Positions 1 to 64,000 of a stretch of DNA of 64,000 nt are shown here, piece by piece. Under the pieces are notes generated by a model that saw nothing but the letters and a program-made list of their open reading frames with translations, was not told the origin of the DNA and searched no databases. Origin of the DNA: Actinomycetospora sp. NBRC 106378 (GTDB lineage Bacteria > Actinomycetota > Actinomycetes > Mycobacteriales > Pseudonocardiaceae). The position numbers and the translations under genes were made by a program. The DNA is taken from contig NZ_BSTT01000015.1 of assembly GCF_030269685.1 (NCBI RefSeq), positions 62,001 through 126,000 of the forward strand. Reading direction: 5' to 3'. Numbering within the stretch: position 1 is the stretch's first letter; every line of letters begins with the position of its first letter.

Positions 1-812
1 TCCGGGTCGACGAGGTCCGCGAACTCCCCCAGGTCGGCGGCCCGGGCGATCTCGAGCGCTCCGAGGCCCGCCGCGGCGCCCTCCCGGGCGAGGCCCTCGA
101 CCCAGCGGAGGTAGCGGGCCGTCCCGGCGAGGATCTCGGGTCCGCCCACCGGTCCGTGGCCGCACACCACCGTGGTGGCGCCGAGGCCGGCGAGCCGGTC
201 GAGCGCCGTCAGGGACCCGCTGACCGAGCCCATGAGGCAGTAGGGCGTCACCCCGGACATGGCCACGTCGCCGGCGAGGAGCACCTTGCGGTCGGGCACC
301 CAGACGACGACGTCGTTGGTCGTGTGGGCGGGTCCGACGTGGATCAGCTCGACCCGGAGCTCCCCGGCCCAGAGCGTGAGGCGGTCGGCGAACGTCACGT
401 CGGGCAGGACCAGGGGATCCTCGCCCCAGTCCACGTCCGGCCACAGCGTCCGCAGCCCGAACCCCGCCTCGGCCATCTCCTGCCGGGTGCGCTCGTGGGC
501 GACCACCACCGAGCCGGGGGCGAAGGCGGCGTTGCCGAAGACGTGGTCGCCGTGATGGTGGGTGTTGACGAGCACGTCGGGGACGCCGCCGACCACCCGG
601 CCGACCGCACCCCGCAGCCGCCGCGCCCGGCGGGCGGTCGCGGCGGTGTCCACGAGGACGCTGCGCCCCTCCCCGACGATCAGGCCGGCGTTGCTCACGC
701 ACCAGCCGCCGCCCTCCGCGACCGCGGCGAAGACGCCGTCCGCGACCTCCTGCAGATCCTCCTGCGGGGACGGCGGGGCCGATCCGGCTCGCACGGACGG
801 GGTGAGGGTCAT
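1..812 (-). CDS. MBL-fold metallo-hydrolase (3' end beyond window)
   Basis: Zinc-dependent hydrolase of the metallo-beta-lactamase fold. The metal motif HHHGDH lies near residues 85-90, and later AGDV and CGHG elements supply further ligands. The ATG at 812 overlaps the stop of the upstream acyltransferase gene by 4 bp (ATGA), so the two are translationally coupled. The reading frame is still open at base 1, so the C-terminus is missing. Known parallels for this pairing are the BaeB/PksB hydrolases that sit beside a discrete acyltransferase in trans-AT polyketide clusters, and MBL-type cyclases of aromatic polyketide clusters. Which of these applies is inference. Confidence 0.8.
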   Translation of the reverse strand, partial: MTLTPSVRAGSAPPSPQEDLQEVADGVFAAVAEGGGWCVSNAGLIVGEGRSVLVDTAATARRARRLRGAVGRVVGGVPDVLVNTHHHGDHVFGNAAFAPGSVVVAHERTRQEMAEAGFGLRTLWPDVDWGEDPLVLPDVTFADRLTLWAGELRVELIHVGPAHTTNDVVVWVPDRKVLLAGDVAMSGVTPYCLMGSVSGSLTALDRLAGLGATTVVCGHGPVGGPEILAGTARYLRWVEGLAREGAAAGLGALEIARAADLGEFADLVDP

Positions 813-2095
813 CGCTGCTCCCGGGGGTGATCGACGGGCGGGAACCCGTCGGGGTCGATGGGGTGGCCCTCCAGCCAGAGGGCGAGGGCGGCCTCGAGCA
901 CGGCACGCCGGTCCGGGACGTCCCCGGGCGCCAGCGACACCACCGTGCTCCGGCCCGAGCGCACGGCGCGGTGCCGCCGGGCGAACGCCGAGAGGACCTG
1001 ACCCGGCCCCGTCTCGAGCAGCATGCGGTCACCCCGGGCGAGCAGCGTGTCCAGCGCCGGCCCGAACCGGACGGTGTCCGCGAGCTGGCGGGCCCAGAAC
1101 CGCGGACACCGGGCGTCCTCGGGCCGCAGGGGCGCGGCGGTGTAGCCGCTGACCAGCGTGCACCACGGGGTGCCGGGCTCGGGGGGTTCCGCGTCGCGCA
1201 GCAACCGCTCCACCGCGGGTTCCATCGCAGCGCTGTGGAACGGCGTGGTGGCGGGGACGGCGCGGGCCACCAGGTCGTGCCCGGCGAGCACGGCGGCGAC
1301 CGCGGCGAGCTCGTCCGTCGGTCCGGCCAGCATCGTCTGGCGGGCGGCGTTCACCGCGGCGACCCCGACGCCTCCGGTCAGGTGCGGCGCGAGTTCGGCG
1401 ACGGACGCCGCCACGGCGAGCATGCCCCCGGGGACGTCCACCGCCGCGGCGACGCGGTCCCGCACCATCCGGGCGGCGGCCTCCGGGGCCAGGACACCCG
1501 TGAGGGCGGCGGCGACGAGCTCACCGGCGCTGTGGCCCAGCACCTCGGCCGGCTCGACGCCCCAGCGCAGCACCGCCGCTCCCAACGCCACCCCGAGCGT
1601 GAACAGCAGGGGCTGGGCGCGCCGGGCGTCGTCGAGCTCGACGCGGGGCCGGGCGGCGAGCCAGTCCGAGCGGATGGCCCGGCCCTCCTCGCCCCAGGTG
1701 TCCAGCACCCGGTCCACGTCCCGCCGGAACCGCGGGTCGGCGGCGGCGAGCCCGGTCAGCATCCCCGGGTGCTGCGAGCCCTGGCCGGGGAACAGCAGCG
1801 CGACCGGGCGGGGGCCGCCGGGACGGGGCGGGACCACGGGGGCGCCCGCGATGTCCCGCGCCGCCGTGGCCGGGGTGGTCACCACCCCGGCCCGCACGGT
1901 GCCGCGCCCGGCCGGGCCGATCCGGACGACCGTCCGGCGGCCGGCCAGCTCGGCCGAGCCGAACAGGCGCCCGCGCACCCAGCGCTCGTGCTCGGCGTCC
2001 TCGGCCGACCACAGCACGAGCCGCGGTGCGGCTGCGGTCCCGCCGGCCCCGGGCGTCCCGGTCCCGCCGACGGGACGGTCCTGAAGCGTCGTCAT
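809..2095 (-). CDS. Discrete malonyl-CoA:ACP-type acyltransferase (PKS AT-like)
   Basis: 428 aa. The AT fold begins near residue 100 with GQGSQHPGM; the nucleophile elbow GHSAG places the active serine near 189. A TPFHS motif occupies the position of the HAFH/YASH specificity motif, so malonyl preference is plausible but not certain. The first ~95 residues look like the KS-to-AT linker of modular type I synthases, which is odd for a free-standing enzyme and may mean it was carved from a module or serves in trans. The ATG at 2095 was chosen because GGAGGGAG precedes it; the frame is open further upstream but looks non-coding. It is coupled to the MBL gene by a 4-bp overlap. Confidence 0.85.
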   Translation of the reverse strand: MTTLQDRPVGGTGTPGAGGTAAAPRLVLWSAEDAEHERWVRGRLFGSAELAGRRTVVRIGPAGRGTVRAGVVTTPATAARDIAGAPVVPPRPGGPRPVALLFPGQGSQHPGMLTGLAAADPRFRRDVDRVLDTWGEEGRAIRSDWLAARPRVELDDARRAQPLLFTLGVALGAAVLRWGVEPAEVLGHSAGELVAAALTGVLAPEAAARMVRDRVAAAVDVPGGMLAVAASVAELAPHLTGGVGVAAVNAARQTMLAGPTDELAAVAAVLAGHDLVARAVPATTPFHSAAMEPAVERLLRDAEPPEPGTPWCTLVSGYTAAPLRPEDARCPRFWARQLADTVRFGPALDTLLARGDRMLLETGPGQVLSAFARRHRAVRSGRSTVVSLAPGDVPDRRAVLEAALALWLEGHPIDPDGFPPVDHPREQR

Positions 2096-2237
2096 GCCGG
2101 CTCCCTCCGTCGCCGACGAGAGTCCGTCGCCGGTCTCGCGGCCCCCTCGAGCGGGGCGTCGAGCACGGGTCCGGCCCCCGTCGAGAACCGCGGGCGAGGG
2201 TGATCGGGGACACCCACCCCGACCGAGCGGAGATCCG

Positions 2238-2372
2238 ATGTCCCCCACCGGCTGCAGCGAGACCCACCACGCCACCACGGTCGTCGACCGCCCGGTCCGT
2301 GACCGCGCCCGCGACGAGTTCCCCGCCGACGACGCCCACGACGAGCCGCACCTGGTCCGCGGTCTCGACTAG
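2238..2372 (+). CDS. Small hypothetical protein (44 aa), divergent from the AT gene
   Basis: Short ORF with ATG at 2238 preceded by GGAG at a normal distance, ending TAG at 2370-2372. Nearly every codon ends in G or C, as expected of a real gene here. The peptide is hydrophilic, with one Cys, a His-rich start (ETHHATT) and many Asp/Arg residues; no transmembrane or signal segment is seen. It sits between the divergent acyltransferase and the convergent glycosylase gene. I do not recognise it. It could be a small regulatory or accessory peptide of the neighbouring cluster, or a chance ORF. Confidence 0.45.
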   Translation: MSPTGCSETHHATTVVDRPVRDRARDEFPADDAHDEPHLVRGLD

Positions 2373-2378
2373 GGCGCG

Positions 2379-3440
2379 TCAGTCCGCCGCGGCGAAGGCC
2401 TCCAGCCGCGCGATCTCCGCGTCCAGCTCCGTGCCGGCGGACGCGGGGACCGCGGCGAAGAGCGACGCCCGGACACGGCCCGCGTCCCACTGCCACGTGC
2501 CCGCCACCCGCCCGTCCACGAGGACCACCGGGGTCGACTGGGGCATCCGGGTGTGGAACACCTTCTCCCGGTGCTCCGCCGGCACCACCCCGGCCCGCTG
2601 GGCATGGCCGAGCAGCAGGAGTGCGTCGAAGTTCGACAGGAGCCGGACGGGGGCGTGGACGTCCTCGTCCGGCAGCGGCGCACGCGGGAGGTCGACGAGC
2701 TCCCGGCCGTCGGGATCGACGAACGGGCGGAGCTCCATCCGGGCCAGGACGCCGCGGGTCGCCGTCACCGTCCACCCCGCGAACCGCGCCACGTCCGGCG
2801 GGCTCGCGGGGCCGTACCCACGCAGGTAACGCTGCACGAGCCGCTCCTCCGCCGCCGGGAGGTCCCCCGGCCGCCGGCGGGGGAGCCAGGTCCGGGCGAG
2901 TCCGTAGACGTGGGCGCGGGGCTGCTCCCAGGTGCCGGCGGGTGGGACGCGGACCAGGTCGGTCCAGAGCTGCGCGGCCGTGAACGCCGACCGTGGGAGG
3001 CCCGCGGCGTCGAGGACCTCGACGATCTCCGCCTGGCGGCGGGGACCGTCCGCCAGCACGTCCTCGACGATCGCGGCCACCCGCGGGAGATCGAGCTCGC
3101 GGGCGTCCGGGAAGGTCCGACGGAACCACGTCCGCCGGGCCTCGCGCACCGCCAGGCACAGCGGGGCGTGGTCCCCGGCGGAGACCATGTGGATGGTCGA
3201 GCGCATCACCCAGCCCTGCACCACCCGGCGTCGGGAGAGGGCGTCGGTGAGGTCCTGCCGGCGGAAGTCCGCCAGCCGCGAGAAGAGCCCGACGTAGGCG
3301 GACGGGGCGTACTGGGTCTGGAGCCCGCCGAGGCGCTCGATCCCCTGCTCCGGCCCCAGCGCCGCCCGCTCGAGCAACAACTGGCGGGCCAGCAGGCTCC
3401 GGTTCAGCCGTCGCCACGACAGCGTCCGTGGTCGCACCAC
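2379..3440 (-). CDS. AlkZ-like winged-helix DNA glycosylase (HTH_42 family)
   Basis: 353 aa. It belongs to the winged-helix family once called DUF1006/HTH_42, which includes AlkZ, a glycosylase that unhooks bulky alkyl lesions and interstrand crosslinks. The catalytic Q-x-Q motif is visible as LQTQ at about residues 40-43, followed by the family's PSAYVGLFSR stretch. QxQ is the motif of the AlkZ branch, whereas YcaQ-type enzymes carry QxD. Start: GTG at 3440, with AGGAGG eight bases upstream; the longer upstream frame lacks coding character. AlkZ relatives often give self-resistance in clusters for DNA-alkylating metabolites, which makes the neighbouring acyltransferase and MBL genes notable. 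Confidence 0.8.
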   Translation of the reverse strand: MVRPRTLSWRRLNRSLLARQLLLERAALGPEQGIERLGGLQTQYAPSAYVGLFSRLADFRRQDLTDALSRRRVVQGWVMRSTIHMVSAGDHAPLCLAVREARRTWFRRTFPDARELDLPRVAAIVEDVLADGPRRQAEIVEVLDAAGLPRSAFTAAQLWTDLVRVPPAGTWEQPRAHVYGLARTWLPRRRPGDLPAAEERLVQRYLRGYGPASPPDVARFAGWTVTATRGVLARMELRPFVDPDGRELVDLPRAPLPDEDVHAPVRLLSNFDALLLLGHAQRAGVVPAEHREKVFHTRMPQSTPVVLVDGRVAGTWQWDAGRVRASLFAAVPASAGTELDAEIARLEAFAAAD

Positions 3441-3483
3441 CCTGTCGTCCCTCCTCGCCCGCCGGGAGGCACCAGCCTGGCGC

Positions 3484-3512
3484 GGGCGCCTCGAGCCGTG
3501 GTCGAGGCGCCC
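3484..3512 (-). terminator. Hairpin between SRPBCC and glycosylase genes
   Basis: Eleven-bp perfect stem GGGCGCCTCGA/TCGAGGCGCCC with a 7-nt loop, just past the stop of the SRPBCC gene. No T-tract follows, as is usual in this GC range. Confidence 0.5.
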
Positions 3513-3514
3513 GA

Positions 3515-3934
3515 TCAGGCGCCCAGGGCGCGCTCCCGCAGGAACACGCCCTCGCTGTCCAGCAGCGACGTCACCACGGCGTGCACCCCCCGGTCGGCCG
3601 TCGCCGCCATCAGTCCGCCGATGGCCCACGTCAGGCGGACCGTGCACGCGTCCGTCCCGCCGGTCAGGACCCGGCGTTCGAACCAGTGCCCGAGCCCGAG
3701 CGAGGCGCTCACGGCGGCGAACCGCGATCCTTCCTCCACGAACGCCACGCGGTAGTCGTGGCACCACATCCCCGTCGAGGTCAACGTCAGCCGCGCCCCC
3801 GGCACGAGGCCCTCCTCGGAGAGGTCGACGTGCGCGACCGCCGGGTTCCAGCTCGGCCATCGCCCGACGTCGCGCATCAGCTCCCACACCACCTCGGCGG
3901 GGGCGGGGACGTCGACCCTGCGGACCCACTGCAT
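3515..3934 (-). CDS. SRPBCC (START-like) family protein
   Basis: 139 aa, polyketide cyclase/dehydrase-2 type START-like fold. The typical opening (VDVPAPAEVVWELMRDVGRWPSW) gives way to a beta-rich middle and a C-terminal helix. Such proteins bind hydrophobic ligands, and some are cyclases or aromatases; nothing here fixes a substrate. Start ATG 3934 has GGGAGG upstream; an earlier in-frame ATG at 3997 lacks a comparable site. It lies upstream of the glycosylase gene on the same strand, separated by a hairpin. Confidence 0.75.
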   Translation of the reverse strand: MQWVRRVDVPAPAEVVWELMRDVGRWPSWNPAVAHVDLSEEGLVPGARLTLTSTGMWCHDYRVAFVEEGSRFAAVSASLGLGHWFERRVLTGGTDACTVRLTWAIGGLMAATADRGVHAVVTSLLDSEGVFLRERALGA

Positions 3935-4076
3935 CGTCGGACCTCCCACGTCGTCATCGCACGGGACAGACGACCCCCGCCGACTCGAATCGCGCACGAA
4001 GCCGGCTCGGCCCGAGACGCGAGGGCCGGCCCGCGGTCGGGCGGGCTCGCCGACCCGACACCACCGGGAACGACGA

Positions 4077-4105
4077 AGGCCCGGCCCCCGACGGGGACCG
4101 GGCCT
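4077..4105 (-). terminator. Hairpin downstream of tRNA-Ala
   Basis: AGGCCCGG/CCGGGCCT stem extended by CCCC/GGGG pairs around an ACG-type loop, directly 3' of the tRNA on the minus strand. Confidence 0.65.
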
Positions 4106-4117
4106 CTCGTGAACTGC

Positions 4118-4193
4118 TGGTGGAGCTGAGGGGAATCGAACCCCTGACCTACTCGATGCGAACGAGTCGCGCTACCAACTGCGCCACAGCCCC
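4118..4193 (-). tRNA. tRNA-Ala (anticodon CGC)
   Basis: Complete cloverleaf on the minus strand. The acceptor stem GGGGCTG pairs with CAGCTCC, the D arm is GCGC/GCGC, the anticodon stem ACTCG/CGAGT encloses loop TTCGCAT, and the T arm is AGGGG/CCCCT with TTCGATT. The 3' CCA is encoded. The anticodon CGC reads GCG alanine codons, which are common in this genome. Confidence 0.95.
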
Positions 4194-4255
4194 GACGACG
4201 TGGAACTCTACGCCACGACGTGCGGCGGGCGATCAGCGGGTGGGCCCGGACGCCG

Positions 4256-4340
4256 CCGGCCCCGTCGTCGGGTGGAGGCCCACCGTCCGCCGTCGGGGGA
4301 TGGCAGCGGTCGGTGGGCGTCCACCCGGCGACGGGGCCGG
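4256..4340 (-). terminator. Long inverted repeat at the 3' end of sepX
   Basis: Arms 4256-4285 and 4311-4340 pair over 30 bases. An outer 12-bp stem (CCGGCCCCGTCG/CGACGGGGCCGG) and an inner 16-bp stem carry one mismatch and a 2x2 bulge; the loop is about 25 nt. It lies between sepX and the tRNA gene, so it probably terminates sepX transcription. Confidence 0.6.
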
Positions 4341-4349
4341 AGTATCGGT

Positions 4350-5357
4350 TCAGGCGCCGCGGCGATAGGCCGGGACCCGGTGGTCGTCCAGGTCGCAGAA
4401 GGCGGGGTCGTCGTCGGTGTCGTCGACCAGCTCCGTGCCCGCGGGCACCTCCGGCGCCGGGGTGCGCGGCGCGATCCACCGCGGCCCGGGCACCTCGTCG
4501 TCGAGGAACTCGTCCTCGCGCCGGGCCTCCGGGACCTCGGGCAGCTCGTGCTCGCCGGACTCGTAGCGACCCCACCGCTCGGCCTCGGCGAGCCGCTCCT
4601 CGTGCTCGACCTGGCGCTCGCGGCGGGCCTCCAGCGCGCGGCGCTCCCCGGAGAGCCGGGCGGCACGACGACGACGGACCTCGTCCTCGATGCGGGTCTG
4701 CCGCCGGAGGAAGACCAAGTAGCCGGCCAGCCCGACGACGGTGACCACGAACAGCCACCAGAGCGCCGAGGAGACCACCAGCGCGGCGAACACCGAGAGC
4801 ACGGCGACGACGATCAGCGCGATCGCCACCCGCTGGCGGAACGCGTAGCGGGCGTGGGCCGCCGCCTCGGCCGCCTCGGCGTCGAAGCCGCCCCGGCCGG
4901 GCCGGTAGGTACGTGGCCGAGCGGCGGGAGCGTCGTCGTAGCCGGCCTCGTACCCGTCGTCGTACCCGTCGTCGTACCCGTCGTCGACGGGCTCGTCGCG
5001 ACCGTCCTCGTAGCCGTCGTCGTACTCGTCGTCGTACCCGAGGTCGTCGTCCTCGTGGAGGTCCGCACCGCGCCGGGCGCGGTCGAGGACCCGCCCCTCG
5101 GGCGCGGCCTCCGGCGCCGACGCGAGGACGTCCTCGTCCCGGACCTCGTCCGTCGTGCTGGTCATCGTGACCTCCTCGTCCCCCGTCGCTGTGCCCGTCG
5201 CCACGGCAGCCACCGGCCGCTCCGGCCGGGCGAGCACCCGCGCGCTCAGATCGGCGTCGGCGGGCCTCGGCACCATCTGGCGACGCCGGGCGACCACCGG
5301 GACGAGCACCGCGAGCCACGCGACCACCAGCGCGGCGAAGACCAATGAACTCGGCAC
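4350..5357 (-). CDS. sepX: Divisome protein SepX/GlpR
   Basis: 335 aa membrane protein of the SepX/GlpR family, partner of the gephyrin-like protein Glp and FtsZ in actinobacterial division. An N-terminal transmembrane segment (residues ~3-22) is followed by a disordered acidic region with tandem DDGY repeats (~107-142), then two membrane helices (~176-217), a charged coiled-coil-like stretch (~218-265) and an acidic tail. GTG 5357 was chosen for the strong GGGGAGGTGG site; the ATG 57 bases upstream has none. It closes the glp/rimJ-like gene set, as in mycobacteria and streptomycetes. The acidic repeat is copied at DNA level as a 12-bp unit near 4950-4985. Confidence 0.85.
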   Translation of the reverse strand: MPSSLVFAALVVAWLAVLVPVVARRRQMVPRPADADLSARVLARPERPVAAVATGTATGDEEVTMTSTTDEVRDEDVLASAPEAAPEGRVLDRARRGADLHEDDDLGYDDEYDDGYEDGRDEPVDDGYDDGYDDGYEAGYDDAPAARPRTYRPGRGGFDAEAAEAAAHARYAFRQRVAIALIVVAVLSVFAALVVSSALWWLFVVTVVGLAGYLVFLRRQTRIEDEVRRRRAARLSGERRALEARRERQVEHEERLAEAERWGRYESGEHELPEVPEARREDEFLDDEVPGPRWIAPRTPAPEVPAGTELVDDTDDDPAFCDLDDHRVPAYRRGA

Positions 5358-5630
5358 CCGTCCACCTCCCCGACCCGATGGCCCGTTCCTCCGACCGCCA
5401 ACCACGCTAGTCACACGAGCCCCATCAGCCCCGGAACCGCGACGGCGTGTCGTGTGCGAACCGTGACCATCACCCTCCAGTGAGGGAAGGAGTCGGCGGG
5501 GTCGACCGGCCGATGACCACTCGATGGGCTGGTCAAACCCTGAGGTCGCTGGGCCGTGTGGGTGGTCCAGCGCCGGTCGAGCGTCGTCACCGGCCGTCAG
5601 GACCGCACGACCCGCCGTGAGGACCGCAGG

Positions 5631-6305
5631 TCAGGCGCGTTCGGCCCGCCCGGCACGGAGCAGCCGGGCCACGAGGCCGTCCGGGAGGACGTCCTCGGCG
5701 GTGACCGCGAGCACCACGTGGTCGCGCCAGTCGCCGTCGACCTCGAGGTAGCGCTTGAGGAGCCCCTCCTCGCGGAAGCCGAGCTTCCCGAGCACCCGCA
5801 GGCTCGCCGCGTTCTCCGGTCGGACGGTCGCCTCGACGCGATGCAGCCCCACGCGGGAGAAGCAGTGGTCGACGGCGAGGGCCACCGCCGCCGTCGTCGC
5901 ACCCTTGCCGGCGTGCTCGGCCGAGACCCAGTAGCCGACGTAGGCCGACAGCAGCGGCTCCCGGACGATGTTGCCGACCACGACCTGACCGGCGAACCGG
6001 CCGTCGACGGTGAGCGCGTACGGCAGGGCGGTGCCCGCCCGCCCCATGGCGCGCAACGTGCCCCAGCGGCCGGGCCACTCGACGAGGGCGTTGTGGTCCG
6101 ACCAGCGGCCGGGGGGCATCGGCTCCCAGGGCGTCAGGTAGTCCTCGTCGCGCAGCCGCAGCCGCGACCACTCCCGGCCGTCGGTGAACCGCACGGGGCG
6201 CAGCGTCACCACCCCGGCGGGCACACGCAGCGACCGCAGCCGGTCGGGCCACCCGGGGTGCCGACCGGTGGGTCTGGTCCCTCCCCAGATCGGCGCGCCG
6301 CCCAT
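5631..6305 (-). CDS. GNAT N-acetyltransferase, RimJ/RimL type
   Basis: 224 aa. The RimJ/RimL acetyl-CoA transferase fold is visible as WxxLRLRDxxxLxPWEP near residue 50, the acetyl-CoA loop region VSAEHAGKGATTAA (canonical R/Q-x-x-G-x-G/A, here AEHAGKGA), and the NxxSLRVLGKLGF element near the end. It probably acetylates a protein N-terminus or a small amine. It starts 15 bases after the stop of glp and precedes sepX, the same order as in other actinobacteria, so it is likely co-transcribed with glp. There is no clear Shine-Dalgarno before ATG 6305, so coupling to glp is likely. Confidence 0.8.
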   Translation of the reverse strand: MGGAPIWGGTRPTGRHPGWPDRLRSLRVPAGVVTLRPVRFTDGREWSRLRLRDEDYLTPWEPMPPGRWSDHNALVEWPGRWGTLRAMGRAGTALPYALTVDGRFAGQVVVGNIVREPLLSAYVGYWVSAEHAGKGATTAAVALAVDHCFSRVGLHRVEATVRPENAASLRVLGKLGFREEGLLKRYLEVDGDWRDHVVLAVTAEDVLPDGLVARLLRAGRAERA

Positions 6306-6320
6306 GGGGAGCAGTGTGCG

Positions 6321-7553
6321 CTAGCGGGGGGACAGGAACGCCACCCGGACCGGGGTGTCGAGTCCGGCCTCGGTGGTCTCCTCGTCGAGCACGATGAGCG
6401 CGTTCGCCTCGGCCAGCGACGAGAGCAGGTGCGAACCCGCCGTCCCGAGCGGCTGGGCGAGGTACTCGCCGGAGGTGCGGTCGCGCAGCAGGCGCCCCCG
6501 CACGTAGCTGCGGCGGCCCGGCCGGGAGCTCACCGGGGACAGCAGGCGCGCGGTGACCTCGCGACGGTGCAGCTCCGGGCGGCCCAGCGCGAGCCGGATG
6601 AGGGGCCGGACGAGGATCTCGAAGACGACCAGCGCCGACGTCGGGTTGGCGGGCAGCAGGAAGGTCGGGATCTCGTCGTCGCCCAGGCGCGCGAAGCCCT
6701 GGACACTCCCGGGGTGCATGGCGACGCGGCTGGTGTCCACCGGGCCGAGCTCGCCGAGCTCGGCCGCGACCGCCTCGCCGTGGGCGCCGCCGACGGCCCC
6801 GGCGACGAGCACGACCTCCGCGAGCCCGAGCCGCGCCTCGACGGCCTCGCGCACGGTCGACGCGTCGGCGCCGACGATGCCCACCCGGGTCACCTCGGCG
6901 CCGGCGTCGCGGGCCGCGGCCGCCAGCGCGTAGGAGCTGACGTCGACGACCTGGCCCGCGGCGGGGGTTCGGTCGACGTCGACGAGCTCGTCGCCGACCG
7001 CGATGACCGACACGCGGGGGCGGGGGTGCACGAGGACCTTGGTGCGGCCGACCGCGGCCAACAGCCCGACCTGGGCGGGCCCGACCACGACGCCGCGGCG
7101 CACGGCGACGTCGCCCGGAGCGACGTCCTCCCCGGTACGCCGGACGAACTCGGCGCTCGCGACGGGGTGCTTCACCGTGACGCGGGCGCGGCTGGACGGC
7201 CCGGCGTCGTCGGTGTGGTCGTGCGGGGCGACGGCGTCGGCGAGCGTCGGCAGCGGGGCGCCGGTCGCCACGCGCACGGCCTGCTTGGGGCTGAGGCGGT
7301 GCGCCTGGCGGGAGCCCGCCGCGACCTCCCCGACCACCGGCAGCTCGACGGGCTCGACGTCGGCCGAACGCACGTCGACCGCGCGCACGGCGAACCCGTC
7401 GACGGCGGCCTGGTCGAATCCCGGCAGCGCGCGATCGGCCACGACCTCCTCGGCGCAGAGCAGCCCCTGTGCGTCCGAGATCGCGATCCGGATCGGGGCC
7501 GGGCGCACCGCGGCGTCGAGCACCCGTCGCAGCTGGGCATCCACGGTCCTCAC
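6321..7553 (-). CDS. glp: Gephyrin-like molybdotransferase Glp (MoeA-like)
   Basis: 410 aa, MoeA architecture with domains I/II at the N-terminus, a MoaB/Mog-like domain III (about 180-320) and a C-terminal beta domain. The molybdopterin-domain loops are degenerate: VAGAVGGAHGE replaces the usual SGGxSVG, and PANPTSA replaces PGNPVS. This fits actinobacterial Glp, recruited to cell division with SepX, better than an active MoeA. Start GTG 7553 begins the conserved RTVDAQLRRVLDAAV segment; the frame reads on to an ATG at 7679, but that stretch overlaps the divergent promoter. First gene of glp-rimJ-like-sepX. Confidence 0.8.
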   Translation of the reverse strand: MRTVDAQLRRVLDAAVRPAPIRIAISDAQGLLCAEEVVADRALPGFDQAAVDGFAVRAVDVRSADVEPVELPVVGEVAAGSRQAHRLSPKQAVRVATGAPLPTLADAVAPHDHTDDAGPSSRARVTVKHPVASAEFVRRTGEDVAPGDVAVRRGVVVGPAQVGLLAAVGRTKVLVHPRPRVSVIAVGDELVDVDRTPAAGQVVDVSSYALAAAARDAGAEVTRVGIVGADASTVREAVEARLGLAEVVLVAGAVGGAHGEAVAAELGELGPVDTSRVAMHPGSVQGFARLGDDEIPTFLLPANPTSALVVFEILVRPLIRLALGRPELHRREVTARLLSPVSSRPGRRSYVRGRLLRDRTSGEYLAQPLGTAGSHLLSSLAEANALIVLDEETTEAGLDTPVRVAFLSPR

Positions 7554-7678
7554 GGACCCATCGTGCCCCGGAGGAGGGGCCGGGCAGCGTAACGACGCGC
7601 CCTCAACGCGGGTGTCCGACCCCTTCGCTAGCCTCGCGGTACCGGGCGAACCACCCACGACGAGTACCGGAGCGCGCA

Positions 7679-9034
7679 TTGACCAGCGACCACCCCGCCG
7701 TCGAGAAGTTGGCGAAGGCCGGGGCCCATCCCGTCGAGGTCGCGGCCTTCCGGCGTCGGCTCGCGCAGCTCTCCGACCCCGACGCCGGCCTGGTCCCGGG
7801 TGACGTGCTCTCGCCGGTCGAGCCGTTGCCGCGCCTGGACGACCTGCCCGAGCCCGACGCGGAGACCACGCGCTCGGTGCTCGACCGGCTCGCCGTCGTG
7901 AAGCTCAACGGAGGCCTCGGTACGTCGATGGGGCTGGACGGGCCGAAGTCCACGCTGGAGATCAAGCCCGGGCAGAGCTTCCTGGACGTGATCGCGCGCC
8001 AGACGCTCGCGCTGCGCGCGTCCACCGGGGCGCGGCTCCCGCTGCTGCTGATGGACTCCCCCACCACGCGCCCGCCGTCGCTGGAGCGGCTGGCCGCGCA
8101 CGCGGGCCTGGCCGACCAGGGCCTGCCGCTGGACTTCCTGCAGGGGATCGAGCCGAAGCTCGACGCGGGCTCGTGGGAGCCGGTGGAGTGGCCGGCGAAC
8201 CCGGAGCTGGAGTGGTGCCCGCCGGGGCACGGCGACATCTACACGGCCCTCGCGGCCAGCGGGATCGCCGCGTCCCTGGTGGAGGCCGGGGTGCGGTGGT
8301 GCTTCGTCTCCAACGCCGACAACCTCGGTGCCCGCCCCGACCCGCGGATCGCGGCGTGGCTCGCCGAGCAGGAGGTGCCCTTCCTGCTCGAGGTGGTGCG
8401 GGGCACGGAGTCCGACCGCAAGGGCGGGCACCTCGCGATGCGCGACGGGAGGCTCGTGCTGCGCGAGTCCGCCCAGGTGCCCGACGGCGACCCCTCGTTC
8501 GGCGACCTCACGCGCTGGCACTACTTCAACACCAACAACATCTGGTTCGACCTGCAGGCGATCACCGCCCTGCAGGAGGCCGACCCGGCCGCCCCCGACC
8601 TCCCGCTGATCGTCAACCGCAAGACCGTCGACCCCACGGACAAGACCTCCACCAAGGTCATCCAGCTGGAGACGGCGATGGGCGCGGCGGTCTCCTCGAT
8701 CGCCGGCGCGGGGGCCCTGGAGGTGCCGCGGACGCGGTTCGCGCCGGTCAAGACGACCGACGACCTGCTCGTCGCCCGCTCCGACCTCTGGGAGCTGCGC
8801 GAGGACGGCACGATGGTGCCGCACTTCGAGAGCAAGCCGCCGGTGGTCTCGCTGGACAAGGCGCACTTCGGGATGCTGCGCGACTTCGAGGCGCGCTTCC
8901 CCGCCGGGGCGCCGTCGCTGATCGACGCCGAGCGCCTCGAGGTGCGCGGGGACGTCACCTTCACCGGCCCGACGACGGTGCGCGGCACGGTCGTCGTCGA
9001 GGGCCCGGCGGAGGTGTCCGGGACGCTGTCGTGA
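7679..9034 (+). CDS. UTP-glucose-1-phosphate uridylyltransferase (UDPGP/eukaryotic-type)
   Basis: 451 aa. It makes UDP-glucose from UTP and glucose-1-phosphate in the cytosol. The nucleotide-binding motif KLNGGLGTSMG, the uridine-loop GHGDIYTAL, NADNLGA and the lysine-bearing NRKTVDP are those of the UDPGP family (eukaryotic UGP, PF01704), not bacterial GalU. The C-terminus ends in a left-handed beta-helix-like stretch. Start is inferred as TTG 7679 with GGAG seven bases upstream; no ATG or GTG fits the conserved N-terminus. It occupies the place of galU beside glp but on the opposite strand, and its stop overlaps the next gene (GTGA). Confidence 0.85.
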   Translation: MTSDHPAVEKLAKAGAHPVEVAAFRRRLAQLSDPDAGLVPGDVLSPVEPLPRLDDLPEPDAETTRSVLDRLAVVKLNGGLGTSMGLDGPKSTLEIKPGQSFLDVIARQTLALRASTGARLPLLLMDSPTTRPPSLERLAAHAGLADQGLPLDFLQGIEPKLDAGSWEPVEWPANPELEWCPPGHGDIYTALAASGIAASLVEAGVRWCFVSNADNLGARPDPRIAAWLAEQEVPFLLEVVRGTESDRKGGHLAMRDGRLVLRESAQVPDGDPSFGDLTRWHYFNTNNIWFDLQAITALQEADPAAPDLPLIVNRKTVDPTDKTSTKVIQLETAMGAAVSSIAGAGALEVPRTRFAPVKTTDDLLVARSDLWELREDGTMVPHFESKPPVVSLDKAHFGMLRDFEARFPAGAPSLIDAERLEVRGDVTFTGPTTVRGTVVVEGPAEVSGTLS

Positions 9035-9657
9035 CCGCGAGCAAGACCGAGCTGCGGGCCCAGCTGCTGGCTCGCCGTCGGGAACGGTCGGAGGCCGCCC
9101 GGTGGCAGGACGCCGCCAACCTCGCGGCCTCGCTGCCCGGCGTCCTCGACTCGCTCGGCGCCGACCCCGCCCGGCCGCTGTGCCTGTACGTGCCGGTGCG
9201 CTCCGAGCCCGGGGCGGCGCCGAACGGGGCGCTGCCGCTGCTCGACGCGGCGGTCGCGATCGGGCGCCGGGTCCTGCTGCCCGTCGTGACGCGGGCGAGC
9301 GGAGCGACGGGGGAGAGCGAGACGGGTCCGCTGGACTGGGCGGGGTTCCGCGACCGCGGCGACCTGGTGCCCGGGCCGCACGGACTGCTCGAACCCTCCC
9401 GACGGCGGGAGGGGCCGGCCGCGATCGCGTCCGCCGGCGTCGTGGTGGTGCCGGCCCTCGCGGCCTCGCCCGACGGGGTGCGGCTCGGGCGGGGCGGCGG
9501 GCACTACGACCGGTCGTTGCCGCTGGTCTCGGGCTCGACGTCGATCGTGGCGGTGGTGGCCGACGACGAGCTCCTGCCGGAACTCCCCCACGAACCGCAC
9601 GACGTGCGCGTGCACGCCGTGTGGCGTCCGACGGCGGGGCTGATCGGAACAGCCTGA
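9031..9657 (+). CDS. 5-formyltetrahydrofolate cyclo-ligase
   Basis: 208 aa, 5-FTHF cyclo-ligase family: ATP-dependent conversion of 5-formyl-THF to 5,10-methenyl-THF. The N-terminal KTELRAQLLARRRE and the signature GRGGGHYDR near residue 156 (canonical GxGGGYYDR) are visible. GTG 9031 overlaps the stop of the UDP-glucose pyrophosphorylase gene. The folate enzyme next to an FmdB-family gene is the same neighbourhood as Rv0992c-Rv0991c in Mycobacterium tuberculosis. Confidence 0.85.
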   Translation: MTASKTELRAQLLARRRERSEAARWQDAANLAASLPGVLDSLGADPARPLCLYVPVRSEPGAAPNGALPLLDAAVAIGRRVLLPVVTRASGATGESETGPLDWAGFRDRGDLVPGPHGLLEPSRRREGPAAIASAGVVVVPALAASPDGVRLGRGGGHYDRSLPLVSGSTSIVAVVADDELLPELPHEPHDVRVHAVWRPTAGLIGTA

Positions 9658-9669
9658 GGTGTGGCGTTG

Positions 9670-9696
9670 TTGGCACTCCCGTCGGGTGAGTGCCAG
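9670..9696. promoter_or_regulatory. CIRCE element (HrcA operator)
   Basis: TTGGCACTC, nine-base spacer, GAGTGCCAG. This matches the CIRCE consensus TTAGCACTC-N9-GAGTGCTAA at 15 of 18 arm positions with the exact spacing. It is 40 bases upstream of the FmdB-family start, with a TACACT -10-like hexamer at 9698-9703 immediately after the right arm, so HrcA would block this promoter until heat shock. Confidence 0.85.
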
Positions 9697-9736
9697 ATAC
9701 ACTCCCCCGCGACCCTCCGGGATGACAGGAGTGCAC

Positions 9737-10144
9737 GTGCCCACCTACCCCTATGCCTGCACCGAGTGCGATCACCGCTTCGAGCAGGTCCAGGCGTTCA
9801 CCGACCCCTCGCTGACCGAGTGCCCCGTGTGCGGCGGACGGCTGCGCAAGGTGTTCTCGTCGGTCGGCATCGTGTTCAAGGGCAGCGGTTTCTACCGGAA
9901 CGACAGCCGGTCCGGCTCGACCTCGAGCACCTCGGGCTCGTCGGACTCCGGGTCGTCGTCCGCGTCGTCGGACTCCGGCAGCTCGTCGTCGTCGAACTCG
10001 TCGTCGTCCTCGTCGGACTCCGGATCGTCGTCCTCGAGCACGTCCTCGTCGTCCGGGACGTCGGGATCCTCGGGCGGTTCGTCCGGGTCCTCGTCGAGCG
10101 GGACCTCGTCCTCGTCCTCGTCCACGGCGACCAAGAGCGCCTGA
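9737..10144 (+). CDS. FmdB/Ruc-family zinc-ribbon protein with Ser-rich tail
   Basis: 135 aa. The N-terminal zinc ribbon has CTEC near residues 8-11 and CPVC near 30-33, then the family's GSGFYRND element (~54-61). The last ~75 residues are almost only Ser, Gly and Asp/Thr, a disordered low-complexity tail. The mycobacterial homologue Rv0991c (Ruc) is an oxidatively activated chaperone with four zinc-ligand cysteines and a disordered tail, under HrcA control. The CIRCE site here supports the same role. Start GTG 9737 follows AGGAG. This assignment rests on motif and context. Confidence 0.8.
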   Translation: MPTYPYACTECDHRFEQVQAFTDPSLTECPVCGGRLRKVFSSVGIVFKGSGFYRNDSRSGSTSSTSGSSDSGSSSASSDSGSSSSSNSSSSSSDSGSSSSSTSSSSGTSGSSGGSSGSSSSGTSSSSSSTATKSA

Positions 10145-10151
10145 CGAGAGA

Positions 10152-10188
10152 GGTCCGGGTCGACGACCCCGAGTCGTCGACCCGGACC
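10152..10188 (+). terminator. Hairpin after FmdB/Ruc gene
   Basis: Perfect 16-bp stem (GGTCCGGGTCGACGAC and its complement) with a 5-nt loop CCCGA, 8 bases past the stop codon. Confidence 0.7.
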
Positions 10189-10318
10189 CACACGCGGCTC
10201 GACCCGCTCCCCAGCGGTCGGCGGCCCCGTGCTCCGTACAACGAGAGACGCGCCCGCCCGACGCGCGTTGCCTCGGAACATGTTTCGGCGACAAGTCTCA
10301 CCCGGTCGACCGAACGGG

Positions 10319-11221
10319 TCAGAGCACCCGACGACCGCCCGTGGCCTTCGTGGTCCGGCCGGCGGAGGGCGTGCCCTCCTGGGCCGCCAGCACCGGCGAG
10401 CGCGCCAGCAGGAACACACCGACGGTGAGCAGCGCCGCCCCGGCCACGCCCCCGAGCACCCACCACCCACCGGCGACCTGCTCGCCGAGCAGCCCGGTGC
10501 CCCACAGGAACGCGAGGATGGGGTTGCCGAGGGTGAGGCCCGGCTGGCTCGCGAGGAGACGGCCCGCACGCAGGCCGCTCTGCAGGGTCCAGAACGCGAC
10601 CGGACCGACCGGGATGAGCAGGTAGCTCTGCCAGGTGGTGAAGACCTCGCCGAGGCCCCCCGCGGCGAGTGCGTCGGCCATCGCCTTGATGATCACGGCG
10701 ACGAAGCCCGACCCGATGCCGGCCGCGATCCCGAAGAACGCGGCCTTCCCCACGGCACGCGAGGTCTCCGCGATCCACACGCACACGCCCAGGGCGGCCA
10801 GCGTGACGATCGTGCCGAGCACCCACTTCAGGTCGCCGGCCGCGAGGGCGGCCCCTCCGTGGGGACGCAGCGACGCGAGCAGCACCACCAGCCCGACGCT
10901 CATCAGGCCCACGGCCGACCACTCGTAGGGCCGGAGCGCACCGCCGAGGATCCACCAGCCGACGAGCAGGGTGAACGGCAGTTCCATCACCAGCACGGGC
11001 TGGACGAGCGAGATCGACCCGAGCTGCAGCGCCAGCACCTGGCAGATCACGGCCCCGCCGAAGATGACGATGCCGAACAGCCAGGGCGGCCGGCGCACCA
11101 TGTCCCGGAACGAGCCGGCCGACAGGCCCCGCTGCCGCGCGCTGTCCTGCGCCGCCTTGCGTTGCAGGGTGAGCGCCAGCGCGTTCCCGAGACAGGCCAG
11201 GAGGACGAGCACCACGGCCAT
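10319..11221 (-). CDS. DMT-superfamily (EamA/NIPA-like) transporter
   Basis: 300 aa integral membrane protein with about ten hydrophobic helices in two repeats, ending in a short charged tail. Sequence features such as TLQRKAAQ, LGSISLVQPVLV and LWGTGLLGEQ are those of actinobacterial drug/metabolite-type permeases; the substrate cannot be read from sequence. ATG 11221 starts directly at the first helix; the open frame further upstream has no membrane or coding character. It is convergent with the Ruc gene and divergent from the SAF-domain gene. Confidence 0.75.
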   Translation of the reverse strand: MAVVLVLLACLGNALALTLQRKAAQDSARQRGLSAGSFRDMVRRPPWLFGIVIFGGAVICQVLALQLGSISLVQPVLVMELPFTLLVGWWILGGALRPYEWSAVGLMSVGLVVLLASLRPHGGAALAAGDLKWVLGTIVTLAALGVCVWIAETSRAVGKAAFFGIAAGIGSGFVAVIIKAMADALAAGGLGEVFTTWQSYLLIPVGPVAFWTLQSGLRAGRLLASQPGLTLGNPILAFLWGTGLLGEQVAGGWWVLGGVAGAALLTVGVFLLARSPVLAAQEGTPSAGRTTKATGGRRVL

Positions 11222-11343
11222 TCGGGTGCAGCCCCTCACGTGTCCGGCGGATCGGATGGAGCCCGGCCATCCACAACCGGCGCCCTCCGAACCCATTGTC
11301 CACAAGCCGTGGACGCCACGCCCGGTGGGTGCGTTCTGACCCC

Positions 11344-11356
11344 TACCGTCGGATTC
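11344..11356 (+). promoter_or_regulatory. Leaderless promoter of SAF-domain gene
   Basis: -10 hexamer TACCGT followed by seven bases and the GTG start at 11357, so the transcript would begin at the start codon. Confidence 0.6.
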
Positions 11357-12145
11357 GTGAAGCTTTCCGGACGGCGGGTCGGGGCCCGCGGGCGCGGGCC
11401 CGTCGGGTGGCGCCGGGCCCTGCTGCTGCGGCGACTGGCCGCGGGCGGGCTCGTGGCGCTGGCCGGGGTGGTGGGCGGGCTGGGCGCCGCGTCCCCGGAG
11501 GTGACCGGCTCCCCGGTCGTGGTGGCGGTCCGCGACCTCGCGCCCGGCATCCCGCTGGCCCCGGGCGACGTGGCCGTGGTGGACCGGCCGCCCGACACCG
11601 TGCCGGACGGGGCGGTGACCGCGCCGGACGCGGTCGTCGGCGGGCACCTGGTCGGCGGGGTCCGGGCCGGGGAGGTGCTCACCGACGTGCGGCTGGTCGG
11701 GCCCGACGCGGCCCGGGCCTCGGCGGGGGCGCCCGACGCGGCGGGCGTGCCGCTGCGTCTGGCCGACCCGGCGCTGGCCGGGCTCGTGCGGCCGGGCACC
11801 CAGGTCGACGTGGTGGGCGGGGCACGGGGCGGCGGGGAGGGCGGGGCGATCCTGGCGTCCGGCGCGCGGGTCCTCGCGGTCCTGCCCGCCGAGGACCGCA
11901 CGAGCAGCCCCGTCGTGCTGGTCGCGCTGCCGGGTCCGGTCGCCGCCCGCGTCGCGGCCGCGACCACGGGGCAGGAGGTCACCCTGACCCTGCGGGTCCG
12001 GCCGGGGCCGCCTGCGAGGGCTACACCACGCAGCTTCCCGGGCCCCCGGAGCTGCCTGACGTCACCCTCGCGGAGGAGGCGGAGCAGGAGGCCGCGTCCG
12101 ACTCACCGCTCCCGGTCGTGGTGCGGCGGCCGCTCGGCCTCGTAG
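11357..12145 (+). CDS. SAF-domain (CpaB/RcpC-like) membrane-anchored protein
   Basis: The first ~50 residues give an Arg-rich cytoplasmic start and one transmembrane helix (AAGGLVALAGVVGGLGAAS). An SAF domain follows (VVVAVRDLAPGIPLAPGDV...), then a beta-rich RcpC-like region to about residue 215. The last ~45 residues are Arg/Ser-rich and unlike the family; the usual proteins end near TLTLR at about residue 214. The ORF then runs antisense into the small gene ending at 12103, so the true end may be earlier or a frameshift may be present. In related genomes a protein of this kind sits between fmdB and mog. Confidence 0.7.
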   Translation: MKLSGRRVGARGRGPVGWRRALLLRRLAAGGLVALAGVVGGLGAASPEVTGSPVVVAVRDLAPGIPLAPGDVAVVDRPPDTVPDGAVTAPDAVVGGHLVGGVRAGEVLTDVRLVGPDAARASAGAPDAAGVPLRLADPALAGLVRPGTQVDVVGGARGGGEGGAILASGARVLAVLPAEDRTSSPVVLVALPGPVAARVAAATTGQEVTLTLRVRPGPPARATPRSFPGPRSCLTSPSRRRRSRRPRPTHRSRSWCGGRSAS

Positions 12146-12276
12146 AAGCTGCGTGGGTCCTCGTCGCGCACCCGGTCGGCGTCGTCCCGCTCGTCCGCGC
12201 TCGCCGGGGAGTCGGCGCCGAACAGCGCCTCGCGGGCCCGGCGTCGGGCCCGCTCGGCGCGATCGGGGTCCGTCAG
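12103..12276 (-). CDS. Small conserved-type protein downstream of mog/moaB
   Basis: 57 aa, strongly hydrophilic, with Arg-rich helix TDPDRAERARRRAREALFG and C-terminal FYEAERPPHH. I recall small actinobacterial proteins ending in ENxPPHH next to mog. The start appears to be CTG 12276, whose last two bases overlap the TGA of mog, with GGAGG just upstream; no ATG, GTG or TTG exists in this frame. That implies translation by coupling from mog. Codon third positions are GC-rich. Function unknown. Confidence 0.6.
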   Translation of the reverse strand: MTDPDRAERARRRAREALFGADSPASADERDDADRVRDEDPRSFYEAERPPHHDRER

Positions 12277-12809
12277 TTCTCCTCCAGCCCGGAGAGCTCG
12301 GCGATCACGTGCGCGATGAGCGGCGTCAGCGTCGCCATGCCGTCGCGGACGGCGGCGCGCGAGGAGGCCAGGTTCACCACGAGCGTCGAACCGGAGACGC
12401 CCACCAGCCCGCGCGAGAGGCCGGCGTCGACGGCGCCCGCGGCGAGCCCGGACGCCCGGATGGCCTCGGCGATGCCGGGGATCGGACGGTCGAGGACGCC
12501 GGCGGTCGCGTCGGCCGTCACCGCCCGCGGGGAGACGCCCGTGCCGCCGACGGTGATGACCACGTCGACCCCGCCGATCACCGCGGTGTTCAGCGCGTTG
12601 CGGATCGCGACCGACTCGCCCGGCACCACGATCGTGCCGTCGACGACCAGCCCGGCCTCGCCCAGCAGCTCGGTGACCAGCGGGCCGGTGGTGTCGGTCA
12701 GCTCCCCGGTGGAGATGCGGTCGTCGACGATGACGACGAGTGCCCGACCGAGCAGGTCGTCGCTGCCGCCCAGGTTCTCGATCGACGTCGTGCCCCGCGG
12801 GAGTTCCAT
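12273..12809 (-). CDS. Molybdopterin adenylyltransferase-type protein (Mog/MoaB)
   Basis: 178 aa. MoaB/Mog fold that activates molybdopterin by adenylation for molybdenum cofactor synthesis. Seen: ALVVIVDDRISTGELTDTTGP at the N-terminus, the GGTGVSPR substrate loop near residue 100, and SxLVVNLASS near the end. ATG 12809 is preceded by TAGGGT and exactly seven bases, a leaderless start, which rules against the longer upstream frame. Its 3' end overlaps a 57-aa ORF. Confidence 0.85.
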   Translation of the reverse strand: MELPRGTTSIENLGGSDDLLGRALVVIVDDRISTGELTDTTGPLVTELLGEAGLVVDGTIVVPGESVAIRNALNTAVIGGVDVVITVGGTGVSPRAVTADATAGVLDRPIPGIAEAIRASGLAAGAVDAGLSRGLVGVSGSTLVVNLASSRAAVRDGMATLTPLIAHVIAELSGLEEN

Positions 12810-12822
12810 ACCCCAGACCCTA
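12810..12822 (-). promoter_or_regulatory. Leaderless promoter of mog/moaB
   Basis: TAGGGT on the minus strand, seven bases, then the ATG at 12809. Confidence 0.6.
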
Positions 12823-12842
12823 GTCGGCCCGCACCGAACGCC

Positions 12843-12855
12843 TACCGTGACCGCC
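12843..12855 (+). promoter_or_regulatory. Leaderless promoter of the epimerase gene
   Basis: TACCGT, seven bases, then GTG at 12856. This spacing favours that GTG over the in-frame GTG at 12847. Confidence 0.6.
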
Positions 12856-13926
12856 GTGCGCGTCCTCCTGACCGGCGGTGCCGGTTTCATCGGCTCCGCG
12901 ATCGCCGACCAGCTCGCCGAGCGTGGCCACACGCCCGTCCTCCTCGACGCCCTGCTGCCGCAGGCCCACGCCGACGGCAAGGCTCCGGAGTGGCTCGACC
13001 GCTACGAGCTGGTCCACGGCGACGTCCGCGACGCCGACCTGCTCGACCGGCTCCTCCCCGACGTGGACGCGGTCTGCCACCAGGCCGCGATGGTCGGGCA
13101 CGGCGTCGACCCCAACGACGCCCCGGCGTTCGCCGAGAACAACGACGTCGCCACGGCCGTGCTGCTCGCCGCGATGTACCGCTCCGGGCACCGCAAACTC
13201 GTGATGGCGAGCTCGATGGTGGTCTACGGCGAGGGCCGCTACTCCTGCCCGGAGCACGGCGTCCAGCCGCCGCCCGCGCGCACGCAGGCCGACGTCGACG
13301 CCGGGCGCTACGACCTCCCGTGCCCGGTCTGCGGCCGCGACCTGCAGGGCGAGCTCATCCCGGAGGACGCCGCCCTCGAGCCGCGCTCCACCTACGCCGC
13401 CACGAAGCTCGCCCAGGAGCACCTCGCCGTCGCCTGGGCCCGCGCGACCGGCGGCCGCGTCTACGCCATGCGCTACCACAACGTGTACGGCCCGCGGATG
13501 CCGCAGAACACCCCCTACGCCGGCGTCGCGTCGATCTTCCGCTCCTCGCTCGAGCGCGGCGAGGCGCCCCGCGTCATGGAGGACGGCCGCCAGCGCCGTG
13601 ACTTCGTGCACGTCAGCGACGTGGCCGGCATCAATGTCGCCGCCCTCGAGGCCGCCGAGGACACCACCCCGGCCGGCACCTGCGTCCCGCTCAACGTCTG
13701 CTCCGGCGAGGTCCGCACCATCGCCGACCTCGCGGGTCAGCTCGCCGAGGCGATGGACGGCCCCGCCCCGCAGATCGTCGGCGGTGCCCGTCCCGGCGAC
13801 GTGCGGCACGTCACCGCCGACCCCGCCCGCGCGGCCGAGCTGCTCGGGTTCCGCGCCCGGGTCGGGTTCGCCGAGGGCATCACCCGGTTCGCGACCGACC
13901 CGCTGCGCGCCGCGATCCGTTCCTGA
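12856..13926 (+). CDS. NAD-dependent sugar epimerase (dTDP-L-rhamnose 4-epimerase-like)
   Basis: 356 aa extended SDR. Rossmann motif GGAGFIGS at residues 7-14 and catalytic Tyr/Lys in STYAATKLAQE. Between them lies a cysteine-bearing insertion (SCPEHG ... CPVCG, four Cys in ~45 residues), as in epimerases annotated as dTDP-L-rhamnose 4-epimerase; it could bind zinc. Start GTG 12856 is supported by a leaderless promoter. Glycosyltransferases follow within 2 kb, so a role in sugar-nucleotide supply for a surface glycan is likely. Substrate not proven. Confidence 0.75.
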   Translation: MRVLLTGGAGFIGSAIADQLAERGHTPVLLDALLPQAHADGKAPEWLDRYELVHGDVRDADLLDRLLPDVDAVCHQAAMVGHGVDPNDAPAFAENNDVATAVLLAAMYRSGHRKLVMASSMVVYGEGRYSCPEHGVQPPPARTQADVDAGRYDLPCPVCGRDLQGELIPEDAALEPRSTYAATKLAQEHLAVAWARATGGRVYAMRYHNVYGPRMPQNTPYAGVASIFRSSLERGEAPRVMEDGRQRRDFVHVSDVAGINVAALEAAEDTTPAGTCVPLNVCSGEVRTIADLAGQLAEAMDGPAPQIVGGARPGDVRHVTADPARAAELLGFRARVGFAEGITRFATDPLRAAIRS

Positions 13927-14082
13927 CGACGGGTCGGGCGCGGCTCGCCGGGGTCTCCCGCTCCGGACGAACGGGTCGTCGGTTCGGGTCCGGGAGGCTC
14001 CGAGCAGACACGCGCGGCCGCCGCGACCGTGGCGCCCCGCGCACGCCCGTCGTCAGCAGTGGGCCACGGCTGACGCGCGGGT

Positions 14083-15534
14083 CTACCAGGTCGTGAACAG
14101 CAGGCTGTTGACCAGCAGTGCGAGCACCGCCTGGGCCGCGAGCCACCAGCGCACCGACCTCGCCGGCAGCAGGGCGCACGCCAGCACCATCCACGTGCCG
14201 AACGGCAGCCAGATCCGCTCGACCTCGGACTTGGAGAGCCCGGAGAGGTCGGCCGCCAGCACCGCGAGCACGGCCGCGCCGACGAGCGCGAGCAGCGCGA
14301 CGGGGACCTGTTTCGGCCACCACGCGAGCCGGCGCAGGCCCACCACGACCGCGGGGCCGATCGCCAGCGCCAGGGCGGCGAAGTTGGCCCACACCCAGTA
14401 GCGGTAGGGACGCAGGAGGCCGAACTCGCCGGGCTGGTAGTAGCGGATCTTGACCTGCGTGTAGCCGTCGAACCAGAAGAAGCCGCCGAGGTGGAACAGG
14501 CCGACGACCGCCAGCACGCCGACGGTCGCGACGACGAGCGGCCACCACCGCCGCACCAGGACCGCGATCACGATCGGCGCGAGGCCGAAGGCGGCGAGCC
14601 CGTAGGACAGGAACAGGCTCGCGCCGAAGAGGAGCCCGCCGACCAGGCACAGCACCGAACCGAGCACGGTGCGCCGCACGGCGCCGAGGGCGAAGAACGC
14701 CACCGCCCAGGCGAACACCGCCGCGAACATCCCGTCGGCCGAGACGCCGACCCACACCGCGCCGGGGAACAGCACGCCGAAGGGGATGTACCGGCGGGCG
14801 AGGGCCCGGCCGGCCTCGACCGCGTCGGCCGACAGGGGCAGCTCCACCGAGCCCGGCCGCAGCGGGCCCCAGCGCACCCCGCCGAGCGCACCGATCGTGA
14901 TCGCGACCGCCACCGCGGCCGAGGCGCCGACGAACAGCGTGACCAGCGAGGCCGCCTCGCCACCCGGCTCCCAGAACTCGGCGATCCAGACGTAGACCAG
15001 CGTGGCGAGCGGCGGGTGTCCCGAGGAGTGCGTGACGAGCGTGTCGGGGGTCATCCCGACGATGCGGTCGGCGAACGTCGTCAGGAACGGCCGCAGGCCC
15101 GGGTAGCGCCCGACCTCGACGAGGTACTCGGTGGGCGTGGTCAGCCGGTCGACGATCCCGAGCTGGTAGCCGTCGATCAGCGCCAGGCCGAAGGTCCACG
15201 CGGCCGCGGTGAGGTAGGTGACCAGCAGCAGCGGGCCCCAGCGCAGGCGCGCGGCGACCGTCGGGCCGGCGACGACGACGAGGAGGGCGATCACGACCGC
15301 CGCGACCCCGCCGCGCCGGAAGTGCGGCATCCACTCGGCGAGGACCGGCGGCCAGCCGACGAGGATCTTGACGCCGCGGTCGATCTCGGCCCAGCCGTAG
15401 AGGGCGGCCACCGCCACGAGGGCGCACCCGAGGGCCGCCGCGATCAGGTCGCCCCGCAGCCGCGGACCGCGCCGCCCGCGGGTGTCGGGGGCCTCGTCGT
15501 CCTGGGGGCGCGTGGGCCCGAGCACCGTGCTCAT
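14083..15534 (-). CDS. Polytopic membrane glycosyltransferase-like protein (GT-C type)
   Basis: 483 aa with about ten to twelve transmembrane helices. The loop containing HSSGHPPLATL resembles the GHPP motif of GT-C polyprenol-phosphate-sugar transferases, which act on the outer face of the membrane. A variable ~40-residue cytoplasmic start precedes the first helix. ATG 15534 was chosen because the upstream extension is not membrane-like. It lies divergent from a GT2 gene that could make the lipid-linked donor. The acceptor is unknown. Confidence 0.65.
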   Translation of the reverse strand: MSTVLGPTRPQDDEAPDTRGRRGPRLRGDLIAAALGCALVAVAALYGWAEIDRGVKILVGWPPVLAEWMPHFRRGGVAAVVIALLVVVAGPTVAARLRWGPLLLVTYLTAAAWTFGLALIDGYQLGIVDRLTTPTEYLVEVGRYPGLRPFLTTFADRIVGMTPDTLVTHSSGHPPLATLVYVWIAEFWEPGGEAASLVTLFVGASAAVAVAITIGALGGVRWGPLRPGSVELPLSADAVEAGRALARRYIPFGVLFPGAVWVGVSADGMFAAVFAWAVAFFALGAVRRTVLGSVLCLVGGLLFGASLFLSYGLAAFGLAPIVIAVLVRRWWPLVVATVGVLAVVGLFHLGGFFWFDGYTQVKIRYYQPGEFGLLRPYRYWVWANFAALALAIGPAVVVGLRRLAWWPKQVPVALLALVGAAVLAVLAADLSGLSKSEVERIWLPFGTWMVLACALLPARSVRWWLAAQAVLALLVNSLLFTTW

Positions 15535-15681
15535 CGCCACGGAGCGTACGAACCCGGCGTCAGGGTGCGGTGAGCAGGGCCCGAGCGGCGGGGCAGGGTG
15601 CTCCGATCGGGCGTGGCTCACGTCCGCTTCACGGTGGACACGAGAAACCAACCCGGTTGTACACGGCGGGAAGCGACCTCA

Positions 15682-15694
15682 TAGCGTGACCGGC
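15682..15694 (+). promoter_or_regulatory. Leaderless promoter of GT2 gene
   Basis: TAGCGT, seven bases, GTG at 15695; same geometry as the epimerase and SAF genes. Confidence 0.55.
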
Positions 15695-16387
15695 GTGAGC
15701 GGTCGTGTCGATGTCGTGCTCCCCTGCCTCAACGAGGTGGAGGCGCTCCCCGGCGTGCTCGACGCGCTGCCCGACGGCTTCGACGCCGTGGTCGCCGACA
15801 ACGGCTCCACCGACGGCACCCCCGAGCTCGCGGCCGGCCGCGGTGCGCTCGTGGTGCACGAGACGCGCAAGGGCTACGGCGCCGCCGTGCACGCCGGGCT
15901 GGAGGCGAGCCGCACCGAGGTCGTCGCGACCATCGACGCCGACGGCTCCCTCGACGTCGCCGAGCTCCCGGCCATGGTCCGCCTGCTGCTCGACACCGAC
16001 GCCGACCTCGTCGTCGGGCGACGGGTGCCCGCCGCGAAGGGCGTGTGGCCGTGGCACGCCCGCCTGAGCAACCTCGTGCTCTCCGGCCTCATGCGGGTGC
16101 AGGGCGTCGGGGTGCGCGACATCGCACCGGTCCGCGTGGCCCGCCGTCAGGCGCTGCTGGACCTCGGCATCACCGACCGCGCCTTCGGCTATCCCCTCGA
16201 GCTGCTGATCCGGGCGGGCGCGGCGGGGTGGACCATCCGCGAGGTGGACGTGGCGTACCGGCCGCGGGCCGGCGGCCGCTCCAAGGTGTCCGGTTCGGTG
16301 CGCGGCACGGCGCGTGCCGTCCGCGACATGACGAAGGCCCTGGCCCGGACCCGCGCCCACGGCGCCTCGATCCGGGTGAACCGATGA
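15695..16387 (+). CDS. Family 2 glycosyltransferase
   Basis: 230 aa, GT-A fold soluble enzyme. Seen: VDVVLPCLNE at the N-terminus, DNGSTDGT, and the metal-binding DADGS near residue 85; RRVPAAKG and AFGYPLELLIRAG are typical of dolichol-phosphate-mannose-synthase-like members. No membrane helices. It probably transfers a sugar to a polyprenyl phosphate for the GT-C protein encoded on the other strand. The stop overlaps the next start (ATGA), opening a three-gene coupled set. Confidence 0.8.
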   Translation: MSGRVDVVLPCLNEVEALPGVLDALPDGFDAVVADNGSTDGTPELAAGRGALVVHETRKGYGAAVHAGLEASRTEVVATIDADGSLDVAELPAMVRLLLDTDADLVVGRRVPAAKGVWPWHARLSNLVLSGLMRVQGVGVRDIAPVRVARRQALLDLGITDRAFGYPLELLIRAGAAGWTIREVDVAYRPRAGGRSKVSGSVRGTARAVRDMTKALARTRAHGASIRVNR

Positions 16388-17154
16388 CCGAGCCGGCTGC
16401 GAACGCGTCGATCATGCAGGCCGATGAGGCAGTCCGCCGGGTGGTGCTGGTGCTGGCGAAGGCACCCGTCGCCGGGCGCGCGAAGACCCGGCTCACCCCG
16501 CCGGCCACCCCCCGGGGCGCGGCGCGCATCGCCGCCGCGGCCCTCCTCGACACCCTCGAGGCCGCCGCGGCCGTCCCCGGCGCGGCGGTCCTCGTCGCCC
16601 TCGAGGGCGACCTCGCCGACGCCGAGCGCGGCGACGAGATCGCCGGCGTGCTCGCCGCCCACACGGTCGTGCGCCAGCGCGGCGACGCGCTCGGCGAGCG
16701 CATCGAGGCGGTGCACGCCGACGCCGCCGACCTCTTCCCGGGCGCGGCGACCGTGCAGATCGGGATGGACACCCCCCAGCTCGACGCCGCCCTGCTGGAC
16801 CAGGCGCTGCGGACGGTGGAGGCGGGCGCTCCGGCCGGAATAGGGATCGCCCACGACGGTGGTTGGTGGGCCCTCACGCTGCGCGACCCGCGGCGGGCGG
16901 CCATCATCTCCGCCATTCCGACCTCTCGTGACGACACCGGCCCCCGGACGCTCGCGGCCCTGCGTGACGCCCTCGGCGCGGAGGCGGTCGTCGAACTGCC
17001 CACGCTGTCCGACGTCGACACCGCCGACGACGCGGCCGCGGTCGCCGCGCTGGTGCCCGACGGTCGCTTCGCCCACGCGGTCGCAGAACTCCTCGGCGAG
17101 GTCGGCGCCGACCGTCGCACCATCGCAACAGTGTCCGGAGGTGGACGCCCGTGA
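16384..17154 (+). CDS. DUF2064 / TIGR04282-type nucleotidyl-or-glycosyltransferase-like protein
   Basis: 256 aa. The N-terminal LVLAKAPVAGRAKTRLTPP motif and IGMDTPQLDAALLDQAL define the DUF2064 family, a GT-A/CofC-like fold that commonly sits beside GT2 genes. A GGWWALTLRDP segment and a DVDTADDAAAV stretch complete the domain. Reaction not established; a nucleotide-sugar or glycosyl transfer role is usual speculation. It overlaps its neighbours by 4 bp on both sides. Confidence 0.75.
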   Translation: MTEPAANASIMQADEAVRRVVLVLAKAPVAGRAKTRLTPPATPRGAARIAAAALLDTLEAAAAVPGAAVLVALEGDLADAERGDEIAGVLAAHTVVRQRGDALGERIEAVHADAADLFPGAATVQIGMDTPQLDAALLDQALRTVEAGAPAGIGIAHDGGWWALTLRDPRRAAIISAIPTSRDDTGPRTLAALRDALGAEAVVELPTLSDVDTADDAAAVAALVPDGRFAHAVAELLGEVGADRRTIATVSGGGRP

Positions 17155-17906
17155 CGTCGATGACCAGCCCCATGACCGAGCCGTTCGCCGTCGTGGACGC
17201 GGCCCGGGAACGGGCCGGCTCGGCCGCCGACACGCTGGGCGGCACCGTCTTCGACGCCGCCCTGGCGGGGTTCAGCCACCGCCTCGTGCGCACCGACGGC
17301 ATCGTGCTCCCGCTCGCGGTCCAGCGCTGGCAGGACGACGCCGACGAGCACGACGACTGGCTCCTGGAGCGCTGCAGCGGCGCGACGCTCGACCTCGGCT
17401 GCGGGCCGGGTCGCCTGGTCGTCGCCCTGGCCGACCGCGGCGTCCCGGCGCTCGGCGTCGACGTCTCCGTGCAGGCCGTGCAGCGCTGTCTGCAGCGGGG
17501 CGCCGCGGTCCTGCACCGGGACGCGTTCGAACGGCTGCCCGGTGAGGGCCGCTGGCAGCACGTGGTGCTCGCCGACGGCAACATCGGCATCGGGGGCGAC
17601 CCGGTCGCCCTGCTCCGTCGCTGCAGCGAGCTCCTGACCGGCACCGGCACCGTCCTGCTCGAGCTGGAGCCCGGGACGGGCCTCTGGCAGGGCGCCGCGC
17701 ACCTCGTGCGCGAGGACAGCGACGAGGACCCGGACGCGCCGCGCACGTGGTTCCCGTGGGCGGTCCTCGGGTCCGAGGCCGTCGACGAGGTCGCCGGGGC
17801 CGCGGGGCTGCGCGTGGTGGAGCGCTCCTGGTCGGAGACCGCGCTGCCGGACCCGGAGGGCACCGCCCGACCCGACGGCCGGGCGTTCGCCGTCCTCGCC
17901 CGCTGA
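17151..17906 (+). CDS. Class I SAM-dependent methyltransferase
   Basis: 251 aa. Motif I LDLGCGPGRL near residue 85, GVDVS as the acidic strand-2 end, and a conserved VVLADGNIGIGGDP segment. GTG 17151 overlaps the upstream stop, so this is the last gene of the GT2-DUF2064-methyltransferase operon. Probably methylates a sugar or lipid product of that operon; target unknown. A shared hairpin follows. Confidence 0.75.
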   Translation: MTSMTSPMTEPFAVVDAARERAGSAADTLGGTVFDAALAGFSHRLVRTDGIVLPLAVQRWQDDADEHDDWLLERCSGATLDLGCGPGRLVVALADRGVPALGVDVSVQAVQRCLQRGAAVLHRDAFERLPGEGRWQHVVLADGNIGIGGDPVALLRRCSELLTGTGTVLLELEPGTGLWQGAAHLVREDSDEDPDAPRTWFPWAVLGSEAVDEVAGAAGLRVVERSWSETALPDPEGTARPDGRAFAVLAR

Positions 17907-17960
17907 CCGGCCGACTCCCCGGGAGCCGTCCGACCCTGGGAGTCCGCTGACCCCGGCGGC

Positions 17961-17983
17961 CCGCTGACCCGCTGGGTCAGCGG
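17961..17983. terminator. Bidirectional terminator between methyltransferase and htrA
   Basis: Perfect 10-bp stem CCGCTGACCC/GGGTCAGCGG with a 3-nt loop. It contains the stop codon of the convergent protease gene. Confidence 0.7.
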
Positions 17984-19410
17984 CCTCCGATGACCTGGCT
18001 GCCCAGCGTCACGGACACCGTCCGCGGCGCCCCGCCGCCGGACACCACCGTCAGCGTCACGACCTGGCCCGGCGGGGTGGACTGCACCGCGGCGACCAGG
18101 GCGTTCGCGTCCTCGATGACGCGGTCGTCGACCCGGGTGACGAGGTCGTCGGGCTGCAGGCCGGCCGCCGCGGCCGGCGAGCCCGGCGTCACGGTGGCGA
18201 CGGTCGCGCCCCGGGCGCCGCGGTCGGCGACCTGCACACCGATGATCGCCTGGGTGGCCCGGCCGGTCTCGACCAGCTCGGTCGCGATGCGCCGCGCGTG
18301 GTTCATGGGGATCGCGAACCCGAGTCCGATGGATCCGCCCTCCTGCCCGGCGCCGCCGCCGGTGACGCTCGCGATCGCGGTGTTGATCCCGACGATGCGA
18401 CCCGCGGAGTCGGCCAGCGGCCCGCCGGAGTTGCCGGGGTTGATCGCGGCGTCGGTCTGGATGGCGTCGATGACGCTGCTCTGGTCGGCCGCCGACCCGC
18501 CGGCCGCGACCGGGCGGCGCAGCGCCGACACGATCCCGGAGGTGACGGTGCCGGACAGTCCGAGCGGCGAGCCCACCGCCACCACCGCCTGGCCCTGCCG
18601 GAGCTCGTTGGAGTCGCCCAGCGCCGCCGGCCGCAGGTTCCCGACCCCGGTCGCCCGCACCACCGCGATGTCGGCCGACGGGGCCGTGCCGACCAGCGTC
18701 ACCGGGGCGCTCGAGCCGTCCGCGAACACCGCCTGCAGGCCGCCCGCACGTCCCGCGGCGAGGACGTGGTTGTTCGTCATGATCAGCCCGTCGGCGGAGA
18801 TGACGATGCCGGACCCCGCGCCGGACGAGCCGACGATCTGCACCGTGCTCGGCAGGACGGTCGACGCGATGGCCTCCACCGAGCCGGCCGGGGCCGGCGG
18901 CAGCGGGTCGGAGTCGGACGTGGAGCCGAGCGAGGTCTGCGACACCGACGTCGAGGAGAACAGCGAGCCCGCGATCGCCCCGCCGATGAGGCCCGCGACC
19001 AGCGCCACCAGCGCGACGAGCACGAGGCTGCGCCGACCGACGCCCCCGCGGGAGGACCCGCCGTCGGGACCCGTCTCCGGGCGCCCCGGCCCAGGGGTGC
19101 TCCAGCCCGCGCCCGCGTCGGCGGGGAAGCCGCCGGGTGGGGTGGAGGTCATTCCCGACGACGGGGCGGGTCGGCCCCAGCCGTAGTCGCCGGCCGCCTC
19201 TCCCCCGCCACCGGTGCCGCCGAACGGTGCGCCGGACCAGGCGCGGGGGGCCTCGGCGCCGGGCGCCGCCGACGGTCCGTCGGACCAGCGCACTCCGCCA
19301 CCGGCGCCGTGGCCGGTGCCGTGGCCGGCACCGAGGCCCGGCCGTTCGACCGTGGCCGGATCCGGCCCGACGCGCTCCGGCTCGCCGTCTCGCCGCGGCG
19401 TCTCGCTCAT
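17977..19410 (-). CDS. HtrA/DegP-like membrane-anchored serine protease (PepD-like)
   Basis: 477 aa. A long Gly/Pro-rich cytoplasmic region (~1-125), one membrane helix (~128-150), then a trypsin-like domain with His ~215 (NNHVL), Asp ~247 (DIAVV) and Ser ~328 (GNSGGP), and a C-terminal PDZ domain (~385-470). It acts outside the membrane in protein quality control. Actinobacterial relatives (PepD) are part of the MprAB envelope-stress circuit, and an mprB-like kinase gene is divergent from this one, 229 bases away. Start ATG 19410 follows GGGGAG. Confidence 0.88.
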   Translation of the reverse strand: MSETPRRDGEPERVGPDPATVERPGLGAGHGTGHGAGGGVRWSDGPSAAPGAEAPRAWSGAPFGGTGGGGEAAGDYGWGRPAPSSGMTSTPPGGFPADAGAGWSTPGPGRPETGPDGGSSRGGVGRRSLVLVALVALVAGLIGGAIAGSLFSSTSVSQTSLGSTSDSDPLPPAPAGSVEAIASTVLPSTVQIVGSSGAGSGIVISADGLIMTNNHVLAAGRAGGLQAVFADGSSAPVTLVGTAPSADIAVVRATGVGNLRPAALGDSNELRQGQAVVAVGSPLGLSGTVTSGIVSALRRPVAAGGSAADQSSVIDAIQTDAAINPGNSGGPLADSAGRIVGINTAIASVTGGGAGQEGGSIGLGFAIPMNHARRIATELVETGRATQAIIGVQVADRGARGATVATVTPGSPAAAAGLQPDDLVTRVDDRVIEDANALVAAVQSTPPGQVVTLTVVSGGGAPRTVSVTLGSQVIGGR

Positions 19411-19639
19411 GGCTCCCCAGCCTTCCTCATCCCCGCCCCGCGGGCCCGGCGGGGAGGTCACGGTCCCGGTACGGCGGCCGCCCTGTCGCGGGTTCCCGCC
19501 GGGACCCCGCCGCCCTGTCGTTGTGATTCCCCACGACAGGTCGCCCCAGCGGCGGCGAGCACCCGCGACAAGCCGCCGCCGATCGTCACACGTTGCCCAC
19601 GCACCTCCGGCACGGCGCGATCGAGGAGGATCGGGGGCG

Positions 19640-21088
19640 ATGAGCACCCACCCGGAGCACGACGCGGCCGAGCACCCCGACCCGCCGTCGGGATGGCACG
19701 TGCTGCTCGAGATCCCGTTGCGCCGACGGGTGGCGATCCTGGTGTCGATCGGTGCGGGGCTGCTGGTCGCCCTCATCGCGGTGGCCGTCTTCCTCACCGC
19801 CTACCGGGCGCTCTACGACCAGCTCGACGAGAGCCTCGTCGAACGGGCCACCGCGGCGTCGTCGAGCGACCTCGCCGACCCGAGCCTGCTCTTCCGGGTC
19901 GTGTCCTCCGACGCCCTGGCCGCGGGCGACTTCCGGGTCGCGATCGTGTCGACGCCGAACCGCGCGCTCTTCCTCACCGGCAACCAGCCGCCGATCGGGG
20001 CCCCGGAGTTCGCGGTCGCCGCCGGGACCCCGGAGCCGCCGCGCACGGGCGTGGTGGACGGCGCGCCGTACCGCGTGGTCGCGGTGCAGGCCGGCAACGG
20101 CCGCGCGCTCGTGCTCGCCCAGGAGCTCGAGCCGACACGGCGCACGCTGTCGCGGCTGGCGGTCGTGCTCGTCGTCGTGGGCGGCATCGGGGTGGTGCTC
20201 GCCGCCCTGACCGGGGTCGCGATCGCCCGCGCGGGCCTGCGCCCGGTGGAACGGCTCATCTCGGCCACGGAGCGGGTGGCGCGGACCGGCGACCTGCAGC
20301 CGATCACCGTGACCGGTGGCGACGAGATCGCCCGGCTCACCCGCAGCTTCAACGCGATGCTCGCGGCCCTGGCCTCGTCGATCGACCGGCAACGACGGCT
20401 GGTCGCCGACGCCGGGCACGAGCTGCGCACCCCGCTCACGTCGCTGCGCACCAACCTCGAACTGCTCGTCGCGGCCGAGGAGGGCGCGGCGTCCGGCCGC
20501 CCGGACGCGCCCCGCCTGTCCGCCGAGGACCGCGCCGAGCTCACGGCCGACCTGCGCGCGCAGATCGACGAGCTCGCCACCCTCGTCGGGGACGTGGTCG
20601 AGCTCGCCCGCGACGACCCGCCCGAGGTCGCCGCCGAGCACCTGGACCTGTCCGAGGTGGTGGAACGGGCCCTCGACCGCGCCCGGCCCCGGGCCCCCGG
20701 CGTCACGTTCGCCGCCGAGCTCGCGCCCCTGGAGGTCGTCGGGGACGCGAGCGCGCTGGAGCGGGCCGTGCTCAACCTGCTCGACAACGCGGCCAAGTGG
20801 AGCCCGCCGGACGCCACCGTGACCGTGGTGCTGCGCGAGGGCGTCGCGCCCGAGCGCCCGGGCACCGCGATGCTCGAGATCGCCGACGAGGGTCCCGGGA
20901 TCGCCCCCGAGGAGCGGGCGCTCGTGTTCGACCGCTTCTTCCGCTCCGCCGACGCCCGCACCATGCCGGGCTCGGGGCTGGGACTCTCGATCGTCGCCCA
21001 GACCGCGACCCGGCACCACGGGGGTGTCTCCGCGCACGAGGCGCCGTCGGGCGGGGCGCTGCTGCGGCTGTGGTTGCCGAGGGCCTGA
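19640..21088 (+). CDS. mprB: Sensor histidine kinase (MprB-like)
   Basis: 482 aa. Two transmembrane helices (~31-55 and ~172-195) frame an extracytoplasmic sensor of ~115 residues. A HAMP linker follows, then the phospho-acceptor in DAGHELRTPL with His near 260, an N-box LLDNAAKWSPP, and G boxes DEGPGIAPEE and GSGLGLSIV. The layout and neighbouring HtrA gene match MprB of mycobacteria, a sensor of envelope stress. ATG 19640 has GAGGAGG/GGGGG upstream. The likely partner regulator lies 1.3 kb away on the opposite strand rather than next door. Confidence 0.8.
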   Translation: MSTHPEHDAAEHPDPPSGWHVLLEIPLRRRVAILVSIGAGLLVALIAVAVFLTAYRALYDQLDESLVERATAASSSDLADPSLLFRVVSSDALAAGDFRVAIVSTPNRALFLTGNQPPIGAPEFAVAAGTPEPPRTGVVDGAPYRVVAVQAGNGRALVLAQELEPTRRTLSRLAVVLVVVGGIGVVLAALTGVAIARAGLRPVERLISATERVARTGDLQPITVTGGDEIARLTRSFNAMLAALASSIDRQRRLVADAGHELRTPLTSLRTNLELLVAAEEGAASGRPDAPRLSAEDRAELTADLRAQIDELATLVGDVVELARDDPPEVAAEHLDLSEVVERALDRARPRAPGVTFAAELAPLEVVGDASALERAVLNLLDNAAKWSPPDATVTVVLREGVAPERPGTAMLEIADEGPGIAPEERALVFDRFFRSADARTMPGSGLGLSIVAQTATRHHGGVSAHEAPSGGALLRLWLPRA

Positions 21089-21100
21089 CCGGCCGCGCCC

Positions 21101-21277
21101 TCAGGCGCGCGCCGGCGCCGTCCGCCGTCGGCTCCGCAACGCCGCCACGGCGGCCACCACGCCCTGCCCGGCGAGGTCGAGCGAGTCGACCGTCACCGCC
21201 GCCAGCCACCCCATGGCGCGTCGCGCGTCGTCGAGCCCCGTCACCACGGCCCATCGGGCCCGTCCACCGTCCGTCAC
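21101..21277 (-). CDS. Small hypothetical helical protein (58 aa)
   Basis: Short ORF convergent with mprB, 12 bases apart. A central segment (TGLDDARRAMGWLAAVTVDSLDLAGQGVV) could form an amphipathic helix, and the C-terminus is Arg-rich. Codon third positions are GC-rich. GTG 21277 is preceded by GGAGG but only one base away, so the start could be leaderless or wrong. I do not recognise the family. Confidence 0.45.
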   Translation of the reverse strand: MTDGGRARWAVVTGLDDARRAMGWLAAVTVDSLDLAGQGVVAAVAALRSRRRTAPARA

Positions 21278-21503
21278 GCCTCCAGGTGTACGCGCTCCGG
21301 CGGTCGGCTTCCTGGGACGTCCGCATGAGTCCGCTGTGCATCGGGGTCCCCCGACCGCCCCGGACCACCGCGGAGGGCTCCCGGTCCGCCGGTCGACGGC
21401 ACGCCGTCCGGGCGAACGTTCACCTGCCCGGCCGCACCCGCGTCGCACGGCACGTCGTTGGACCGGGCGTGTGCGGAGCATCGGGCGGCCCGGGGAGGAG
21501 TCG

Positions 21504-22388
21504 ATGACCTCCACCCTGCCGCGCCACACCCCGGCACCGCAGCCGCCCCGGGCCTCACGCACCCGGCTGGTCCTCGCGGCCGTCCTCGCCGGCGCGGTGA
21601 TCGCGGTCCCGGTCGCCCTGGTGGGCGGTCACGGGTCGGCGGGCCCGGCCGTGCCGGCGGCGGCGCGGCCCACCGACGCCCCCGCCCCGAGCACGACGCG
21701 CGTGGACCCGCTCGCGGCCGGACGCGCCCTCGCCGCGCGGCCCGCGACCGGGGACGGCGTGTTCGACAGCGCGGTCGGCGACTTCGCGTCCCACTTCGAC
21801 GACACGGGCGGCTCCGGCCTCGTCGACGGCGCCCCGCTGCCCCGCGTGGTCGACGGCCCCGGGATGCGGTTCGCGATCCCCGGCGGGGCGAAGCGCGCGG
21901 AGGTCCTCCCCCAGCTCCCGGAGTACCACGAGGGCGACGACCTCTGGGTGCACGACGTCAGCCGGCTGCAGGACCTGCCGACCGACACCGACACCTGGCA
22001 GCTCGTGCTGCAGTGGCACCAGCGGGCCAACACCGGCTCGCCGCCGATCGCACTGGAGGCCGGGCGCGGGCGGCTGCGCCTGGCCAACGTGGGGGCCGAT
22101 CAGCAGGACCTCGGCCCGCTGCGACCCGACGACACCGTCGACGTCGTCCTGCACGTCCACTTCTCGCGGTCGCCGGCGGACGCACTCGTCGAGGTGTGGC
22201 GCGACGGGCGCCCGATGGTGCTCGGCCACCACCCACCGCAGGGGACCCTGCTCGACGGCGGCGACTACCTGAAGCTCGGCCTCTACCGCGACCCGTCGAT
22301 CACGCAGGCCTCGTCGATGACGACGACCCGGCTGGTCGCCGGCCCCACCGCGGCCTCGATCAACGCGCAGGGCATCACACCCCGCTAG
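21504..22388 (+). CDS. Secreted heparin-lyase-I-like polysaccharide lyase fold protein
   Basis: 294 aa. A basic start and hydrophobic helix (~22-42) form a signal anchor or signal peptide, then a Pro/Ala linker. A beta-jelly-roll-like domain follows with features of the heparin lyase I family (PF14099): AKRAEVLPQ near the start, WQLVLQWHQ, YLKLGLYR and a final strand. It would act on an extracellular glycan; catalytic residues are not certain, so it may only bind sugar. ATG 21504 has GGGGAGGAG upstream. It converges with mprA with a 7-bp gap. Confidence 0.65.
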   Translation: MTSTLPRHTPAPQPPRASRTRLVLAAVLAGAVIAVPVALVGGHGSAGPAVPAAARPTDAPAPSTTRVDPLAAGRALAARPATGDGVFDSAVGDFASHFDDTGGSGLVDGAPLPRVVDGPGMRFAIPGGAKRAEVLPQLPEYHEGDDLWVHDVSRLQDLPTDTDTWQLVLQWHQRANTGSPPIALEAGRGRLRLANVGADQQDLGPLRPDDTVDVVLHVHFSRSPADALVEVWRDGRPMVLGHHPPQGTLLDGGDYLKLGLYRDPSITQASSMTTTRLVAGPTAASINAQGITPR

Positions 22389-22395
22389 CCGGAGT

Positions 22396-23088
22396 TCACG
22401 CGTCGGCGCGCAGCACGTACCCGACGCCCCGCACCGTGTGGATCAGCCGCGGCTCGCCGTCGGCCTCGGTCTTGCGTCGGAGGTAGCCGATGTAGACCTC
22501 GAGCGCGTTGCCCGTCGTCGGGAAGTCGTAGCCCCAGACCTCCTCGAGGATCCGGCTGCGCGTGAGCACCCGGCGCGGGTTGGCGATCAGCAGCTCGAGC
22601 AGGCTGAACTCGGTGCGCGTGAGCGTGATCGGCCGGTCGCCGCGCTTCACGTCGCGGGTGACGGGGTCGAGCGACAGGTCGGCGAAGGTCAGCGGGTCGG
22701 GCGTGTCGTCGCGGTCGCGGTCCTCCGGCGAGGTGCGCCGCAGCAGGGCCCGCAGTCGCGCGAGGAGTTCCTCGAGCGCGAACGGCTTCGCAAGGTAGTC
22801 GTCCGCGCCCGCGTCCAGCCCGGCCACCCGGTCGGACACGGCCTCCCGCGCGGTGAGCACGAGCACGGGCAGGTCGTCGCCCGCGCTGCGCAGCCGCCGA
22901 CAGACCTCCAGGCCGTCGAGGCGGGGCATCATCACGTCGAGCACCAGGGCGTCGGGGCGCTCCTGCGCGATGGTGTCCAGGGCCTGCTGGCCGTCCGTGG
23001 CCAGCTCGACCTGGTACCCGTTGAACGCCAGGGACCGGCGCAGCGAGTCGCGCACGGCCCGGTCGTCGTCGACGACGAGGATCCGCAT
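22396..23088 (-). CDS. mprA: OmpR-family response regulator (MprA-like)
   Basis: 230 aa. The receiver domain has the acidic pair DDD (7-9), phospho-acceptor Asp ~51 ([12 protein letters not shown]), a Thr in LTAR and a Lys in AKPF. The C-terminal winged helix is of OmpR type, with [11 protein letters not shown] and [14 protein letters not shown]. Very close in style to mycobacterial MprA. ATG 23088 is at the start of the receiver; the longer upstream frame overlaps the promoter. A CTCAGG direct repeat 22 bp upstream suggests autoregulation. Confidence 0.85.
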
Positions 23089-23109
23089 GGCCCCACTATG
23101 GACAGGAGT

Positions 23110-23126
23110 CCTGAGAGGCGCCTGAG
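23110..23126 (-). promoter_or_regulatory. Putative MprA box upstream of mprA
   Basis: On the minus strand CTCAGG occurs twice with an 11-bp period (23121-23126 and 23110-23115), one helical turn apart as OmpR-type dimers prefer. It lies 22 bp from the ATG. The resemblance to the MprA recognition repeat is from memory and is not tested. Confidence 0.5.
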
Positions 23127-23137
23127 GTGGCTCCGCC

Positions 23138-23181
23138 AGGTGAGCACGCACGGTCGCTGCAGCGGCCGTTGGTGCTCACCT
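23138..23181. repeat. Interrupted 44-nt palindrome
   Basis: Outer arms AGGTGAGCAC/GTGCTCACCT (10 bp), then ACGG/CCGT, then GCTGCAGC at the centre, separated by 2x2 mismatches. It sits between the stop of the hypothetical gene at 23191 and the mprA promoter on the same strand, so it probably terminates the former. The outer arms recur at 40348-40387. Confidence 0.6.
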
Positions 23182-23190
23182 GCGCAGCAC

Positions 23191-23760
23191 CTAGAACTCC
23201 ACCCGCGCCAGCCCCACGACCTCGGCGCGCCAGTCGGCGTACGCCTGGCCGATGGCGGCGTCGTCCGCGGTCTGGTCGGCCGGGCCCTTCGGGCCGGTGC
23301 CGGTGATCTTGGCGGCGATCTGCTCCGGGGTCCACGACGAGTCCGCGACGCGCACCGTGAGCCGCTCGGGCGCCCGCTCGGCGCGCAGGGCGTGGGCGAG
23401 CACGCGGAGCATCGCGGCGCGGGCGTCGGCGTCGTCCGGGGCGTCGCCGTCGACGTTGGTCTGCCCGCCGACGAGCAGGACGTCGGCGCCGGGCGCCAGG
23501 GTCGGCAGCACGGTCGCGGCCGCCCGGAAGCGGGACAGCAGGCCCTGGGTGAGGAACTGCTCGACCTTCGCGACGACGCTGCCCTCGCTCGGGGTCATGG
23601 CCACCGGCAGCTGCACGTAACCGTCGAAGCTCTGCCCGCTGACGACCTCGCCGAGACGTCCCGGGTCGTCCACCACGACGGCGTCCGCGCCCGCCGCCTT
23701 CACCGCCGCCGCCACCTGCTCGAGCCGCTCGCCACCACCGGTCACCAGCACCGTCGTCAT
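23191..23760 (-). CDS. Hypothetical protein, Rossmann-like (SDR-related?)
   Basis: 189 aa. Starts TTVLVTGGGERLEQVAAAV, like a dinucleotide-binding strand-loop-helix, and later VLLVGGQTNVDGD. The YxxxK catalytic motif of classical SDRs is not visible, so enzymatic activity is doubtful. The C-terminus has ADSSWTPEQIAAKI and an Asp/Ala-rich helix. Single gene, no operon partners. I cannot assign a function. Confidence 0.6.
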   Translation of the reverse strand: MTTVLVTGGGERLEQVAAAVKAAGADAVVVDDPGRLGEVVSGQSFDGYVQLPVAMTPSEGSVVAKVEQFLTQGLLSRFRAAATVLPTLAPGADVLLVGGQTNVDGDAPDDADARAAMLRVLAHALRAERAPERLTVRVADSSWTPEQIAAKITGTGPKGPADQTADDAAIGQAYADWRAEVVGLARVEF

Positions 23761-23811
23761 GGACGGGGACCCTATCCAGCGCGACGGCCGCGCGGCACGG
23801 GCGAGATCGGT

Positions 23812-24759
23812 TCAGCGGGCCGGACCATAGATCGACACGACGGCCGCGGCGCGCGCCGCCATCTCCGCGCGCACCTCGTCGGGACCCAGCACCTCGACGA
23901 CCGCACCGAAGCCGAGCAGCGCGCCGACCGCGGCACCCGTGGCGCGGAACGTCAGCTCGAGGCGGTCGTCCTCGACGGGGCGCGGCGGCTCGACCAGCTG
24001 CGGGGCCACGACGCGCAGCAGCCGCTCCCGCCACACCGGGTCCACGCGCACCGGGACGACGACGGGGTCCGGCGCGGCCTCGAGCCGGTCGCGCAGCTCG
24101 GTCCAGACCTCCTCGAGGTCCCGGTCGTCGGGACGCCGCGCGGGCGTGCCGGTGGACTCGGCGTCCTCGACGCGGTCGACCCGGAACATCCGCGGTGCCC
24201 CGCGCCGGGCCGCGACCAGGTACCAGACGCCGGCCTTGCTCACGAGCCCGTAGGGGTCGACGGTGCTCGTCGCCGTGCTGCCCGAGGAGGCCGAGCGGTA
24301 GCGCAGCCGTACCCGCTCGTCGCCGGCGACGGCACGCTGCAGGACCGCCAGCGCCGGCGTGTCCCTCACCGGACGCCGCCAGCCGTGCGGCTCCACGATC
24401 ACCGTGCGGCGGACACGTGTGATGTCGGCGCGCCGCGCCTCCGGCACCGCGGCGAGCAGCTTGCGGACGGCCGACGCCAGCTCGCGACCGAGGTCGCCCT
24501 GCTGGTCGGTGAGGGCGAGCAGGGCCCGCATCTCGGTGTCGGTGAGCCCGGAGACGTCGGTGCGGAACCCCGGCATGAGCACCACCCCGCCGTGGCGCCC
24601 CCGCTCGGCGTAGACCGGGACGCCCGCCGCGGAGAGCGCCTCGACGTCCCGCGCGACCGTCCGCGTCGACACCTCCAGGCGCCGCGCGATCTCGGGGGCG
24701 GGCAGCCGGCCGTGCGCCTGCAGGAGCAGCAGGGTCGCGAGCAGCCGGTCGGAGCGCAT
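23812..24759 (-). CDS. HTH/WYL-domain transcriptional regulator
   Basis: 315 aa. An N-terminal winged helix (RSDRLLATLLLLQAHGRLPAPEIARRLEVSTRTVARDVEAL) is followed by a WYL ligand domain with VWYLVAARRG near residue 185 and a C-terminal WCX-like extension. YafY/PafBC-type regulators often respond to DNA damage or bind nucleic-acid-derived ligands. It is divergent from a 3-methyladenine-glycosylase-like gene, and two short palindromes lie in the 64-bp gap, so it likely controls itself and that gene. Confidence 0.8.
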   Translation of the reverse strand: MRSDRLLATLLLLQAHGRLPAPEIARRLEVSTRTVARDVEALSAAGVPVYAERGRHGGVVLMPGFRTDVSGLTDTEMRALLALTDQQGDLGRELASAVRKLLAAVPEARRADITRVRRTVIVEPHGWRRPVRDTPALAVLQRAVAGDERVRLRYRSASSGSTATSTVDPYGLVSKAGVWYLVAARRGAPRMFRVDRVEDAESTGTPARRPDDRDLEEVWTELRDRLEAAPDPVVVPVRVDPVWRERLLRVVAPQLVEPPRPVEDDRLELTFRATGAAVGALLGFGAVVEVLGPDEVRAEMAARAAAVVSIYGPAR

Positions 24760-24767
24760 GGCGTCGA

Positions 24768-24798
24768 GATTCTCGCAGAATCACGACAGCACCTGTCG
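24768..24798. promoter_or_regulatory. Two adjacent palindromes in the WYL/glycosylase divergent promoter
   Basis: GATTCT-CGC-AGAATC (24768-24782) and CGACAG-CAC-CTGTCG (24784-24798), each perfect with a 3-bp centre and lying side by side. Good candidates for regulator operators. Confidence 0.55.
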
Positions 24799-24810
24799 AG
24801 TATGGCGGCG

Positions 24811-24823
24811 CATCGTCGGGACC
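24811..24823 (+). promoter_or_regulatory. Leaderless promoter of glycosylase gene
   Basis: CATCGT, seven bases, ATG at 24824; the hexamer deviates from TAnnnT at one base. Confidence 0.4.
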
Positions 24824-25741
24824 ATGAGCCTCACCTCCTGTGGCAGCAAAGCGTCGTTGCTGTCATCCAGCGGCAGGAACGCCACCTTCTCGATCGACCC
24901 CGACGGTCCGTTCTCGCTCACGGCGGCGCGCTCCTCGGTGATGCGCTGGGCGCCGGTCGCGCGGTACGGGCACGACGACGGGCCGCTCGTCATCGGCGCG
25001 ATCGCCGACGACGACCTCGCGCCGCTCGCGATCACCGCGACCCAGGAGCGCCCGGACGGTCCGGTCGACATCACGACGACGGGGACCGGCTCCCCCGAGC
25101 GCGCCCGCGCCCAGGCGGCACGGATCCTCTCGCTCGACCACTCCGGGGCCGGGCTCGCCGCCGTGGCCGGGCACGACCCGGCCGTCGGGGCGGTCCTCGC
25201 CGCCCACCCCGGGCGGCGGCCGATCCTCTTCCCCTCGGTCTACGAGGCCGCCGCCTGGGCGGTGATCTCGCCGCGGATCGGCAAGGCACGCGCGGCCACG
25301 CTGACCCGGCGGATCGCCGCCGAGCACGGCACGCGGACGGCCGGGGTCGACTGCTTCCCGACGCCGGCCGCCCTGCTCGGGATCGAGGCGATCCCCGGGC
25401 TGCCCGCGGAGAAGGTGCGCCGACTGCACGGTGTCGCGCGGGCCGCGCTCGACGGCGAGCTCGACGCCGACCGGCTGCGCGCCCTCGGCCCGGACGGCGC
25501 CCGCGCGGCGCTGCGCCGGGTCCGCGGCATCGGCGAGTTCTGGGCCTCCGGCATCTGGCTGCGGGCCTGCGGCGTGGTCGACGAGTGGCCCGAAGAACCG
25601 CTCGCGACCGCCGCCCTCGCCCGCCTCCACGGCCGCGACCCGGCCGACTACGACGACCCGGCCGTCCTCGGGGCCGCGACCGCCCCGCTCGCCCCGTACC
25701 GGACGTGGATCGCGTTCCTGCTCCGCATCACCCAGGCCTGA
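24824..25741 (+). CDS. HhH-GPD DNA glycosylase (AlkA / 3-methyladenine type)
   Basis: 305 aa. N-terminal domain FSIDPDGPFSLTAA, then a helix-hairpin-helix GPD core: SVYEAAAWAVISPRIG near residue 130, LPAEKVRRLHGVARAALDGEL, and the HhH with RRVRGIGEFWASGIWLRACGVVDEW, where the final Asp is the catalytic acid. It removes alkylated bases in base-excision repair. Start ATG 24824 is supported by a 7-nt leaderless spacing, though the first ~20 residues have low coding bias. A metal-binding DinB-like gene follows 11 bp later. Confidence 0.75.
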   Translation: MSLTSCGSKASLLSSSGRNATFSIDPDGPFSLTAARSSVMRWAPVARYGHDDGPLVIGAIADDDLAPLAITATQERPDGPVDITTTGTGSPERARAQAARILSLDHSGAGLAAVAGHDPAVGAVLAAHPGRRPILFPSVYEAAAWAVISPRIGKARAATLTRRIAAEHGTRTAGVDCFPTPAALLGIEAIPGLPAEKVRRLHGVARAALDGELDADRLRALGPDGARAALRRVRGIGEFWASGIWLRACGVVDEWPEEPLATAALARLHGRDPADYDDPAVLGAATAPLAPYRTWIAFLLRITQA

Positions 25742-25752
25742 GGGAGAGTCCG

Positions 25753-26322
25753 ATGACCGACCCCCGCCCGCTCCTGTACCGCGCCGCCGAGCAGGTCGGC
25801 GCCCTCACCACCCCCGGCCTTCCGCTCGACGCCCCGACCCCGTGCGCGGGCTGGACCGTCGACGACCTGCTCGCCCACCTCGTCACCGTGCACCGACGGG
25901 TCGCGCACGTCGGCCGGGGCGGGCACCCGTTCGACCTGCCGCACCGCAGCCCCGTGACCGACCACGCCGTGGCGTTCGCCGAGGGCCGGCGCGAGATCGC
26001 GGAGGTCTGGCACGACGACGCCGTCCTCGACCGGGAGCTCACGGTGCCGTGGGGCACCGTGCCCGGCCGGGTCGCGGCGTGGGGGTACCTCCGCGAGTTC
26101 GCGACCCACGGGTGGGACCTCGCCGTCGCCCTCGGCCGCGTCGACGCGCTGGACCCGAAGCCGGCCGCCGCCGTGCTCGACTCCGTCCGGCACGCGCTGC
26201 CGGCCGAGCCGCGCGGCGGGGACATCCCGTTCGGCCCCGTCGTCGAGGTCCCCGACGACGCCGGGCCCTACGAGCGGCTGGTCGCCTGGCTCGGCCGCGA
26301 TCCCGCGGCCGTGCGCGTCTGA
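25753..26322 (+). CDS. TIGR03086/DinB-fold metal-binding protein
   Basis: 189 aa, maleylpyruvate-isomerase N-terminal (MDMPI/DinB) four-helix fold. Features: PTPCAGWTVDDLLAHLVTVHRR with the first His, and REFATHGWDLAVALG with the second. Such proteins bind zinc and in actinobacteria may act with mycothiol. RBS AGGGAG precedes ATG 25753. Probably the second gene of the glycosylase operon; a strong hairpin follows. Confidence 0.75.
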   Translation: MTDPRPLLYRAAEQVGALTTPGLPLDAPTPCAGWTVDDLLAHLVTVHRRVAHVGRGGHPFDLPHRSPVTDHAVAFAEGRREIAEVWHDDAVLDRELTVPWGTVPGRVAAWGYLREFATHGWDLAVALGRVDALDPKPAAAVLDSVRHALPAEPRGGDIPFGPVVEVPDDAGPYERLVAWLGRDPAAVRV

Positions 26323-26327
26323 GCCGT

Positions 26328-26359
26328 CCCGACGGCGGGTGCGCGCACCCGCCGTCGGG
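26328..26359. terminator. Bidirectional 15-bp perfect hairpin
   Basis: CCCGACGGCGGGTGC and its exact complement around a 2-nt centre, between convergent genes ending at 26322 and 26368. Confidence 0.8.
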
Positions 26360-26367
26360 AACCCGCC

Positions 26368-27249
26368 TCAGAGTCGGACGGCCTCGAGCAGCTCGACCGT
26401 GCCCATGATCTCGAGAGTGTCCTCGTCGAGCGGGCGGCCGTAGGCGACCGCGAGGTCCTTGGCGCTGGTGGCGAGGGCCTTCCACCGCAGTTCGGAGAGG
26501 TGGACCTCCGGGGTGCGGCCACGCTGCTCGGGGTAGAACAGCTCGCCGATGTCGAGCCCGAGCGCCTGCTGCATGCCCCGGAACCGCGGGTGGCCGGAGA
26601 CGAGGGTCGAGGCACTCGCGAAGTGCTCGACGGCGATGCGACTGCCGGGCGCCGAGAGCTGCTGGACCCGCTCGAAGAGCAGTTCCTCGGCCTCGGCGGG
26701 CAGGTAGGGCAGGAGGCCCTCGGCGAGCCACGCCGTGGGCACCGACGGGTCGAAGCCGGCGGCGGTGAGGGCGGCCGGCCAGTCGTCACGCAGGTCGGCG
26801 GTGACCGGGACGCGCCGCACCGTCGCGCGGGCCGACTCCTCGTCGAGCACGCGGTCCTTGAACTCGAGCACCGCGTCCCGGTCGACCTCGAACACGGTGA
26901 CGGCGTCCGGCCACGGGAGGCGGAACGCCCGCGCGTCGAGCCCGGCGGCGAGGATCACCACCTGCCGGACGCCGCTCTGCGTCGCGTCGAGGAAGAACTC
27001 GTCGAAGAAGCGGGAGCGCACACCCATGTAGGTCGACATGGCGCTCCAGGTCTCCGCGGAGTCCGCGTCGGCGGTCGGGGTGCCGGGCAGCTTCACGTCG
27101 AGTCCGGCGCGGTCGACGAAGACCTGGGCGAACGGGTCCTCGACGAGCGGGTCCGCGTGCCGGCTCTCCACCGCTCGCGCCGCGGCGACCCCCAGGGCCG
27201 TGGCCCCGACGCTGGTCGTGATGTCCCACCGGTCCCCGTTGCTTCGCAT
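26368..27249 (-). CDS. SAM-dependent methyltransferase, TIGR00027/PPM1-like
   Basis: 293 aa, the leucine-carboxyl-methyltransferase-like family abundant in mycobacteria and related genera. Seen: GDRWDITTSVGATALGVAAARA at the N-terminus, RSRFFDEFF, and QVVILAAGLDARAFRLPWP as the SAM loop with Asp. WLAEGLLPYLP near residue 170 is the family marker. Substrate unknown; polyketide or lipid O-methylation has been proposed for relatives. Single gene. Confidence 0.8.
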   Translation of the reverse strand: MRSNGDRWDITTSVGATALGVAAARAVESRHADPLVEDPFAQVFVDRAGLDVKLPGTPTADADSAETWSAMSTYMGVRSRFFDEFFLDATQSGVRQVVILAAGLDARAFRLPWPDAVTVFEVDRDAVLEFKDRVLDEESARATVRRVPVTADLRDDWPAALTAAGFDPSVPTAWLAEGLLPYLPAEAEELLFERVQQLSAPGSRIAVEHFASASTLVSGHPRFRGMQQALGLDIGELFYPEQRGRTPEVHLSELRWKALATSAKDLAVAYGRPLDEDTLEIMGTVELLEAVRL

Positions 27250-27295
27250 GCCTAACGACTACCCGGTGCTCACAGCCGGAAGCGGACAGTGCGTA

Positions 27296-28336
27296 TCAGC
27301 TCACAGTGAGTGCCTGGACGCCGAGGCTGCTCGCGGCCACCAGCCCCCAGAGGCATGCGCCCAGGAGCAGCGGGCGGACCCCGGCGCGGCGCAGGTCCGC
27401 GACGCGCATCGAGAGACCGATGCCGGCGAGGGCCGTCGTGATGAGGAAGGTGCCGACCGCGGTGAGCGCCGGGTGCCACGACGCCGGCACCACGCCGACC
27501 GTGGTCAGCGCCGAGGCCACGACGAATCCGACGAGGAACAGCGGGACGAGGCGCGTCCAGGGCAGGCGCTGCCGCGTCGTGGCGGCACCGCCGCCGCGCC
27601 GGGCCACCAGGAACGCGACCCCCATGACGACGGGGATGATCATGAGGCTGCGCGTGAGCTTCACGACGACCGCGTAGGTCCCGGCGTCGCCGCCGTAGGC
27701 GTAGCCGGCCGCCACCACCGACGAGGTGTCGTTGATGGCGGTCCCCGCCCAGAGGCCGAAGGCGTGCGGGTCGAGCCCGAGCAGGTGCCCGAGCGGCGGG
27801 AACGCCAGCACGGCGGCGATGTTGAAGACGAAGATCGTGCCCACGGCGTAGGCGACGGTCGACTCCCGGGCCTTCAGCACCGACTGCGTGGCGGCGATCG
27901 CCGACGCCCCGCAGATGGCGGTGCCGACGCCGACCAGCAGCGTCGTGTCCCGCTCGACCCCGAGCAGCCGGCCGAGGAGCCAGGCCCCGCCGAGGGCGAC
28001 CGCCAGCGTGCCGAGCATGACCGGCAGCGACGACGCCCCCACCGAGGCGACCTGCGCCAGCGACAGCGTGGCGCCCAGCACCACGATCGAGGCCTGCAGC
28101 ACCGGCTTCGACGCGACGGCGAAGCCGGGGCGCCACCGCGGGCCGGGCGTCAGGACGGTGGCCAGCAGCAGGCCGAGGACGATGCCGAAGACGGGTCCAC
28201 CGACGACCGGGACCTCGGCTCCGGCGGCCGTCGCGACGGCCGCGACGCCCACCGCGGCGGCCAACCCCGGCCCGACGTCGCGCACTCCGGTCGCGGTCCG
28301 CTCGACGAGGGTCGGTCCCGTCCGGTCCGTGAGCAT
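27296..28336 (-). CDS. Putative sulfate exporter family transporter (YeiH/PF03601)
   Basis: 346 aa, about ten to eleven membrane helices. The family stretch VGVGTAICGASAIAATQSVLKA near residue 135 and WAGTAINDTSSVVAAG near 190 are clear. Members are thought to move sulfate, sulfite or sulfonates out of the cell. ATG 28336 is chosen for the GGGGAGG at -9; an ATG six codons earlier has no such site. It is divergent from a GntR regulator with a rhodanese gene behind it, which supports a sulfur role. Confidence 0.8.
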   Translation of the reverse strand: MLTDRTGPTLVERTATGVRDVGPGLAAAVGVAAVATAAGAEVPVVGGPVFGIVLGLLLATVLTPGPRWRPGFAVASKPVLQASIVVLGATLSLAQVASVGASSLPVMLGTLAVALGGAWLLGRLLGVERDTTLLVGVGTAICGASAIAATQSVLKARESTVAYAVGTIFVFNIAAVLAFPPLGHLLGLDPHAFGLWAGTAINDTSSVVAAGYAYGGDAGTYAVVVKLTRSLMIIPVVMGVAFLVARRGGGAATTRQRLPWTRLVPLFLVGFVVASALTTVGVVPASWHPALTAVGTFLITTALAGIGLSMRVADLRRAGVRPLLLGACLWGLVAASSLGVQALTVS

Positions 28337-28356
28337 CACGTCGTGCCTCCCCATCA

Positions 28357-28384
28357 AATGTCCGTACCTTTGTGTCCGGACATT
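28357..28384. promoter_or_regulatory. Inverted repeat operator in YeiH/GntR divergent promoter
   Basis: AATGTCCG (28357-28364) and CGGACATT (28377-28384), 12-bp spacer; an exact 8-bp inverted repeat, AT-richer than its surroundings. Probable GntR binding site. Confidence 0.65.
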
Positions 28385-28426
28385 AGACCGGGCAGGATGG
28401 GCGGTCAAGCGAGGGAGGTGGACGAC

Positions 28427-29218
28427 ATGGGCCCACGGGCACTGCAGCGGGCAGCCGGCACGCCGCTCTGGAGCCAGCTCCAGGACGACCTCCTGCGCCG
28501 CATCCACGCGCACGAGTTCGACGCGGCGTTCCCCGGCGAGCTCGCCCTCGTCGAGGAGTACGCGGTCAGCCGGCACACCGTGCGGCAGGCGCTCTCCCAG
28601 CTCCGCGCGGACGGCGTGGTCATCGCCGAGCGTGGGCGGGCGCCCCGGGTCGCGCGGACCGGGCCACCACCCGCGATCGACCAGCCCGTCGGGGAGGCCT
28701 ACAGCCTGTTCGCCGCCGTCGAGGAGGCCGGGCGGCGGCAGACCAGCGAGGTGCGGCGGCTCGAGCGGGTCGCCGACGGCGTCGTCGCGCGGCGGCTCGG
28801 CCTGGAGGAGTCCACCCCGCTGCTGACCGTCGAACGGCTCCGACTCTCCGACGGCGAGCCGCTGGCCTGGGACCGGGCGTGGTTGCCGTTCGCCGACGCC
28901 GCGTCGCTCGTCGGGACCGACCTCACCCGCACCGCGCTCTACGCCGAGCTCGCCGCGCGTGCCGGACTGCACGTCGACGGCGGGCGCGAGCGCATCCACG
29001 CCGAGGTGGCCGCACCCGCCGTCGGGAAGCTGCTCGACATCGCGCCGGGCGCGCCCGTCTTCCGGATCGAACGGCTGGGCACGGCGGGCGACCGGCCGGT
29101 GGAGTGGCGGCACACCGTCATCCGCGCGGACCGCTTCCACCTGACGGCGAGCTTCGGCGCCCGGCCGGCGCCGTGGTCCATCCAACGCGACGACGCCCAC
29201 GCCGGAGGAGCCCGATGA
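28427..29218 (+). CDS. GntR-family regulator with UTRA domain
   Basis: 263 aa. Winged helix at the N-terminus (PLWSQLQDDLLRRIHAHEFDAAFPGELALVEEYAVSRHTVRQAL) and UTRA ligand domain from about residue 80 (LLTVERLRLSDGEPLAWDRAWLP, and ERIHAEVAAP). ATG 28427 has GGGAGG nine bases upstream. Controls probably the divergent exporter and its own operon through the inverted repeat. Overlaps the rhodanese start by 4 bp. Confidence 0.85.
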   Translation: MGPRALQRAAGTPLWSQLQDDLLRRIHAHEFDAAFPGELALVEEYAVSRHTVRQALSQLRADGVVIAERGRAPRVARTGPPPAIDQPVGEAYSLFAAVEEAGRRQTSEVRRLERVADGVVARRLGLEESTPLLTVERLRLSDGEPLAWDRAWLPFADAASLVGTDLTRTALYAELAARAGLHVDGGRERIHAEVAAPAVGKLLDIAPGAPVFRIERLGTAGDRPVEWRHTVIRADRFHLTASFGARPAPWSIQRDDAHAGGAR

Positions 29219-29541
29219 CCGAGATCGATCCCGACGAGGCCCGACGCCGCCTGGCGGCCGGCGAGGCCGTGCTCGTCGACGTCCGCGAGCCCGCCGAGTG
29301 GGCCGCCGGGCACGCCCCGGACTCGCTGCACCGGCCGCTCGCCCAGCTCGACCCCGGGGAGTTCGCGGGGCGGACGGTCGTCACCACCTGCCGCGGCGGG
29401 GGTCGCGGCGGGCGGGCCGCCGACCAGCTCGCCGCGGCCGGGGTCGACGCGGCCAACCTGACGGGAGGCCTGCGGGCGTACACCGAGCACGGCGGGTCGC
29501 TCGTGCGCGACGACGGCTCCCCCGGCACGCTCGATGGATGA
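29215..29541 (+). CDS. Rhodanese-like domain protein
   Basis: 108 aa, single rhodanese domain. VLVDVREPAEWAAGHAPDSLHRPL is the CH2A-like start, and the active cysteine lies in TTCRGGGRGGRAA, matching CRxGxR. It transfers sulfane sulfur to cyanide or a protein thiol. Start by ATGA overlap with the GntR gene, so it belongs to the same transcript. Together with the YeiH exporter this suggests handling of sulfite or thiosulfate. Confidence 0.8.
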   Translation: MTEIDPDEARRRLAAGEAVLVDVREPAEWAAGHAPDSLHRPLAQLDPGEFAGRTVVTTCRGGGRGGRAADQLAAAGVDAANLTGGLRAYTEHGGSLVRDDGSPGTLDG

Positions 29542-29942
29542 GCCTCGACGACACGCTCGCCCGCTGGCACACCATGGTGGAGCAACGGGACATGAGCGAC
29601 CTGCCCGGGATCGTCCACCCCGACGCGGTCTTCCGGTCACCGGTGGCGCACACGCCCTACCCCTCGCGGGACGCGGTGGTCCTGGCGCTCTCGACCGTGC
29701 TCACGGTGTTCGAGGACTTCCGCTACCACCGCACGTTCCGCGAGGGGCACGACGCGGTGCTGGAGTTCTCCGCCACCGTCGACGGGAAGGCGCTGCGCGG
29801 GGTCGACCTCATCCACGTCGACGACGACGGGCTGATCACCGAGTTCGAGGTGATGGTGCGCCCGCTGTCCGGGCTGCAGGCCCTCGGCGCGGCGATGGGA
29901 CAGCGGGTCGGCGCGCAGCTGACCACGTTCAAGGACGCCTGA
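29538..29942 (+). CDS. NTF2/SnoaL-like protein
   Basis: 134 aa, cone-shaped alpha+beta fold of the SnoaL-like group. It opens with an alpha-helical segment (DDTLARWHTMVEQRDMSDLPGIVHPDAVFRSP) and then the strand run VLEFSATVDGKALRGVDLIHVDDDGLITEFEVMVRP. ATG 29538 overlaps the rhodanese stop. Could be an isomerase, dehydratase or binding protein; no catalytic residue is diagnostic. Confidence 0.7.
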   Translation: MSLDDTLARWHTMVEQRDMSDLPGIVHPDAVFRSPVAHTPYPSRDAVVLALSTVLTVFEDFRYHRTFREGHDAVLEFSATVDGKALRGVDLIHVDDDGLITEFEVMVRPLSGLQALGAAMGQRVGAQLTTFKDA

Positions 29943-29962
29943 GCGCGGGCAGCCAGGGCCCC

Positions 29963-30628
29963 GTGACGACGATCGCGATCATCGGGGCCGGACGGGGACT
30001 GGGCGCGTCGACGGCGCGCCGCTTCGGGGCCGAGGGCTTCGACGTCGCGCTGGTCTCCCGCAACCTCGACCGCGCCCGTGGCCTCGCCGCCGATCTCACG
30101 GCCGAGGGTGTCGCGGCGCACGGGTTCGCGACCGACGCGCGCGACCCGGCGGCCCTGGCGGGCACGCTGGAGCGGATCACCGAGACCGTCGGGCCGATCG
30201 AGGTGCTGCAGTACAGCCCGCTGCCGCAGAAGGACTTCCTGCGCCCGGTCCTGGAGACCACGGCCGCGGATCTGGTCGGACCGGTGGAGACGTCGATCTA
30301 CGGACCGGTCGCGGCGGTGCACCAGGTGCTGCCGGGGATGCGCCACCTCGGCCGCGGCACGGTGCTGTTCGTGAACGGCGGGTCGGGGGCGCGGCCGTCG
30401 TCCCGCGTCGCCGGGACGTCGATCGCCTTCGCCGGGCTCGGCGCGTTCGCCACGATGCTGCACGACGAGGTGGCCGCCGACGGCGTGCACGTCGCGCAGC
30501 TGATCATCCCGGGCGCGATCGAACCCGGGCACCCGCGCAAGGACCCGGCCGTCCTGGCGGAGACGCTCTGGTCGATGCACACCGGCCGCTCCGAGTTCCG
30601 GGTGTTCGCCGAGTCCTTGGACGCGTGA
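29963..30628 (+). CDS. SDR-family oxidoreductase
   Basis: 221 aa. Nucleotide-binding motif IIGAGRGLGAS near residues 5-14. The catalytic tetrad is atypical: the usual NNAG is replaced by QYSPLPQ, and no YxxxK is seen (SSRVAGTSIAFAGLGAF occupies that place). So it may be a non-catalytic or divergent SDR. Last gene of the GntR-rhodanese-SnoaL set, 20 bp after its neighbour, with a weak CAGGG site. Confidence 0.7.
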   Translation: MTTIAIIGAGRGLGASTARRFGAEGFDVALVSRNLDRARGLAADLTAEGVAAHGFATDARDPAALAGTLERITETVGPIEVLQYSPLPQKDFLRPVLETTAADLVGPVETSIYGPVAAVHQVLPGMRHLGRGTVLFVNGGSGARPSSRVAGTSIAFAGLGAFATMLHDEVAADGVHVAQLIIPGAIEPGHPRKDPAVLAETLWSMHTGRSEFRVFAESLDA

Positions 30629-30637
30629 CGAGCTCGC

Positions 30638-30693
30638 CGAGAGGCACGCCAGGCAGGTCTCCGGACCCGGTTTCCTGCCTGGCGTACGTCTCG
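30638..30693 (+). terminator. Long imperfect hairpin after SDR gene
   Basis: Inner 12-bp perfect stem ACGCCAGGCAGG/CCTGCCTGGCGT, a 3x3 mismatch, and an outer CGAGA/TCTCG stem; 16-nt loop. Confidence 0.6.
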
Positions 30694-30814
30694 CGATCAC
30701 CGCGCCCGCTCGCCCGTTCGCGAGGGTCACGTGAGGCGCGTCGTCGGGCTCCGACCCCTGCCCGGCGTACCACTCGCGCGGCCGAGCGGCCGGGAGCGGT
30801 TACGCTCACCCCGG

Positions 30815-30887
30815 GCCCCCGTAGCTCAGGGGATAGAGCACCGCTCTCCTAAAGCGGGTGTCGCAGGTTCGAATCCTGCCGGGGGCG
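30815..30887 (+). tRNA. tRNA-Arg (anticodon CCT)
   Basis: Cloverleaf with acceptor GCCCCCG/CGGGGGC, D arm GCTC/GAGC, anticodon stem CCGCT/AGCGG with loop CTCCTAA, T arm GCAGG/CCTGC with TTCGAAT. CCA is not encoded. The anticodon CCT reads AGG. Confidence 0.95.
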
Positions 30888-31034
30888 CCCTGTGAGCCGC
30901 TCGCGCGCCGCGAGCCGCCTTGCGCAGCGGTGCCGGTATCGTCCGGATCCGCCGTCGCCCCGCGTCGGCCGATCCGGTCCTCGCGCAGGGCCGGGGCTGT
31001 CCCCGACCCCGTCCAGCCTCCCGAGGGGCCTGCC

Positions 31035-32297
31035 GTGACCGGCGAGCGATTCATCCCGTTCCGCAAGGCGACCGTCGTCGAGATGTGTGTGGACCGCGAG
31101 CCGGAGGCCGAACGGGAGTCCTTCCGCGCGTTCGCCGATCTCCTGTCCAGCCTGCTCCACCACGAGTTCCGAGGACGACTCGAAGCTCTCAAGGACGCCT
31201 ACTACCCGTTCAATCCGGACACGGACACGCACACGGTCGTCGAGCCCGGCGAGGCCGAACGCGCCGAGGCGCAGGAGCTCGTGGCGCGCGAGCTCACCGA
31301 CCTGGCCGAGGACGCGAACTTCGAGCGCATCTCCGCCGAGGACCTCGGCCGGGCGTTCGAGCAGGAGTCCCTGATGAAGGTCCGGCTGGACGTCGACTTC
31401 GACGACTTCGAGCAGGTCGTCTTCTACCGGCGCGGCGAGACCGTCCGGACGGAGGAGGTCAGGCAGTTCTTCGGCCTCCGTCGCCGGACCATGACCTTCA
31501 CCAACTACGGGAAGGTCCTCGTCCACGTCCGGTTCAAGGACGCGTCCTACTTCGAGGAGAAGGGGCGGGACGTCGCGAAGCTGCCGTTCACCCCCGGCTC
31601 GACGATCATCAAGCTGTTCCAGGACGTGCCCCGCGCCGACCTCGAGATGCTGTTCCCCAACGCGCAGGTGCGGATGCGGCGCATCGACAAGCTCCTGATC
31701 GGCGTCCCCGCCGTCGTCTCGGGTGTCATCGTCGTCGCCACCAAGCTCATCGCGGCCCTGCTGCCGCTGTTCCTGCTGCTCGCCTTCTGGATCGGGGTCC
31801 GCCGCCAGCCCGTGGAACTCCAGAGCGGGCAGCTCCTCGCGCTCGGGGCCGGCCTCGTGGCGTTCGGCGGCTACGTGGTCCGGCAGATCAGTGCGTTCAA
31901 GAACCGGCGCATCCAGTTCATGAAGACGCTGTCCGAGAGCCTGTACTTCCGCAACCTCGACAACGACGCCGGCGTCTTCCACCACCTGCTCGACGCGGCG
32001 GAGGACGAGGAGGTCAAGGAGGCGGTGCTCGCCTACCACTTCCTGCGCGCGGCGGGCGAGCCGCTGACCGCCCGGGAGCTGGACGAGCGCATCGAGGACT
32101 GGTTCGCCCGCACCTGGGACGCGGAGTTCGACTTCGAGGTCGACGACGGCGTGGCGAAGCTGCGTCGGCTGCGCCTGCTCGACGAGGACGCCGACGGCCG
32201 CCTGGGCGCGGTCCCGCTCGACGAGGGCAAGCGCCGTCTCGACGAGACCTGGGACGACCTCTTCGACTACAACACCGTGGGCGCCCCGTCCCGCTGA
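31035..32297 (+). CDS. DUF3754 (TMEM143-like) family membrane protein
   Basis: 420 aa. A long soluble N-terminal region (1-210) with FIPFRKATVVEMC near the start and FTNYGKVLVHVRF, two membrane helices (~222-255 and ~262-285), then an acidic C-terminal domain including SLYFRNLDNDAGVFHHLLDAAEDEEVKEAVLAY. This matches the DUF3754 family, whose function is unknown. GTG 31035 follows GAGGGG. Stands alone after the tRNA; its stop is 4 bp from a convergent gene. Confidence 0.75.
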   Translation: MTGERFIPFRKATVVEMCVDREPEAERESFRAFADLLSSLLHHEFRGRLEALKDAYYPFNPDTDTHTVVEPGEAERAEAQELVARELTDLAEDANFERISAEDLGRAFEQESLMKVRLDVDFDDFEQVVFYRRGETVRTEEVRQFFGLRRRTMTFTNYGKVLVHVRFKDASYFEEKGRDVAKLPFTPGSTIIKLFQDVPRADLEMLFPNAQVRMRRIDKLLIGVPAVVSGVIVVATKLIAALLPLFLLLAFWIGVRRQPVELQSGQLLALGAGLVAFGGYVVRQISAFKNRRIQFMKTLSESLYFRNLDNDAGVFHHLLDAAEDEEVKEAVLAYHFLRAAGEPLTARELDERIEDWFARTWDAEFDFEVDDGVAKLRRLRLLDEDADGRLGAVPLDEGKRRLDETWDDLFDYNTVGAPSR

Positions 32298-32301
32298 GCC
32301 C

Positions 32302-32928
32302 TCAGGCCAGGGCGGAGAGCGTCACCGCCGACAGGCCGCGCCGGGCGGTGCGCTCCAGCAACCCGTCCACGGTCCCGGCAACACCGGCTCGCTGCGGGCC
32401 CTCGTGCAGGACGACCACCGCGCCTCGGCGCACGACCGGGGCGAGCCACGCGGCGGTCGTCGCCGTTCCGGCGCCGGAACCCGCGACCGCGACGGCCGTG
32501 CCCAGCACGCAGCGCAGCCCCTCCTCCTCGGCGACGGCGAGATGACGCGGGGTCGGCCAGCCGGAGCCGGGCCGGAACCAGCGCACCGCGCCGTGGGTCT
32601 CGAGCAGCGACTGCGTCGCCCGCAGGTCCGCGCGGAACTCCGCGAGCGGCAGCCGCCACGTCGGCCGGTCACGCCACGTGTGGTTGCCGATCTCGTGCCC
32701 CTCGGCCGCGATCCGCGCCACGAGGTCCGGATGCGCGGACGCCCGCTCGCCGATCAGGAAGAACGTCGCCCGCGCCCGGTGCCGCGCGAGGACGTCGAGC
32801 AGCGCCGGCGTCGTCGCCGGGTCGGGACCGTCGTCGAACGTCAGGACGAACCGCGGTGACCGGGTCGGGACGGAGAAGAGCACCCGACCCTGCAGGATCG
32901 GGCCGAGGGCGGTGAGCGGGGTCGACAT
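32302..32928 (-). CDS. NodB-type polysaccharide deacetylase
   Basis: 208 aa. Metal motif TFDDGPD near residue 31, HEIGNHT near 79 for the two metal histidines, and RFRPGSGWPTP for the RxPxG loop, then VVVLHEG. It would remove acetyl groups from peptidoglycan or chitin-like sugars. No signal peptide is seen (starts STPLTALGPILQGRV), which is unusual, although a weak hydrophobic run exists. Short for the family but the core is complete. Confidence 0.8.
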   Translation of the reverse strand: MSTPLTALGPILQGRVLFSVPTRSPRFVLTFDDGPDPATTPALLDVLARHRARATFFLIGERASAHPDLVARIAAEGHEIGNHTWRDRPTWRLPLAEFRADLRATQSLLETHGAVRWFRPGSGWPTPRHLAVAEEEGLRCVLGTAVAVAGSGAGTATTAAWLAPVVRRGAVVVLHEGPQRAGVAGTVDGLLERTARRGLSAVTLSALA

Positions 32929-32987
32929 CGACGTCCATGATGTCCGCTCGTCGGGGGGGCTCCCCGCCGTGGAACGACCGCGGACGC

Positions 32988-33563
32988 TCAGCCCGTCCGC
33001 TCGACCCGGTCCCGGTCCCGGTCCGGGTCCGCCCGCCAGAAGTCCCCGAGGAACCGGCGGAACGTCCCGAACGCCGTGGTGGGCGCCGGCTCGACGTCCA
33101 CGACCGGAACGGGCTCGAGCTCCTCCGGCTCGTCGACCTCGTCCATCACCGGCCGGTCCCAGCCCTCGACCGCGAACTCGTCGGGGTAGTCGATCCACAG
33201 CGACGGCTCCAGGAGCCGGACCGAGATCCACTGGTGGTCGTCGGTGAGCGACACGATCTCGACCGCCGGCACCCGGAAGGCAGCGGCCAGCCGTTCCGAG
33301 CGGCGCCGGAAGTCGATCGGCAGCTGCCCGGACCGGAGCTTGACCGAGAACCGCGCCGGGGCGCCCTCGTCGAGCGCGATCCGGCCGATCGTCGGCACCT
33401 GCAGGATCGCCCCCGGCGGCGGCATCACCTGCGCCAGGTGCGTGGTCAGACAGGCGTTCGTCCAGATGTTGCGGAGCTCGTGCGAGAGCGCCGCCACCTC
33501 CCGGTGGTGCCACTCCCGGTCCGCCCGGCACGCACCTGGCGTGAGCGGCGCGATGAGCCACAT
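32988..33563 (-). CDS. Hypothetical protein resembling the N-terminal part of FtsK-like integrative-element translocases
   Basis: 191 aa, soluble. The middle (RNIWTNACLTTHLAQVM ... ARFSVKLRSGQLPIDFRRRSERLAAAFRVPAVEIVSL) looks like the region before the ATPase in FtsK-like proteins of actinobacterial integrative elements, but no Walker A/B motor follows: the protein ends in a Pro/Glu/Asp-rich tail with FRRFLGDFWR. ATG 33563 has GAGGGGG upstream; the longer frame to 33617 is less likely. Either a decayed element gene or a distinct small protein. Family memory is the only basis. Confidence 0.5.
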   Translation of the reverse strand: MWLIAPLTPGACRADREWHHREVAALSHELRNIWTNACLTTHLAQVMPPPGAILQVPTIGRIALDEGAPARFSVKLRSGQLPIDFRRRSERLAAAFRVPAVEIVSLTDDHQWISVRLLEPSLWIDYPDEFAVEGWDRPVMDEVDEPEELEPVPVVDVEPAPTTAFGTFRRFLGDFWRADPDRDRDRVERTG

Positions 33564-33683
33564 GATGTCCCCCTCGTGTCCCCCTGTGGGGAACAGTAGA
33601 GGGCACGATCCGTGCATTCGGTAGTCAATTCGACGCCAGTGTCATCACGAATGGACGAACCCGACGTCGAGAGACTCCGACGA

Positions 33684-33947
33684 TCAGCGTTTCCGACACG
33701 CCTCGTAGATCGCGCGGTACTGCTCCCCGCTGAGCCGGCCGTCCGCGTGCGCGGCGTCCATCGTCTTGACCCACCCGCCGTCGGGAAAGGGGTCGGTGTC
33801 GGCCAGGCTCGTCCCGGCGGGCGTCGCGTCCGGCCACGAGTGCGCCGACAGCGCCCGCACGGTCTCGTCCAGCGAGACCCGGCCCGCCTCCAGGTCCAGC
33901 AACCACCGGTCCGGCACCGAGTCCCCCGGCTGCCACGATCCCGCCAC
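33684..33947 (-). CDS. Small hypothetical protein (87 aa)
   Basis: GTG 33947 has GGAGG six bases upstream, a good site. The sequence is hydrophilic and likely all-alpha, with SLDETVRALSAHSWPDATP and SGEQYRAIYEACRKR at the end. It lies 120 bp upstream of the FtsK-N-like gene on the same strand, so the two may be a pair. Not recognised. Confidence 0.6.
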   Translation of the reverse strand: MAGSWQPGDSVPDRWLLDLEAGRVSLDETVRALSAHSWPDATPAGTSLADTDPFPDGGWVKTMDAAHADGRLSGEQYRAIYEACRKR

Positions 33948-34041
33948 TGCCCACCTCCGTGTGTCAGGTCACACGACTCCACCACAGGGATCCGTTCCGC
34001 GCGACCCCCGAGGCGGGCCACCGGGCGGCGCAATCAGGACA

Positions 34042-34054
34042 TAAGCTCCGGGTC
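34042..34054 (+). promoter_or_regulatory. Leaderless promoter of DUF808 gene
   Basis: TAAGCT, seven bases, ATG at 34055. Confidence 0.6.
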
Positions 34055-34990
34055 ATGGCAGCCGGACTGTTCGCCCTGCTCGACGACGTCGCGGCGCTGG
34101 TGCGGTTGACCACCGCCTCGCTCGACGACGTCGCGGGCGCGGCCGGGCGCGCCAGCGCGAAGGCGGCCGGCGTGGTCGTCGACGACGCGGCGGTGACCCC
34201 GCGCTACGTCCAGGGTCTGGAGCCGAGGCGGGAGCTGTCGATCATCGGGCGCATCGCGCGCGGCTCGCTGATCAACAAGATCGTCATCATCCTGCCGGTC
34301 GCACTGCTGCTGAGTCAGTTCGCGCCGTGGGCGCTCACCCCGATCCTCATGCTCGGCGGGCTCTACCTCTCCTACGAGGGCGCCGAGAAGGTGTGGGAGA
34401 AGGTCACCGGCCACGAGGAGCACGCCGAGAAACGCAACGAGGAGGTGGCCGCCGCCCCTGAGGAGAACGAGAAGAAGGTCGTCTCCTCCGCGGTGCGCAC
34501 CGACTTCATCCTCAGCGCCGAGATCATGGTGATCGCGCTGAACGAGGTCGCCTCCGAGGGGCTCGTGTCGCGGGCGGTCATCCTCGCCTTCGTCGCCGTG
34601 GTCATCACCCTGCTGGTGTACGGCGTGGTGGCGCTGATCGTGAAGATGGACGACGCCGGGCTCGCCCTGTCGAGGCGCGAGACCCCCGCGGTCGCGGGCT
34701 TCGGCCGCGGCCTGGTCAAGGCGATGCCGATCGTGCTGGCGACCCTGTCGAACGTCGGGATCGTCGCGATGCTCTGGGTCGGCGGGCACATCCTGCTGGT
34801 CGGCGTCGACGAGCTCGGCCTCCACCCGCCCTACGCGTTCGTGCACCACCTCGAGGAGCTCCTCGGCGGCGGGTTCCCGGGCTGGCTGGTCAACACCCTG
34901 TGCTCGGCGCTGATCGGCCTCGTCGTCGGCGGGATCCTCGTCGCGGTCATCCACCTCCTGCCCAGGCGCTCGTCCGAGCAGCACGCCTGA
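34055..34990 (+). CDS. DUF808/YedI-family inner membrane protein
   Basis: 311 aa. AAGLFALLDDVAALV at the start, then ASAKAAGVVVDDAAVTPRYVQGL and LSIIGRIARGSLINKIVIILP are hallmarks of the DUF808 family; KxxEKVTGHEEH and RTDFILSAEIMVIAL follow. Around six hydrophobic helices. Function unknown in E. coli YedI too. Leaderless start. A 12-bp hairpin terminates it. Confidence 0.85.
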   Translation: MAAGLFALLDDVAALVRLTTASLDDVAGAAGRASAKAAGVVVDDAAVTPRYVQGLEPRRELSIIGRIARGSLINKIVIILPVALLLSQFAPWALTPILMLGGLYLSYEGAEKVWEKVTGHEEHAEKRNEEVAAAPEENEKKVVSSAVRTDFILSAEIMVIALNEVASEGLVSRAVILAFVAVVITLLVYGVVALIVKMDDAGLALSRRETPAVAGFGRGLVKAMPIVLATLSNVGIVAMLWVGGHILLVGVDELGLHPPYAFVHHLEELLGGGFPGWLVNTLCSALIGLVVGGILVAVIHLLPRRSSEQHA

Positions 34991-35005
34991 GCGTCCGTTT
35001 CGCGA

Positions 35006-35037
35006 CGGCGGGGCGCGGCAATCCGCGCGCCCCGCCG
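35006..35037 (+). terminator. Hairpin after DUF808 gene
   Basis: Perfect 12-bp stem CGGCGGGGCGCG/CGCGCCCCGCCG with 8-nt loop, ending 19 bases before the next start. Confidence 0.65.
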
Positions 35038-35055
35038 CCGAGCACGAGGACCTCC

Positions 35056-35901
35056 ATGACGAACCCGCCCGCCCAGGGCCAGGACCACCCCGGCCACGAG
35101 GCGCTGCTCGACCCGCCCGCCGATCACGGCGAGCAGAGCTATCGCGGCAGCGGCCGGCTCGAGGGCAAGGCGACCGTGATCACCGGCGCGGACAGCGGCA
35201 TCGGTCGCGCCGTCGCGATCGCGTTCGCGCGGGAGGGCGCCGACGTGGTGCTCGGGTACCTGCCCGCCGAGGAGGACGACGCCCGCACCACCGCGCGGTG
35301 GGTGGAGGAGGCCGGGCGGCGCGCCGTGCTCGTGCCGGGCGACCTCGCGGAGCCCGACCAGTGCCGCGCGCTGGTCGCCCGGGCCGTCGACGCACTCGGC
35401 CGGATCGACGTGCTCGTCAACAACGCCGCGTTCCAGATGGTCCGCGACTCGCTGGAGGACGTCCCGGACGAGGAGTGGGACCACACGATGGCCGTCAACC
35501 TCGGGAGCCTCTTCCACGTCACGAAGGCGGCGCTGCCGCACCTGCGGCCGGGCGCCTCGATCATCAACACGACCTCGGTCAACTCCGACCAGCCGCCGCC
35601 CGGGCTGATCGTCTACGACACCACGAAGGCCGGCATCGCCAACTTCACCGGTGCGCTGGCGCAGCAGTACGGGCCGAAGGGCATCCGCGCGAACAGCGTC
35701 GCGCCCGGGCCGATCTGGACCCCGCTCATCCCCGCGACGATGAAGCCCGAGGACGTGGAGGGATTCGGCACCTCCACCCCGCTCGGCCGCCCGGGCCAGC
35801 CCGCCGAGCTCGCGCCCGTCTACGTCATGCTCGCCTCGGACGAGTCGAGCTATGTCAGCGGAGCCCGGATCGCGGTGACCGGAGGCACGCCGATCCTGTG
35901 A
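35056..35901 (+). CDS. SDR-family oxidoreductase (general-stress-protein-39 / YhdF-like)
   Basis: 281 aa. The ~35-residue N-terminal extension (HPGHEALLDPPADHGEQSYRG) is characteristic of the YhdF/YdaD group. TGADSGIGRA near residue 45, NNAAFQ, Ser in INTTSVNS, YDTTKAG for Tyr/Lys, and a complete C-terminus follow. It reduces or oxidises a carbonyl/alcohol with NAD(P); stress-associated in relatives. It is preceded by the DUF808 terminator, so it needs its own promoter, not identified. Confidence 0.85.
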   Translation: MTNPPAQGQDHPGHEALLDPPADHGEQSYRGSGRLEGKATVITGADSGIGRAVAIAFAREGADVVLGYLPAEEDDARTTARWVEEAGRRAVLVPGDLAEPDQCRALVARAVDALGRIDVLVNNAAFQMVRDSLEDVPDEEWDHTMAVNLGSLFHVTKAALPHLRPGASIINTTSVNSDQPPPGLIVYDTTKAGIANFTGALAQQYGPKGIRANSVAPGPIWTPLIPATMKPEDVEGFGTSTPLGRPGQPAELAPVYVMLASDESSYVSGARIAVTGGTPIL

Positions 35902-35923
35902 TCGGCCCGCCCGGCCTGGCTCT

Positions 35924-36223
35924 CTAGACCGACCGGAGGATGGCCCGCGCCGACGACGGCTCGTCGACGTCGTCGCTCGTGTGCACGAGGGAGAGTCGCG
36001 ACCCGGGGCCGCCCGGCTCGTCGATGGCCGCGAGGGCCTCGATGAAGTAGCGCAGCAGCGACTCCGGCGGGATCGACCGGGAGAGCCGCACCTCGCGCGT
36101 CACGGGGTCGGCGACCCAGGCCGTCCGCCCGTCCAGCTGCTCCCAGTACACGCTCACGCCGGCCTCGGCCAGCAGGGGCAGGGCCGCCAGCGGGTCGGGA
36201 ACGGAATCGGAGGAAGCGTTCAC
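35924..36223 (-). CDS. Hypothetical protein (99 aa)
   Basis: Small acidic protein with WEQLDGRTAWVADPVTREVRLSRSIPPESLLRYFIEALAAIDEP in the middle. GTG 36223 is preferred because the upstream extension to an ATG at 36313 is Arg/Pro-rich with a CPWC pair and reads like non-coding; a zinc-hook N-terminus cannot be excluded. Downstream of, and convergent with, the SDR gene. No family recognised. Confidence 0.5.
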   Translation of the reverse strand: MNASSDSVPDPLAALPLLAEAGVSVYWEQLDGRTAWVADPVTREVRLSRSIPPESLLRYFIEALAAIDEPGGPGSRLSLVHTSDDVDEPSSARAILRSV

Positions 36224-36442
36224 ACCGGGACGTCCGCACCACGGGCACCGGCCGGATCGGCGTTCGTTGAAAGTTGGGCCGAACCTCCGCGGGACCGGTG
36301 GCAGGCGGCGCAACGGGATCGACGATGTGGCGTCACTGCCACGGGGTGCCAGGAACGACGCTTTCCTGTCACGAGGGGACCGGATTTCCGCTCGACGGCA
36401 AGATGGTGTCCTGGGTCACCCCGGGTCGATCACGATGTCGCC

Positions 36443-37621
36443 GTGACAGCCGTGCGTGACATCCCGGTCAGCGACGTCGACCTGTTCGCCGACGACGCCC
36501 GTGTGGACCCCTATCCGATCTACCGCGAGCTCCGCGACGCCGGACCCGTCGTCGAGATGGCGCAGCACGGCCACTACGCCCTGCCGCGCTACGCCGACGT
36601 CCGGGCGGCGCTCATGGACTGGCGCACGTTCTCCTCGGCGAAGTCGGTCTTCGTCGACGAGGAGACGAACCGGACCCTCGAGGGCATCACGCTGTGCTCC
36701 GACCCGCCGGACCACTCGATGATGCGCTCGGTGCTCGGCCGTCCCCTGCGGCCCGACCGCATGCGCGAGATCGCGCCGACCATCGAGGCCGAGGCCGACC
36801 GCGTGGTCGACCGGGTCGTCGACGCCGGGCGCTTCGACGCCGTCACCGAGCTCGCCGAGCACCTGCCGATGGCGGTCGTCTCGCAGCTGGTCGGGCTCGG
36901 CGAGGAGCACCGGATGAAGATGCTGGAGTGGGCCGCGGCCATCTGGGACGTCCAGGGCCCGCGCAACCAGCGGTTCCTCGACGCCGGGCCGAAGGTCGGC
37001 GAGTTCCTCGACTTCGCGGCGAACGACGCGGTCCCCGGACGCATCGACCCGAACGGCTGGGCGGCGCACCTCTACGACGCCGCCGACCGCGGCGAGATGC
37101 CTCGCGAGAAGTGCCCGGTGATGATGCTCGACTACGTGACGCCGAGCCTCGACACCACGATCCTCGGCATCGCGTCGACGATCGCGCTGTTCGCCGACCA
37201 CCCCGACCAGTGGGAGCTGCTGCGCGCCGACCGCTCCCTGATCCCGCACGCGATCAACGAGGCGCTGCGGATCGAGACCCCGGTCCCGCAGTTCACCCGC
37301 GTCCTCACCGAGGACCACGAGATCGACGGTGTCGCGCTGCCCGCCGGCAGCCGGGTCGCCCTGCTCTACGGCTCGGCCAACCGCGACGAGCGCAAGTACC
37401 CCGACCCGGACCGCTTCGACATCACCCGCAAGCCGTCGGACCACCTCGCCTTCGGCCGCGGCGAGCACGTCTGCGTCGGGATGCACCTGGCCCGCCTGGA
37501 GATGTCCGCGCTGCTCGAACGGCTCGCCGACCGGGTGGCGCGCTTCGAGGTCGTCTCGCGCACGCCGATGATCAACAACGGGTTGCGGGGCTACGAGCAC
37601 CTCGAGATCGCCCTCGGCTAG
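36443..37621 (+). CDS. Cytochrome P450
   Basis: 392 aa, soluble class I bacterial P450. The heme loop FGRGEHVCVGMHLA puts the Cys thiolate near 344; ExxR is EALR at ~273-276. The I-helix reads MLDYVTPSLDTT (~228-239) in place of the usual A/G-G-x-D/E-T-T, so the alanine/glycine of the oxygen groove is replaced by Pro-Ser. No ferredoxin or reductase gene is adjacent. Its stop (TAG) overlaps by 3 bp with the stop of the convergent aldo/keto reductase gene. Substrate unknown. Confidence 0.88.
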   Translation: MTAVRDIPVSDVDLFADDARVDPYPIYRELRDAGPVVEMAQHGHYALPRYADVRAALMDWRTFSSAKSVFVDEETNRTLEGITLCSDPPDHSMMRSVLGRPLRPDRMREIAPTIEAEADRVVDRVVDAGRFDAVTELAEHLPMAVVSQLVGLGEEHRMKMLEWAAAIWDVQGPRNQRFLDAGPKVGEFLDFAANDAVPGRIDPNGWAAHLYDAADRGEMPREKCPVMMLDYVTPSLDTTILGIASTIALFADHPDQWELLRADRSLIPHAINEALRIETPVPQFTRVLTEDHEIDGVALPAGSRVALLYGSANRDERKYPDPDRFDITRKPSDHLAFGRGEHVCVGMHLARLEMSALLERLADRVARFEVVSRTPMINNGLRGYEHLEIALG

Positions 37622-38397
37622 GGCCGGCGGCGCATCCGGTCGATCGCGCGGAGGTCGCGCGGCGACAGGCGCACGCGGGCCACACCGAGGTTCTCGGCCA
37701 GCCGCTCGGGCGAGGTCGTCTTCGGGAACGCGATGAGACCCCGGTCCAGGTGCCAGCGCAGCAGCACCTGGGCCGGGGTGGCGCCGACCCGGTCGGCCAC
37801 CCGCCGCGCCGTCGGGTGCGTCGTCAGACGGCCCTCACGCAGCGGGCCCCACGCCTCGGTCGCGATGCCGTGCCGCCGGTGGAAGGCCTGCATCGCGCGG
37901 TGCGGCGTGCGCGGGTTGGCCCGGATCTGGTGCACGGCCGGCACCACCCCGGTCGCGTGGACGAGCGCCCGGATCCCGCGGCGGGAGAAGTTGGAGACCC
38001 CGATCGAGCGCGCGGACCCGGCGTCGCGGAGGTCGATCAGCGCGCGCCAGGTCTCGACGTCCCGGTCGCCGGGGCGGTGGACGAGGAACAGGTCGACGTG
38101 GTCGGTGCCCAGCCGGTCGAGGCTCTCGGCCAGCGCCGCCCGCGGGTCGCCGTGGCGGCCGTCGTCGAGCTTCGTCGTGATCCAGACGTCCTCGCGCGGG
38201 ATCCCCGACGCGCGCAGCCCCTCCCCCACGCCCGCCTCGTTGCCGTAGCCCTGCGCGGTGTCGACGTGCCGGTAGCCGAGCTCGAGCGCGGTCCGCACCA
38301 GGTCCGCGGTGTCCTCGGGCGGGACGTGGTAGACGCCGAGCCCGAACTGCGGGACCGACCTGCCGTCGTTGAGTGTCTTCCGGGGGATGCCGTCCAT
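37618..38397 (-). CDS. Aldo/keto reductase
   Basis: 259 aa, single-domain TIM barrel, NADPH-dependent. Catalytic tetrad visible: Asp in HVDTAQGYGNE, Tyr in the same segment, Lys in ITTKLDD and His in LFLVHRP. The family box GVSNFSRRGIRAL is present, while the substrate loop has VHQIRANP in place of NQVExHP. Start ATG 38397. Ten bases divergent from the flavoprotein gene at 38407, so they share a short promoter region. Confidence 0.85.
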   Translation of the reverse strand: MDGIPRKTLNDGRSVPQFGLGVYHVPPEDTADLVRTALELGYRHVDTAQGYGNEAGVGEGLRASGIPREDVWITTKLDDGRHGDPRAALAESLDRLGTDHVDLFLVHRPGDRDVETWRALIDLRDAGSARSIGVSNFSRRGIRALVHATGVVPAVHQIRANPRTPHRAMQAFHRRHGIATEAWGPLREGRLTTHPTARRVADRVGATPAQVLLRWHLDRGLIAFPKTTSPERLAENLGVARVRLSPRDLRAIDRMRRRP

Positions 38398-38406
38398 CAG
38401 AATCCG

Positions 38407-39465
38407 ATGATGGACCTCGACGTGGCCGTCGTCGGCGCCGGCTTCTCCGGGCTGCTCGCCCTGCACCTGCTGCGCGAGCGCGGGTTGCGGGTGCACGGGT
38501 TCGACGCGGCCGGGAACGTCGGCGGCACGTGGTGGTGGCACGCCTATCCCGGCTCGCACCTCGACACCTCGTGCGAGCACTACCAGTACCGCGTCTCCGC
38601 GGAGCTCTACCGCGACTGGGGCTGGAGCGAGCGGTACCCGGCCGGCTACGAGGTGCAGCGCTGGTTCCGGTTCGTCGCCGACCGGCTCGACCTGCGCCGC
38701 TCGCTCTCCCTGCGCACGCGGGTCGTCTCCGCCGTTCCCGACGACGGGGGGTGGGCCCTGGAGACCGTCCCCGGCGGTCCGGTCCGGGCGCGGGAGCTGG
38801 TCGTCTGTCCCGGCCGTCGCCCCGTCGAACCGCGCGTGGACACCGCGGCCTTCGGCGGCCTCGTCGTCCGGACCGCCGCGTGGCCCGAGGACGGCCACGA
38901 CCTGACCGGCCGACGGGTCGGGATCCTCGGGACGACGCCCGCCACCGTGCAGCTGGTGCCGTGGATCGTCGACCGGGTCGCGTCGCTGGTCGTGGTCTCC
39001 GACGGCGCCGTCGACGTGGTCCGCCGCGACAACCCGGTCTACGGGTGGCAGGAGCGGGCGGACTACCGGTCCCGCTTCCCCGCCCCCGGTGAACCGGTCG
39101 CCCCGGTGGCCGACCGCGCCGCCATGCGCGCCCGCACCGCCGATCCGCGTCTGGTCCCGGACGGTCCGCCGGGTCACGTCGGGCTCGACGACGGCTATCT
39201 CGAGGCCTTCGCCCGGGACCACGTGACGCTGGTGGGGTCCGCGCGCGTGCACCCCGCGGGGCTGGTGACCGCCGACGGCACCCGCCACGACCTCGACGTC
39301 CTCGTGGTCCCCGACGCCTTCGACGCCGGACCGCCCGCCCTCGCGGGGATCGGGGACGGTCCGGGACGGCACCTCGTCGTCGCGCGACCCGGCCACGTGC
39401 CCTGCCTGGATCTGCAGGACCAGGTCGAGGCCGTCGTCGGCGCGATCGCGGGACGTACGGTCTGA
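38407..39465 (+). CDS. Short Baeyer-Villiger-monooxygenase-like flavoprotein (degenerate)
   Basis: 352 aa, clearly shorter than the usual ~500-550. The first Rossmann loop VGAGFSGLLALHLLRERG is intact, and NVGGTWWWHAYPGSHLDT is the BVMO FAD region. The BVMO fingerprint FxGxxxHxxxWP is present as FGGLVVRTAAWP, with Arg instead of His. The second, NADPH-binding loop reads GILGTTPATVQLV rather than GxGxxA. Activity with NADPH is therefore doubtful. ATG 38407 and 38410 are both possible. Confidence 0.75.
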   Translation: MMDLDVAVVGAGFSGLLALHLLRERGLRVHGFDAAGNVGGTWWWHAYPGSHLDTSCEHYQYRVSAELYRDWGWSERYPAGYEVQRWFRFVADRLDLRRSLSLRTRVVSAVPDDGGWALETVPGGPVRARELVVCPGRRPVEPRVDTAAFGGLVVRTAAWPEDGHDLTGRRVGILGTTPATVQLVPWIVDRVASLVVVSDGAVDVVRRDNPVYGWQERADYRSRFPAPGEPVAPVADRAAMRARTADPRLVPDGPPGHVGLDDGYLEAFARDHVTLVGSARVHPAGLVTADGTRHDLDVLVVPDAFDAGPPALAGIGDGPGRHLVVARPGHVPCLDLQDQVEAVVGAIAGRTV

Positions 39466-39495
39466 GCGAGAACCCCCGACCCGAGGAGTGACGAC

Positions 39496-40290
39496 GTGCA
39501 GGTCGCGACCCTGACCCGCTACCCGGTGAAGTCGATGCTCGGGCAGGAGGTGCAGCGGGCGGTCGTCGGGACCACCGGGCTGGAGAGCGACCGGTGGCGG
39601 GCGCTGCTGGACCCGACCACGGGCTACGTCTGCACCGCGAAGCACCCGCGGCTGTGGCGGCGGCTGCTGCAGTACAGCGCCGCGGTCCGGGACGACCGGG
39701 TGCTGGTGACGACCCCGGACGGCGAGACGATCGACGCCGAGGACCCCCGGCTCGTGGAGACGCTCACGGCCGACCTCGGCCGGGCGGTCGAGCTCCGCGC
39801 GCAGCGACCGGCGGGCTCGTCGGTGGAGCGCCCCGACCCGGAGGAGGTGCTCGCGCAGGGGGTCGATGCCGAGGTCGAGGCCCCGACCCTGGAGATCGCC
39901 CAGGGCAGCGAGGGCGACACCTTCGTCGACCACTCCCCGGTCCACCTGATCACCACCGCCACGCTCGACCACCTCGGCGTGGAGGCCCTGCGCTACCGCC
40001 CGAACCTCGTGATCTCCTCCGACGGCGAGCCGTTCGCCGAGAACCGGTGGGTGGGCCGCGAGCTGCACGTCGGTGAGGTCGTCCTGCGACCCACGCTGCC
40101 CACGCCGCGGTGCTCCGTGCCCACGCTCGAGCACGGCGGGCTCCCCCGGGAGCCGAGGGCCGTCACGCCGCTGATGCGGGAGAACCGCGTCGACGTCCCC
40201 GGCTTCGGGGTGCTGCCGTGCGCGGGCGCGTACGCGGAGGTCGTGCGCGGCGGGACCGTCGCGCTCGGGGACGCCGTCTCGCTGCGCTAG
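39496..40290 (+). CDS. MOSC-domain protein
   Basis: 264 aa. MOSC N-terminal beta barrel (TLTRYPVKSMLGQEVQRAVV) followed by the MOSC domain with the metal/sulfur-binding Cys in LPTPRCSVPTL near residue 214. Such proteins relate to the C-terminal domain of Moco sulfurase and to the mARC reductases. The region FRPNLVI-type YRPNLVISSDG is conserved. GTG 39496, with the spacer GAGGAGTGACGAC upstream. Probably separate from the flavoprotein 30 bp upstream. Confidence 0.8.
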   Translation: MQVATLTRYPVKSMLGQEVQRAVVGTTGLESDRWRALLDPTTGYVCTAKHPRLWRRLLQYSAAVRDDRVLVTTPDGETIDAEDPRLVETLTADLGRAVELRAQRPAGSSVERPDPEEVLAQGVDAEVEAPTLEIAQGSEGDTFVDHSPVHLITTATLDHLGVEALRYRPNLVISSDGEPFAENRWVGRELHVGEVVLRPTLPTPRCSVPTLEHGGLPREPRAVTPLMRENRVDVPGFGVLPCAGAYAEVVRGGTVALGDAVSLR

Positions 40291-40296
40291 ACGACG

Positions 40297-40337
40297 ACGG
40301 CCCGGGCCGGTTGCTGATGGCAACCGACCCGGGCCGT
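40297..40337 (+). terminator. Hairpin after MOSC gene
   Basis: ACGGCCCGGG/CCCGGGCCGT (10 bp) continuing into CGGTTGC/GCAACCG, 5-nt loop. Confidence 0.75.
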
Positions 40338-40347
40338 GTGCTTCGCC

Positions 40348-40387
40348 GGTGAGCACTCAGTGGGGCTCAGCCCACTGGGTGCTCACC
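40348..40387. terminator. Palindromic terminator between MOSC and katG
   Basis: GGTGAGCAC/GTGCTCACC outer arms, a single mismatch, CAGTGGG/CCCACTG inner arms, 6-nt loop. The outer arms are identical to those at 23139-23147/23172-23180. Confidence 0.75.
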
Positions 40388-40397
40388 CGAGCGGAGC

Positions 40398-43065
<2,668 letters not shown>

Positions 43066-43084
43066 GGCACCGAGCCTGCCCGCC

Positions 43085-43105
43085 AAACTGGAACGAGTCA
43101 AGTTT
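43085..43105. promoter_or_regulatory. Putative FurA box
   Basis: AAACTGGA and TCAAGTTT around five bases: an imperfect palindrome (7 of 8 positions pair), AT-rich in a GC-rich setting, 20 bp upstream of the furA start. Consistent with an autoregulated furA-katG promoter. Confidence 0.6.
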
Positions 43106-43162
43106 CGCGGGGGATCGGCAGATTTCGCACCGGTGACGGCGGGGTGGCCGCGGCGGCCGTCC

Positions 43163-44491
<1,329 letters not shown>

Positions 44492-44532
44492 GCGCGGAGT
44501 CTGCCACGCGCTCGGACGTGCGCGACCGAACA

Positions 44533-44548
44533 TGTGACACGGATGTGA
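44533..44548 (-). promoter_or_regulatory. GlnR-like box upstream of amt
   Basis: On the minus strand GTCAC, six bases, GTCAC. GlnR binds GTnAC-n6-GAAAC repeats ahead of nitrogen genes in actinobacteria; this is one a-type half site twice. It sits 42 bp upstream of the amt start. Weak by sequence, plausible by context. Confidence 0.4.
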
Positions 44549-44652
44549 CGCCGCTGCACCCGGCTGTGGGGGCTGGCGACGGGCGCCGATCCATGTGAGC
44601 ATCGCCACCGCTGCATGTGTGACGTGTCCATCGTCGAGGAGGACGTTTCCCT

Positions 44653-45771
44653 ATGAAGACCAAGGCTGCTGTCGTCTACGAGACCGGCAAGCCGATCGAG
44701 ATCGTCGAGCTCGACCTCGCGGGCCCGGAGGAGGGCGAGGTCCTCATCCGGTACACCCACGCCGGGCTCTGCCACTCCGACGTGCACATCGCCCACGGCG
44801 ACCTCGAGGCGCGGCTCCCGATGGTGCTGGGCCACGAGGGCGCGGGCATCATCGAGGAGGTCGGTCCGGGCGTCACGCGCGTGAAGCCGGGCGACCACGT
44901 CGTCTGCTCGTTCATCCCCAACTGCGGCGTCTGCCGCTGGTGCGCCACCGGCCAGCAGGCCATCTGCGACATGGGCGCGAACATCCTCTCCGGCGAGCTG
45001 CCCGGCGGCCGCTTCCCCTTCACCGGCCCCGGCCCGGAGAAGAACTACGGCGCGATGTGCATGATCGGCACGTTCAGCCAGTACGGGACGATCAGCCAGA
45101 CCTCCGTGGTCAAGGTCGAGGACGACCTGCCGCTGGACAAGGCCGTGCTCGTCGGCTGCGGCGTCCCCACCGGCTGGGGCTCGGCGGTCTACGCGGCCGA
45201 CGTGCAGCCCGGTGAGACGGTCATCGTCTCCGGCGTCGGCGGCATCGGCATCAACGCCGTGCAGGGCGCGCGCTTCGCGGGCGCGAAGAACCTCATCGCC
45301 GTGGACCCCCTGGAGAACAAGCGCGAGAAGGCCATGGAGCTCGGCGCCACGCACGCCGTCGGCTCGATCGAGGAGGCCGCCGACCTCGCGCGTCAGATGA
45401 CCAACGGCAACGGCGCGGACAAGGCCGTCGTGACGGCGGGCCTGGTCACCCAGGAGATCGTCACCGGCGCCTTCGACGCCATCGGCAAGGGCGGCACCGT
45501 CGTCCTCACCGGTCTCAACAAGCTGACCGAGACGAACGTCCAGCTGCCGGGCTCGATCATGACGCTGTTCAAGAAGACGGTGAAGGGCACGCTCTTCGGC
45601 GACTGCAACCCGACCACGGACATCCCCAAGATCCTGGGCATGTACCAGAGCGGGGACATCAAGCTCGACGAGCTCATCACGAAGACCTACACCCTGGAGC
45701 AGGTCAACGAGGGCTACGACGCCCTGCTCAACGGCGACAACGTCCGCGGCGTCCTGATCCACGAGCACTGA
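44653..45771 (+). CDS. NDMA-dependent alcohol dehydrogenase (zinc MDR)
   Basis: 372 aa. The catalytic zinc site is in GLCHSDVHIAHGDLEARLP and GHEGAGIIE; four structural Cys are in CGVCRWCATGQQAIC. NAD motif GVGGIGINAVQGAR follows. ICDMGANILSG and the overall pattern match the NDMA-dependent (mycofactocin-linked) group, where NADH stays bound and an external acceptor re-oxidises it. RBS GAGGAGGA precedes ATG 44653. It lies divergent from amt. Mycofactocin genes are not in the window. Confidence 0.85.
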   Translation: MKTKAAVVYETGKPIEIVELDLAGPEEGEVLIRYTHAGLCHSDVHIAHGDLEARLPMVLGHEGAGIIEEVGPGVTRVKPGDHVVCSFIPNCGVCRWCATGQQAICDMGANILSGELPGGRFPFTGPGPEKNYGAMCMIGTFSQYGTISQTSVVKVEDDLPLDKAVLVGCGVPTGWGSAVYAADVQPGETVIVSGVGGIGINAVQGARFAGAKNLIAVDPLENKREKAMELGATHAVGSIEEAADLARQMTNGNGADKAVVTAGLVTQEIVTGAFDAIGKGGTVVLTGLNKLTETNVQLPGSIMTLFKKTVKGTLFGDCNPTTDIPKILGMYQSGDIKLDELITKTYTLEQVNEGYDALLNGDNVRGVLIHEH

Positions 45772-45806
45772 GGGCGCCGAGCCCCCAGGAACGGAGTACG
45801 AGCACG

Positions 45807-46730
45807 TTGGCGGACACCGTCGCCACCGTCGGGCGCGGCCGGGAGACCGAACTCCTCCAGGCCGCGCTCGACGGCGGTACCCATGTCGTCCTCGAGGGCC
45901 CGCCGGGCACCGGGAAGTCGACGCTGCTCCGCGGCGTCGCGCACTCCCGCAGCATCGGCTTCCACTTCGTCGAGGGGAACGCCGAGCTGACGCCGGCGCG
46001 GTTGGTCGGGCACTTCGACCCGGCCCGCGTGCTGGCCGACGGCTACGTCGAGGAGATCTTCGTCGACGGGCCGTTGGTGTCGGCGCTGCGCGAGGGCGGG
46101 CTGCTCTACATCGAGGAGCTCAACCGCGTCCCCGAGGAGACCCTGAACGTCCTCATCACGGTGATGAGCGAGGGTGAGCTGCACGTGCCCCGGCTGGGGC
46201 GCATCGCCGCGGAGCCCGGCTTCCGCATGGTCGCGGCGATGAACCCGTACGACGCGGTCGGCACCGCCCGGATCTCCGCGGCGCTGCACGACCGCACCTG
46301 CCGGATCGCCATGGGCTACCAGTCCGCGGCGGACGAGACGCAGATCGTGGCGGGGCGGGCCCCGGTGACCCCCGACGGCTGGCGCGAGAAGGCCGTCGAC
46401 CTGGTCCGCCGGACCCGGGAGCACAAGGACCTGCGCAGCGGCTCGTCGGTGCGCGGCGCCATCGACCTCGCGCGGGTCACCGTGTCGCTGGCCGCCGCCC
46501 GCGACCGGGCGGTCGACGACTGGCGGGTCGGGCTCGACGCCGCCACCGTCGCGCTGTCGGGTCGCATCAAGGTGATCGAGTCGGCCCGGCGCACGCCCGA
46601 GGAGGTCATCCGCGAGCTCTACGAGGCGGTGTTCGGGCGGGAGCCGTCGGAGTCCGACCCGAGCCAGGACTCCGGGGACGATGATGCGTCGGGGGGAGCC
46701 AGAGCCCGCCCGGCGCGGGCAGCGGGGTAG
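45807..46730 (+). CDS. MoxR-type AAA+ ATPase
   Basis: 307 aa. Walker A GPPGTGKST near residue 35, Walker B LLYIEELNR near 95, sensor 1 (MVAAMNPYDAVGT), and a C-terminal acidic tail. MoxR ATPases remodel or load cofactors, paired with VWA proteins, and a VWA-domain gene follows. TTG 45807 with upstream GGAACGGAG is the annotated start; no ATG or GTG fits better. The stop is inside the start region of the next gene. Confidence 0.8.
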   Translation: MADTVATVGRGRETELLQAALDGGTHVVLEGPPGTGKSTLLRGVAHSRSIGFHFVEGNAELTPARLVGHFDPARVLADGYVEEIFVDGPLVSALREGGLLYIEELNRVPEETLNVLITVMSEGELHVPRLGRIAAEPGFRMVAAMNPYDAVGTARISAALHDRTCRIAMGYQSAADETQIVAGRAPVTPDGWREKAVDLVRRTREHKDLRSGSSVRGAIDLARVTVSLAAARDRAVDDWRVGLDAATVALSGRIKVIESARRTPEEVIRELYEAVFGREPSESDPSQDSGDDDASGGARARPARAAG

Positions 46731-46807
46731 ACCGGCCGTCCCGGCAGAAGGCGGCGCCCACGACGTCCCGCTCGGACCTCGCGCGTCGGCACGAGGACTT
46801 CGAGTCG

Positions 46808-47632
46808 GTGTCCCCGCAGGTCGGGGAGATCGACCAGGAGGCCTTCGACGCGCTGATGCGCGAGGACCCGGGTGCGGCGATGGAGCTCCTCGTCGACCTG
46901 ACGAAGGCGACCGACGAGACGCTGCGGGAGAAGGCCCGCCGACTGGCGGGCACGATCCTGCTCGAGCGTTCCAAGGTCGGGCCGTCGCGGGCCCGGGGGT
47001 CCTCGAAGCTCCGGCTCCGCCCGGCCGACCGGGGCGGGGACCTCGACGTCGACGCGTCGATGGAGGCCCTCACCGAGGCGCACGCGGGGGGTCTGCCGCC
47101 GCACCTCGAGGACCTGTACGCCGTCGACTGGGCCCAGCCGGGGATCGCGCTGTGCCTGCTCGTCGACACCTCGGGGTCGATGACGGGCGGCCGGCTCGCG
47201 GCGGCCGCCCTCACCGCGGCCGCGTGCGCGTGGCGGGCGCCGGAGGAGTTCGCGGTGGTGTCCTTCGAGCGGGAGGCGACGGTACAGCGCGGGCTGCACC
47301 AGCCGACCCCGCCGGAGACGCTGGTCGACCAGCTCCTGGCCCTGCGGGGGCACGGCGTCACGGGGCTGTCGGCCGCGATGCGGTCGGCCGCCGACCAGCT
47401 CGTGGCGGCCCGGTCGTCGCGTCGGGTGACCGTGCTGCTCTCCGACTGCCGGTCCACCGACGACAAGGACCCGATCCCGCTCGCGGCGTCCCTGGACGAG
47501 CTGCTGATCCTCGCGCCGGCCGACGACGCGTCGGACGCCGTCGCGCTGGCCGAGGCGGTCGGCGCACGGGTGGAGACGATGGCCGACCCGTCGGACGCCC
47601 CGGCCGCCCTGGCGAGGCTGCTCGACGCGTAG
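46808..47632 (+). CDS. VWA (von Willebrand A) domain protein, apparent N-terminal frame problem
   Basis: 274 aa from GTG 46808. The MIDAS motif DTSGSM near residue 120 and TGLSAAM further on define a VWA domain of the CoxE-like group, partner of MoxR. Protein-like sequence in the same frame continues upstream (SRSDLARRHEDFES) without any start codon down to a stop at 46682. An ATG pair at 46681/46684 would join this frame only if one base were removed, and a G6 run (46691-46696) lies between. So either translation starts at 46808 or a frameshift exists. Confidence 0.7.
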   Translation: MSPQVGEIDQEAFDALMREDPGAAMELLVDLTKATDETLREKARRLAGTILLERSKVGPSRARGSSKLRLRPADRGGDLDVDASMEALTEAHAGGLPPHLEDLYAVDWAQPGIALCLLVDTSGSMTGGRLAAAALTAAACAWRAPEEFAVVSFEREATVQRGLHQPTPPETLVDQLLALRGHGVTGLSAAMRSAADQLVAARSSRRVTVLLSDCRSTDDKDPIPLAASLDELLILAPADDASDAVALAEAVGARVETMADPSDAPAALARLLDA

Positions 47633-47644
47633 GTGGCTTCGCCC

Positions 47645-47686
47645 TGTGAGTACTTTTCCGTGTCCCGGCACGGAAAAGTACTCACA
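47645..47686. terminator. Perfect 18-bp palindrome between VWA and carrier-protein genes
   Basis: TGTGAGTACTTTTCCGTG and its exact complement around TCCCGG. It is notably AT-richer than its surroundings. It lies between convergent gene ends, so a two-way terminator is the simplest reading; a dispersed repeat is another. Confidence 0.7.
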
Positions 47687-47700
47687 GACGCGGAGCGCAC

Positions 47701-47961
47701 CTAGGCCGGCTCGGCGCCCATCTCGGCGAGGAAGTCCGCCATCGACGCGACCGAGCGGAACCGCTCGATGTCGAAGTCGTCGAGTGGCAGCTGCACGCCG
47801 AAGGTCTCCTCGAGCGCGACGATCAGCGTCACGAGCGCGAGCGAGTCGATGAGCCCGGCCTCGAGGAGGTCCTCGTCGACCGAGGGGACGTCGATCCCGG
47901 CGCGGTCGCTCACCACGTCCGCCACCTGGGCACGGAGCGCGGCCGTGGTCTCGGTCAACAT
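47701..47961 (-). CDS. Acyl/peptidyl carrier protein
   Basis: 86 aa. Four-helix carrier with the phosphopantetheine serine in LIDSLALVTLIVALEE near residue 41. Sequence QLPLDDFDIERFRSVASMADFL is typical of helix 3/4. The ATG at 47961 shares its A with the stop of the adenylation gene (TGATG), so the two are made together. It would carry the amino acid activated by that enzyme. Last gene of the cluster before a strong palindrome. Confidence 0.85.
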   Translation of the reverse strand: MLTETTAALRAQVADVVSDRAGIDVPSVDEDLLEAGLIDSLALVTLIVALEETFGVQLPLDDFDIERFRSVASMADFLAEMGAEPA

Positions 47962-49547
47962 CACTCGCTCTCCTTCGGGGCCGGCCGGAAGCGCTCCCGC
48001 AGCACCGGCCGATCGATCTTTCCGTTCACGTTCTTGGGCAGCTCGTCGAGCACGTCCCACTTCGCCGGCACCATGTAGCGCGGCAGCAGGGCCGTGACCG
48101 CGCGCCGCATGTCGTTCACGGGCAGGGATGCCCCGGCCGCGACGGAGTACGCGCAGCAGATCGTCGTGCCCTCGAACCCGCCGAGGTCGACGCCGACCAC
48201 CGCGCACTCCTTGACCCCGGTCACTGTGTTGACCGCGGTCTCGACCTCGCCGAGCTCGATCCGGTACCCGCGCGACTTGATCTGCGAGTCGGTCCGGCCG
48301 AGGAAGTGCACGACGCCCTCGTCGTCGACCCGCGCGAGGTCACCGGTCTTGTAGATCCGCCGGCCGTCGGGCCCGGTGACGAACGCGGCGTCGGTCTTCT
48401 CCTGGTCGCGCCAGTAGCCCGGCGACAGCCCGACCCCGCCGATGTACAGCTCGCCGATCTCCCCGACCGGGGCCGGGGCGCCGTCCTCCAGCACGATCAG
48501 CGACTCGCCCGCGCACGGCACCCCGATCGGCACCGGCACGGACTCGTCGGCCGGCACGGCGGGGACGTCGTGGTACGACGACGCGATCGTCGCCTCGGTG
48601 GGCCCGTAGAGGTTGGTGAACCGCACGTGCGGCAGCTTCCGCATCCAGTGCGCGAGGATCGGCGTCGGCAGCACCTCGCCGCACCACAGCAGGCGCTCGA
48701 GGGCCGGGAAGTCGTGTTCGGCGACGGCCTCGAACCGCGCCAGGTAGGTGAGCACCGAGGGCACCGAGAACCACTGCGTCAGCTGGCGGTCGCGGATGAA
48801 CGCGGCGGTCTTCCGGGCGTCGAGACCCAGCGACGCCGGCACGAGGTGCAGCTCCGCGCCGGCCGCGAGCGTGGCGTAGATGTCGAACGTCGACAGGTCG
48901 AAGTGCAGGGGCGGGTGCGCGGAGATGCGGTCGCCCGGCTTCGTGCCGAAGTGCCCGAGGGCCCAGTCGACGAACGCCGACACCATGTCGTGCGTGATCA
49001 TCACGCCCTTCGGGATCCCGGTGGAGCCCGAGGTGAAGAGCAGGTGCGCGAGGGGGTCCTTCCCGGGGACGCTGCCGGGTCGGGTCGCGTCGAGCGCTTC
49101 GATGTCCGACCGGGAGAACGCGGAGGTGAACCGCTCCCCCTCGAGGGGCGACTCCAGCGACCCGACCGTGAGGTCCGAGAGCCCCTCGGCGACCAGGCCG
49201 TCGACGAGCTTCGTGGCCGTGGCGTCGGCCAGCAGCACCGACGGCTCGGCGGAGCGGATGATGCGGGCGACCCGGGTCGCCGGCGACGCCGAGTCGACCG
49301 GCACGTAGACCGCACCGGCCTTCAGCGTGCCGATCAGTGAGGCGATGGTCCACGGCGTCTTGGCCGCGAGCACGCCGACCCGGTCGCCCGGGGCCACGCC
49401 CCGGTCGACGAGCATCGTGGCGATGCGGTCGGTGACGGCGTCGAGCTCGGCGTAGGTCAGCCGCTCCACGCCGTCCGGACCGATCAGCGCCGTCGACCCC
49501 GGCGACCGCTCGGCCGAGGCGACGAGGAGGTCCTCGAGACGGGTCAT
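47961..49547 (-). CDS. Stand-alone amino-acid adenylation enzyme
   Basis: 528 aa, one adenylation domain without condensation or carrier parts. Core motifs: LLFTSGSTGIPKGVMITH (A3), FDLSTFDIY (A4, with the Asp that contacts an amino group), NLYGPTEAT (A5), YKTGDLARV (A7), SRGYRIELGEVE (A8) and the NGKID lysine (A10). Architecture resembles DltA and free NRPS loaders. It would load an amino acid on the adjacent carrier protein. Substrate not predicted. ATG 49547 overlaps the upstream stop (ATGA). Confidence 0.85.
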   Translation of the reverse strand: MTRLEDLLVASAERSPGSTALIGPDGVERLTYAELDAVTDRIATMLVDRGVAPGDRVGVLAAKTPWTIASLIGTLKAGAVYVPVDSASPATRVARIIRSAEPSVLLADATATKLVDGLVAEGLSDLTVGSLESPLEGERFTSAFSRSDIEALDATRPGSVPGKDPLAHLLFTSGSTGIPKGVMITHDMVSAFVDWALGHFGTKPGDRISAHPPLHFDLSTFDIYATLAAGAELHLVPASLGLDARKTAAFIRDRQLTQWFSVPSVLTYLARFEAVAEHDFPALERLLWCGEVLPTPILAHWMRKLPHVRFTNLYGPTEATIASSYHDVPAVPADESVPVPIGVPCAGESLIVLEDGAPAPVGEIGELYIGGVGLSPGYWRDQEKTDAAFVTGPDGRRIYKTGDLARVDDEGVVHFLGRTDSQIKSRGYRIELGEVETAVNTVTGVKECAVVGVDLGGFEGTTICCAYSVAAGASLPVNDMRRAVTALLPRYMVPAKWDVLDELPKNVNGKIDRPVLRERFRPAPKESE

Positions 49548-50557
49548 CGCGGGACGACCCCCGCCCGGCGGAACACCTCGCCGATGTGGTCGAGCTCCTC
49601 GGCCGACGGCGGGATGTCCAGCACGAAGACCCGCGTGCCCTGCGCCGCGTAGTGCGCGATCGCGGCGGCGACGCGGTCGTAGGAGCCGACCAGGTACGGG
49701 CAGAAGGTCTGGTAGTTCTGGAACGGCCCGAGCCAGAACGGGTCGGGCTCGCCGGAGCCGTCGTCGACGACCTCCTGGCCGCGAGCGGCCTCCGAGAGCT
49801 GCGCGTGCCACGACGAGTCACTGGCGCGCATCGCCATCGAGTGCGCGATCTGTCCGCGGCGGTCGGTGGGGAACCGCTCCTCGGCGACCTTCCAGGCGTC
49901 GGCCGTGTCCTCGCGCGCGACGATCCCGACCCGGACACCCCCGCCGTCGGGAGCCTCCCCGGTCTCGCGCCCGAGCGGCTCGGGGTAGCGGATCGGCACC
50001 GCACCGAGCGCCTCGGCGGCGGCACGCCCGGCCGGGGACGACCCGGAGATCAGCACCTCCGGCATCAGCTCGGCCGGCAGCGCGGGCGCGAGGCGCAGGT
50101 TGTGCACCTGGTGCCAGCGACCCTCGTGGGTGACCGTCTCCCCGCGGAGCAGGGCCATCAGGATCTGCGTGTACTCGGTGGTGCGGGCGTAGCGGTCGTC
50201 GTGCTCGGTGGGGTCGCCGAGCGCGAGGAGGTCGTTGCGGAACCCGCCGGCCAGCATGTTGAGGTGCACCGCCCGGCCGTGCAGGTAGCCGAGCGAGCTG
50301 ACCATCGACGCCGCGGTGAACGGGTGCATGTACACCGGCTGCACCGCGACCAGCGGCGCGAGCCGCTCGGTGGCGGCGATGGCGTGCTGCGCGACGAGCC
50401 ACGGGTCGGCGATGCCGTTGTCGGTGTAGACGAGCATCCCCGTGCAGCCCGCGGCCTCGCTCCAGCGCGCCACCTCGGCGACCGCCTGCGCGTACTCCCC
50501 CGTCGGCACGTCCTTCGACTGCGGGCAGGTGGAGTAGATCTGGACCCCACCGGTCAC
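49544..50557 (-). CDS. LLM-class flavin-dependent monooxygenase
   Basis: 337 aa, luciferase-like TIM barrel. N-terminal VQIYSTCPQSKDVPTGEYAQAV, VAVQPVYMHPFTAASMVSSLGYL, and LNMLAGGFRNDLLALGD are typical of the alkanesulfonate-monooxygenase-like branch. It uses reduced FMN or F420. In NRPS-like clusters such enzymes oxidise carrier-bound intermediates, which suggests N- or C-oxidation here. GTG 50557 overlaps the carbamoyltransferase stop; GGAGGGG lies upstream. Confidence 0.8.
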   Translation of the reverse strand: MTGGVQIYSTCPQSKDVPTGEYAQAVAEVARWSEAAGCTGMLVYTDNGIADPWLVAQHAIAATERLAPLVAVQPVYMHPFTAASMVSSLGYLHGRAVHLNMLAGGFRNDLLALGDPTEHDDRYARTTEYTQILMALLRGETVTHEGRWHQVHNLRLAPALPAELMPEVLISGSSPAGRAAAEALGAVPIRYPEPLGRETGEAPDGGGVRVGIVAREDTADAWKVAEERFPTDRRGQIAHSMAMRASDSSWHAQLSEAARGQEVVDDGSGEPDPFWLGPFQNYQTFCPYLVGSYDRVAAAIAHYAAQGTRVFVLDIPPSAEELDHIGEVFRRAGVVPR

Positions 50558-52326
50558 GACGGGGTCCCCTCCACCACGAATCCCTCGATGTAGAGGCGGT
50601 CGAGCGCGATCCGTGCGAAGGTGTCGACGGCCGTCGCCGGGTCCATGATCAGCGGCTGGCCCTTGACGTTGAACGACGTGTTCACGACGCAGCCGGTGCC
50701 CGTCCGGTCCCGGACCTTCTCCAGCAGCGACGCGAACGTCGGGTTGAGGCCCGGCGTCACGGTCTGGATCCGCGCCGAGTCGTCCTCGTGGACGATGCCC
50801 GACAGCGCCGCCTTGGCCTCCGGGCGGACGTGCGCGGTGCAGAGCATGTAGTGGTCGGGGTCGAAGCCGCGGGTGACGAAGAGCCGGTCGCGGTCGTCGA
50901 CGTGCACGGCCGGCGCGAACGGACGGAACGCCTCGCGGAACTTGACCGCGGAGTTGATCCGGTCCTTGATCCGGTCGCCGTCGGGCCGGGCGACGATCGA
51001 GCGGTTGCCCAGCGCCCGCGGCCCGAACTCCATCCGCCCGTGGAACACGGCGATGATCCGGTCGGCGGCGATGTCGTCCGCGGCGGCGGCGAGGTACTCG
51101 TCGGTCATCCCGACCTCGCGCCACTGCAGGTCGGGGCGCGCCTGCAGGACCGCGCGCACGTCGTCGGCGGAGTAGCGCGCGCCCAGGTACGGGTCGAACG
51201 GCGTCGCGACCGGCTGCAGGTCCTCCGCGACCGCGTAGGCGGCGCCGAGGGCGGTGCCGTCGTCGCCGGAGGCCGGCTGCACGAACAGGGCCTGCAGCGC
51301 CGGGAGGTCGGCGATCGACTGGTTGGACTTGCAGTTGAGGAACGTGCCGCCCGCGAGGGCCAGGTTCGTCTCGCCGGTCTTCTCCAGCCAGTGCCCCACG
51401 AGGTCCACCAGCAGGTCGGTCAGGCGCTCCTGCATCGACGCGGCGAAGTCGGCCTCGTCGCGCTGGATCGAACCGTCGGGCTTCGCCGGCGTGAAGGTCT
51501 GCTCCTCGAGCAGCGCCCGCGCGTGCGGGTAGCCGTGCTCGGCGTCGGCGAGTGCCCCGCTCGGCCAGTCGATCACGACGCTGCCCTTGTCATGATCGAA
51601 TCGCGTGAGCTTCTGGAACACCTCGCGATAACGCGACGGGTCGCCGTAGGGCGCGAGGCCCATGACCTTGTACTCGTCGTTGTTGAACTGGAATCCGAGG
51701 AAGCGGGTGCCGATCGAGTACAGGATTCCCAGCGACGACGCGATCGGCTGCGTGTGCAGCTTCTCCAGTTCCGTCGCCGGCCCTTCCCCGTCGCCGCGCC
51801 CGCCCCGGGAGAACCGGAAGATCGACAACGAGTCGACCTCGCCCATGCCGTCGGAGACGACGGCGAGGCCGCGGTCGAACCCACTGGGGACGATGGCGGA
51901 GAGCGCGTGCGCGCGGTGGTGCTCGACGGGGGTCAGCGTCGCGGCGAGCTGCGGCCAGCCGGCGTCGGTGAGGGCGTCACGCACCGTCTGCGAACTCAGC
52001 ACCTCGTCGAAGTACTGCCTGGCGAGCACGAACGCCCGCCGGTGCCGGTCGTAGTCGAACCCGTGGGCGACCACGTCGACGTCGTCGGCGGCCACGCCCG
52101 CCTCCGCCAGGCACCACGCGATGGCCTGGCGGGGCAGCGCCCCGGTGCCCTTGTCACCGTCGAAGCGCTCCTCGGAGGCCGCGGCGACGAGCACACCGTC
52201 GACGATGATCGCGGCGGCGCTGTCGAGACCCTGGGTGATGCGTGCATCGAGGGGGTCGATGTCCGGATTCGTCTCGCGGAGTCTCCGCTGGGAATTCGGG
52301 AGACCGCTGAGTCCGAGAACGATCAT
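50554..52326 (-). CDS. NodU/CmcH/TobZ-family carbamoyltransferase
   Basis: 590 aa. N-terminal Kae1-like part with LGLSGLPNSQ, HHRAHALSAI (metal histidines near residue 145) and a glycine-rich DGTALGAAYAV; C-terminal YrdC-like segment with GCVVNTSFNVKGQPLIMDP. These enzymes use carbamoyl phosphate and ATP to carbamoylate a hydroxyl on a sugar or a natural product (NodU, TobZ, novobiocin NovN). ATG 52326 has GGAGGG upstream; the alternative 13 codons earlier does not. The gap of 116 bp to the glycosyltransferase gene may hold a second promoter. Confidence 0.88.
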   Translation of the reverse strand: MIVLGLSGLPNSQRRLRETNPDIDPLDARITQGLDSAAAIIVDGVLVAAASEERFDGDKGTGALPRQAIAWCLAEAGVAADDVDVVAHGFDYDRHRRAFVLARQYFDEVLSSQTVRDALTDAGWPQLAATLTPVEHHRAHALSAIVPSGFDRGLAVVSDGMGEVDSLSIFRFSRGGRGDGEGPATELEKLHTQPIASSLGILYSIGTRFLGFQFNNDEYKVMGLAPYGDPSRYREVFQKLTRFDHDKGSVVIDWPSGALADAEHGYPHARALLEEQTFTPAKPDGSIQRDEADFAASMQERLTDLLVDLVGHWLEKTGETNLALAGGTFLNCKSNQSIADLPALQALFVQPASGDDGTALGAAYAVAEDLQPVATPFDPYLGARYSADDVRAVLQARPDLQWREVGMTDEYLAAAADDIAADRIIAVFHGRMEFGPRALGNRSIVARPDGDRIKDRINSAVKFREAFRPFAPAVHVDDRDRLFVTRGFDPDHYMLCTAHVRPEAKAALSGIVHEDDSARIQTVTPGLNPTFASLLEKVRDRTGTGCVVNTSFNVKGQPLIMDPATAVDTFARIALDRLYIEGFVVEGTPS

Positions 52327-52442
52327 CGACTGGCCCTCCACGGCGACGTGCGGATGTTCTCCCACTATGACGTGCGAGCACGCTCCCGGTTCATCGGGGG
52401 GTCACCGATGTCCGATTCACGAGGTCGGGGCAGACGCGCCTT

Positions 52443-54440
52443 TCACACCGTCGCCGCCGGTTGCTCCGCCCCGGGGAACCCGTGCCCGAGAACCGTCACG
52501 AAAGCATGTTGGTAGGCGTCCACCATCGCGTCCTCGGTGTAGAGCGCGAGGGCGCGCTCACGACCGGCGCGACCGAGTCGGGCGAGTTCCGCGCGATCGT
52601 CGAGCACCCGCCCGAGGGCCTGCGTCCACGCCGGGACCGTCACCGGCTCGACGACGACGCCGGCCGCCCCGAAGTCGAGCATCTCGGGTACCGAGCCGCT
52701 GGCCGACGCCATCACCGGCATGCCCCGCGTCATCGCCTCGACCATCACCAGCGGGAAGGCCTCGAAGCCGCTCGGCACGCACAGCACGTCGGTCTCGGCG
52801 AACGCGTGGTCCGGCCCCGGGGACACCCCGCGCCACCGGACCCGGCCGCGCAGGTACTCCGGCGTCTCGGCCTCCATCGCGACCCCGTCGGGTCCCTCCC
52901 CGAAGATGTCGAGCGTCCACTCGTCGGGCCGCGCGAGGGCGTCGAGGGCCCTGATCAGCAGCGTCGTGTTCTTGTAGGTCTTGAGGCGGGTCAGCATGCA
53001 GAACCGCACCGGACCCGTCGTCGGGACCTCGCCCAGCGGCCGCCCGGGCGCGAGGCCGTTCGGCGCGACCATGACCCGTTCGGTCAGCCGCTGGTGACGC
53101 GTGAGGTCGGTGTGGTGCTGCCGGGAGAGCACCAGGAGACCGTCGGCCGTGCGCAGGGCCCGCGCCTGGGCCTCGGAGTAGGTCGGGTGGTCGAGTTCGG
53201 CCGGGTCGTGCGCCGCCGGGATCCAGTACCGCTTCTGTCCGGCCGCCCGGCCGAGCGCCCGCCACGCCGTCGCGAAGCCGATCTCGGTCTTCGTGCAGCC
53301 CCCGACGACGATCGCCTCGTCGGTGGCGGCGACGTCGACCACGGGCTGCCACCAGGGCTGCATGAGCATCCGGACCCGGGGGTCGAGCTCGCTGATGTAC
53401 TGCCCGAGGTGCTGCAGGCACACGAGGGTGACCGGGTGCCCGCGCTCGACGAGCTCGTTGGCCAGCACCACCCGCTGCCGCTCCGCGCCGCCCGGGCGCA
53501 GGCCGTTGGTGATCACGACGACGGCGGGCCGTCCCCCGGCCTGCGCGGCCAGCGCGTCCAGCCGCGCCCGTCGCGGGGCACGCTTCGAGCGCTGCACGCG
53601 GTCGAGCAGCGTGGAGCCCGCCGCGTAGAGCGAGCCGCGCCCCGCGTTGTGGTCCATGCCCAGCACCATGACCTGGGCGGAGCGCAGCAGGTCGCCGCCA
53701 CGCATGGAGGCGAGCGGGTCGTCGGCGACGGTGCCGCCGCTGGCGTGCCGGACCTGCGGGCCGTGTGCGGGGTCGTCGACCAGGCGCAGGTCCCACCCGC
53801 GCCGCCGGGCGTTCGGCTGCCAGGTGGCGTCCTCGCCGTAGACGAAGAACTGCTCGTCGAACTCGCCCAGCGCGTTCCAGGCGTCGCGGGCGATGAACAG
53901 GGCGCAGCCGGTGAGGTAACCGTCGACGTGCTCCGGCGGCGCGGGGTAGAGGTCGCTGACGGTGCGGCCGCGCAGCCGCTTGGCGTACCCGGCCGAGTTG
54001 AGCAGGTTGCGCACCACACCCTGCTCGCGGTGGGCGACGTCCCAGGGCAGGTCGCGGCCCTCGGGGTCGAGCACCGTCGGGGAGACGACGGCGACGCCGG
54101 GCTCGGCGAGCACCTCGCGGGCGCGCGTGCAGGGCCCGAGGAGCTCGGCGTCGGGATTGAGCTGGAGCACGTCGCACTCCGGCACCTGCGCCATGAGCTT
54201 GTTCATCGCCGCGATGTAACCGAGGTTGAACTCGGAGAAGGTCCACGTGACGTCGGGCCGCGTCGACGCGAGCTCCCGCACCGCGGGCGACCCGGAGGAC
54301 GCGTTGTCCCAGACGTGCACACGCGCCTCGGGCAGCCACTTGTCGACGCTGGCGAGCGCGCGGTCGAGCAGGTCCGCCCGCCGGTAGGAGACGATCAGGA
54401 CCGCCAACTCACGTGACACCACGGTCGTCGATCGTGTCAC
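52443..54440 (-). CDS. Fused glycosyltransferase: GT2 domain plus GT4 domain
   Basis: 665 aa. Residues ~10-270 are a GT2 domain: LAVLIVSYRRADLLDRAL, WDNASSG, NPDAELLG, and FFVYGEDATWQ near residue 205. After a linker, residues ~295-650 form a GT4 (GT-B) domain: ITNGLRPGGAERQRVVLANEL, MLTRLKTYKNTTLLIRAL, and the donor loop PSGFEAFPLVMVEAM. Both halves seem intact. GTG 54440 is preceded by GGGGGAG. It could add two sugars in sequence, or polymerise a short glycan. Confidence 0.85.
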   Translation of the reverse strand: MTRSTTVVSRELAVLIVSYRRADLLDRALASVDKWLPEARVHVWDNASSGSPAVRELASTRPDVTWTFSEFNLGYIAAMNKLMAQVPECDVLQLNPDAELLGPCTRAREVLAEPGVAVVSPTVLDPEGRDLPWDVAHREQGVVRNLLNSAGYAKRLRGRTVSDLYPAPPEHVDGYLTGCALFIARDAWNALGEFDEQFFVYGEDATWQPNARRRGWDLRLVDDPAHGPQVRHASGGTVADDPLASMRGGDLLRSAQVMVLGMDHNAGRGSLYAAGSTLLDRVQRSKRAPRRARLDALAAQAGGRPAVVVITNGLRPGGAERQRVVLANELVERGHPVTLVCLQHLGQYISELDPRVRMLMQPWWQPVVDVAATDEAIVVGGCTKTEIGFATAWRALGRAAGQKRYWIPAAHDPAELDHPTYSEAQARALRTADGLLVLSRQHHTDLTRHQRLTERVMVAPNGLAPGRPLGEVPTTGPVRFCMLTRLKTYKNTTLLIRALDALARPDEWTLDIFGEGPDGVAMEAETPEYLRGRVRWRGVSPGPDHAFAETDVLCVPSGFEAFPLVMVEAMTRGMPVMASASGSVPEMLDFGAAGVVVEPVTVPAWTQALGRVLDDRAELARLGRAGRERALALYTEDAMVDAYQHAFVTVLGHGFPGAEQPAATV

Positions 54441-54455
54441 GCGCTCCCCCGGCGA

Positions 54456-55517
54456 CTACTGGCGGGCGGCGTGGGAGACGAGCCACTCGCCGTCGAGGTG
54501 GCTGCACAGCGCGGTGGTGGAGCTCAGCAGCCCGAGCACGTTCGCCTCGGCGTGGACGAGGGCGCGCGCGTTCTTGCGCACCAGCACGCCCGGGCGCCCG
54601 ATCAGCCCCGCGGTGACCGGCTCGAGGCGGCCCTGCACCGCCGACGCGCCCTGCGCCGCGGCGTGGGCGACGAGGTGGTCGAGCACCGGGTCGGGGTCGG
54701 TGCCGGTGACGCCCACCTGCAGCACCTCGGCCACCCCGCCGGGCGCGAGCAGGTAGAGGAACCAGCCGAGCACGCGCCCCTGCGGCCCGCGCACCACCCG
54801 CGCCCACAGCGCGCCGCGCCCGAGCCGCCGGACCTCGGCGAACACCCATTCCAGGTACGCGGGGTCGTAGTCCGGACGGAGCCGCAGCCGACGACCCGCC
54901 GTCGCGACCTGGTCGGCGAGCGTCTCGGCGGTCAGCTCCTCGGTCGACCCGGCCGGCCGCGGCGGTGGCGGGACCAGGCGGGCACCGACGACGTCGACGG
55001 GGCGGGAGAGCAGGCGGGCGGCCCGACCGAGGCGCGCCGAGCGACGACCCACGAGCGTCCCCGCCGTCGCGCCCGGGGCGAGCACGCGGAACCACGCGAT
55101 CGACTGGCCGGCGAGCTCCTGGCCGCCGAGCCCGAGCCAGAGGTTCCGGGAGTCGTCGTTCGCCCGGTCCGCGACCGTGAACTCCTGCGGCCCGCCGAGC
55201 AGCTTGCGGTTGAGCAAGGCGCCGACGCCCTTCGAGCGCCAGTCGGGGTGCGCGACGAGGTTGCTGGAGACGGCCATCCGCACCTTCCGCCCGTCGAGGA
55301 CCATCCGGCGGGTGCTCGCGGCGATGAAGCCGACGATCCCGCCGTCGGGACCCTCGTGCACGAGCGAGGGGATCTCGGGGTCCGCCCACGGGTCCTCGAG
55401 GAGCACGCGGCGGAGGTAGGGCGCCACGTGCTCGGCCGAGGCGCCCCCCATGACCTGGGCGAACAGGGTGCTGACCTGCGGGAGGTCACTGCGCTCGAGC
55501 GCGCGGATACCGGCCAC
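54456..55517 (-). CDS. GNAT-fold acyltransferase-like protein
   Basis: 353 aa. N-terminal GNAT domain (IRALERSDLPQVSTLFAQVMGG ... MAVSSNLVAHPDWRSKGVGALLNRKLL, containing the acetyl-CoA loop R-S-K-G-V-G-A). The second half (from ~200) resembles a duplicated GNAT/FemAB-like region with YLEWVF and GWFLYLL. It might transfer the activated aminoacyl or an acetyl group to a sugar. A leaderless TAGAGT promoter lies before GTG 55517. First gene of the cluster; TetR ends 9 bp upstream. Confidence 0.7.
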   Translation of the reverse strand: MAGIRALERSDLPQVSTLFAQVMGGASAEHVAPYLRRVLLEDPWADPEIPSLVHEGPDGGIVGFIAASTRRMVLDGRKVRMAVSSNLVAHPDWRSKGVGALLNRKLLGGPQEFTVADRANDDSRNLWLGLGGQELAGQSIAWFRVLAPGATAGTLVGRRSARLGRAARLLSRPVDVVGARLVPPPPRPAGSTEELTAETLADQVATAGRRLRLRPDYDPAYLEWVFAEVRRLGRGALWARVVRGPQGRVLGWFLYLLAPGGVAEVLQVGVTGTDPDPVLDHLVAHAAAQGASAVQGRLEPVTAGLIGRPGVLVRKNARALVHAEANVLGLLSSTTALCSHLDGEWLVSHAARQ

Positions 55518-55528
55518 CCCCGCACTCT
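55518..55528 (-). promoter_or_regulatory. Leaderless-type promoter of the GNAT-led cluster
   Basis: TAGAGT followed by five bases and the GTG at 55517, overlapping the stop of the upstream tetR gene. Confidence 0.45.
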
Positions 55529-56117
55529 ACGGAGCACAGGCCGCCAACCCGGCGAGCAGCTCCTCGACGACGGTGGGCTCCACGAGGTTCTCGGTGACGA
55601 CGAGGCCGGGCATCAGCGTGATGACCAGCCTCGCGACGGCGGCGGGGCTCGTGCCGGGCGCGACCAGCCCGGCGTCGATCCAGCGCCGGACGAGAGCCTC
55701 GACGTGCCCGGCGACGGCGCGGTAGTAGGCCTCCACCCGTGCCCGGAGGTGCTCGCGGCGCAGCGCCTCGGTCCACGCCTGCATGGCGAGCCGGGAGAGG
55801 TCGTAGGGCTCCCCGCGGCGCGCCTGCACCGTCGCCACGAGCTGCTCGACCAGCCGGGCGGGCCCGGGCAGCGGGTCCTCGTCGAGCAGCGTCGTGAAGA
55901 CCGCCTCCGCGGCGGCGAGCGCCTCGTCCACGGTCGCGTCGATCAGCTCGTCCTTGCCGGCGAAGTAGCGGTAGACCGCGTTCGCGGACATGCCGCTGGC
56001 CTCGATGACCTGGTCCATGGACGTGGCGTGGAAGCCGTCGCGCGAGAAGCAGGACCAGGCGCTCTCCAGGACGTGCCGACGACGGCGGTTCCAGGTCTCG
56101 GTGGTCAGGCGCGGCAT
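55527..56117 (-). CDS. TetR-family regulator
   Basis: 196 aa. N-terminal HTH (HVLESAWSCFSRDGFHATSMDQVIEASGMSANAVYRYFAGKDELI, residues ~15-58) and a helical ligand domain of TetR_C type. The leaderless promoter TAGGGT-N6-ATG is flanked by an operator half-site CGAGAACG. It is divergent from the four-gene catabolic operon and 9 bp upstream of the NRPS-like cluster on its own strand, so it may control both. Confidence 0.85.
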   Translation of the reverse strand: MPRLTTETWNRRRRHVLESAWSCFSRDGFHATSMDQVIEASGMSANAVYRYFAGKDELIDATVDEALAAAEAVFTTLLDEDPLPGPARLVEQLVATVQARRGEPYDLSRLAMQAWTEALRREHLRARVEAYYRAVAGHVEALVRRWIDAGLVAPGTSPAAVARLVITLMPGLVVTENLVEPTVVEELLAGLAACAP

Positions 56118-56132
56118 CGCACCACCCTAAAG

Positions 56133-56200
56133 CGAGAACGCCTCCTTGCGTTTGACGACCTCGAGCGTCGGATCTACCGTTGCGATAACGAACGTTCTCG
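56133..56200. promoter_or_regulatory. TetR operator half-sites in the divergent promoter
   Basis: CGAGAACG at 56133-56140 and its complement CGTTCTCG at 56193-56200; the second overlaps the perfect palindrome GAACGTTC (56190-56197). They flank the promoters of both divergent units. Confidence 0.6.
56152..56180 (+). promoter_or_regulatory. Promoter of the catabolic operon
   Basis: -35 TTGACG (56152-56157), 17-bp spacer, -10 TACCGT (56175-56180). The GAACGTTC operator begins about ten bases after the -10 box, at the start of transcription. Confidence 0.65.
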
Positions 56201-56218
56201 TGATGGGAGATGATCGTC

Positions 56219-57088
56219 ATGCGCGTCGCCGTCCTCGGGACCGGCGCCATCGGCGCGGGCATGGCCCGGAGCCTGCTGCGGGCCGGCCACGGCGTCACGG
56301 TGTGGAACCGCACCCGGGAGCGGGCGGAGCCGCTCGCCGAGGACGGTGCCCGCGTGGCCGCCACCCTCGCCGACGCGGTCGCCGGCGCCGAGCTCGTCGT
56401 CGTCATCGTGTTCGACCTCGACGCCGTGCTCGACGTCCTCGACCGCATCGCCGGGGCACTGGACGACGACGCGGTCGTGGTCCAGAGCGCCACCGTCGGC
56501 GTCGGCGTCGACGCCGTGGTCGCCACCGCCGACCGACTCGGGATGCGGCTCGTCGACGCCCCCGTGCTGGGCAACCGCGGGCCGGCCGAACGGGGCGAGC
56601 TCCACGTCATGGCAGCGGGCGATCCCGCCCTGCGCCCGGCCGTCGAGCCGGCGCTCGACGCCGTCGCCGCGACCGTCACCTGGGTCGGCGACGCCCCCGG
56701 CCCGGCCAGCCGGGTCAAGCTCGCCGCCAACGCCTGGGTCACCGCCCTCAACCTGGCGATGGCCCAGTCCCTCGCGCTCGCCGACGGGCTGGGCGTCGCT
56801 CCCCGGCACGTCCTCGACGTGCTGGACGGCTCCGCCGCCGACAGCCCGTACCTGGGCTACAAGCGCGCGATCGCCCTGGGCGAGGACGACACCGTGATCA
56901 CTCCGGTCGACGCGGTTCGCAAGGACATCGACCTCATCGGCGTCGCGGCCCGCGGGGCCGGTCTGCCGACCGACCTCGTCGACGTCGTCGACGCCCTCTA
57001 CGCCCGCGCCTCGGCCGACGGCGACGGGGCCCGGGACATGGCCCGGCTGGTCACCACGTTGGGGCGCGCTGACGGAGCTGCGTCGTGA
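56219..57088 (+). CDS. NAD(P)-dependent beta-hydroxyacid dehydrogenase-like protein
   Basis: 289 aa, 6-phosphogluconate/3-hydroxyisobutyrate dehydrogenase family. N-terminal Rossmann motif VLGTGAIGAGMARSLLRAGH and NRT for NADP preference; C-terminal helical domain with the catalytic Lys in SRVKLAANAWVTALNLAMA. ATG 56219 lies nine bases after GGGAG; the ATG at 56210 is too close to that site. First gene of the operon, 4-bp overlap with the next. Confidence 0.82.
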   Translation: MRVAVLGTGAIGAGMARSLLRAGHGVTVWNRTRERAEPLAEDGARVAATLADAVAGAELVVVIVFDLDAVLDVLDRIAGALDDDAVVVQSATVGVGVDAVVATADRLGMRLVDAPVLGNRGPAERGELHVMAAGDPALRPAVEPALDAVAATVTWVGDAPGPASRVKLAANAWVTALNLAMAQSLALADGLGVAPRHVLDVLDGSAADSPYLGYKRAIALGEDDTVITPVDAVRKDIDLIGVAARGAGLPTDLVDVVDALYARASADGDGARDMARLVTTLGRADGAAS

Positions 57089-58488
57089 CCGCCGCCCTCC
57101 CGACCCGGACCGACGTCCTCGTCGTCGGCGCCGGCCCCGCCGGCCTGACCCTGACCACCGCGCTCGCGCTCGCCGGCGTCGACCACGTCGCGCTGGAGCC
57201 GAAGGAGGCCGTCGCGCCCGGCGCCAAGGCCGCGGGGGTCCAGCCGCGAACCCTCGAGTACCTCGACCGGCTCGGGGTCGGTGCCACGCTGGTCGGCCGG
57301 GGTCTCCCCGGCGCCGGGTTCGCCCTGCGCGAGGGCGACGAGGAGCTGCTCCGCGTGTCCTACGCGTCGCTCGACTCGCCGCACCCGCACCTGCTGCTCG
57401 TGGGCCAGGACGTCACCGAGCAGGTCCTCGCCGACCGGCTCGGGGCCGTCGGCGGACGGCTGTTCCGCGGGTACCGCCTGCTCTCCTGGCAGCGCACGCA
57501 CCCCGGTGTCCTGGCCACGGTCGCCGGCCCGGACGGCCTCGTCCGGACCGTGCAGGCGCGTTTCCTGGTGGGGGCGGACGGTCTGCACAGCCCGGTGCGC
57601 GAGGGGGCGGGCATCGCGTTCCGGGGCGACTCCCCGGCCACGCTGTTCGCCCTGGCCGACGTGCACCTCGACCTCGCCGGGCCACCGGACACCGACACCG
57701 CGTTCTTCCTCGCCCCCGACGGGATCGCCCTGGTGTCGCCGATGCCGGACGGGATGCACCGCGTCGTGACCTCGGTCCCGCCCGGGACGCCCCCGCCCTC
57801 CGCCGCCGACGTCGAGCACGCCCTCGCCACCCGCACCGGCGGGGCGCTGCGCACGGCGCGCGTCCGCGACGTGGCCGCGTCGACGACCTACCGGTTCCAG
57901 CAACGGGTCGCGAGCCGCCTCGTCGACGGGCCGGTCGCGCTGCTCGGCGACGCCGCGCACACCCACAGCCCCGCGGGCGGTCAGGGGATGAACACCGGTA
58001 TCCAGGACGCCGCCGATCTCGCCTGGCGTCTCGCCGAGATCGTCCGGCACGGCGCGCCGGAGTCCCTGCTCGCGGGGTACGACGACGAGCGGCGTCCGGT
58101 CGCGGAGGAGCTCATCGCGTTCACCGGGCAGCTGACCGCCCTGACGACCCTGACCGATCCGCGTCTCGGCACGCTGCGCAACACGGTGCTCGCCGCGGTG
58201 CGGGACGTCCCCGCCGTCACGGACTTCCTCGCCGGACGGCTCTCGCAGCTCGACATCGGCTACGGCGCCGACGACCGGACCGGTCGGCGGCTGCCGCCGT
58301 CGCGGTTCGCCACGCCCGTCGACGCGCCCGTGTGGGTGCTGGCCGACCCGGGGGCGACCGCGGTCCACGGGGACCGGCCCCGTGTCGTGCCCGCGCCGGA
58401 GCTCACCGCGAGCGCCCTGGTCCGGCCGGACGGGATCATCGACGCCGTCGGGCTGACCGCCGACGCAGCACGGGAGCGGCTCGCGTGA
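57085..58488 (+). CDS. FAD-dependent aromatic monooxygenase (PheA/TfdB-type)
   Basis: 467 aa. FAD motif VVGAGPAGLTLTTALALAGV at the N-terminus, the second FAD box GPVALLGDAAHTHSPAGGQGMNTGIQDA near residue 295, and the DG-type LVGADGLHSPVRE segment near 165. Such enzymes hydroxylate phenols or polyketides with NAD(P)H and O2. GTG 57085 overlaps the previous stop. C-terminal thioredoxin-like part is shortened. Likely the oxygenation step of the pathway. Confidence 0.85.
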   Translation: MTAALPTRTDVLVVGAGPAGLTLTTALALAGVDHVALEPKEAVAPGAKAAGVQPRTLEYLDRLGVGATLVGRGLPGAGFALREGDEELLRVSYASLDSPHPHLLLVGQDVTEQVLADRLGAVGGRLFRGYRLLSWQRTHPGVLATVAGPDGLVRTVQARFLVGADGLHSPVREGAGIAFRGDSPATLFALADVHLDLAGPPDTDTAFFLAPDGIALVSPMPDGMHRVVTSVPPGTPPPSAADVEHALATRTGGALRTARVRDVAASTTYRFQQRVASRLVDGPVALLGDAAHTHSPAGGQGMNTGIQDAADLAWRLAEIVRHGAPESLLAGYDDERRPVAEELIAFTGQLTALTTLTDPRLGTLRNTVLAAVRDVPAVTDFLAGRLSQLDIGYGADDRTGRRLPPSRFATPVDAPVWVLADPGATAVHGDRPRVVPAPELTASALVRPDGIIDAVGLTADAARERLA

Positions 58489-59348
58489 GCGTCGACGCCC
58501 TGCACCCCCCGCACGACCCGGCGCCGCCCGATCTGCGTCCGGTGACGGTGCTGGCCGAGTGGGCTCCCGGCACGTTCCTGGAGAACCTCGCGCCGGGTCC
58601 GGACGGTTCGTGGTGGGTGACGAGCCCCAGCCACCGGTTCGTCGAGCGGATCGACGCCGACGGGCGCCGGCGCGCCCACGTCGACCTCCCCGCCGCGGCC
58701 ACCGGCGTCGTCGCCGACGGCGACGCCGCGCTGGTCGCGTGCGGGGAGCCCGGCGCGCCCGGGTGGTCGCTCCTGCGGGTGGACGACGCCGGGTACGCGC
58801 CGTACGCGCGGCTCGACGACGTCACCTTCGCGAACGGGCTCGTGCGCCGCGACGACGAGCTCGTGGTCGCCGACTGCCTGCGCGGCGCGCTCGTCACCGT
58901 GTCCCCCGACGGCCGGGTCGCCGATCTCCTCGTCGACCCGCTGCTCGCGCCGGCGGACCCGGACGGGCCGCTGCCCGGGGTGAACGGCCTCGCCCTCGAC
59001 CCGGCCGACGACCTCGTCCTGACGAGCACCGGACGCGGCCTGGTCCTGCGCCTGCGGGACGGCCGACTGGAGACCGTGGCCGACCGGCTGGTCGGCGACG
59101 ACCTCGCCGTCGCCGCCGACGGCACCGCCTATCTCGCGACCCACACCTTCGACTCGATCCTGCGCCTGCGGCCCGACGGCTCCCGCCACGACGTGGCGCA
59201 CCTGCCCGGGCCGACCTCGGTGCGGTCCGCCCCCGACGGCCACGGCCTCGTCGCCACCACCACCGGGGGCCTGCTCACCCGGGGTCCCGACGCCGGACCG
59301 GCCAGGCTCGTGCACCTCGACGTCGTCCCCGAGCTGGAGGAACGATGA
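58485..59348 (+). CDS. SMP-30/gluconolactonase-like beta-propeller protein
   Basis: 287 aa. Repeated blades with WAPGTFLENLAPGPDGSWWVTSP, NGLALDPADDLVL and FDSILRLRPDG suggest a six-bladed SMP-30-like propeller. The usual metal residues Glu (FLENLAPGPDG), Asn (NGL) and Asp (DDL) appear. It may hydrolyse a lactone made by the monooxygenase. GTG 58485 overlaps the upstream stop; last base overlaps ATG of the next gene. Confidence 0.75.
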   Translation: MSVDALHPPHDPAPPDLRPVTVLAEWAPGTFLENLAPGPDGSWWVTSPSHRFVERIDADGRRRAHVDLPAAATGVVADGDAALVACGEPGAPGWSLLRVDDAGYAPYARLDDVTFANGLVRRDDELVVADCLRGALVTVSPDGRVADLLVDPLLAPADPDGPLPGVNGLALDPADDLVLTSTGRGLVLRLRDGRLETVADRLVGDDLAVAADGTAYLATHTFDSILRLRPDGSRHDVAHLPGPTSVRSAPDGHGLVATTTGGLLTRGPDAGPARLVHLDVVPELEER

Positions 59349-59791
59349 CCCCGACCCTGCGCGGCATCCACCACGTGAAGCTGCCGGTCTCCGACCTCGC
59401 GCGGTCCGTCGACTTCTACACGGCCGTGTTCGGCGCCGAGCGGCTCGCCGACGCCGACCACGTCGACCGCGACGGCCGCCTCTACGCCGTGATCCTGCGC
59501 GTCCCCGGGCTCGACCCGCTCGTCGAGCTCCGCCTGGAACCCGACCAGGCACGGGCGTCCGCCGGGTTCGACCCGATCACGCTCGCCGTCGACGACCGCG
59601 CCGCGCTCGCCGCCTGGTCGGCGCACCTCGACGCGCTCGGCGTCGACCACTCCCCCGTGATCGCCGCGATCCGGGCGTGGCTGGTCGTCCTGGCCGACCC
59701 GGACGGCACCCGGCTGCGGCTCTACACCCTCGAGCAGCACGGTCCCGAGGTCGCACCCGCCGAGGACGACCCCTGGATCACGCGGGCCTGA
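59345..59791 (+). CDS. VOC-family (glyoxalase/dioxygenase-like) protein
   Basis: 148 aa, two beta-alpha-beta-beta-beta motifs. Metal-ligand His in IHHVKLPVSDLARSVDFYTAVFGA and a likely Glu late in the chain (DPDGTRLRLYTLEQ). It could be a lyase, isomerase or small dioxygenase. ATGA overlap with the SMP-30 gene; last gene before a 17-bp terminator. Confidence 0.78.
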   Translation: MTPTLRGIHHVKLPVSDLARSVDFYTAVFGAERLADADHVDRDGRLYAVILRVPGLDPLVELRLEPDQARASAGFDPITLAVDDRAALAAWSAHLDALGVDHSPVIAAIRAWLVVLADPDGTRLRLYTLEQHGPEVAPAEDDPWITRA

Positions 59792-59805
59792 GGACCCGGG
59801 ACGCA

Positions 59806-59844
59806 CGAACGGCACCCCCGCGACGGGCGCGGGGGTGCCGTTCG
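59806..59844. terminator. 17-bp perfect terminator hairpin
   Basis: CGAACGGCACCCCCGCG and its exact complement, 5-nt loop ACGGG, between convergent genes ending at 59791 and 59869. Confidence 0.85.
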
Positions 59845-59868
59845 GGTCGAGCCGGATCCGGCCGTGGC

Positions 59869-62262
59869 TCAGGCCTGGGCGCTGTCCGGCGTGTCCTCCG
59901 TGATCGCCTTGCCCGCGTACTCCGGGCCCGCCTGCTGGCGGGTCGCGGGGTCGGAACCGTTCGCACCGTGGATGGCGCGCCACACCGTCTCCGGGGTGAG
60001 CGGCATGTCGATGTGGTGGATCCCCAGGTGGGACACGGCGTCGATCACGGCGTTGTGCACCGCCGGGGTCGAGCCGATCGTGCCGGACTCCCCGATGCCC
60101 TTGGCCCCGATGGGGTTCAGCGGCGTGGTCGTCTCGGTGTTGGAGACCTCGAACGACGGCAGGTCCGCCGCGGTCGGGATCGTGTACGAGGCGAGGTTGC
60201 CCGAGGTCGGGTTGCCGTCCTCGTCGTAGGTCACCCGCTCGTAGAGGGCCTGCGAGATGCCCTGGGCGATGCCGCCGTGCTGCTGCCCGGCGACCAGCAT
60301 CGGGTTGAGGATGATCCCGCAGTCGTCGACGGCGACGTGGCGGCGCTGCTTGACGAAGCCGGTGTCGAGGTCGACCTCGACGACGGCGATGTGGGTGCCG
60401 AACGGGAACGTCGAGTCGCCGGCCTTGAAGTCCAGCTCCTGCCGCATCTCGTGGCCCCGGCCGTCCTCGTACCCGGAGCCGTCCTCGGCCGCCTGCGCGA
60501 TCTGCGCCCAGGTGATGACCTTGTCGCCGATGCCGCGGACGCCGAACCCGTCGTCGGAGTGGTCGATGTCCTCGACCGCCGCCTCGAGCAGGTGCGCCGC
60601 GATCTCGCGCGCCTCGGCCACCAGCTCCTGCGAGGCGTTGTGGATCGCCGTGCCGCCGGTCTGCAGGGACCGGGAGCCGAGCGTGCCGGCGCCGCTGCGG
60701 ACGAGCTCGGTGTCCGACTGGACGAGCTTGATCTTCTCCATGGGCACGCCGAGCACCGAGGACGCGAGCTGGCAGAACGCCGTCTCGTGGCCCTGGCCGT
60801 GGGCGGAGGTGCCGGCCATGACGGTGAAGGTGCCGTCGGGGTGCGCCTGCGCGGAGCCGTACTCGCCGTCGAGGCCGAGCGGGGCGGTGACCTCGACGTA
60901 GGAGCCGACGCCGATCCCGAGCGCGATGCGGTCGCCGGACTCGCGGCGGCGCTTCTGCTCGGCGAGCAGCGCGTCGTAGCCCGCCGCCTCCTTCGCCGCG
61001 TCCGCCGCCTTCTCGTGCTCGGCGGTGTCGTAGTTCGCGCCGGTGAGGGTGGTCAGCGGGTACTGCTCGGGCTGCAGGTAGTTCTTGCGCCGGATCTCGA
61101 GCGGGTCCATCCCGATCTCGTCGGCGGCCATGTCGATGATCCGCTCGAGCAGCTGCGTCGCCTCGGGCCGCCCGGCCCCGCGGTAGGCGCCCACCGTGGT
61201 GGTGTTGGTGGCGACGGCCTTCCAGGTGAAGTCGATCGCCGGCAGGTCGTAGACGCCCTGGGCGAGGAGCTGCGTGAGGCTCGGGAGGACCGCGCCGATC
61301 GCCGGGTAGGCCCCCGCGTCGCCGACCGCGGTGGCGCGCAGGCCGACGAACGTCCCGTCGTTCTTGACGCCGAGCTCGACCCACTGCACCTGGGCGCGCC
61401 CGTGGACCATCGAGAGCATGTTCTCGGAACGGGTCTCGTTCCAGCGGACGGGACGGCCGAGCTTCTGCGCGGCGCGCGCGATGATCGAGTACTCCGAGTA
61501 GGCGAAGGCCTTCGGGCCGAAGCCGCCGCCGACGCGCGGGGCGATGACGCGGACGTCCTCGCCGTCGACGCCGAGGTCGCCCGCCATCTGGTCGCGCAGG
61601 CCGTGCGGGGTCTGGGTGGAGGCCCAGAAGGTCAGCTTGCCGTTCTCGCCGGGCTCGACGACGACGGCGTTCGGCTCCATCGGGACGCCCGCGAGCTTCT
61701 GGTTGTGGAACTTGGCCTTCACCACGACGTCGGCGTCGTCGAAGATGCCCTCGACCTCGCCGGTGCCGGCGCCCGCCACCATGTTCGACTCGGTGCCCTC
61801 GAAGAGCAGCGGGGCGTCGTCCGCCATGGCCGCCTCGATGTCGGTGACGGCGGGCAGCGGCTCGATGTCGGGGAACACGGTCTCGGCCGCGTCGATCGCC
61901 TCGCTCGCGGTCTCCGCGACCACGATGGCGACGATGTCGCCGACGTGGCGGACCTTGCCCTTGGCCAGCAGCGGGCGGTTCATCGTCTCGGGGACGACGC
62001 CCGGCAGGCCCGGCCGGTCGTTCAGCTCGAGGTCGGCCGCGGTGTACACCGCGACGACGCCCGGCATCCCCTTCGCCTCGTCGACGTCGATGTCACCGAG
62101 CGTGCCGTGCGCGATGGGCGAGCGGACGAAGAAGGCGTGCAGCGCGCCCTCGACGGGCATGTTCCCCGTGTAGACCCCGGCGCCGGTGATCAGCTCGCGG
62201 TCCTCGGTGCGCTTGACCGGGTGGCCCAGGATCGAGCCACCGGAATGGGTCGTGACGCTCAC
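59869..62262 (-). CDS. Molybdenum hydroxylase large subunit (CoxL form II-like)
   Basis: 797 aa, xanthine-dehydrogenase/CO-dehydrogenase large-subunit family. The active-site loop reads AYRGAGR near residue 370, the form II signature, not the AYRCSFR of proven CO dehydrogenases. PRVGGGFGPKAF and GTSAHGQGHETAF for the molybdopterin and GAKGIGESGTIGS with the catalytic Glu near the end are also present. GTG 62262 has GGAG seven bases upstream. The medium (FAD) and small (2Fe-2S) subunits are not adjacent. A -10-like TAGTGT lies at 62306-62311. Confidence 0.88.
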   Translation of the reverse strand: MSVTTHSGGSILGHPVKRTEDRELITGAGVYTGNMPVEGALHAFFVRSPIAHGTLGDIDVDEAKGMPGVVAVYTAADLELNDRPGLPGVVPETMNRPLLAKGKVRHVGDIVAIVVAETASEAIDAAETVFPDIEPLPAVTDIEAAMADDAPLLFEGTESNMVAGAGTGEVEGIFDDADVVVKAKFHNQKLAGVPMEPNAVVVEPGENGKLTFWASTQTPHGLRDQMAGDLGVDGEDVRVIAPRVGGGFGPKAFAYSEYSIIARAAQKLGRPVRWNETRSENMLSMVHGRAQVQWVELGVKNDGTFVGLRATAVGDAGAYPAIGAVLPSLTQLLAQGVYDLPAIDFTWKAVATNTTTVGAYRGAGRPEATQLLERIIDMAADEIGMDPLEIRRKNYLQPEQYPLTTLTGANYDTAEHEKAADAAKEAAGYDALLAEQKRRRESGDRIALGIGVGSYVEVTAPLGLDGEYGSAQAHPDGTFTVMAGTSAHGQGHETAFCQLASSVLGVPMEKIKLVQSDTELVRSGAGTLGSRSLQTGGTAIHNASQELVAEAREIAAHLLEAAVEDIDHSDDGFGVRGIGDKVITWAQIAQAAEDGSGYEDGRGHEMRQELDFKAGDSTFPFGTHIAVVEVDLDTGFVKQRRHVAVDDCGIILNPMLVAGQQHGGIAQGISQALYERVTYDEDGNPTSGNLASYTIPTAADLPSFEVSNTETTTPLNPIGAKGIGESGTIGSTPAVHNAVIDAVSHLGIHHIDMPLTPETVWRAIHGANGSDPATRQQAGPEYAGKAITEDTPDSAQA

Positions 62263-62385
62263 ACATGCTCCTCTGCGGTGATGATCACTCCGGTCTCCGT
62301 CTTGCACACTAGACGAATACTGTGACCCCCTGCACAGGTCGTTTCCGCACGCCGAAAGCGCCCTCGGATGCGGAGTTGCGCGCAA

Positions 62386-63567
62386 CTACTCCACCGCACC
62401 TGCGACGTGCAGGAGCAGTGGGACGAGGCGTTCGGCGTCCGTGGTCGACCCGTGCTGGCCGGGCAGGCGGGCGAGGACCGGCTCGTCGACCGACCTGATG
62501 ACGGCGGCGCTGCCGCGCAGCGCGACGAGCAGGTCGGGCACCCGCTCGGCCAGGGCCGCGTCGACCGGTCCGAACCACTGCTCGTCGAGCGCCTCCTCCT
62601 TCCCGACGACGAGCGCGTCCTCGCCGAGCGTCCCGGTCCAGGCCGCGTGGACGTCGGCGACGGTGCCGGGGCGGCAGTAGAGCAGCCGGGCGCGCGGGTC
62701 GCCGCCGACGAGCGGCTCGTGTTCCCGGAGCGCGGGGTGGGTGTCGGCGTCGTGGCGGCGGTCCACGGTGACCATCCCGTGGTCGCCGGTGACCGCGAGG
62801 AGCGTTCCCGACGGCAGGTCCTCCGCCACCATCGCGCAGAAGTGGTCGATCATGCGCAGCTGCCGTCGCCAGGCGGGCGAGCCGGGGCCGTGGAGGTGCC
62901 CGAGCTGGTCGAGGTCGGCGTGGTAGCCGTAGGTGAGGCCCGGCGGCGCCGCGAGGATCTCCGCCGCGAGGTCGCCGAAGGAGCCCACGCCCCGGTACGT
63001 CGCGCCGCGCAGCCCGGAGCGGGTGAGGCCCGACTCGCGGAAGGCGCGGTCGGACACGACGGTGCACGGGACGGCGGTCCGCTCGAAGACGGTCGGGCGG
63101 GCCTGGACGCGCTCGGGGACGAGGCGTGCCCGCAGGTCCTCCTTCCCCCGGGTCCAGGTCAGGGCGTCGAGGAGCACGTCGTCGACCCGGAACCGGACGC
63201 CGAGGGTGCCGTGCGCGCCGGGCGGCAGGCCGGTGCCGAGGCTCGTCACGCTGATCGGGGTGCTGGTCGGGAACCCGACCTGCAGCGGGCCCACGTCGCG
63301 CAGCCCGGCCAGGAACGGGGCGTCGGCGGTGTGGGCGTCCAGCAGGTCCCGGCCGAGCCCGTCGACCAGCAGCAGCACGGCGTTCCGGGCGGGCGGCAGC
63401 GCGAGGCGCGGGGCCCCGTCGTCGTCGGCTTCGTCGGGGAGGGGGTCGCCGAGCGCCCGCAGCATCGCGGGGAGCACCGCGTCGAGTCCGGCCACCCGGC
63501 CGATCCTGGGGGTGGACGCAGGTGCGCGCACGTCCGTGGGCCGCTCCGGGCGTCGTCGAGACGTCAC
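62386..63567 (-). CDS. Alkaline phosphatase-superfamily phosphodiesterase/nucleotide pyrophosphatase
   Basis: 393 aa. Metal and nucleophile signature LLLVDGLGRDLL, then FPTSTPISVTSLGTG with the Thr nucleophile near residue 101, AVTGDHGMVTVD with metal residues near 265, and LPGQHGST near the end with another metal His. No signal peptide is obvious, unlike some relatives. GTG 63567 is used; the start is uncertain because no Shine-Dalgarno is evident. Substrate could be a nucleotide or phosphodiester. Confidence 0.78.
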   Translation of the reverse strand: MTSRRRPERPTDVRAPASTPRIGRVAGLDAVLPAMLRALGDPLPDEADDDGAPRLALPPARNAVLLLVDGLGRDLLDAHTADAPFLAGLRDVGPLQVGFPTSTPISVTSLGTGLPPGAHGTLGVRFRVDDVLLDALTWTRGKEDLRARLVPERVQARPTVFERTAVPCTVVSDRAFRESGLTRSGLRGATYRGVGSFGDLAAEILAAPPGLTYGYHADLDQLGHLHGPGSPAWRRQLRMIDHFCAMVAEDLPSGTLLAVTGDHGMVTVDRRHDADTHPALREHEPLVGGDPRARLLYCRPGTVADVHAAWTGTLGEDALVVGKEEALDEQWFGPVDAALAERVPDLLVALRGSAAVIRSVDEPVLARLPGQHGSTTDAERLVPLLLHVAGAVE

Positions 63568-63730
63568 GGATCCGGCCGCCGACGGCCCGGCAGCCCCATG
63601 GGTGACGTCTCGCCCCGGTCCGAGGAGAGCGTCGCCGGCCGGGCGCGGTCACCTCCGGCCCGCGAGAGGACCCTCAGCGGGTTCGCGGCACCCACGTCGG
63701 CCAGCTGAGGGCCCGCTCGTCAGCGCTGTG

Positions 63731-64000
63731 TCACGTCGCCGCCGGGGCGGTCGCGGTGTGGCGCGCCGCGGCCGGGTGGGACAACCGATGCGCGACGACG
63801 AGCAGGAGCACGAACGCGACGATGGCCAGCACGACGTAGACGGCGAGCCCGCCGACCGAGTCCCAGATCGTGTGCAGGACGACCGCGACCACGTAGGTGA
63901 GGACGAAACCGCCGAACGCCCGGCCGCTCCAGCCGCGCTCGGCCCACCGCCACAGCGCGGCGGCGGTCAGTCCGGTCCACGCCATGTGGGCGGCCGGGGC
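63731..64000 (-). CDS. PrsW-like membrane protein (5' part beyond window)
   Basis: C-terminal ~89 residues. The frame is open to the window edge (APAAH precedes the ATG at 63985), so that ATG is probably internal. HMAWTGLTAAALWRWAERG resembles the HxxWT segment, and VVALHxxWDS (here VVLHTIWDSVGG) is the last motif of the PrsW/CAAX-like metalloproteases; then a final hydrophobic helix and a basic tail. Function of intact relatives: regulated intramembrane proteolysis. Confidence 0.6.
   Translation of the reverse strand, partial: APAAHMAWTGLTAAALWRWAERGWSGRAFGGFVLTYVVAVVLHTIWDSVGGLAVYVVLAIVAFVLLLVVAHRLSHPAAARHTATAPAAT

Follow-up and report, generated by a model that had tools for sequence, protein, structure and literature searches.

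In DltABCD-dependent D-alanylation, a stand-alone adenylation enzyme and a carrier protein supply an envelope polymer. The butirosin pathway has a carrier and a ligase, which we take to be BtrI and BtrJ, respectively, and carrier and ligase genes are presumably included in the wbe locus of Vibrio cholerae O1; the tetronate of that organism is not, to our knowledge, known to be amino-acid derived, and we know of no luciferase-like monooxygenase or carbamoyltransferase in the locus. BtrO is a luciferase-superfamily enzyme that oxygenates the amino-acid side chain in the butirosin pathway (PMC2922099), and that side chain serves the 1-N-acylation of the aminocyclitol (PMC11405602). The mupirocin α-hydroxylase MupA requires its substrate to be bound to ACP and depends on an FMN reductase (PMC10952193), and in V. 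cholerae O1 the amino groups of perosamine are acylated, the acyl substituent being tetronate (PMC3441752).

We analyzed 64 kb of DNA from Actinomycetospora (this whole stretch is referred to as the window), in which six genes resemble parts of these systems (Table 1). Literature searches returned no description of this gene set, which the initial annotation had also failed to recognize. All six lie on the minus strand within 47701-55517, as originally placed. Their coupling by overlaps of 1-4 bp, claimed for most of the set, holds for three of the five junctions (ACP/A, 1 bp; A/LLM and LLM/CT, 4 bp each) but not for CT/GT and GT/GNAT, which have gaps of 116 and 15 bp. GNAT-GT is thus set off from CT-LLM-A-ACP, and the two blocks on either side of the CT/GT gap may have separate promoters; a promoter and terminator scan found neither a sigma-70-like site nor a terminator. 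A TetR gene (55527-56117) adjoins the set in the window; it is present in 1 of 15 fetched genus stretches and was rejected as a cassette member.

Table 1. Features of the locus in window coordinates.
Feature	Coordinates	Strand	Basis or remark
ACP, stand-alone acyl/peptidyl carrier protein, 86 aa	47701..47961	-	PF00550; Ser40 in GLIDSLAL motif
A, stand-alone adenylation enzyme, 528 aa	47961..49547	-	AMP-binding, AMP-binding_C, TIGR01733; pocket DLFFLCLIAK
LLM, luciferase-like monooxygenase, 337 aa, SsuD-related	49544..50557	-	Bac_luciferase
CT, NodU/TobZ-type carbamoyltransferase, 590 aa	50554..52326	-	Carbam_trans_N + Carbam_trans_C
CT/GT intergenic gap, 116 bp	52327..52442	.	87-122 bp across 7 clade-I loci (window included)
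GT, GT2-GT4 fusion glycosyltransferase, 665 aa	52443..54440	-	Pfam
GNAT, tandem-GNAT acyltransferase, 353 aa	54456..55517	-	AlphaFold model; Acetyltransf_9 sub-threshold

We favor, with a probability of about 0.6, the reading that these genes form a cassette for the acyl decoration of a polysaccharide, located either at the cell surface or extracellularly. In this scheme, A would activate one amino acid and load it onto ACP, and LLM would oxygenate the ACP-bound aminoacyl group, in the manner of BtrO and MupA, using FMNH2 supplied by a reductase encoded elsewhere. CT would then add a carbamoyl cap to the oxygenated product, most simply at the new hydroxyl; in other phyla, the gene in this slot encodes a formyltransferase, a methyltransferase or a small GNAT. 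Finally, the tandem GNAT would take the completed acyl group off ACP and attach it to a sugar through an amino (or hydroxyl) group, and the linked GT2-GT4 enzyme, in the clade of the window, would contribute to assembly of the acceptor glycan. The analysis establishes which genes are present, how they are conserved, that GNAT and the core co-occur across genomes, that several relatives lie in polysaccharide loci and that the A pocket is conserved; the amino acid identity, oxidation site, cap position, acceptor and step order are what we infer.

The cassette is like the butirosin system in bringing together a carrier, a ligase, a luciferase-family oxygenase and an acyltransferase. It differs in that the seven proteins scanned include no PLP decarboxylase (BtrK), that A is NRPS-like with its own pocket code, that CT and GT are added, and that the acceptor is probably a polysaccharide; the likeness of LLM to BtrO is one of description. 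The same holds for MupA, which shares a two-component FMN mechanism, a luciferase fold and an ACP-bound substrate with the proposed LLM, but works on a β-ketoacyl polyketide chain (PMC10952193). The wbe locus of V. cholerae O1 is similar in that a locus-encoded acyl group is placed on the amino groups of polysaccharide sugars (PMC3441752).

The first two proteins support the earlier proposal that an amino acid is activated on a stand-alone carrier. ACP carries PP-binding PF00550 (50.7 bits, 2e-13), and A carries AMP-binding (260 bits, 3e-77) together with AMP-binding_C and passes the NRPS-type adenylation model TIGR01733 (377.3 versus a cut-off of 317.4 bits). The ten pocket residues of A (D217, L218, F221, F260, L287, C289, L313, I321, A322 and K510) are invariant in 16/16 genus rows, and the DLFFLCLIAK pocket is retained in core A proteins down to 31% identity. 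Among 14 other core A proteins, all 8 variable positions match in 10 and 7 of 8 in 3, while the remaining, truncated copy matches at 6/6 readable positions. In a comparison set of 19 other adenylating domains, which omits one weak match in L021 that failed the length and E-value filter, only 0-4 of the 8 positions match. These two proteins also bear on the idea that A and ACP, as relatives of DltA and DltC, esterify an amino acid onto an envelope polymer with LLM and CT as bystanders. The DltA model is the next best full-length match for A and the DltC model the best match for ACP, yet both scores are below the curated cut-offs (299.3 versus 476 and 46.1 versus 68 bits), so that membership in the Dlt family was rejected, and LLM is contiguous with A in 15/15 fetched genus loci. 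We regard this idea as very improbable; beyond the stand-alone A and carrier that the two systems have in common, the cassette adds an oxygenase and a carbamoyltransferase, with GNAT as the candidate transferase.

LLM belongs to the Bac_luciferase family (101.8 bits, 6e-29), and both its nearest PDB relative (1m41, SsuD) and its best curated match come from the SsuD family. Such a relationship could mean that LLM oxidizes alkanesulfonates or sulfones to supply sulfur and that its neighbors are coincidental, but its score against the SsuD model TIGR03565 is 104.6 bits, far under the equivalog cut-off of 518.2, and Cys54, His228 and Arg297 of SsuD, which we take to be active-site residues, align with I49, G211 and Y282. 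G211 is identical in 17/17 rows of the family alignment and Y282 in 15/17. Given the score and these residues, an alkanesulfonate monooxygenase identity is largely refuted, and with LLM and A tightly spaced in every fetched genus locus, a sulfur-supply role is scarcely credible. In the LLM tree, two of the three outgroup rows (L019 and L020) look mistranslated, L020 containing a stop; the rooting and the marks dependent on it were set aside, and the outgroup comparison rests on 1m41 and L018. The AlphaFold model of LLM had a mean pLDDT of 61 and was left unused.

The assignment of CT as a carbamoyltransferase was borne out by Carbam_trans_N (126.9 bits, 1.6e-36; cut-off 24) and Carbam_trans_C (194.2 bits, 1.6e-57; cut-off 27). 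NodU, TobZ, GdmN and novobiocin carbamoyltransferases share both domains, matched over most of the chain, with E-values of 1e-64 to 1e-84 for the structure chains of the latter three, whereas the score against the NodU equivalog NF041651 is 135.4 bits, below its cut-off of 1000. Within the cassette reading, the amine could instead be N-hydroxylated by LLM and the N-hydroxy-aminoacyl-ACP then carbamoylated, formylated or acetylated; the resulting hydroxyurea or hydroxamate would resemble those of siderophores and might bind metal at the surface. The caps seen (CT, formyltransferase, small GNAT and methyltransferase) are all able to act on nitrogen, and O-formyl groups would be unusual; against this, the solved structures matched by CT include TobZ, named an O-carbamoyltransferase, and hydroxylation by MupA and BtrO, the published luciferase-family enzymes that act on carriers or amino acids, takes place on the acyl chain or the side chain. 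We consider this variant unlikely.

Within Actinomycetospora, LLM was found in 16/18 genomes and GNAT in the same 16 and in none of 23 outside the genus, a co-occurrence that reflects few independent losses (G009) and in which one genome is 83% complete (G003). This coupling agrees with the original suggestion that GNAT may be the transferring enzyme. LLM, A and ACP are contiguous in the window and in 15/15 fetched genus loci, with gaps of -4 to +8 bp in each of the 15 orthologous loci, and because this tight spacing recurs the arrangement is not due to chance. Locus gene counts were taken from tblastn; GC-based gene calling misassigned several genes. CT is present in 12/18 genomes and missing from 4 of the 16 that bear LLM, and is therefore dispensable. 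In clade II, the genes flanking the core (ABC-class ATPase, DNA ligase-like and siderophore-interacting proteins) appeared unrelated by eye and were rejected as partners. An Actinomycetota survey found LLM at E<=1e-40 in at least 1/396 genomes, namely that of the host, a lower bound for which 5 candidates were scored per genome in a sample evidently without other LLM-bearing members of the genus.

GNAT matches Acetyltransf_9 at 20.1 bits, under the Pfam cut-off of 25, and its AlphaFold model has two GNAT domains in one chain, as expected of an Eis/N-myristoyltransferase fold. In GT, the GT4 domains pass the Pfam cut-off and the GT2 half falls just under it (22.8 versus 23.3 bits). GT is a member of a paralogous family represented in polysaccharide loci, and a 69% paralogue in its own genome lies in such a locus beside a flippase and an epimerase. 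In clade I, GT is the sole polysaccharide link of the cassette. GT adjoins the core in 0/9 clade-II stretches, and 7/9 of the clade-II genomes lack any close homologue of GT, so that the GT step is not general; in one species of the genus, GT lies near the equivalent site without LLM, CT or GNAT. GNAT-GT is a separable block, placed apart from the core in 2 of the 16 GNAT-bearing genomes. By Pfam, one such locus (L099) combines a flippase and a GT4 protein with a protein of the O-antigen ligase type, and it also has an epimerase homologue. The other (L124) resembles it by eye.

LLM-A-ACP also occurs in Azospirillum, Binatota and Acidobacteriota, with several loci amid polysaccharide genes. Two Azospirillum species have the order polysaccharide deacetylase, GNAT, LLM, A, formyltransferase, ACP (a survey of the order of A. 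halopraeferens gave 2/82, neither additional to loci already found), and Binataceae have A-ACP-LLM-CT with GNAT on the opposite strand (1/297 in a Binatota survey, the same locus as already found). In Acidobacteriota, the core was present in 8 of 14 fetched stretches, accompanied by tandem GNAT, a Wzx-like match and a GT4 match in 5 loci each, a small GNAT in 6, a methyltransferase in 1 and a flavin reductase in 4. The latter is a PF01613 protein beside ACP in L142, with homologues in three further core loci. Wzx/Wzy-type polysaccharide genes surround LLM-A-ACP in L142 by Pfam, for which L142, L147, L148 and L149 served as examples; others are similar by tblastn or by eye. The other six stretches had no A domain near LLM, one having an ACP-like match beside LLM and one a flavin-reductase match. 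By tblastn, the 64-kb window had no match to the acidobacterial flavin reductase or to the PPTase of Gemmobacter.

The initial annotation had instead suggested a free secondary metabolite, a glycosylated, carbamoylated and oxidized amino-acid product released by GNAT. LLM relatives of 41-52% identity do sit in clusters resembling those for free natural products (Gemmobacter, Tritonibacter, Rhizobium and two Streptomyces plasmids), with adenylating enzymes, a PPTase in 3/5, and acyl-CoA dehydrogenase, halogenase or P450, and the closest CT in the plasmid collection (59%) lies within a hydrazine-type natural-product cluster. The lack of flippase or polymerase genes adjoining the window genes and of a close GT homologue in most clade-II genomes fits this too. 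On the other hand, Azospirillum and several Acidobacteriota have the core with the same pocket amid polysaccharide genes, the GNAT-GT of congeners lies in a polysaccharide locus, and the Pfam scan of seven proteins detected neither exporter nor resistance families; it also showed no condensation or thioesterase domain, as first reported. Since relatives of the core sit among polysaccharide genes, a free metabolite is less likely than glycan decoration, and we hold it to be doubtful. A single six-gene pathway likewise gives way before the polysaccharide-locus family of GT, the dispensable CT and the separable GNAT-GT, while the proposed sugar partner is supported and the earlier chemistry was largely right.

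A broader form of the glycan-decoration reading, which we put forward tentatively and at somewhat less than even odds, is a polysaccharide building block common to several phyla, in which one conserved amino acid is oxygenated on its carrier, given one of several interchangeable caps and placed by the tandem GNAT on a sugar, as a substituent new to bacterial glycans. Under the same reservation, Actinomycetospora and Binataceae would use a carbamoyl cap, Azospirillum a formyl cap and Acidobacteriota an acetyl or methyl cap, and the substituent may be an O-carbamoyl-hydroxyaminoacyl amide or an N-hydroxyurea.

If true, this would represent an unrecognized kind of sugar-coat decoration common to distantly related bacteria, with at least four phyla writing oxidized, capped amino acids onto polysaccharides by carrier-protein chemistry usually filed under antibiotics. 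It would also account for some stray 'NRPS-like' predictions and assign a substrate to an uncharacterized branch of luciferase-like monooxygenases. The four proteins would moreover serve as a system for testing direct acyl transfer by GNATs from ACP to glycans.

The initial annotation had proposed a six-gene NRPS-like, glycosylated and carbamoylated pathway, and the genes for a carrier protein (ACP), a stand-alone adenylation enzyme (A), a luciferase-like monooxygenase (LLM), a NodU/TobZ-type carbamoyltransferase (CT), a GT2-GT4 fusion glycosyltransferase (GT) and a tandem-GNAT acyltransferase (GNAT) lie where it placed them, on the minus strand of the window. The families it named were borne out by Pfam, except that the matches for the GT2 half and the GNAT fell below cut-off. 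The genes are transcribed in the order GNAT, GT, CT, LLM, A, ACP, with gaps of 15 bp (GNAT to GT) and 116 bp (GT to CT) followed by overlaps of 4 bp (CT/LLM), 4 bp (LLM/A) and 1 bp (A/ACP). A exceeded the cut-off of the amino-acid adenylation model (377 vs 317 bits); its identity as DltA was rejected (299 vs 476 bits). We consider the cassette to be a glycan acyl-decoration system, with a probability of about 60%.

The Actinomycetospora genomes are a natural experiment on the make-up of this cassette. An LLM orthologue (73-100% identity) is present in 16 of the 18 genomes of the genus, and 23 genomes of other genera gave only weak LLM matches (best E 1.6e-25; 23-36% identity among the matches listed). 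The orthologous loci (15 plus the window) fall into two arrangements. In clade I (the window and six loci), GNAT-GT is followed, after a gap of 87-122 bp, by CT-LLM-A-ACP; the nine clade II loci occupy a different genomic site and read CT-GNAT-LLM-A-ACP (three), GNAT-LLM-A-ACP (four) or CT-LLM-A-ACP (two). LLM-A-ACP is therefore the core, with CT optional and GNAT mobile in position. CT occurs in 12/18 genus genomes and is missing from 4 of the 16 that bear LLM. Whole-genome searches recovered GNAT from exactly those 16 genus genomes that bear LLM and from 0/25 others; the genomes are not independent samples, and this co-occurrence rests on few separate losses (genome G009, and G003, which is 83% complete). 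G011 and G012, clade II genomes whose operon lacks GNAT, carry it elsewhere, adjoining a GT2-GT4 fusion; in G012 (locus L099) Pfam identified a flippase, a GT4 and a protein of O-antigen ligase type among the neighbours of this pair, which also include an epimerase homologue, and the neighbourhood in G011 (L124) resembles it by eye. In G013, where GNAT is split in two at contig ends, GNAT and GT stand about 2.1 kb apart (L028, 500-2611), and the link between them is thus not rigid.

The pocket of A, aligned by motif onto the Stachelhaus positions, reads DLFFLCLIAK, and all ten residues are invariant in 16/16 genus rows. Across 14 other core A proteins (two of the genus and 12 from outside it), the eight variable positions agree at 8/8 in ten, at 7/8 in three and at all six readable positions in one truncated copy, even where overall A identity is 31% (L054, Binataceae) or 35% (L053, acidobacterial). 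Nineteen other adenylating domains from the fetched loci (24-36% identity) match at 0-4 of the eight positions; the two that reach 4/8 come from Tritonibacter and Rhizobium loci that also hold an LLM relative. Such conservation suggests that the core A proteins probably retain one substrate.

A species-genome collection was scanned once with the LLM alignment, via two short peptide patterns that leave diverged members invisible, and returned, outside the genus, Azospirillum halopraeferens (LLM 57%), A. oleiclasticum (61%), an acidobacterial MAG (53%) and a Binataceae MAG (49%), with A and ACP adjoining LLM in 4/4. The Azospirillum locus comprises polysaccharide deacetylase, NAD-synthase-like, GNAT, LLM, A, formyltransferase and ACP genes, and sugar-transferase-like genes were also recognized in the Azospirillum loci by eye or tblastn. 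L053 holds ATP-grasp, LLM, A, ACP, a hexapeptide transferase and the start of a GT4-like gene, and L054 holds A, ACP, LLM and CT (42%), with GNAT on the opposite strand. By eye, CT has an aldo-keto reductase-like gene nearby in both L054 (13231-14238) and the acidobacterial L064 (347-1450).

LLM matches at E<=1e-50 occurred in 13 of 347 acidobacterial genomes searched. Fourteen stretches were examined, the fifteenth listed place being L053, which is counted apart; LLM-A-ACP is present in eight (L142-L149), the A match spanning two frames in L143 and L145, and was not seen in six (L150-L155; LLM identity 32-51%), where an ACP-like match (L151) and a flavin-reductase match (L153) lie beside LLM. 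The eight core loci contain tandem GNAT (5/8), Wzx-like (5/8), GT4 (5/8), FemAB-type (5/8) and Wzc/kinase-like (3/8) matches and, in 4/8, a flavin reductase, an enzyme that a two-component FMN oxygenase requires; because some stretches are short contigs, absences are lower bounds. Between A and ACP lies a small GNAT in six (the L142 match is partial) and a methyltransferase in one (L148). The Pfam scans covered examples from L142, L147, L148 and L149.

As for the oxygenase, SsuD was rejected, since LLM scored far short of that model's cut-off (105 vs 518 bits). Profile alignment places Cys54, His228 and Arg297, active-site residues of SsuD (1m41), opposite LLM I49, G211 and Y282, of which G211 is the same in 17/17 family rows and Y282 in 15/17. 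Gemmobacter, Tritonibacter, Rhizobium and two Streptomyces have plasmid-borne relatives of LLM (41-52%) that lie close to adenylating enzymes or to an NRPS; a PPTase accompanies 3/5 of them. These contexts fit a carrier-bound substrate and also a free natural product. The first three clusters (L058, L059 and L060; LLM relative 48-52%) combine adenylating enzymes with PPTase, some also with a halogenase or P450, and the pocket DVFVLCTVAK is shared by one Tritonibacter and one Rhizobium A domain. MupA is reported to require FMN, a reductase and an ACP-bound substrate (PMC10952193). LLM could instead hydroxylate nitrogen, since the varying capping slot (CT, formyltransferase, small GNAT or methyltransferase) suits N- as well as O-capping; we regard this as unlikely.

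The GT is one member of a family of paralogues (53-94% identity among copies compared), and the second copy of the window genome (69%, L097) adjoins a flippase and an epimerase. G009 retains a GT (73%) between CoxL and AmtB, close to where the window cluster sits; a single 182-aa ORF that matched no Pfam family separates CoxL from this GT. Genome searches of G009 found no LLM orthologue, CT or GNAT, and its gene order looks as if the cassette had been gained or lost at this site. At L100 of G009 (5020-10447), a GT2-GT4 paralogue has as neighbours a stand-alone protein with an A domain (pocket DAWFLGNVVK) and another that by eye is P450-like. With <=2 mismatches allowed, the genome contains 44 occurrences of GTGAGTACTTTTCCGTG, the arm of the inverted repeat at the cassette border, against 0 for the backwards control, and some of them lie about 130 bp from contig ends; the repeat is perhaps a terminator-like hairpin or an assembly-breaking repeat.

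Features bordering the cassette in the window
Feature	Coordinates	Location	Basis
MoxR-type ATPase and VWA protein	45807-47632	one flank of the cassette	named by eye
Perfect 17-bp inverted repeat	47646-47685	between the convergent ACP and VWA genes	
CoxL-like hydroxylase	59869-62325	opposite flank of the cassette	named by eye

In the decoration system that we favor, A would load an amino acid onto ACP and LLM would oxygenate it while carrier-bound, as the enzyme families and their context indicate. In the window, CT may then cap the new hydroxyl, after which GNAT would pass the acyl group to a sugar amine and, in the window's clade, GT would serve the acceptor glycan; the site of the cap, the sugar-amine acceptor and the order of steps are those we infer. 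Several observations count against this reading. The window cluster has no flippase or polymerase gene beside it. In 7/9 clade II genomes no close GT homologue was found, so the core does not need GT, and this absence bears only on the role given to GT. More distant LLMs lie in natural-product-like clusters, and a Streptomyces plasmid carries a 59% identical CT relative within a hydrazine-type cluster. That cluster (L021, Streptomyces sp. NBC_00868, 5103-16773), whose appearance suggests hydrazine-type chemistry combined with a carbamoyl step, encodes GNAT, AMP-binding, tRNA-ligase-like, FAD oxidoreductase, SidA-type monooxygenase, carrier, acyl-CoA dehydrogenase and PPTase proteins beside the CT.

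Literature searches of open-access PMC found no description of the gene combination, its four-phylum spread or the swapped caps, and every single step of the cassette has precedent. We rate carrier-protein-based acyl decoration of glycans as already known, and the cassette as a new variant of it.
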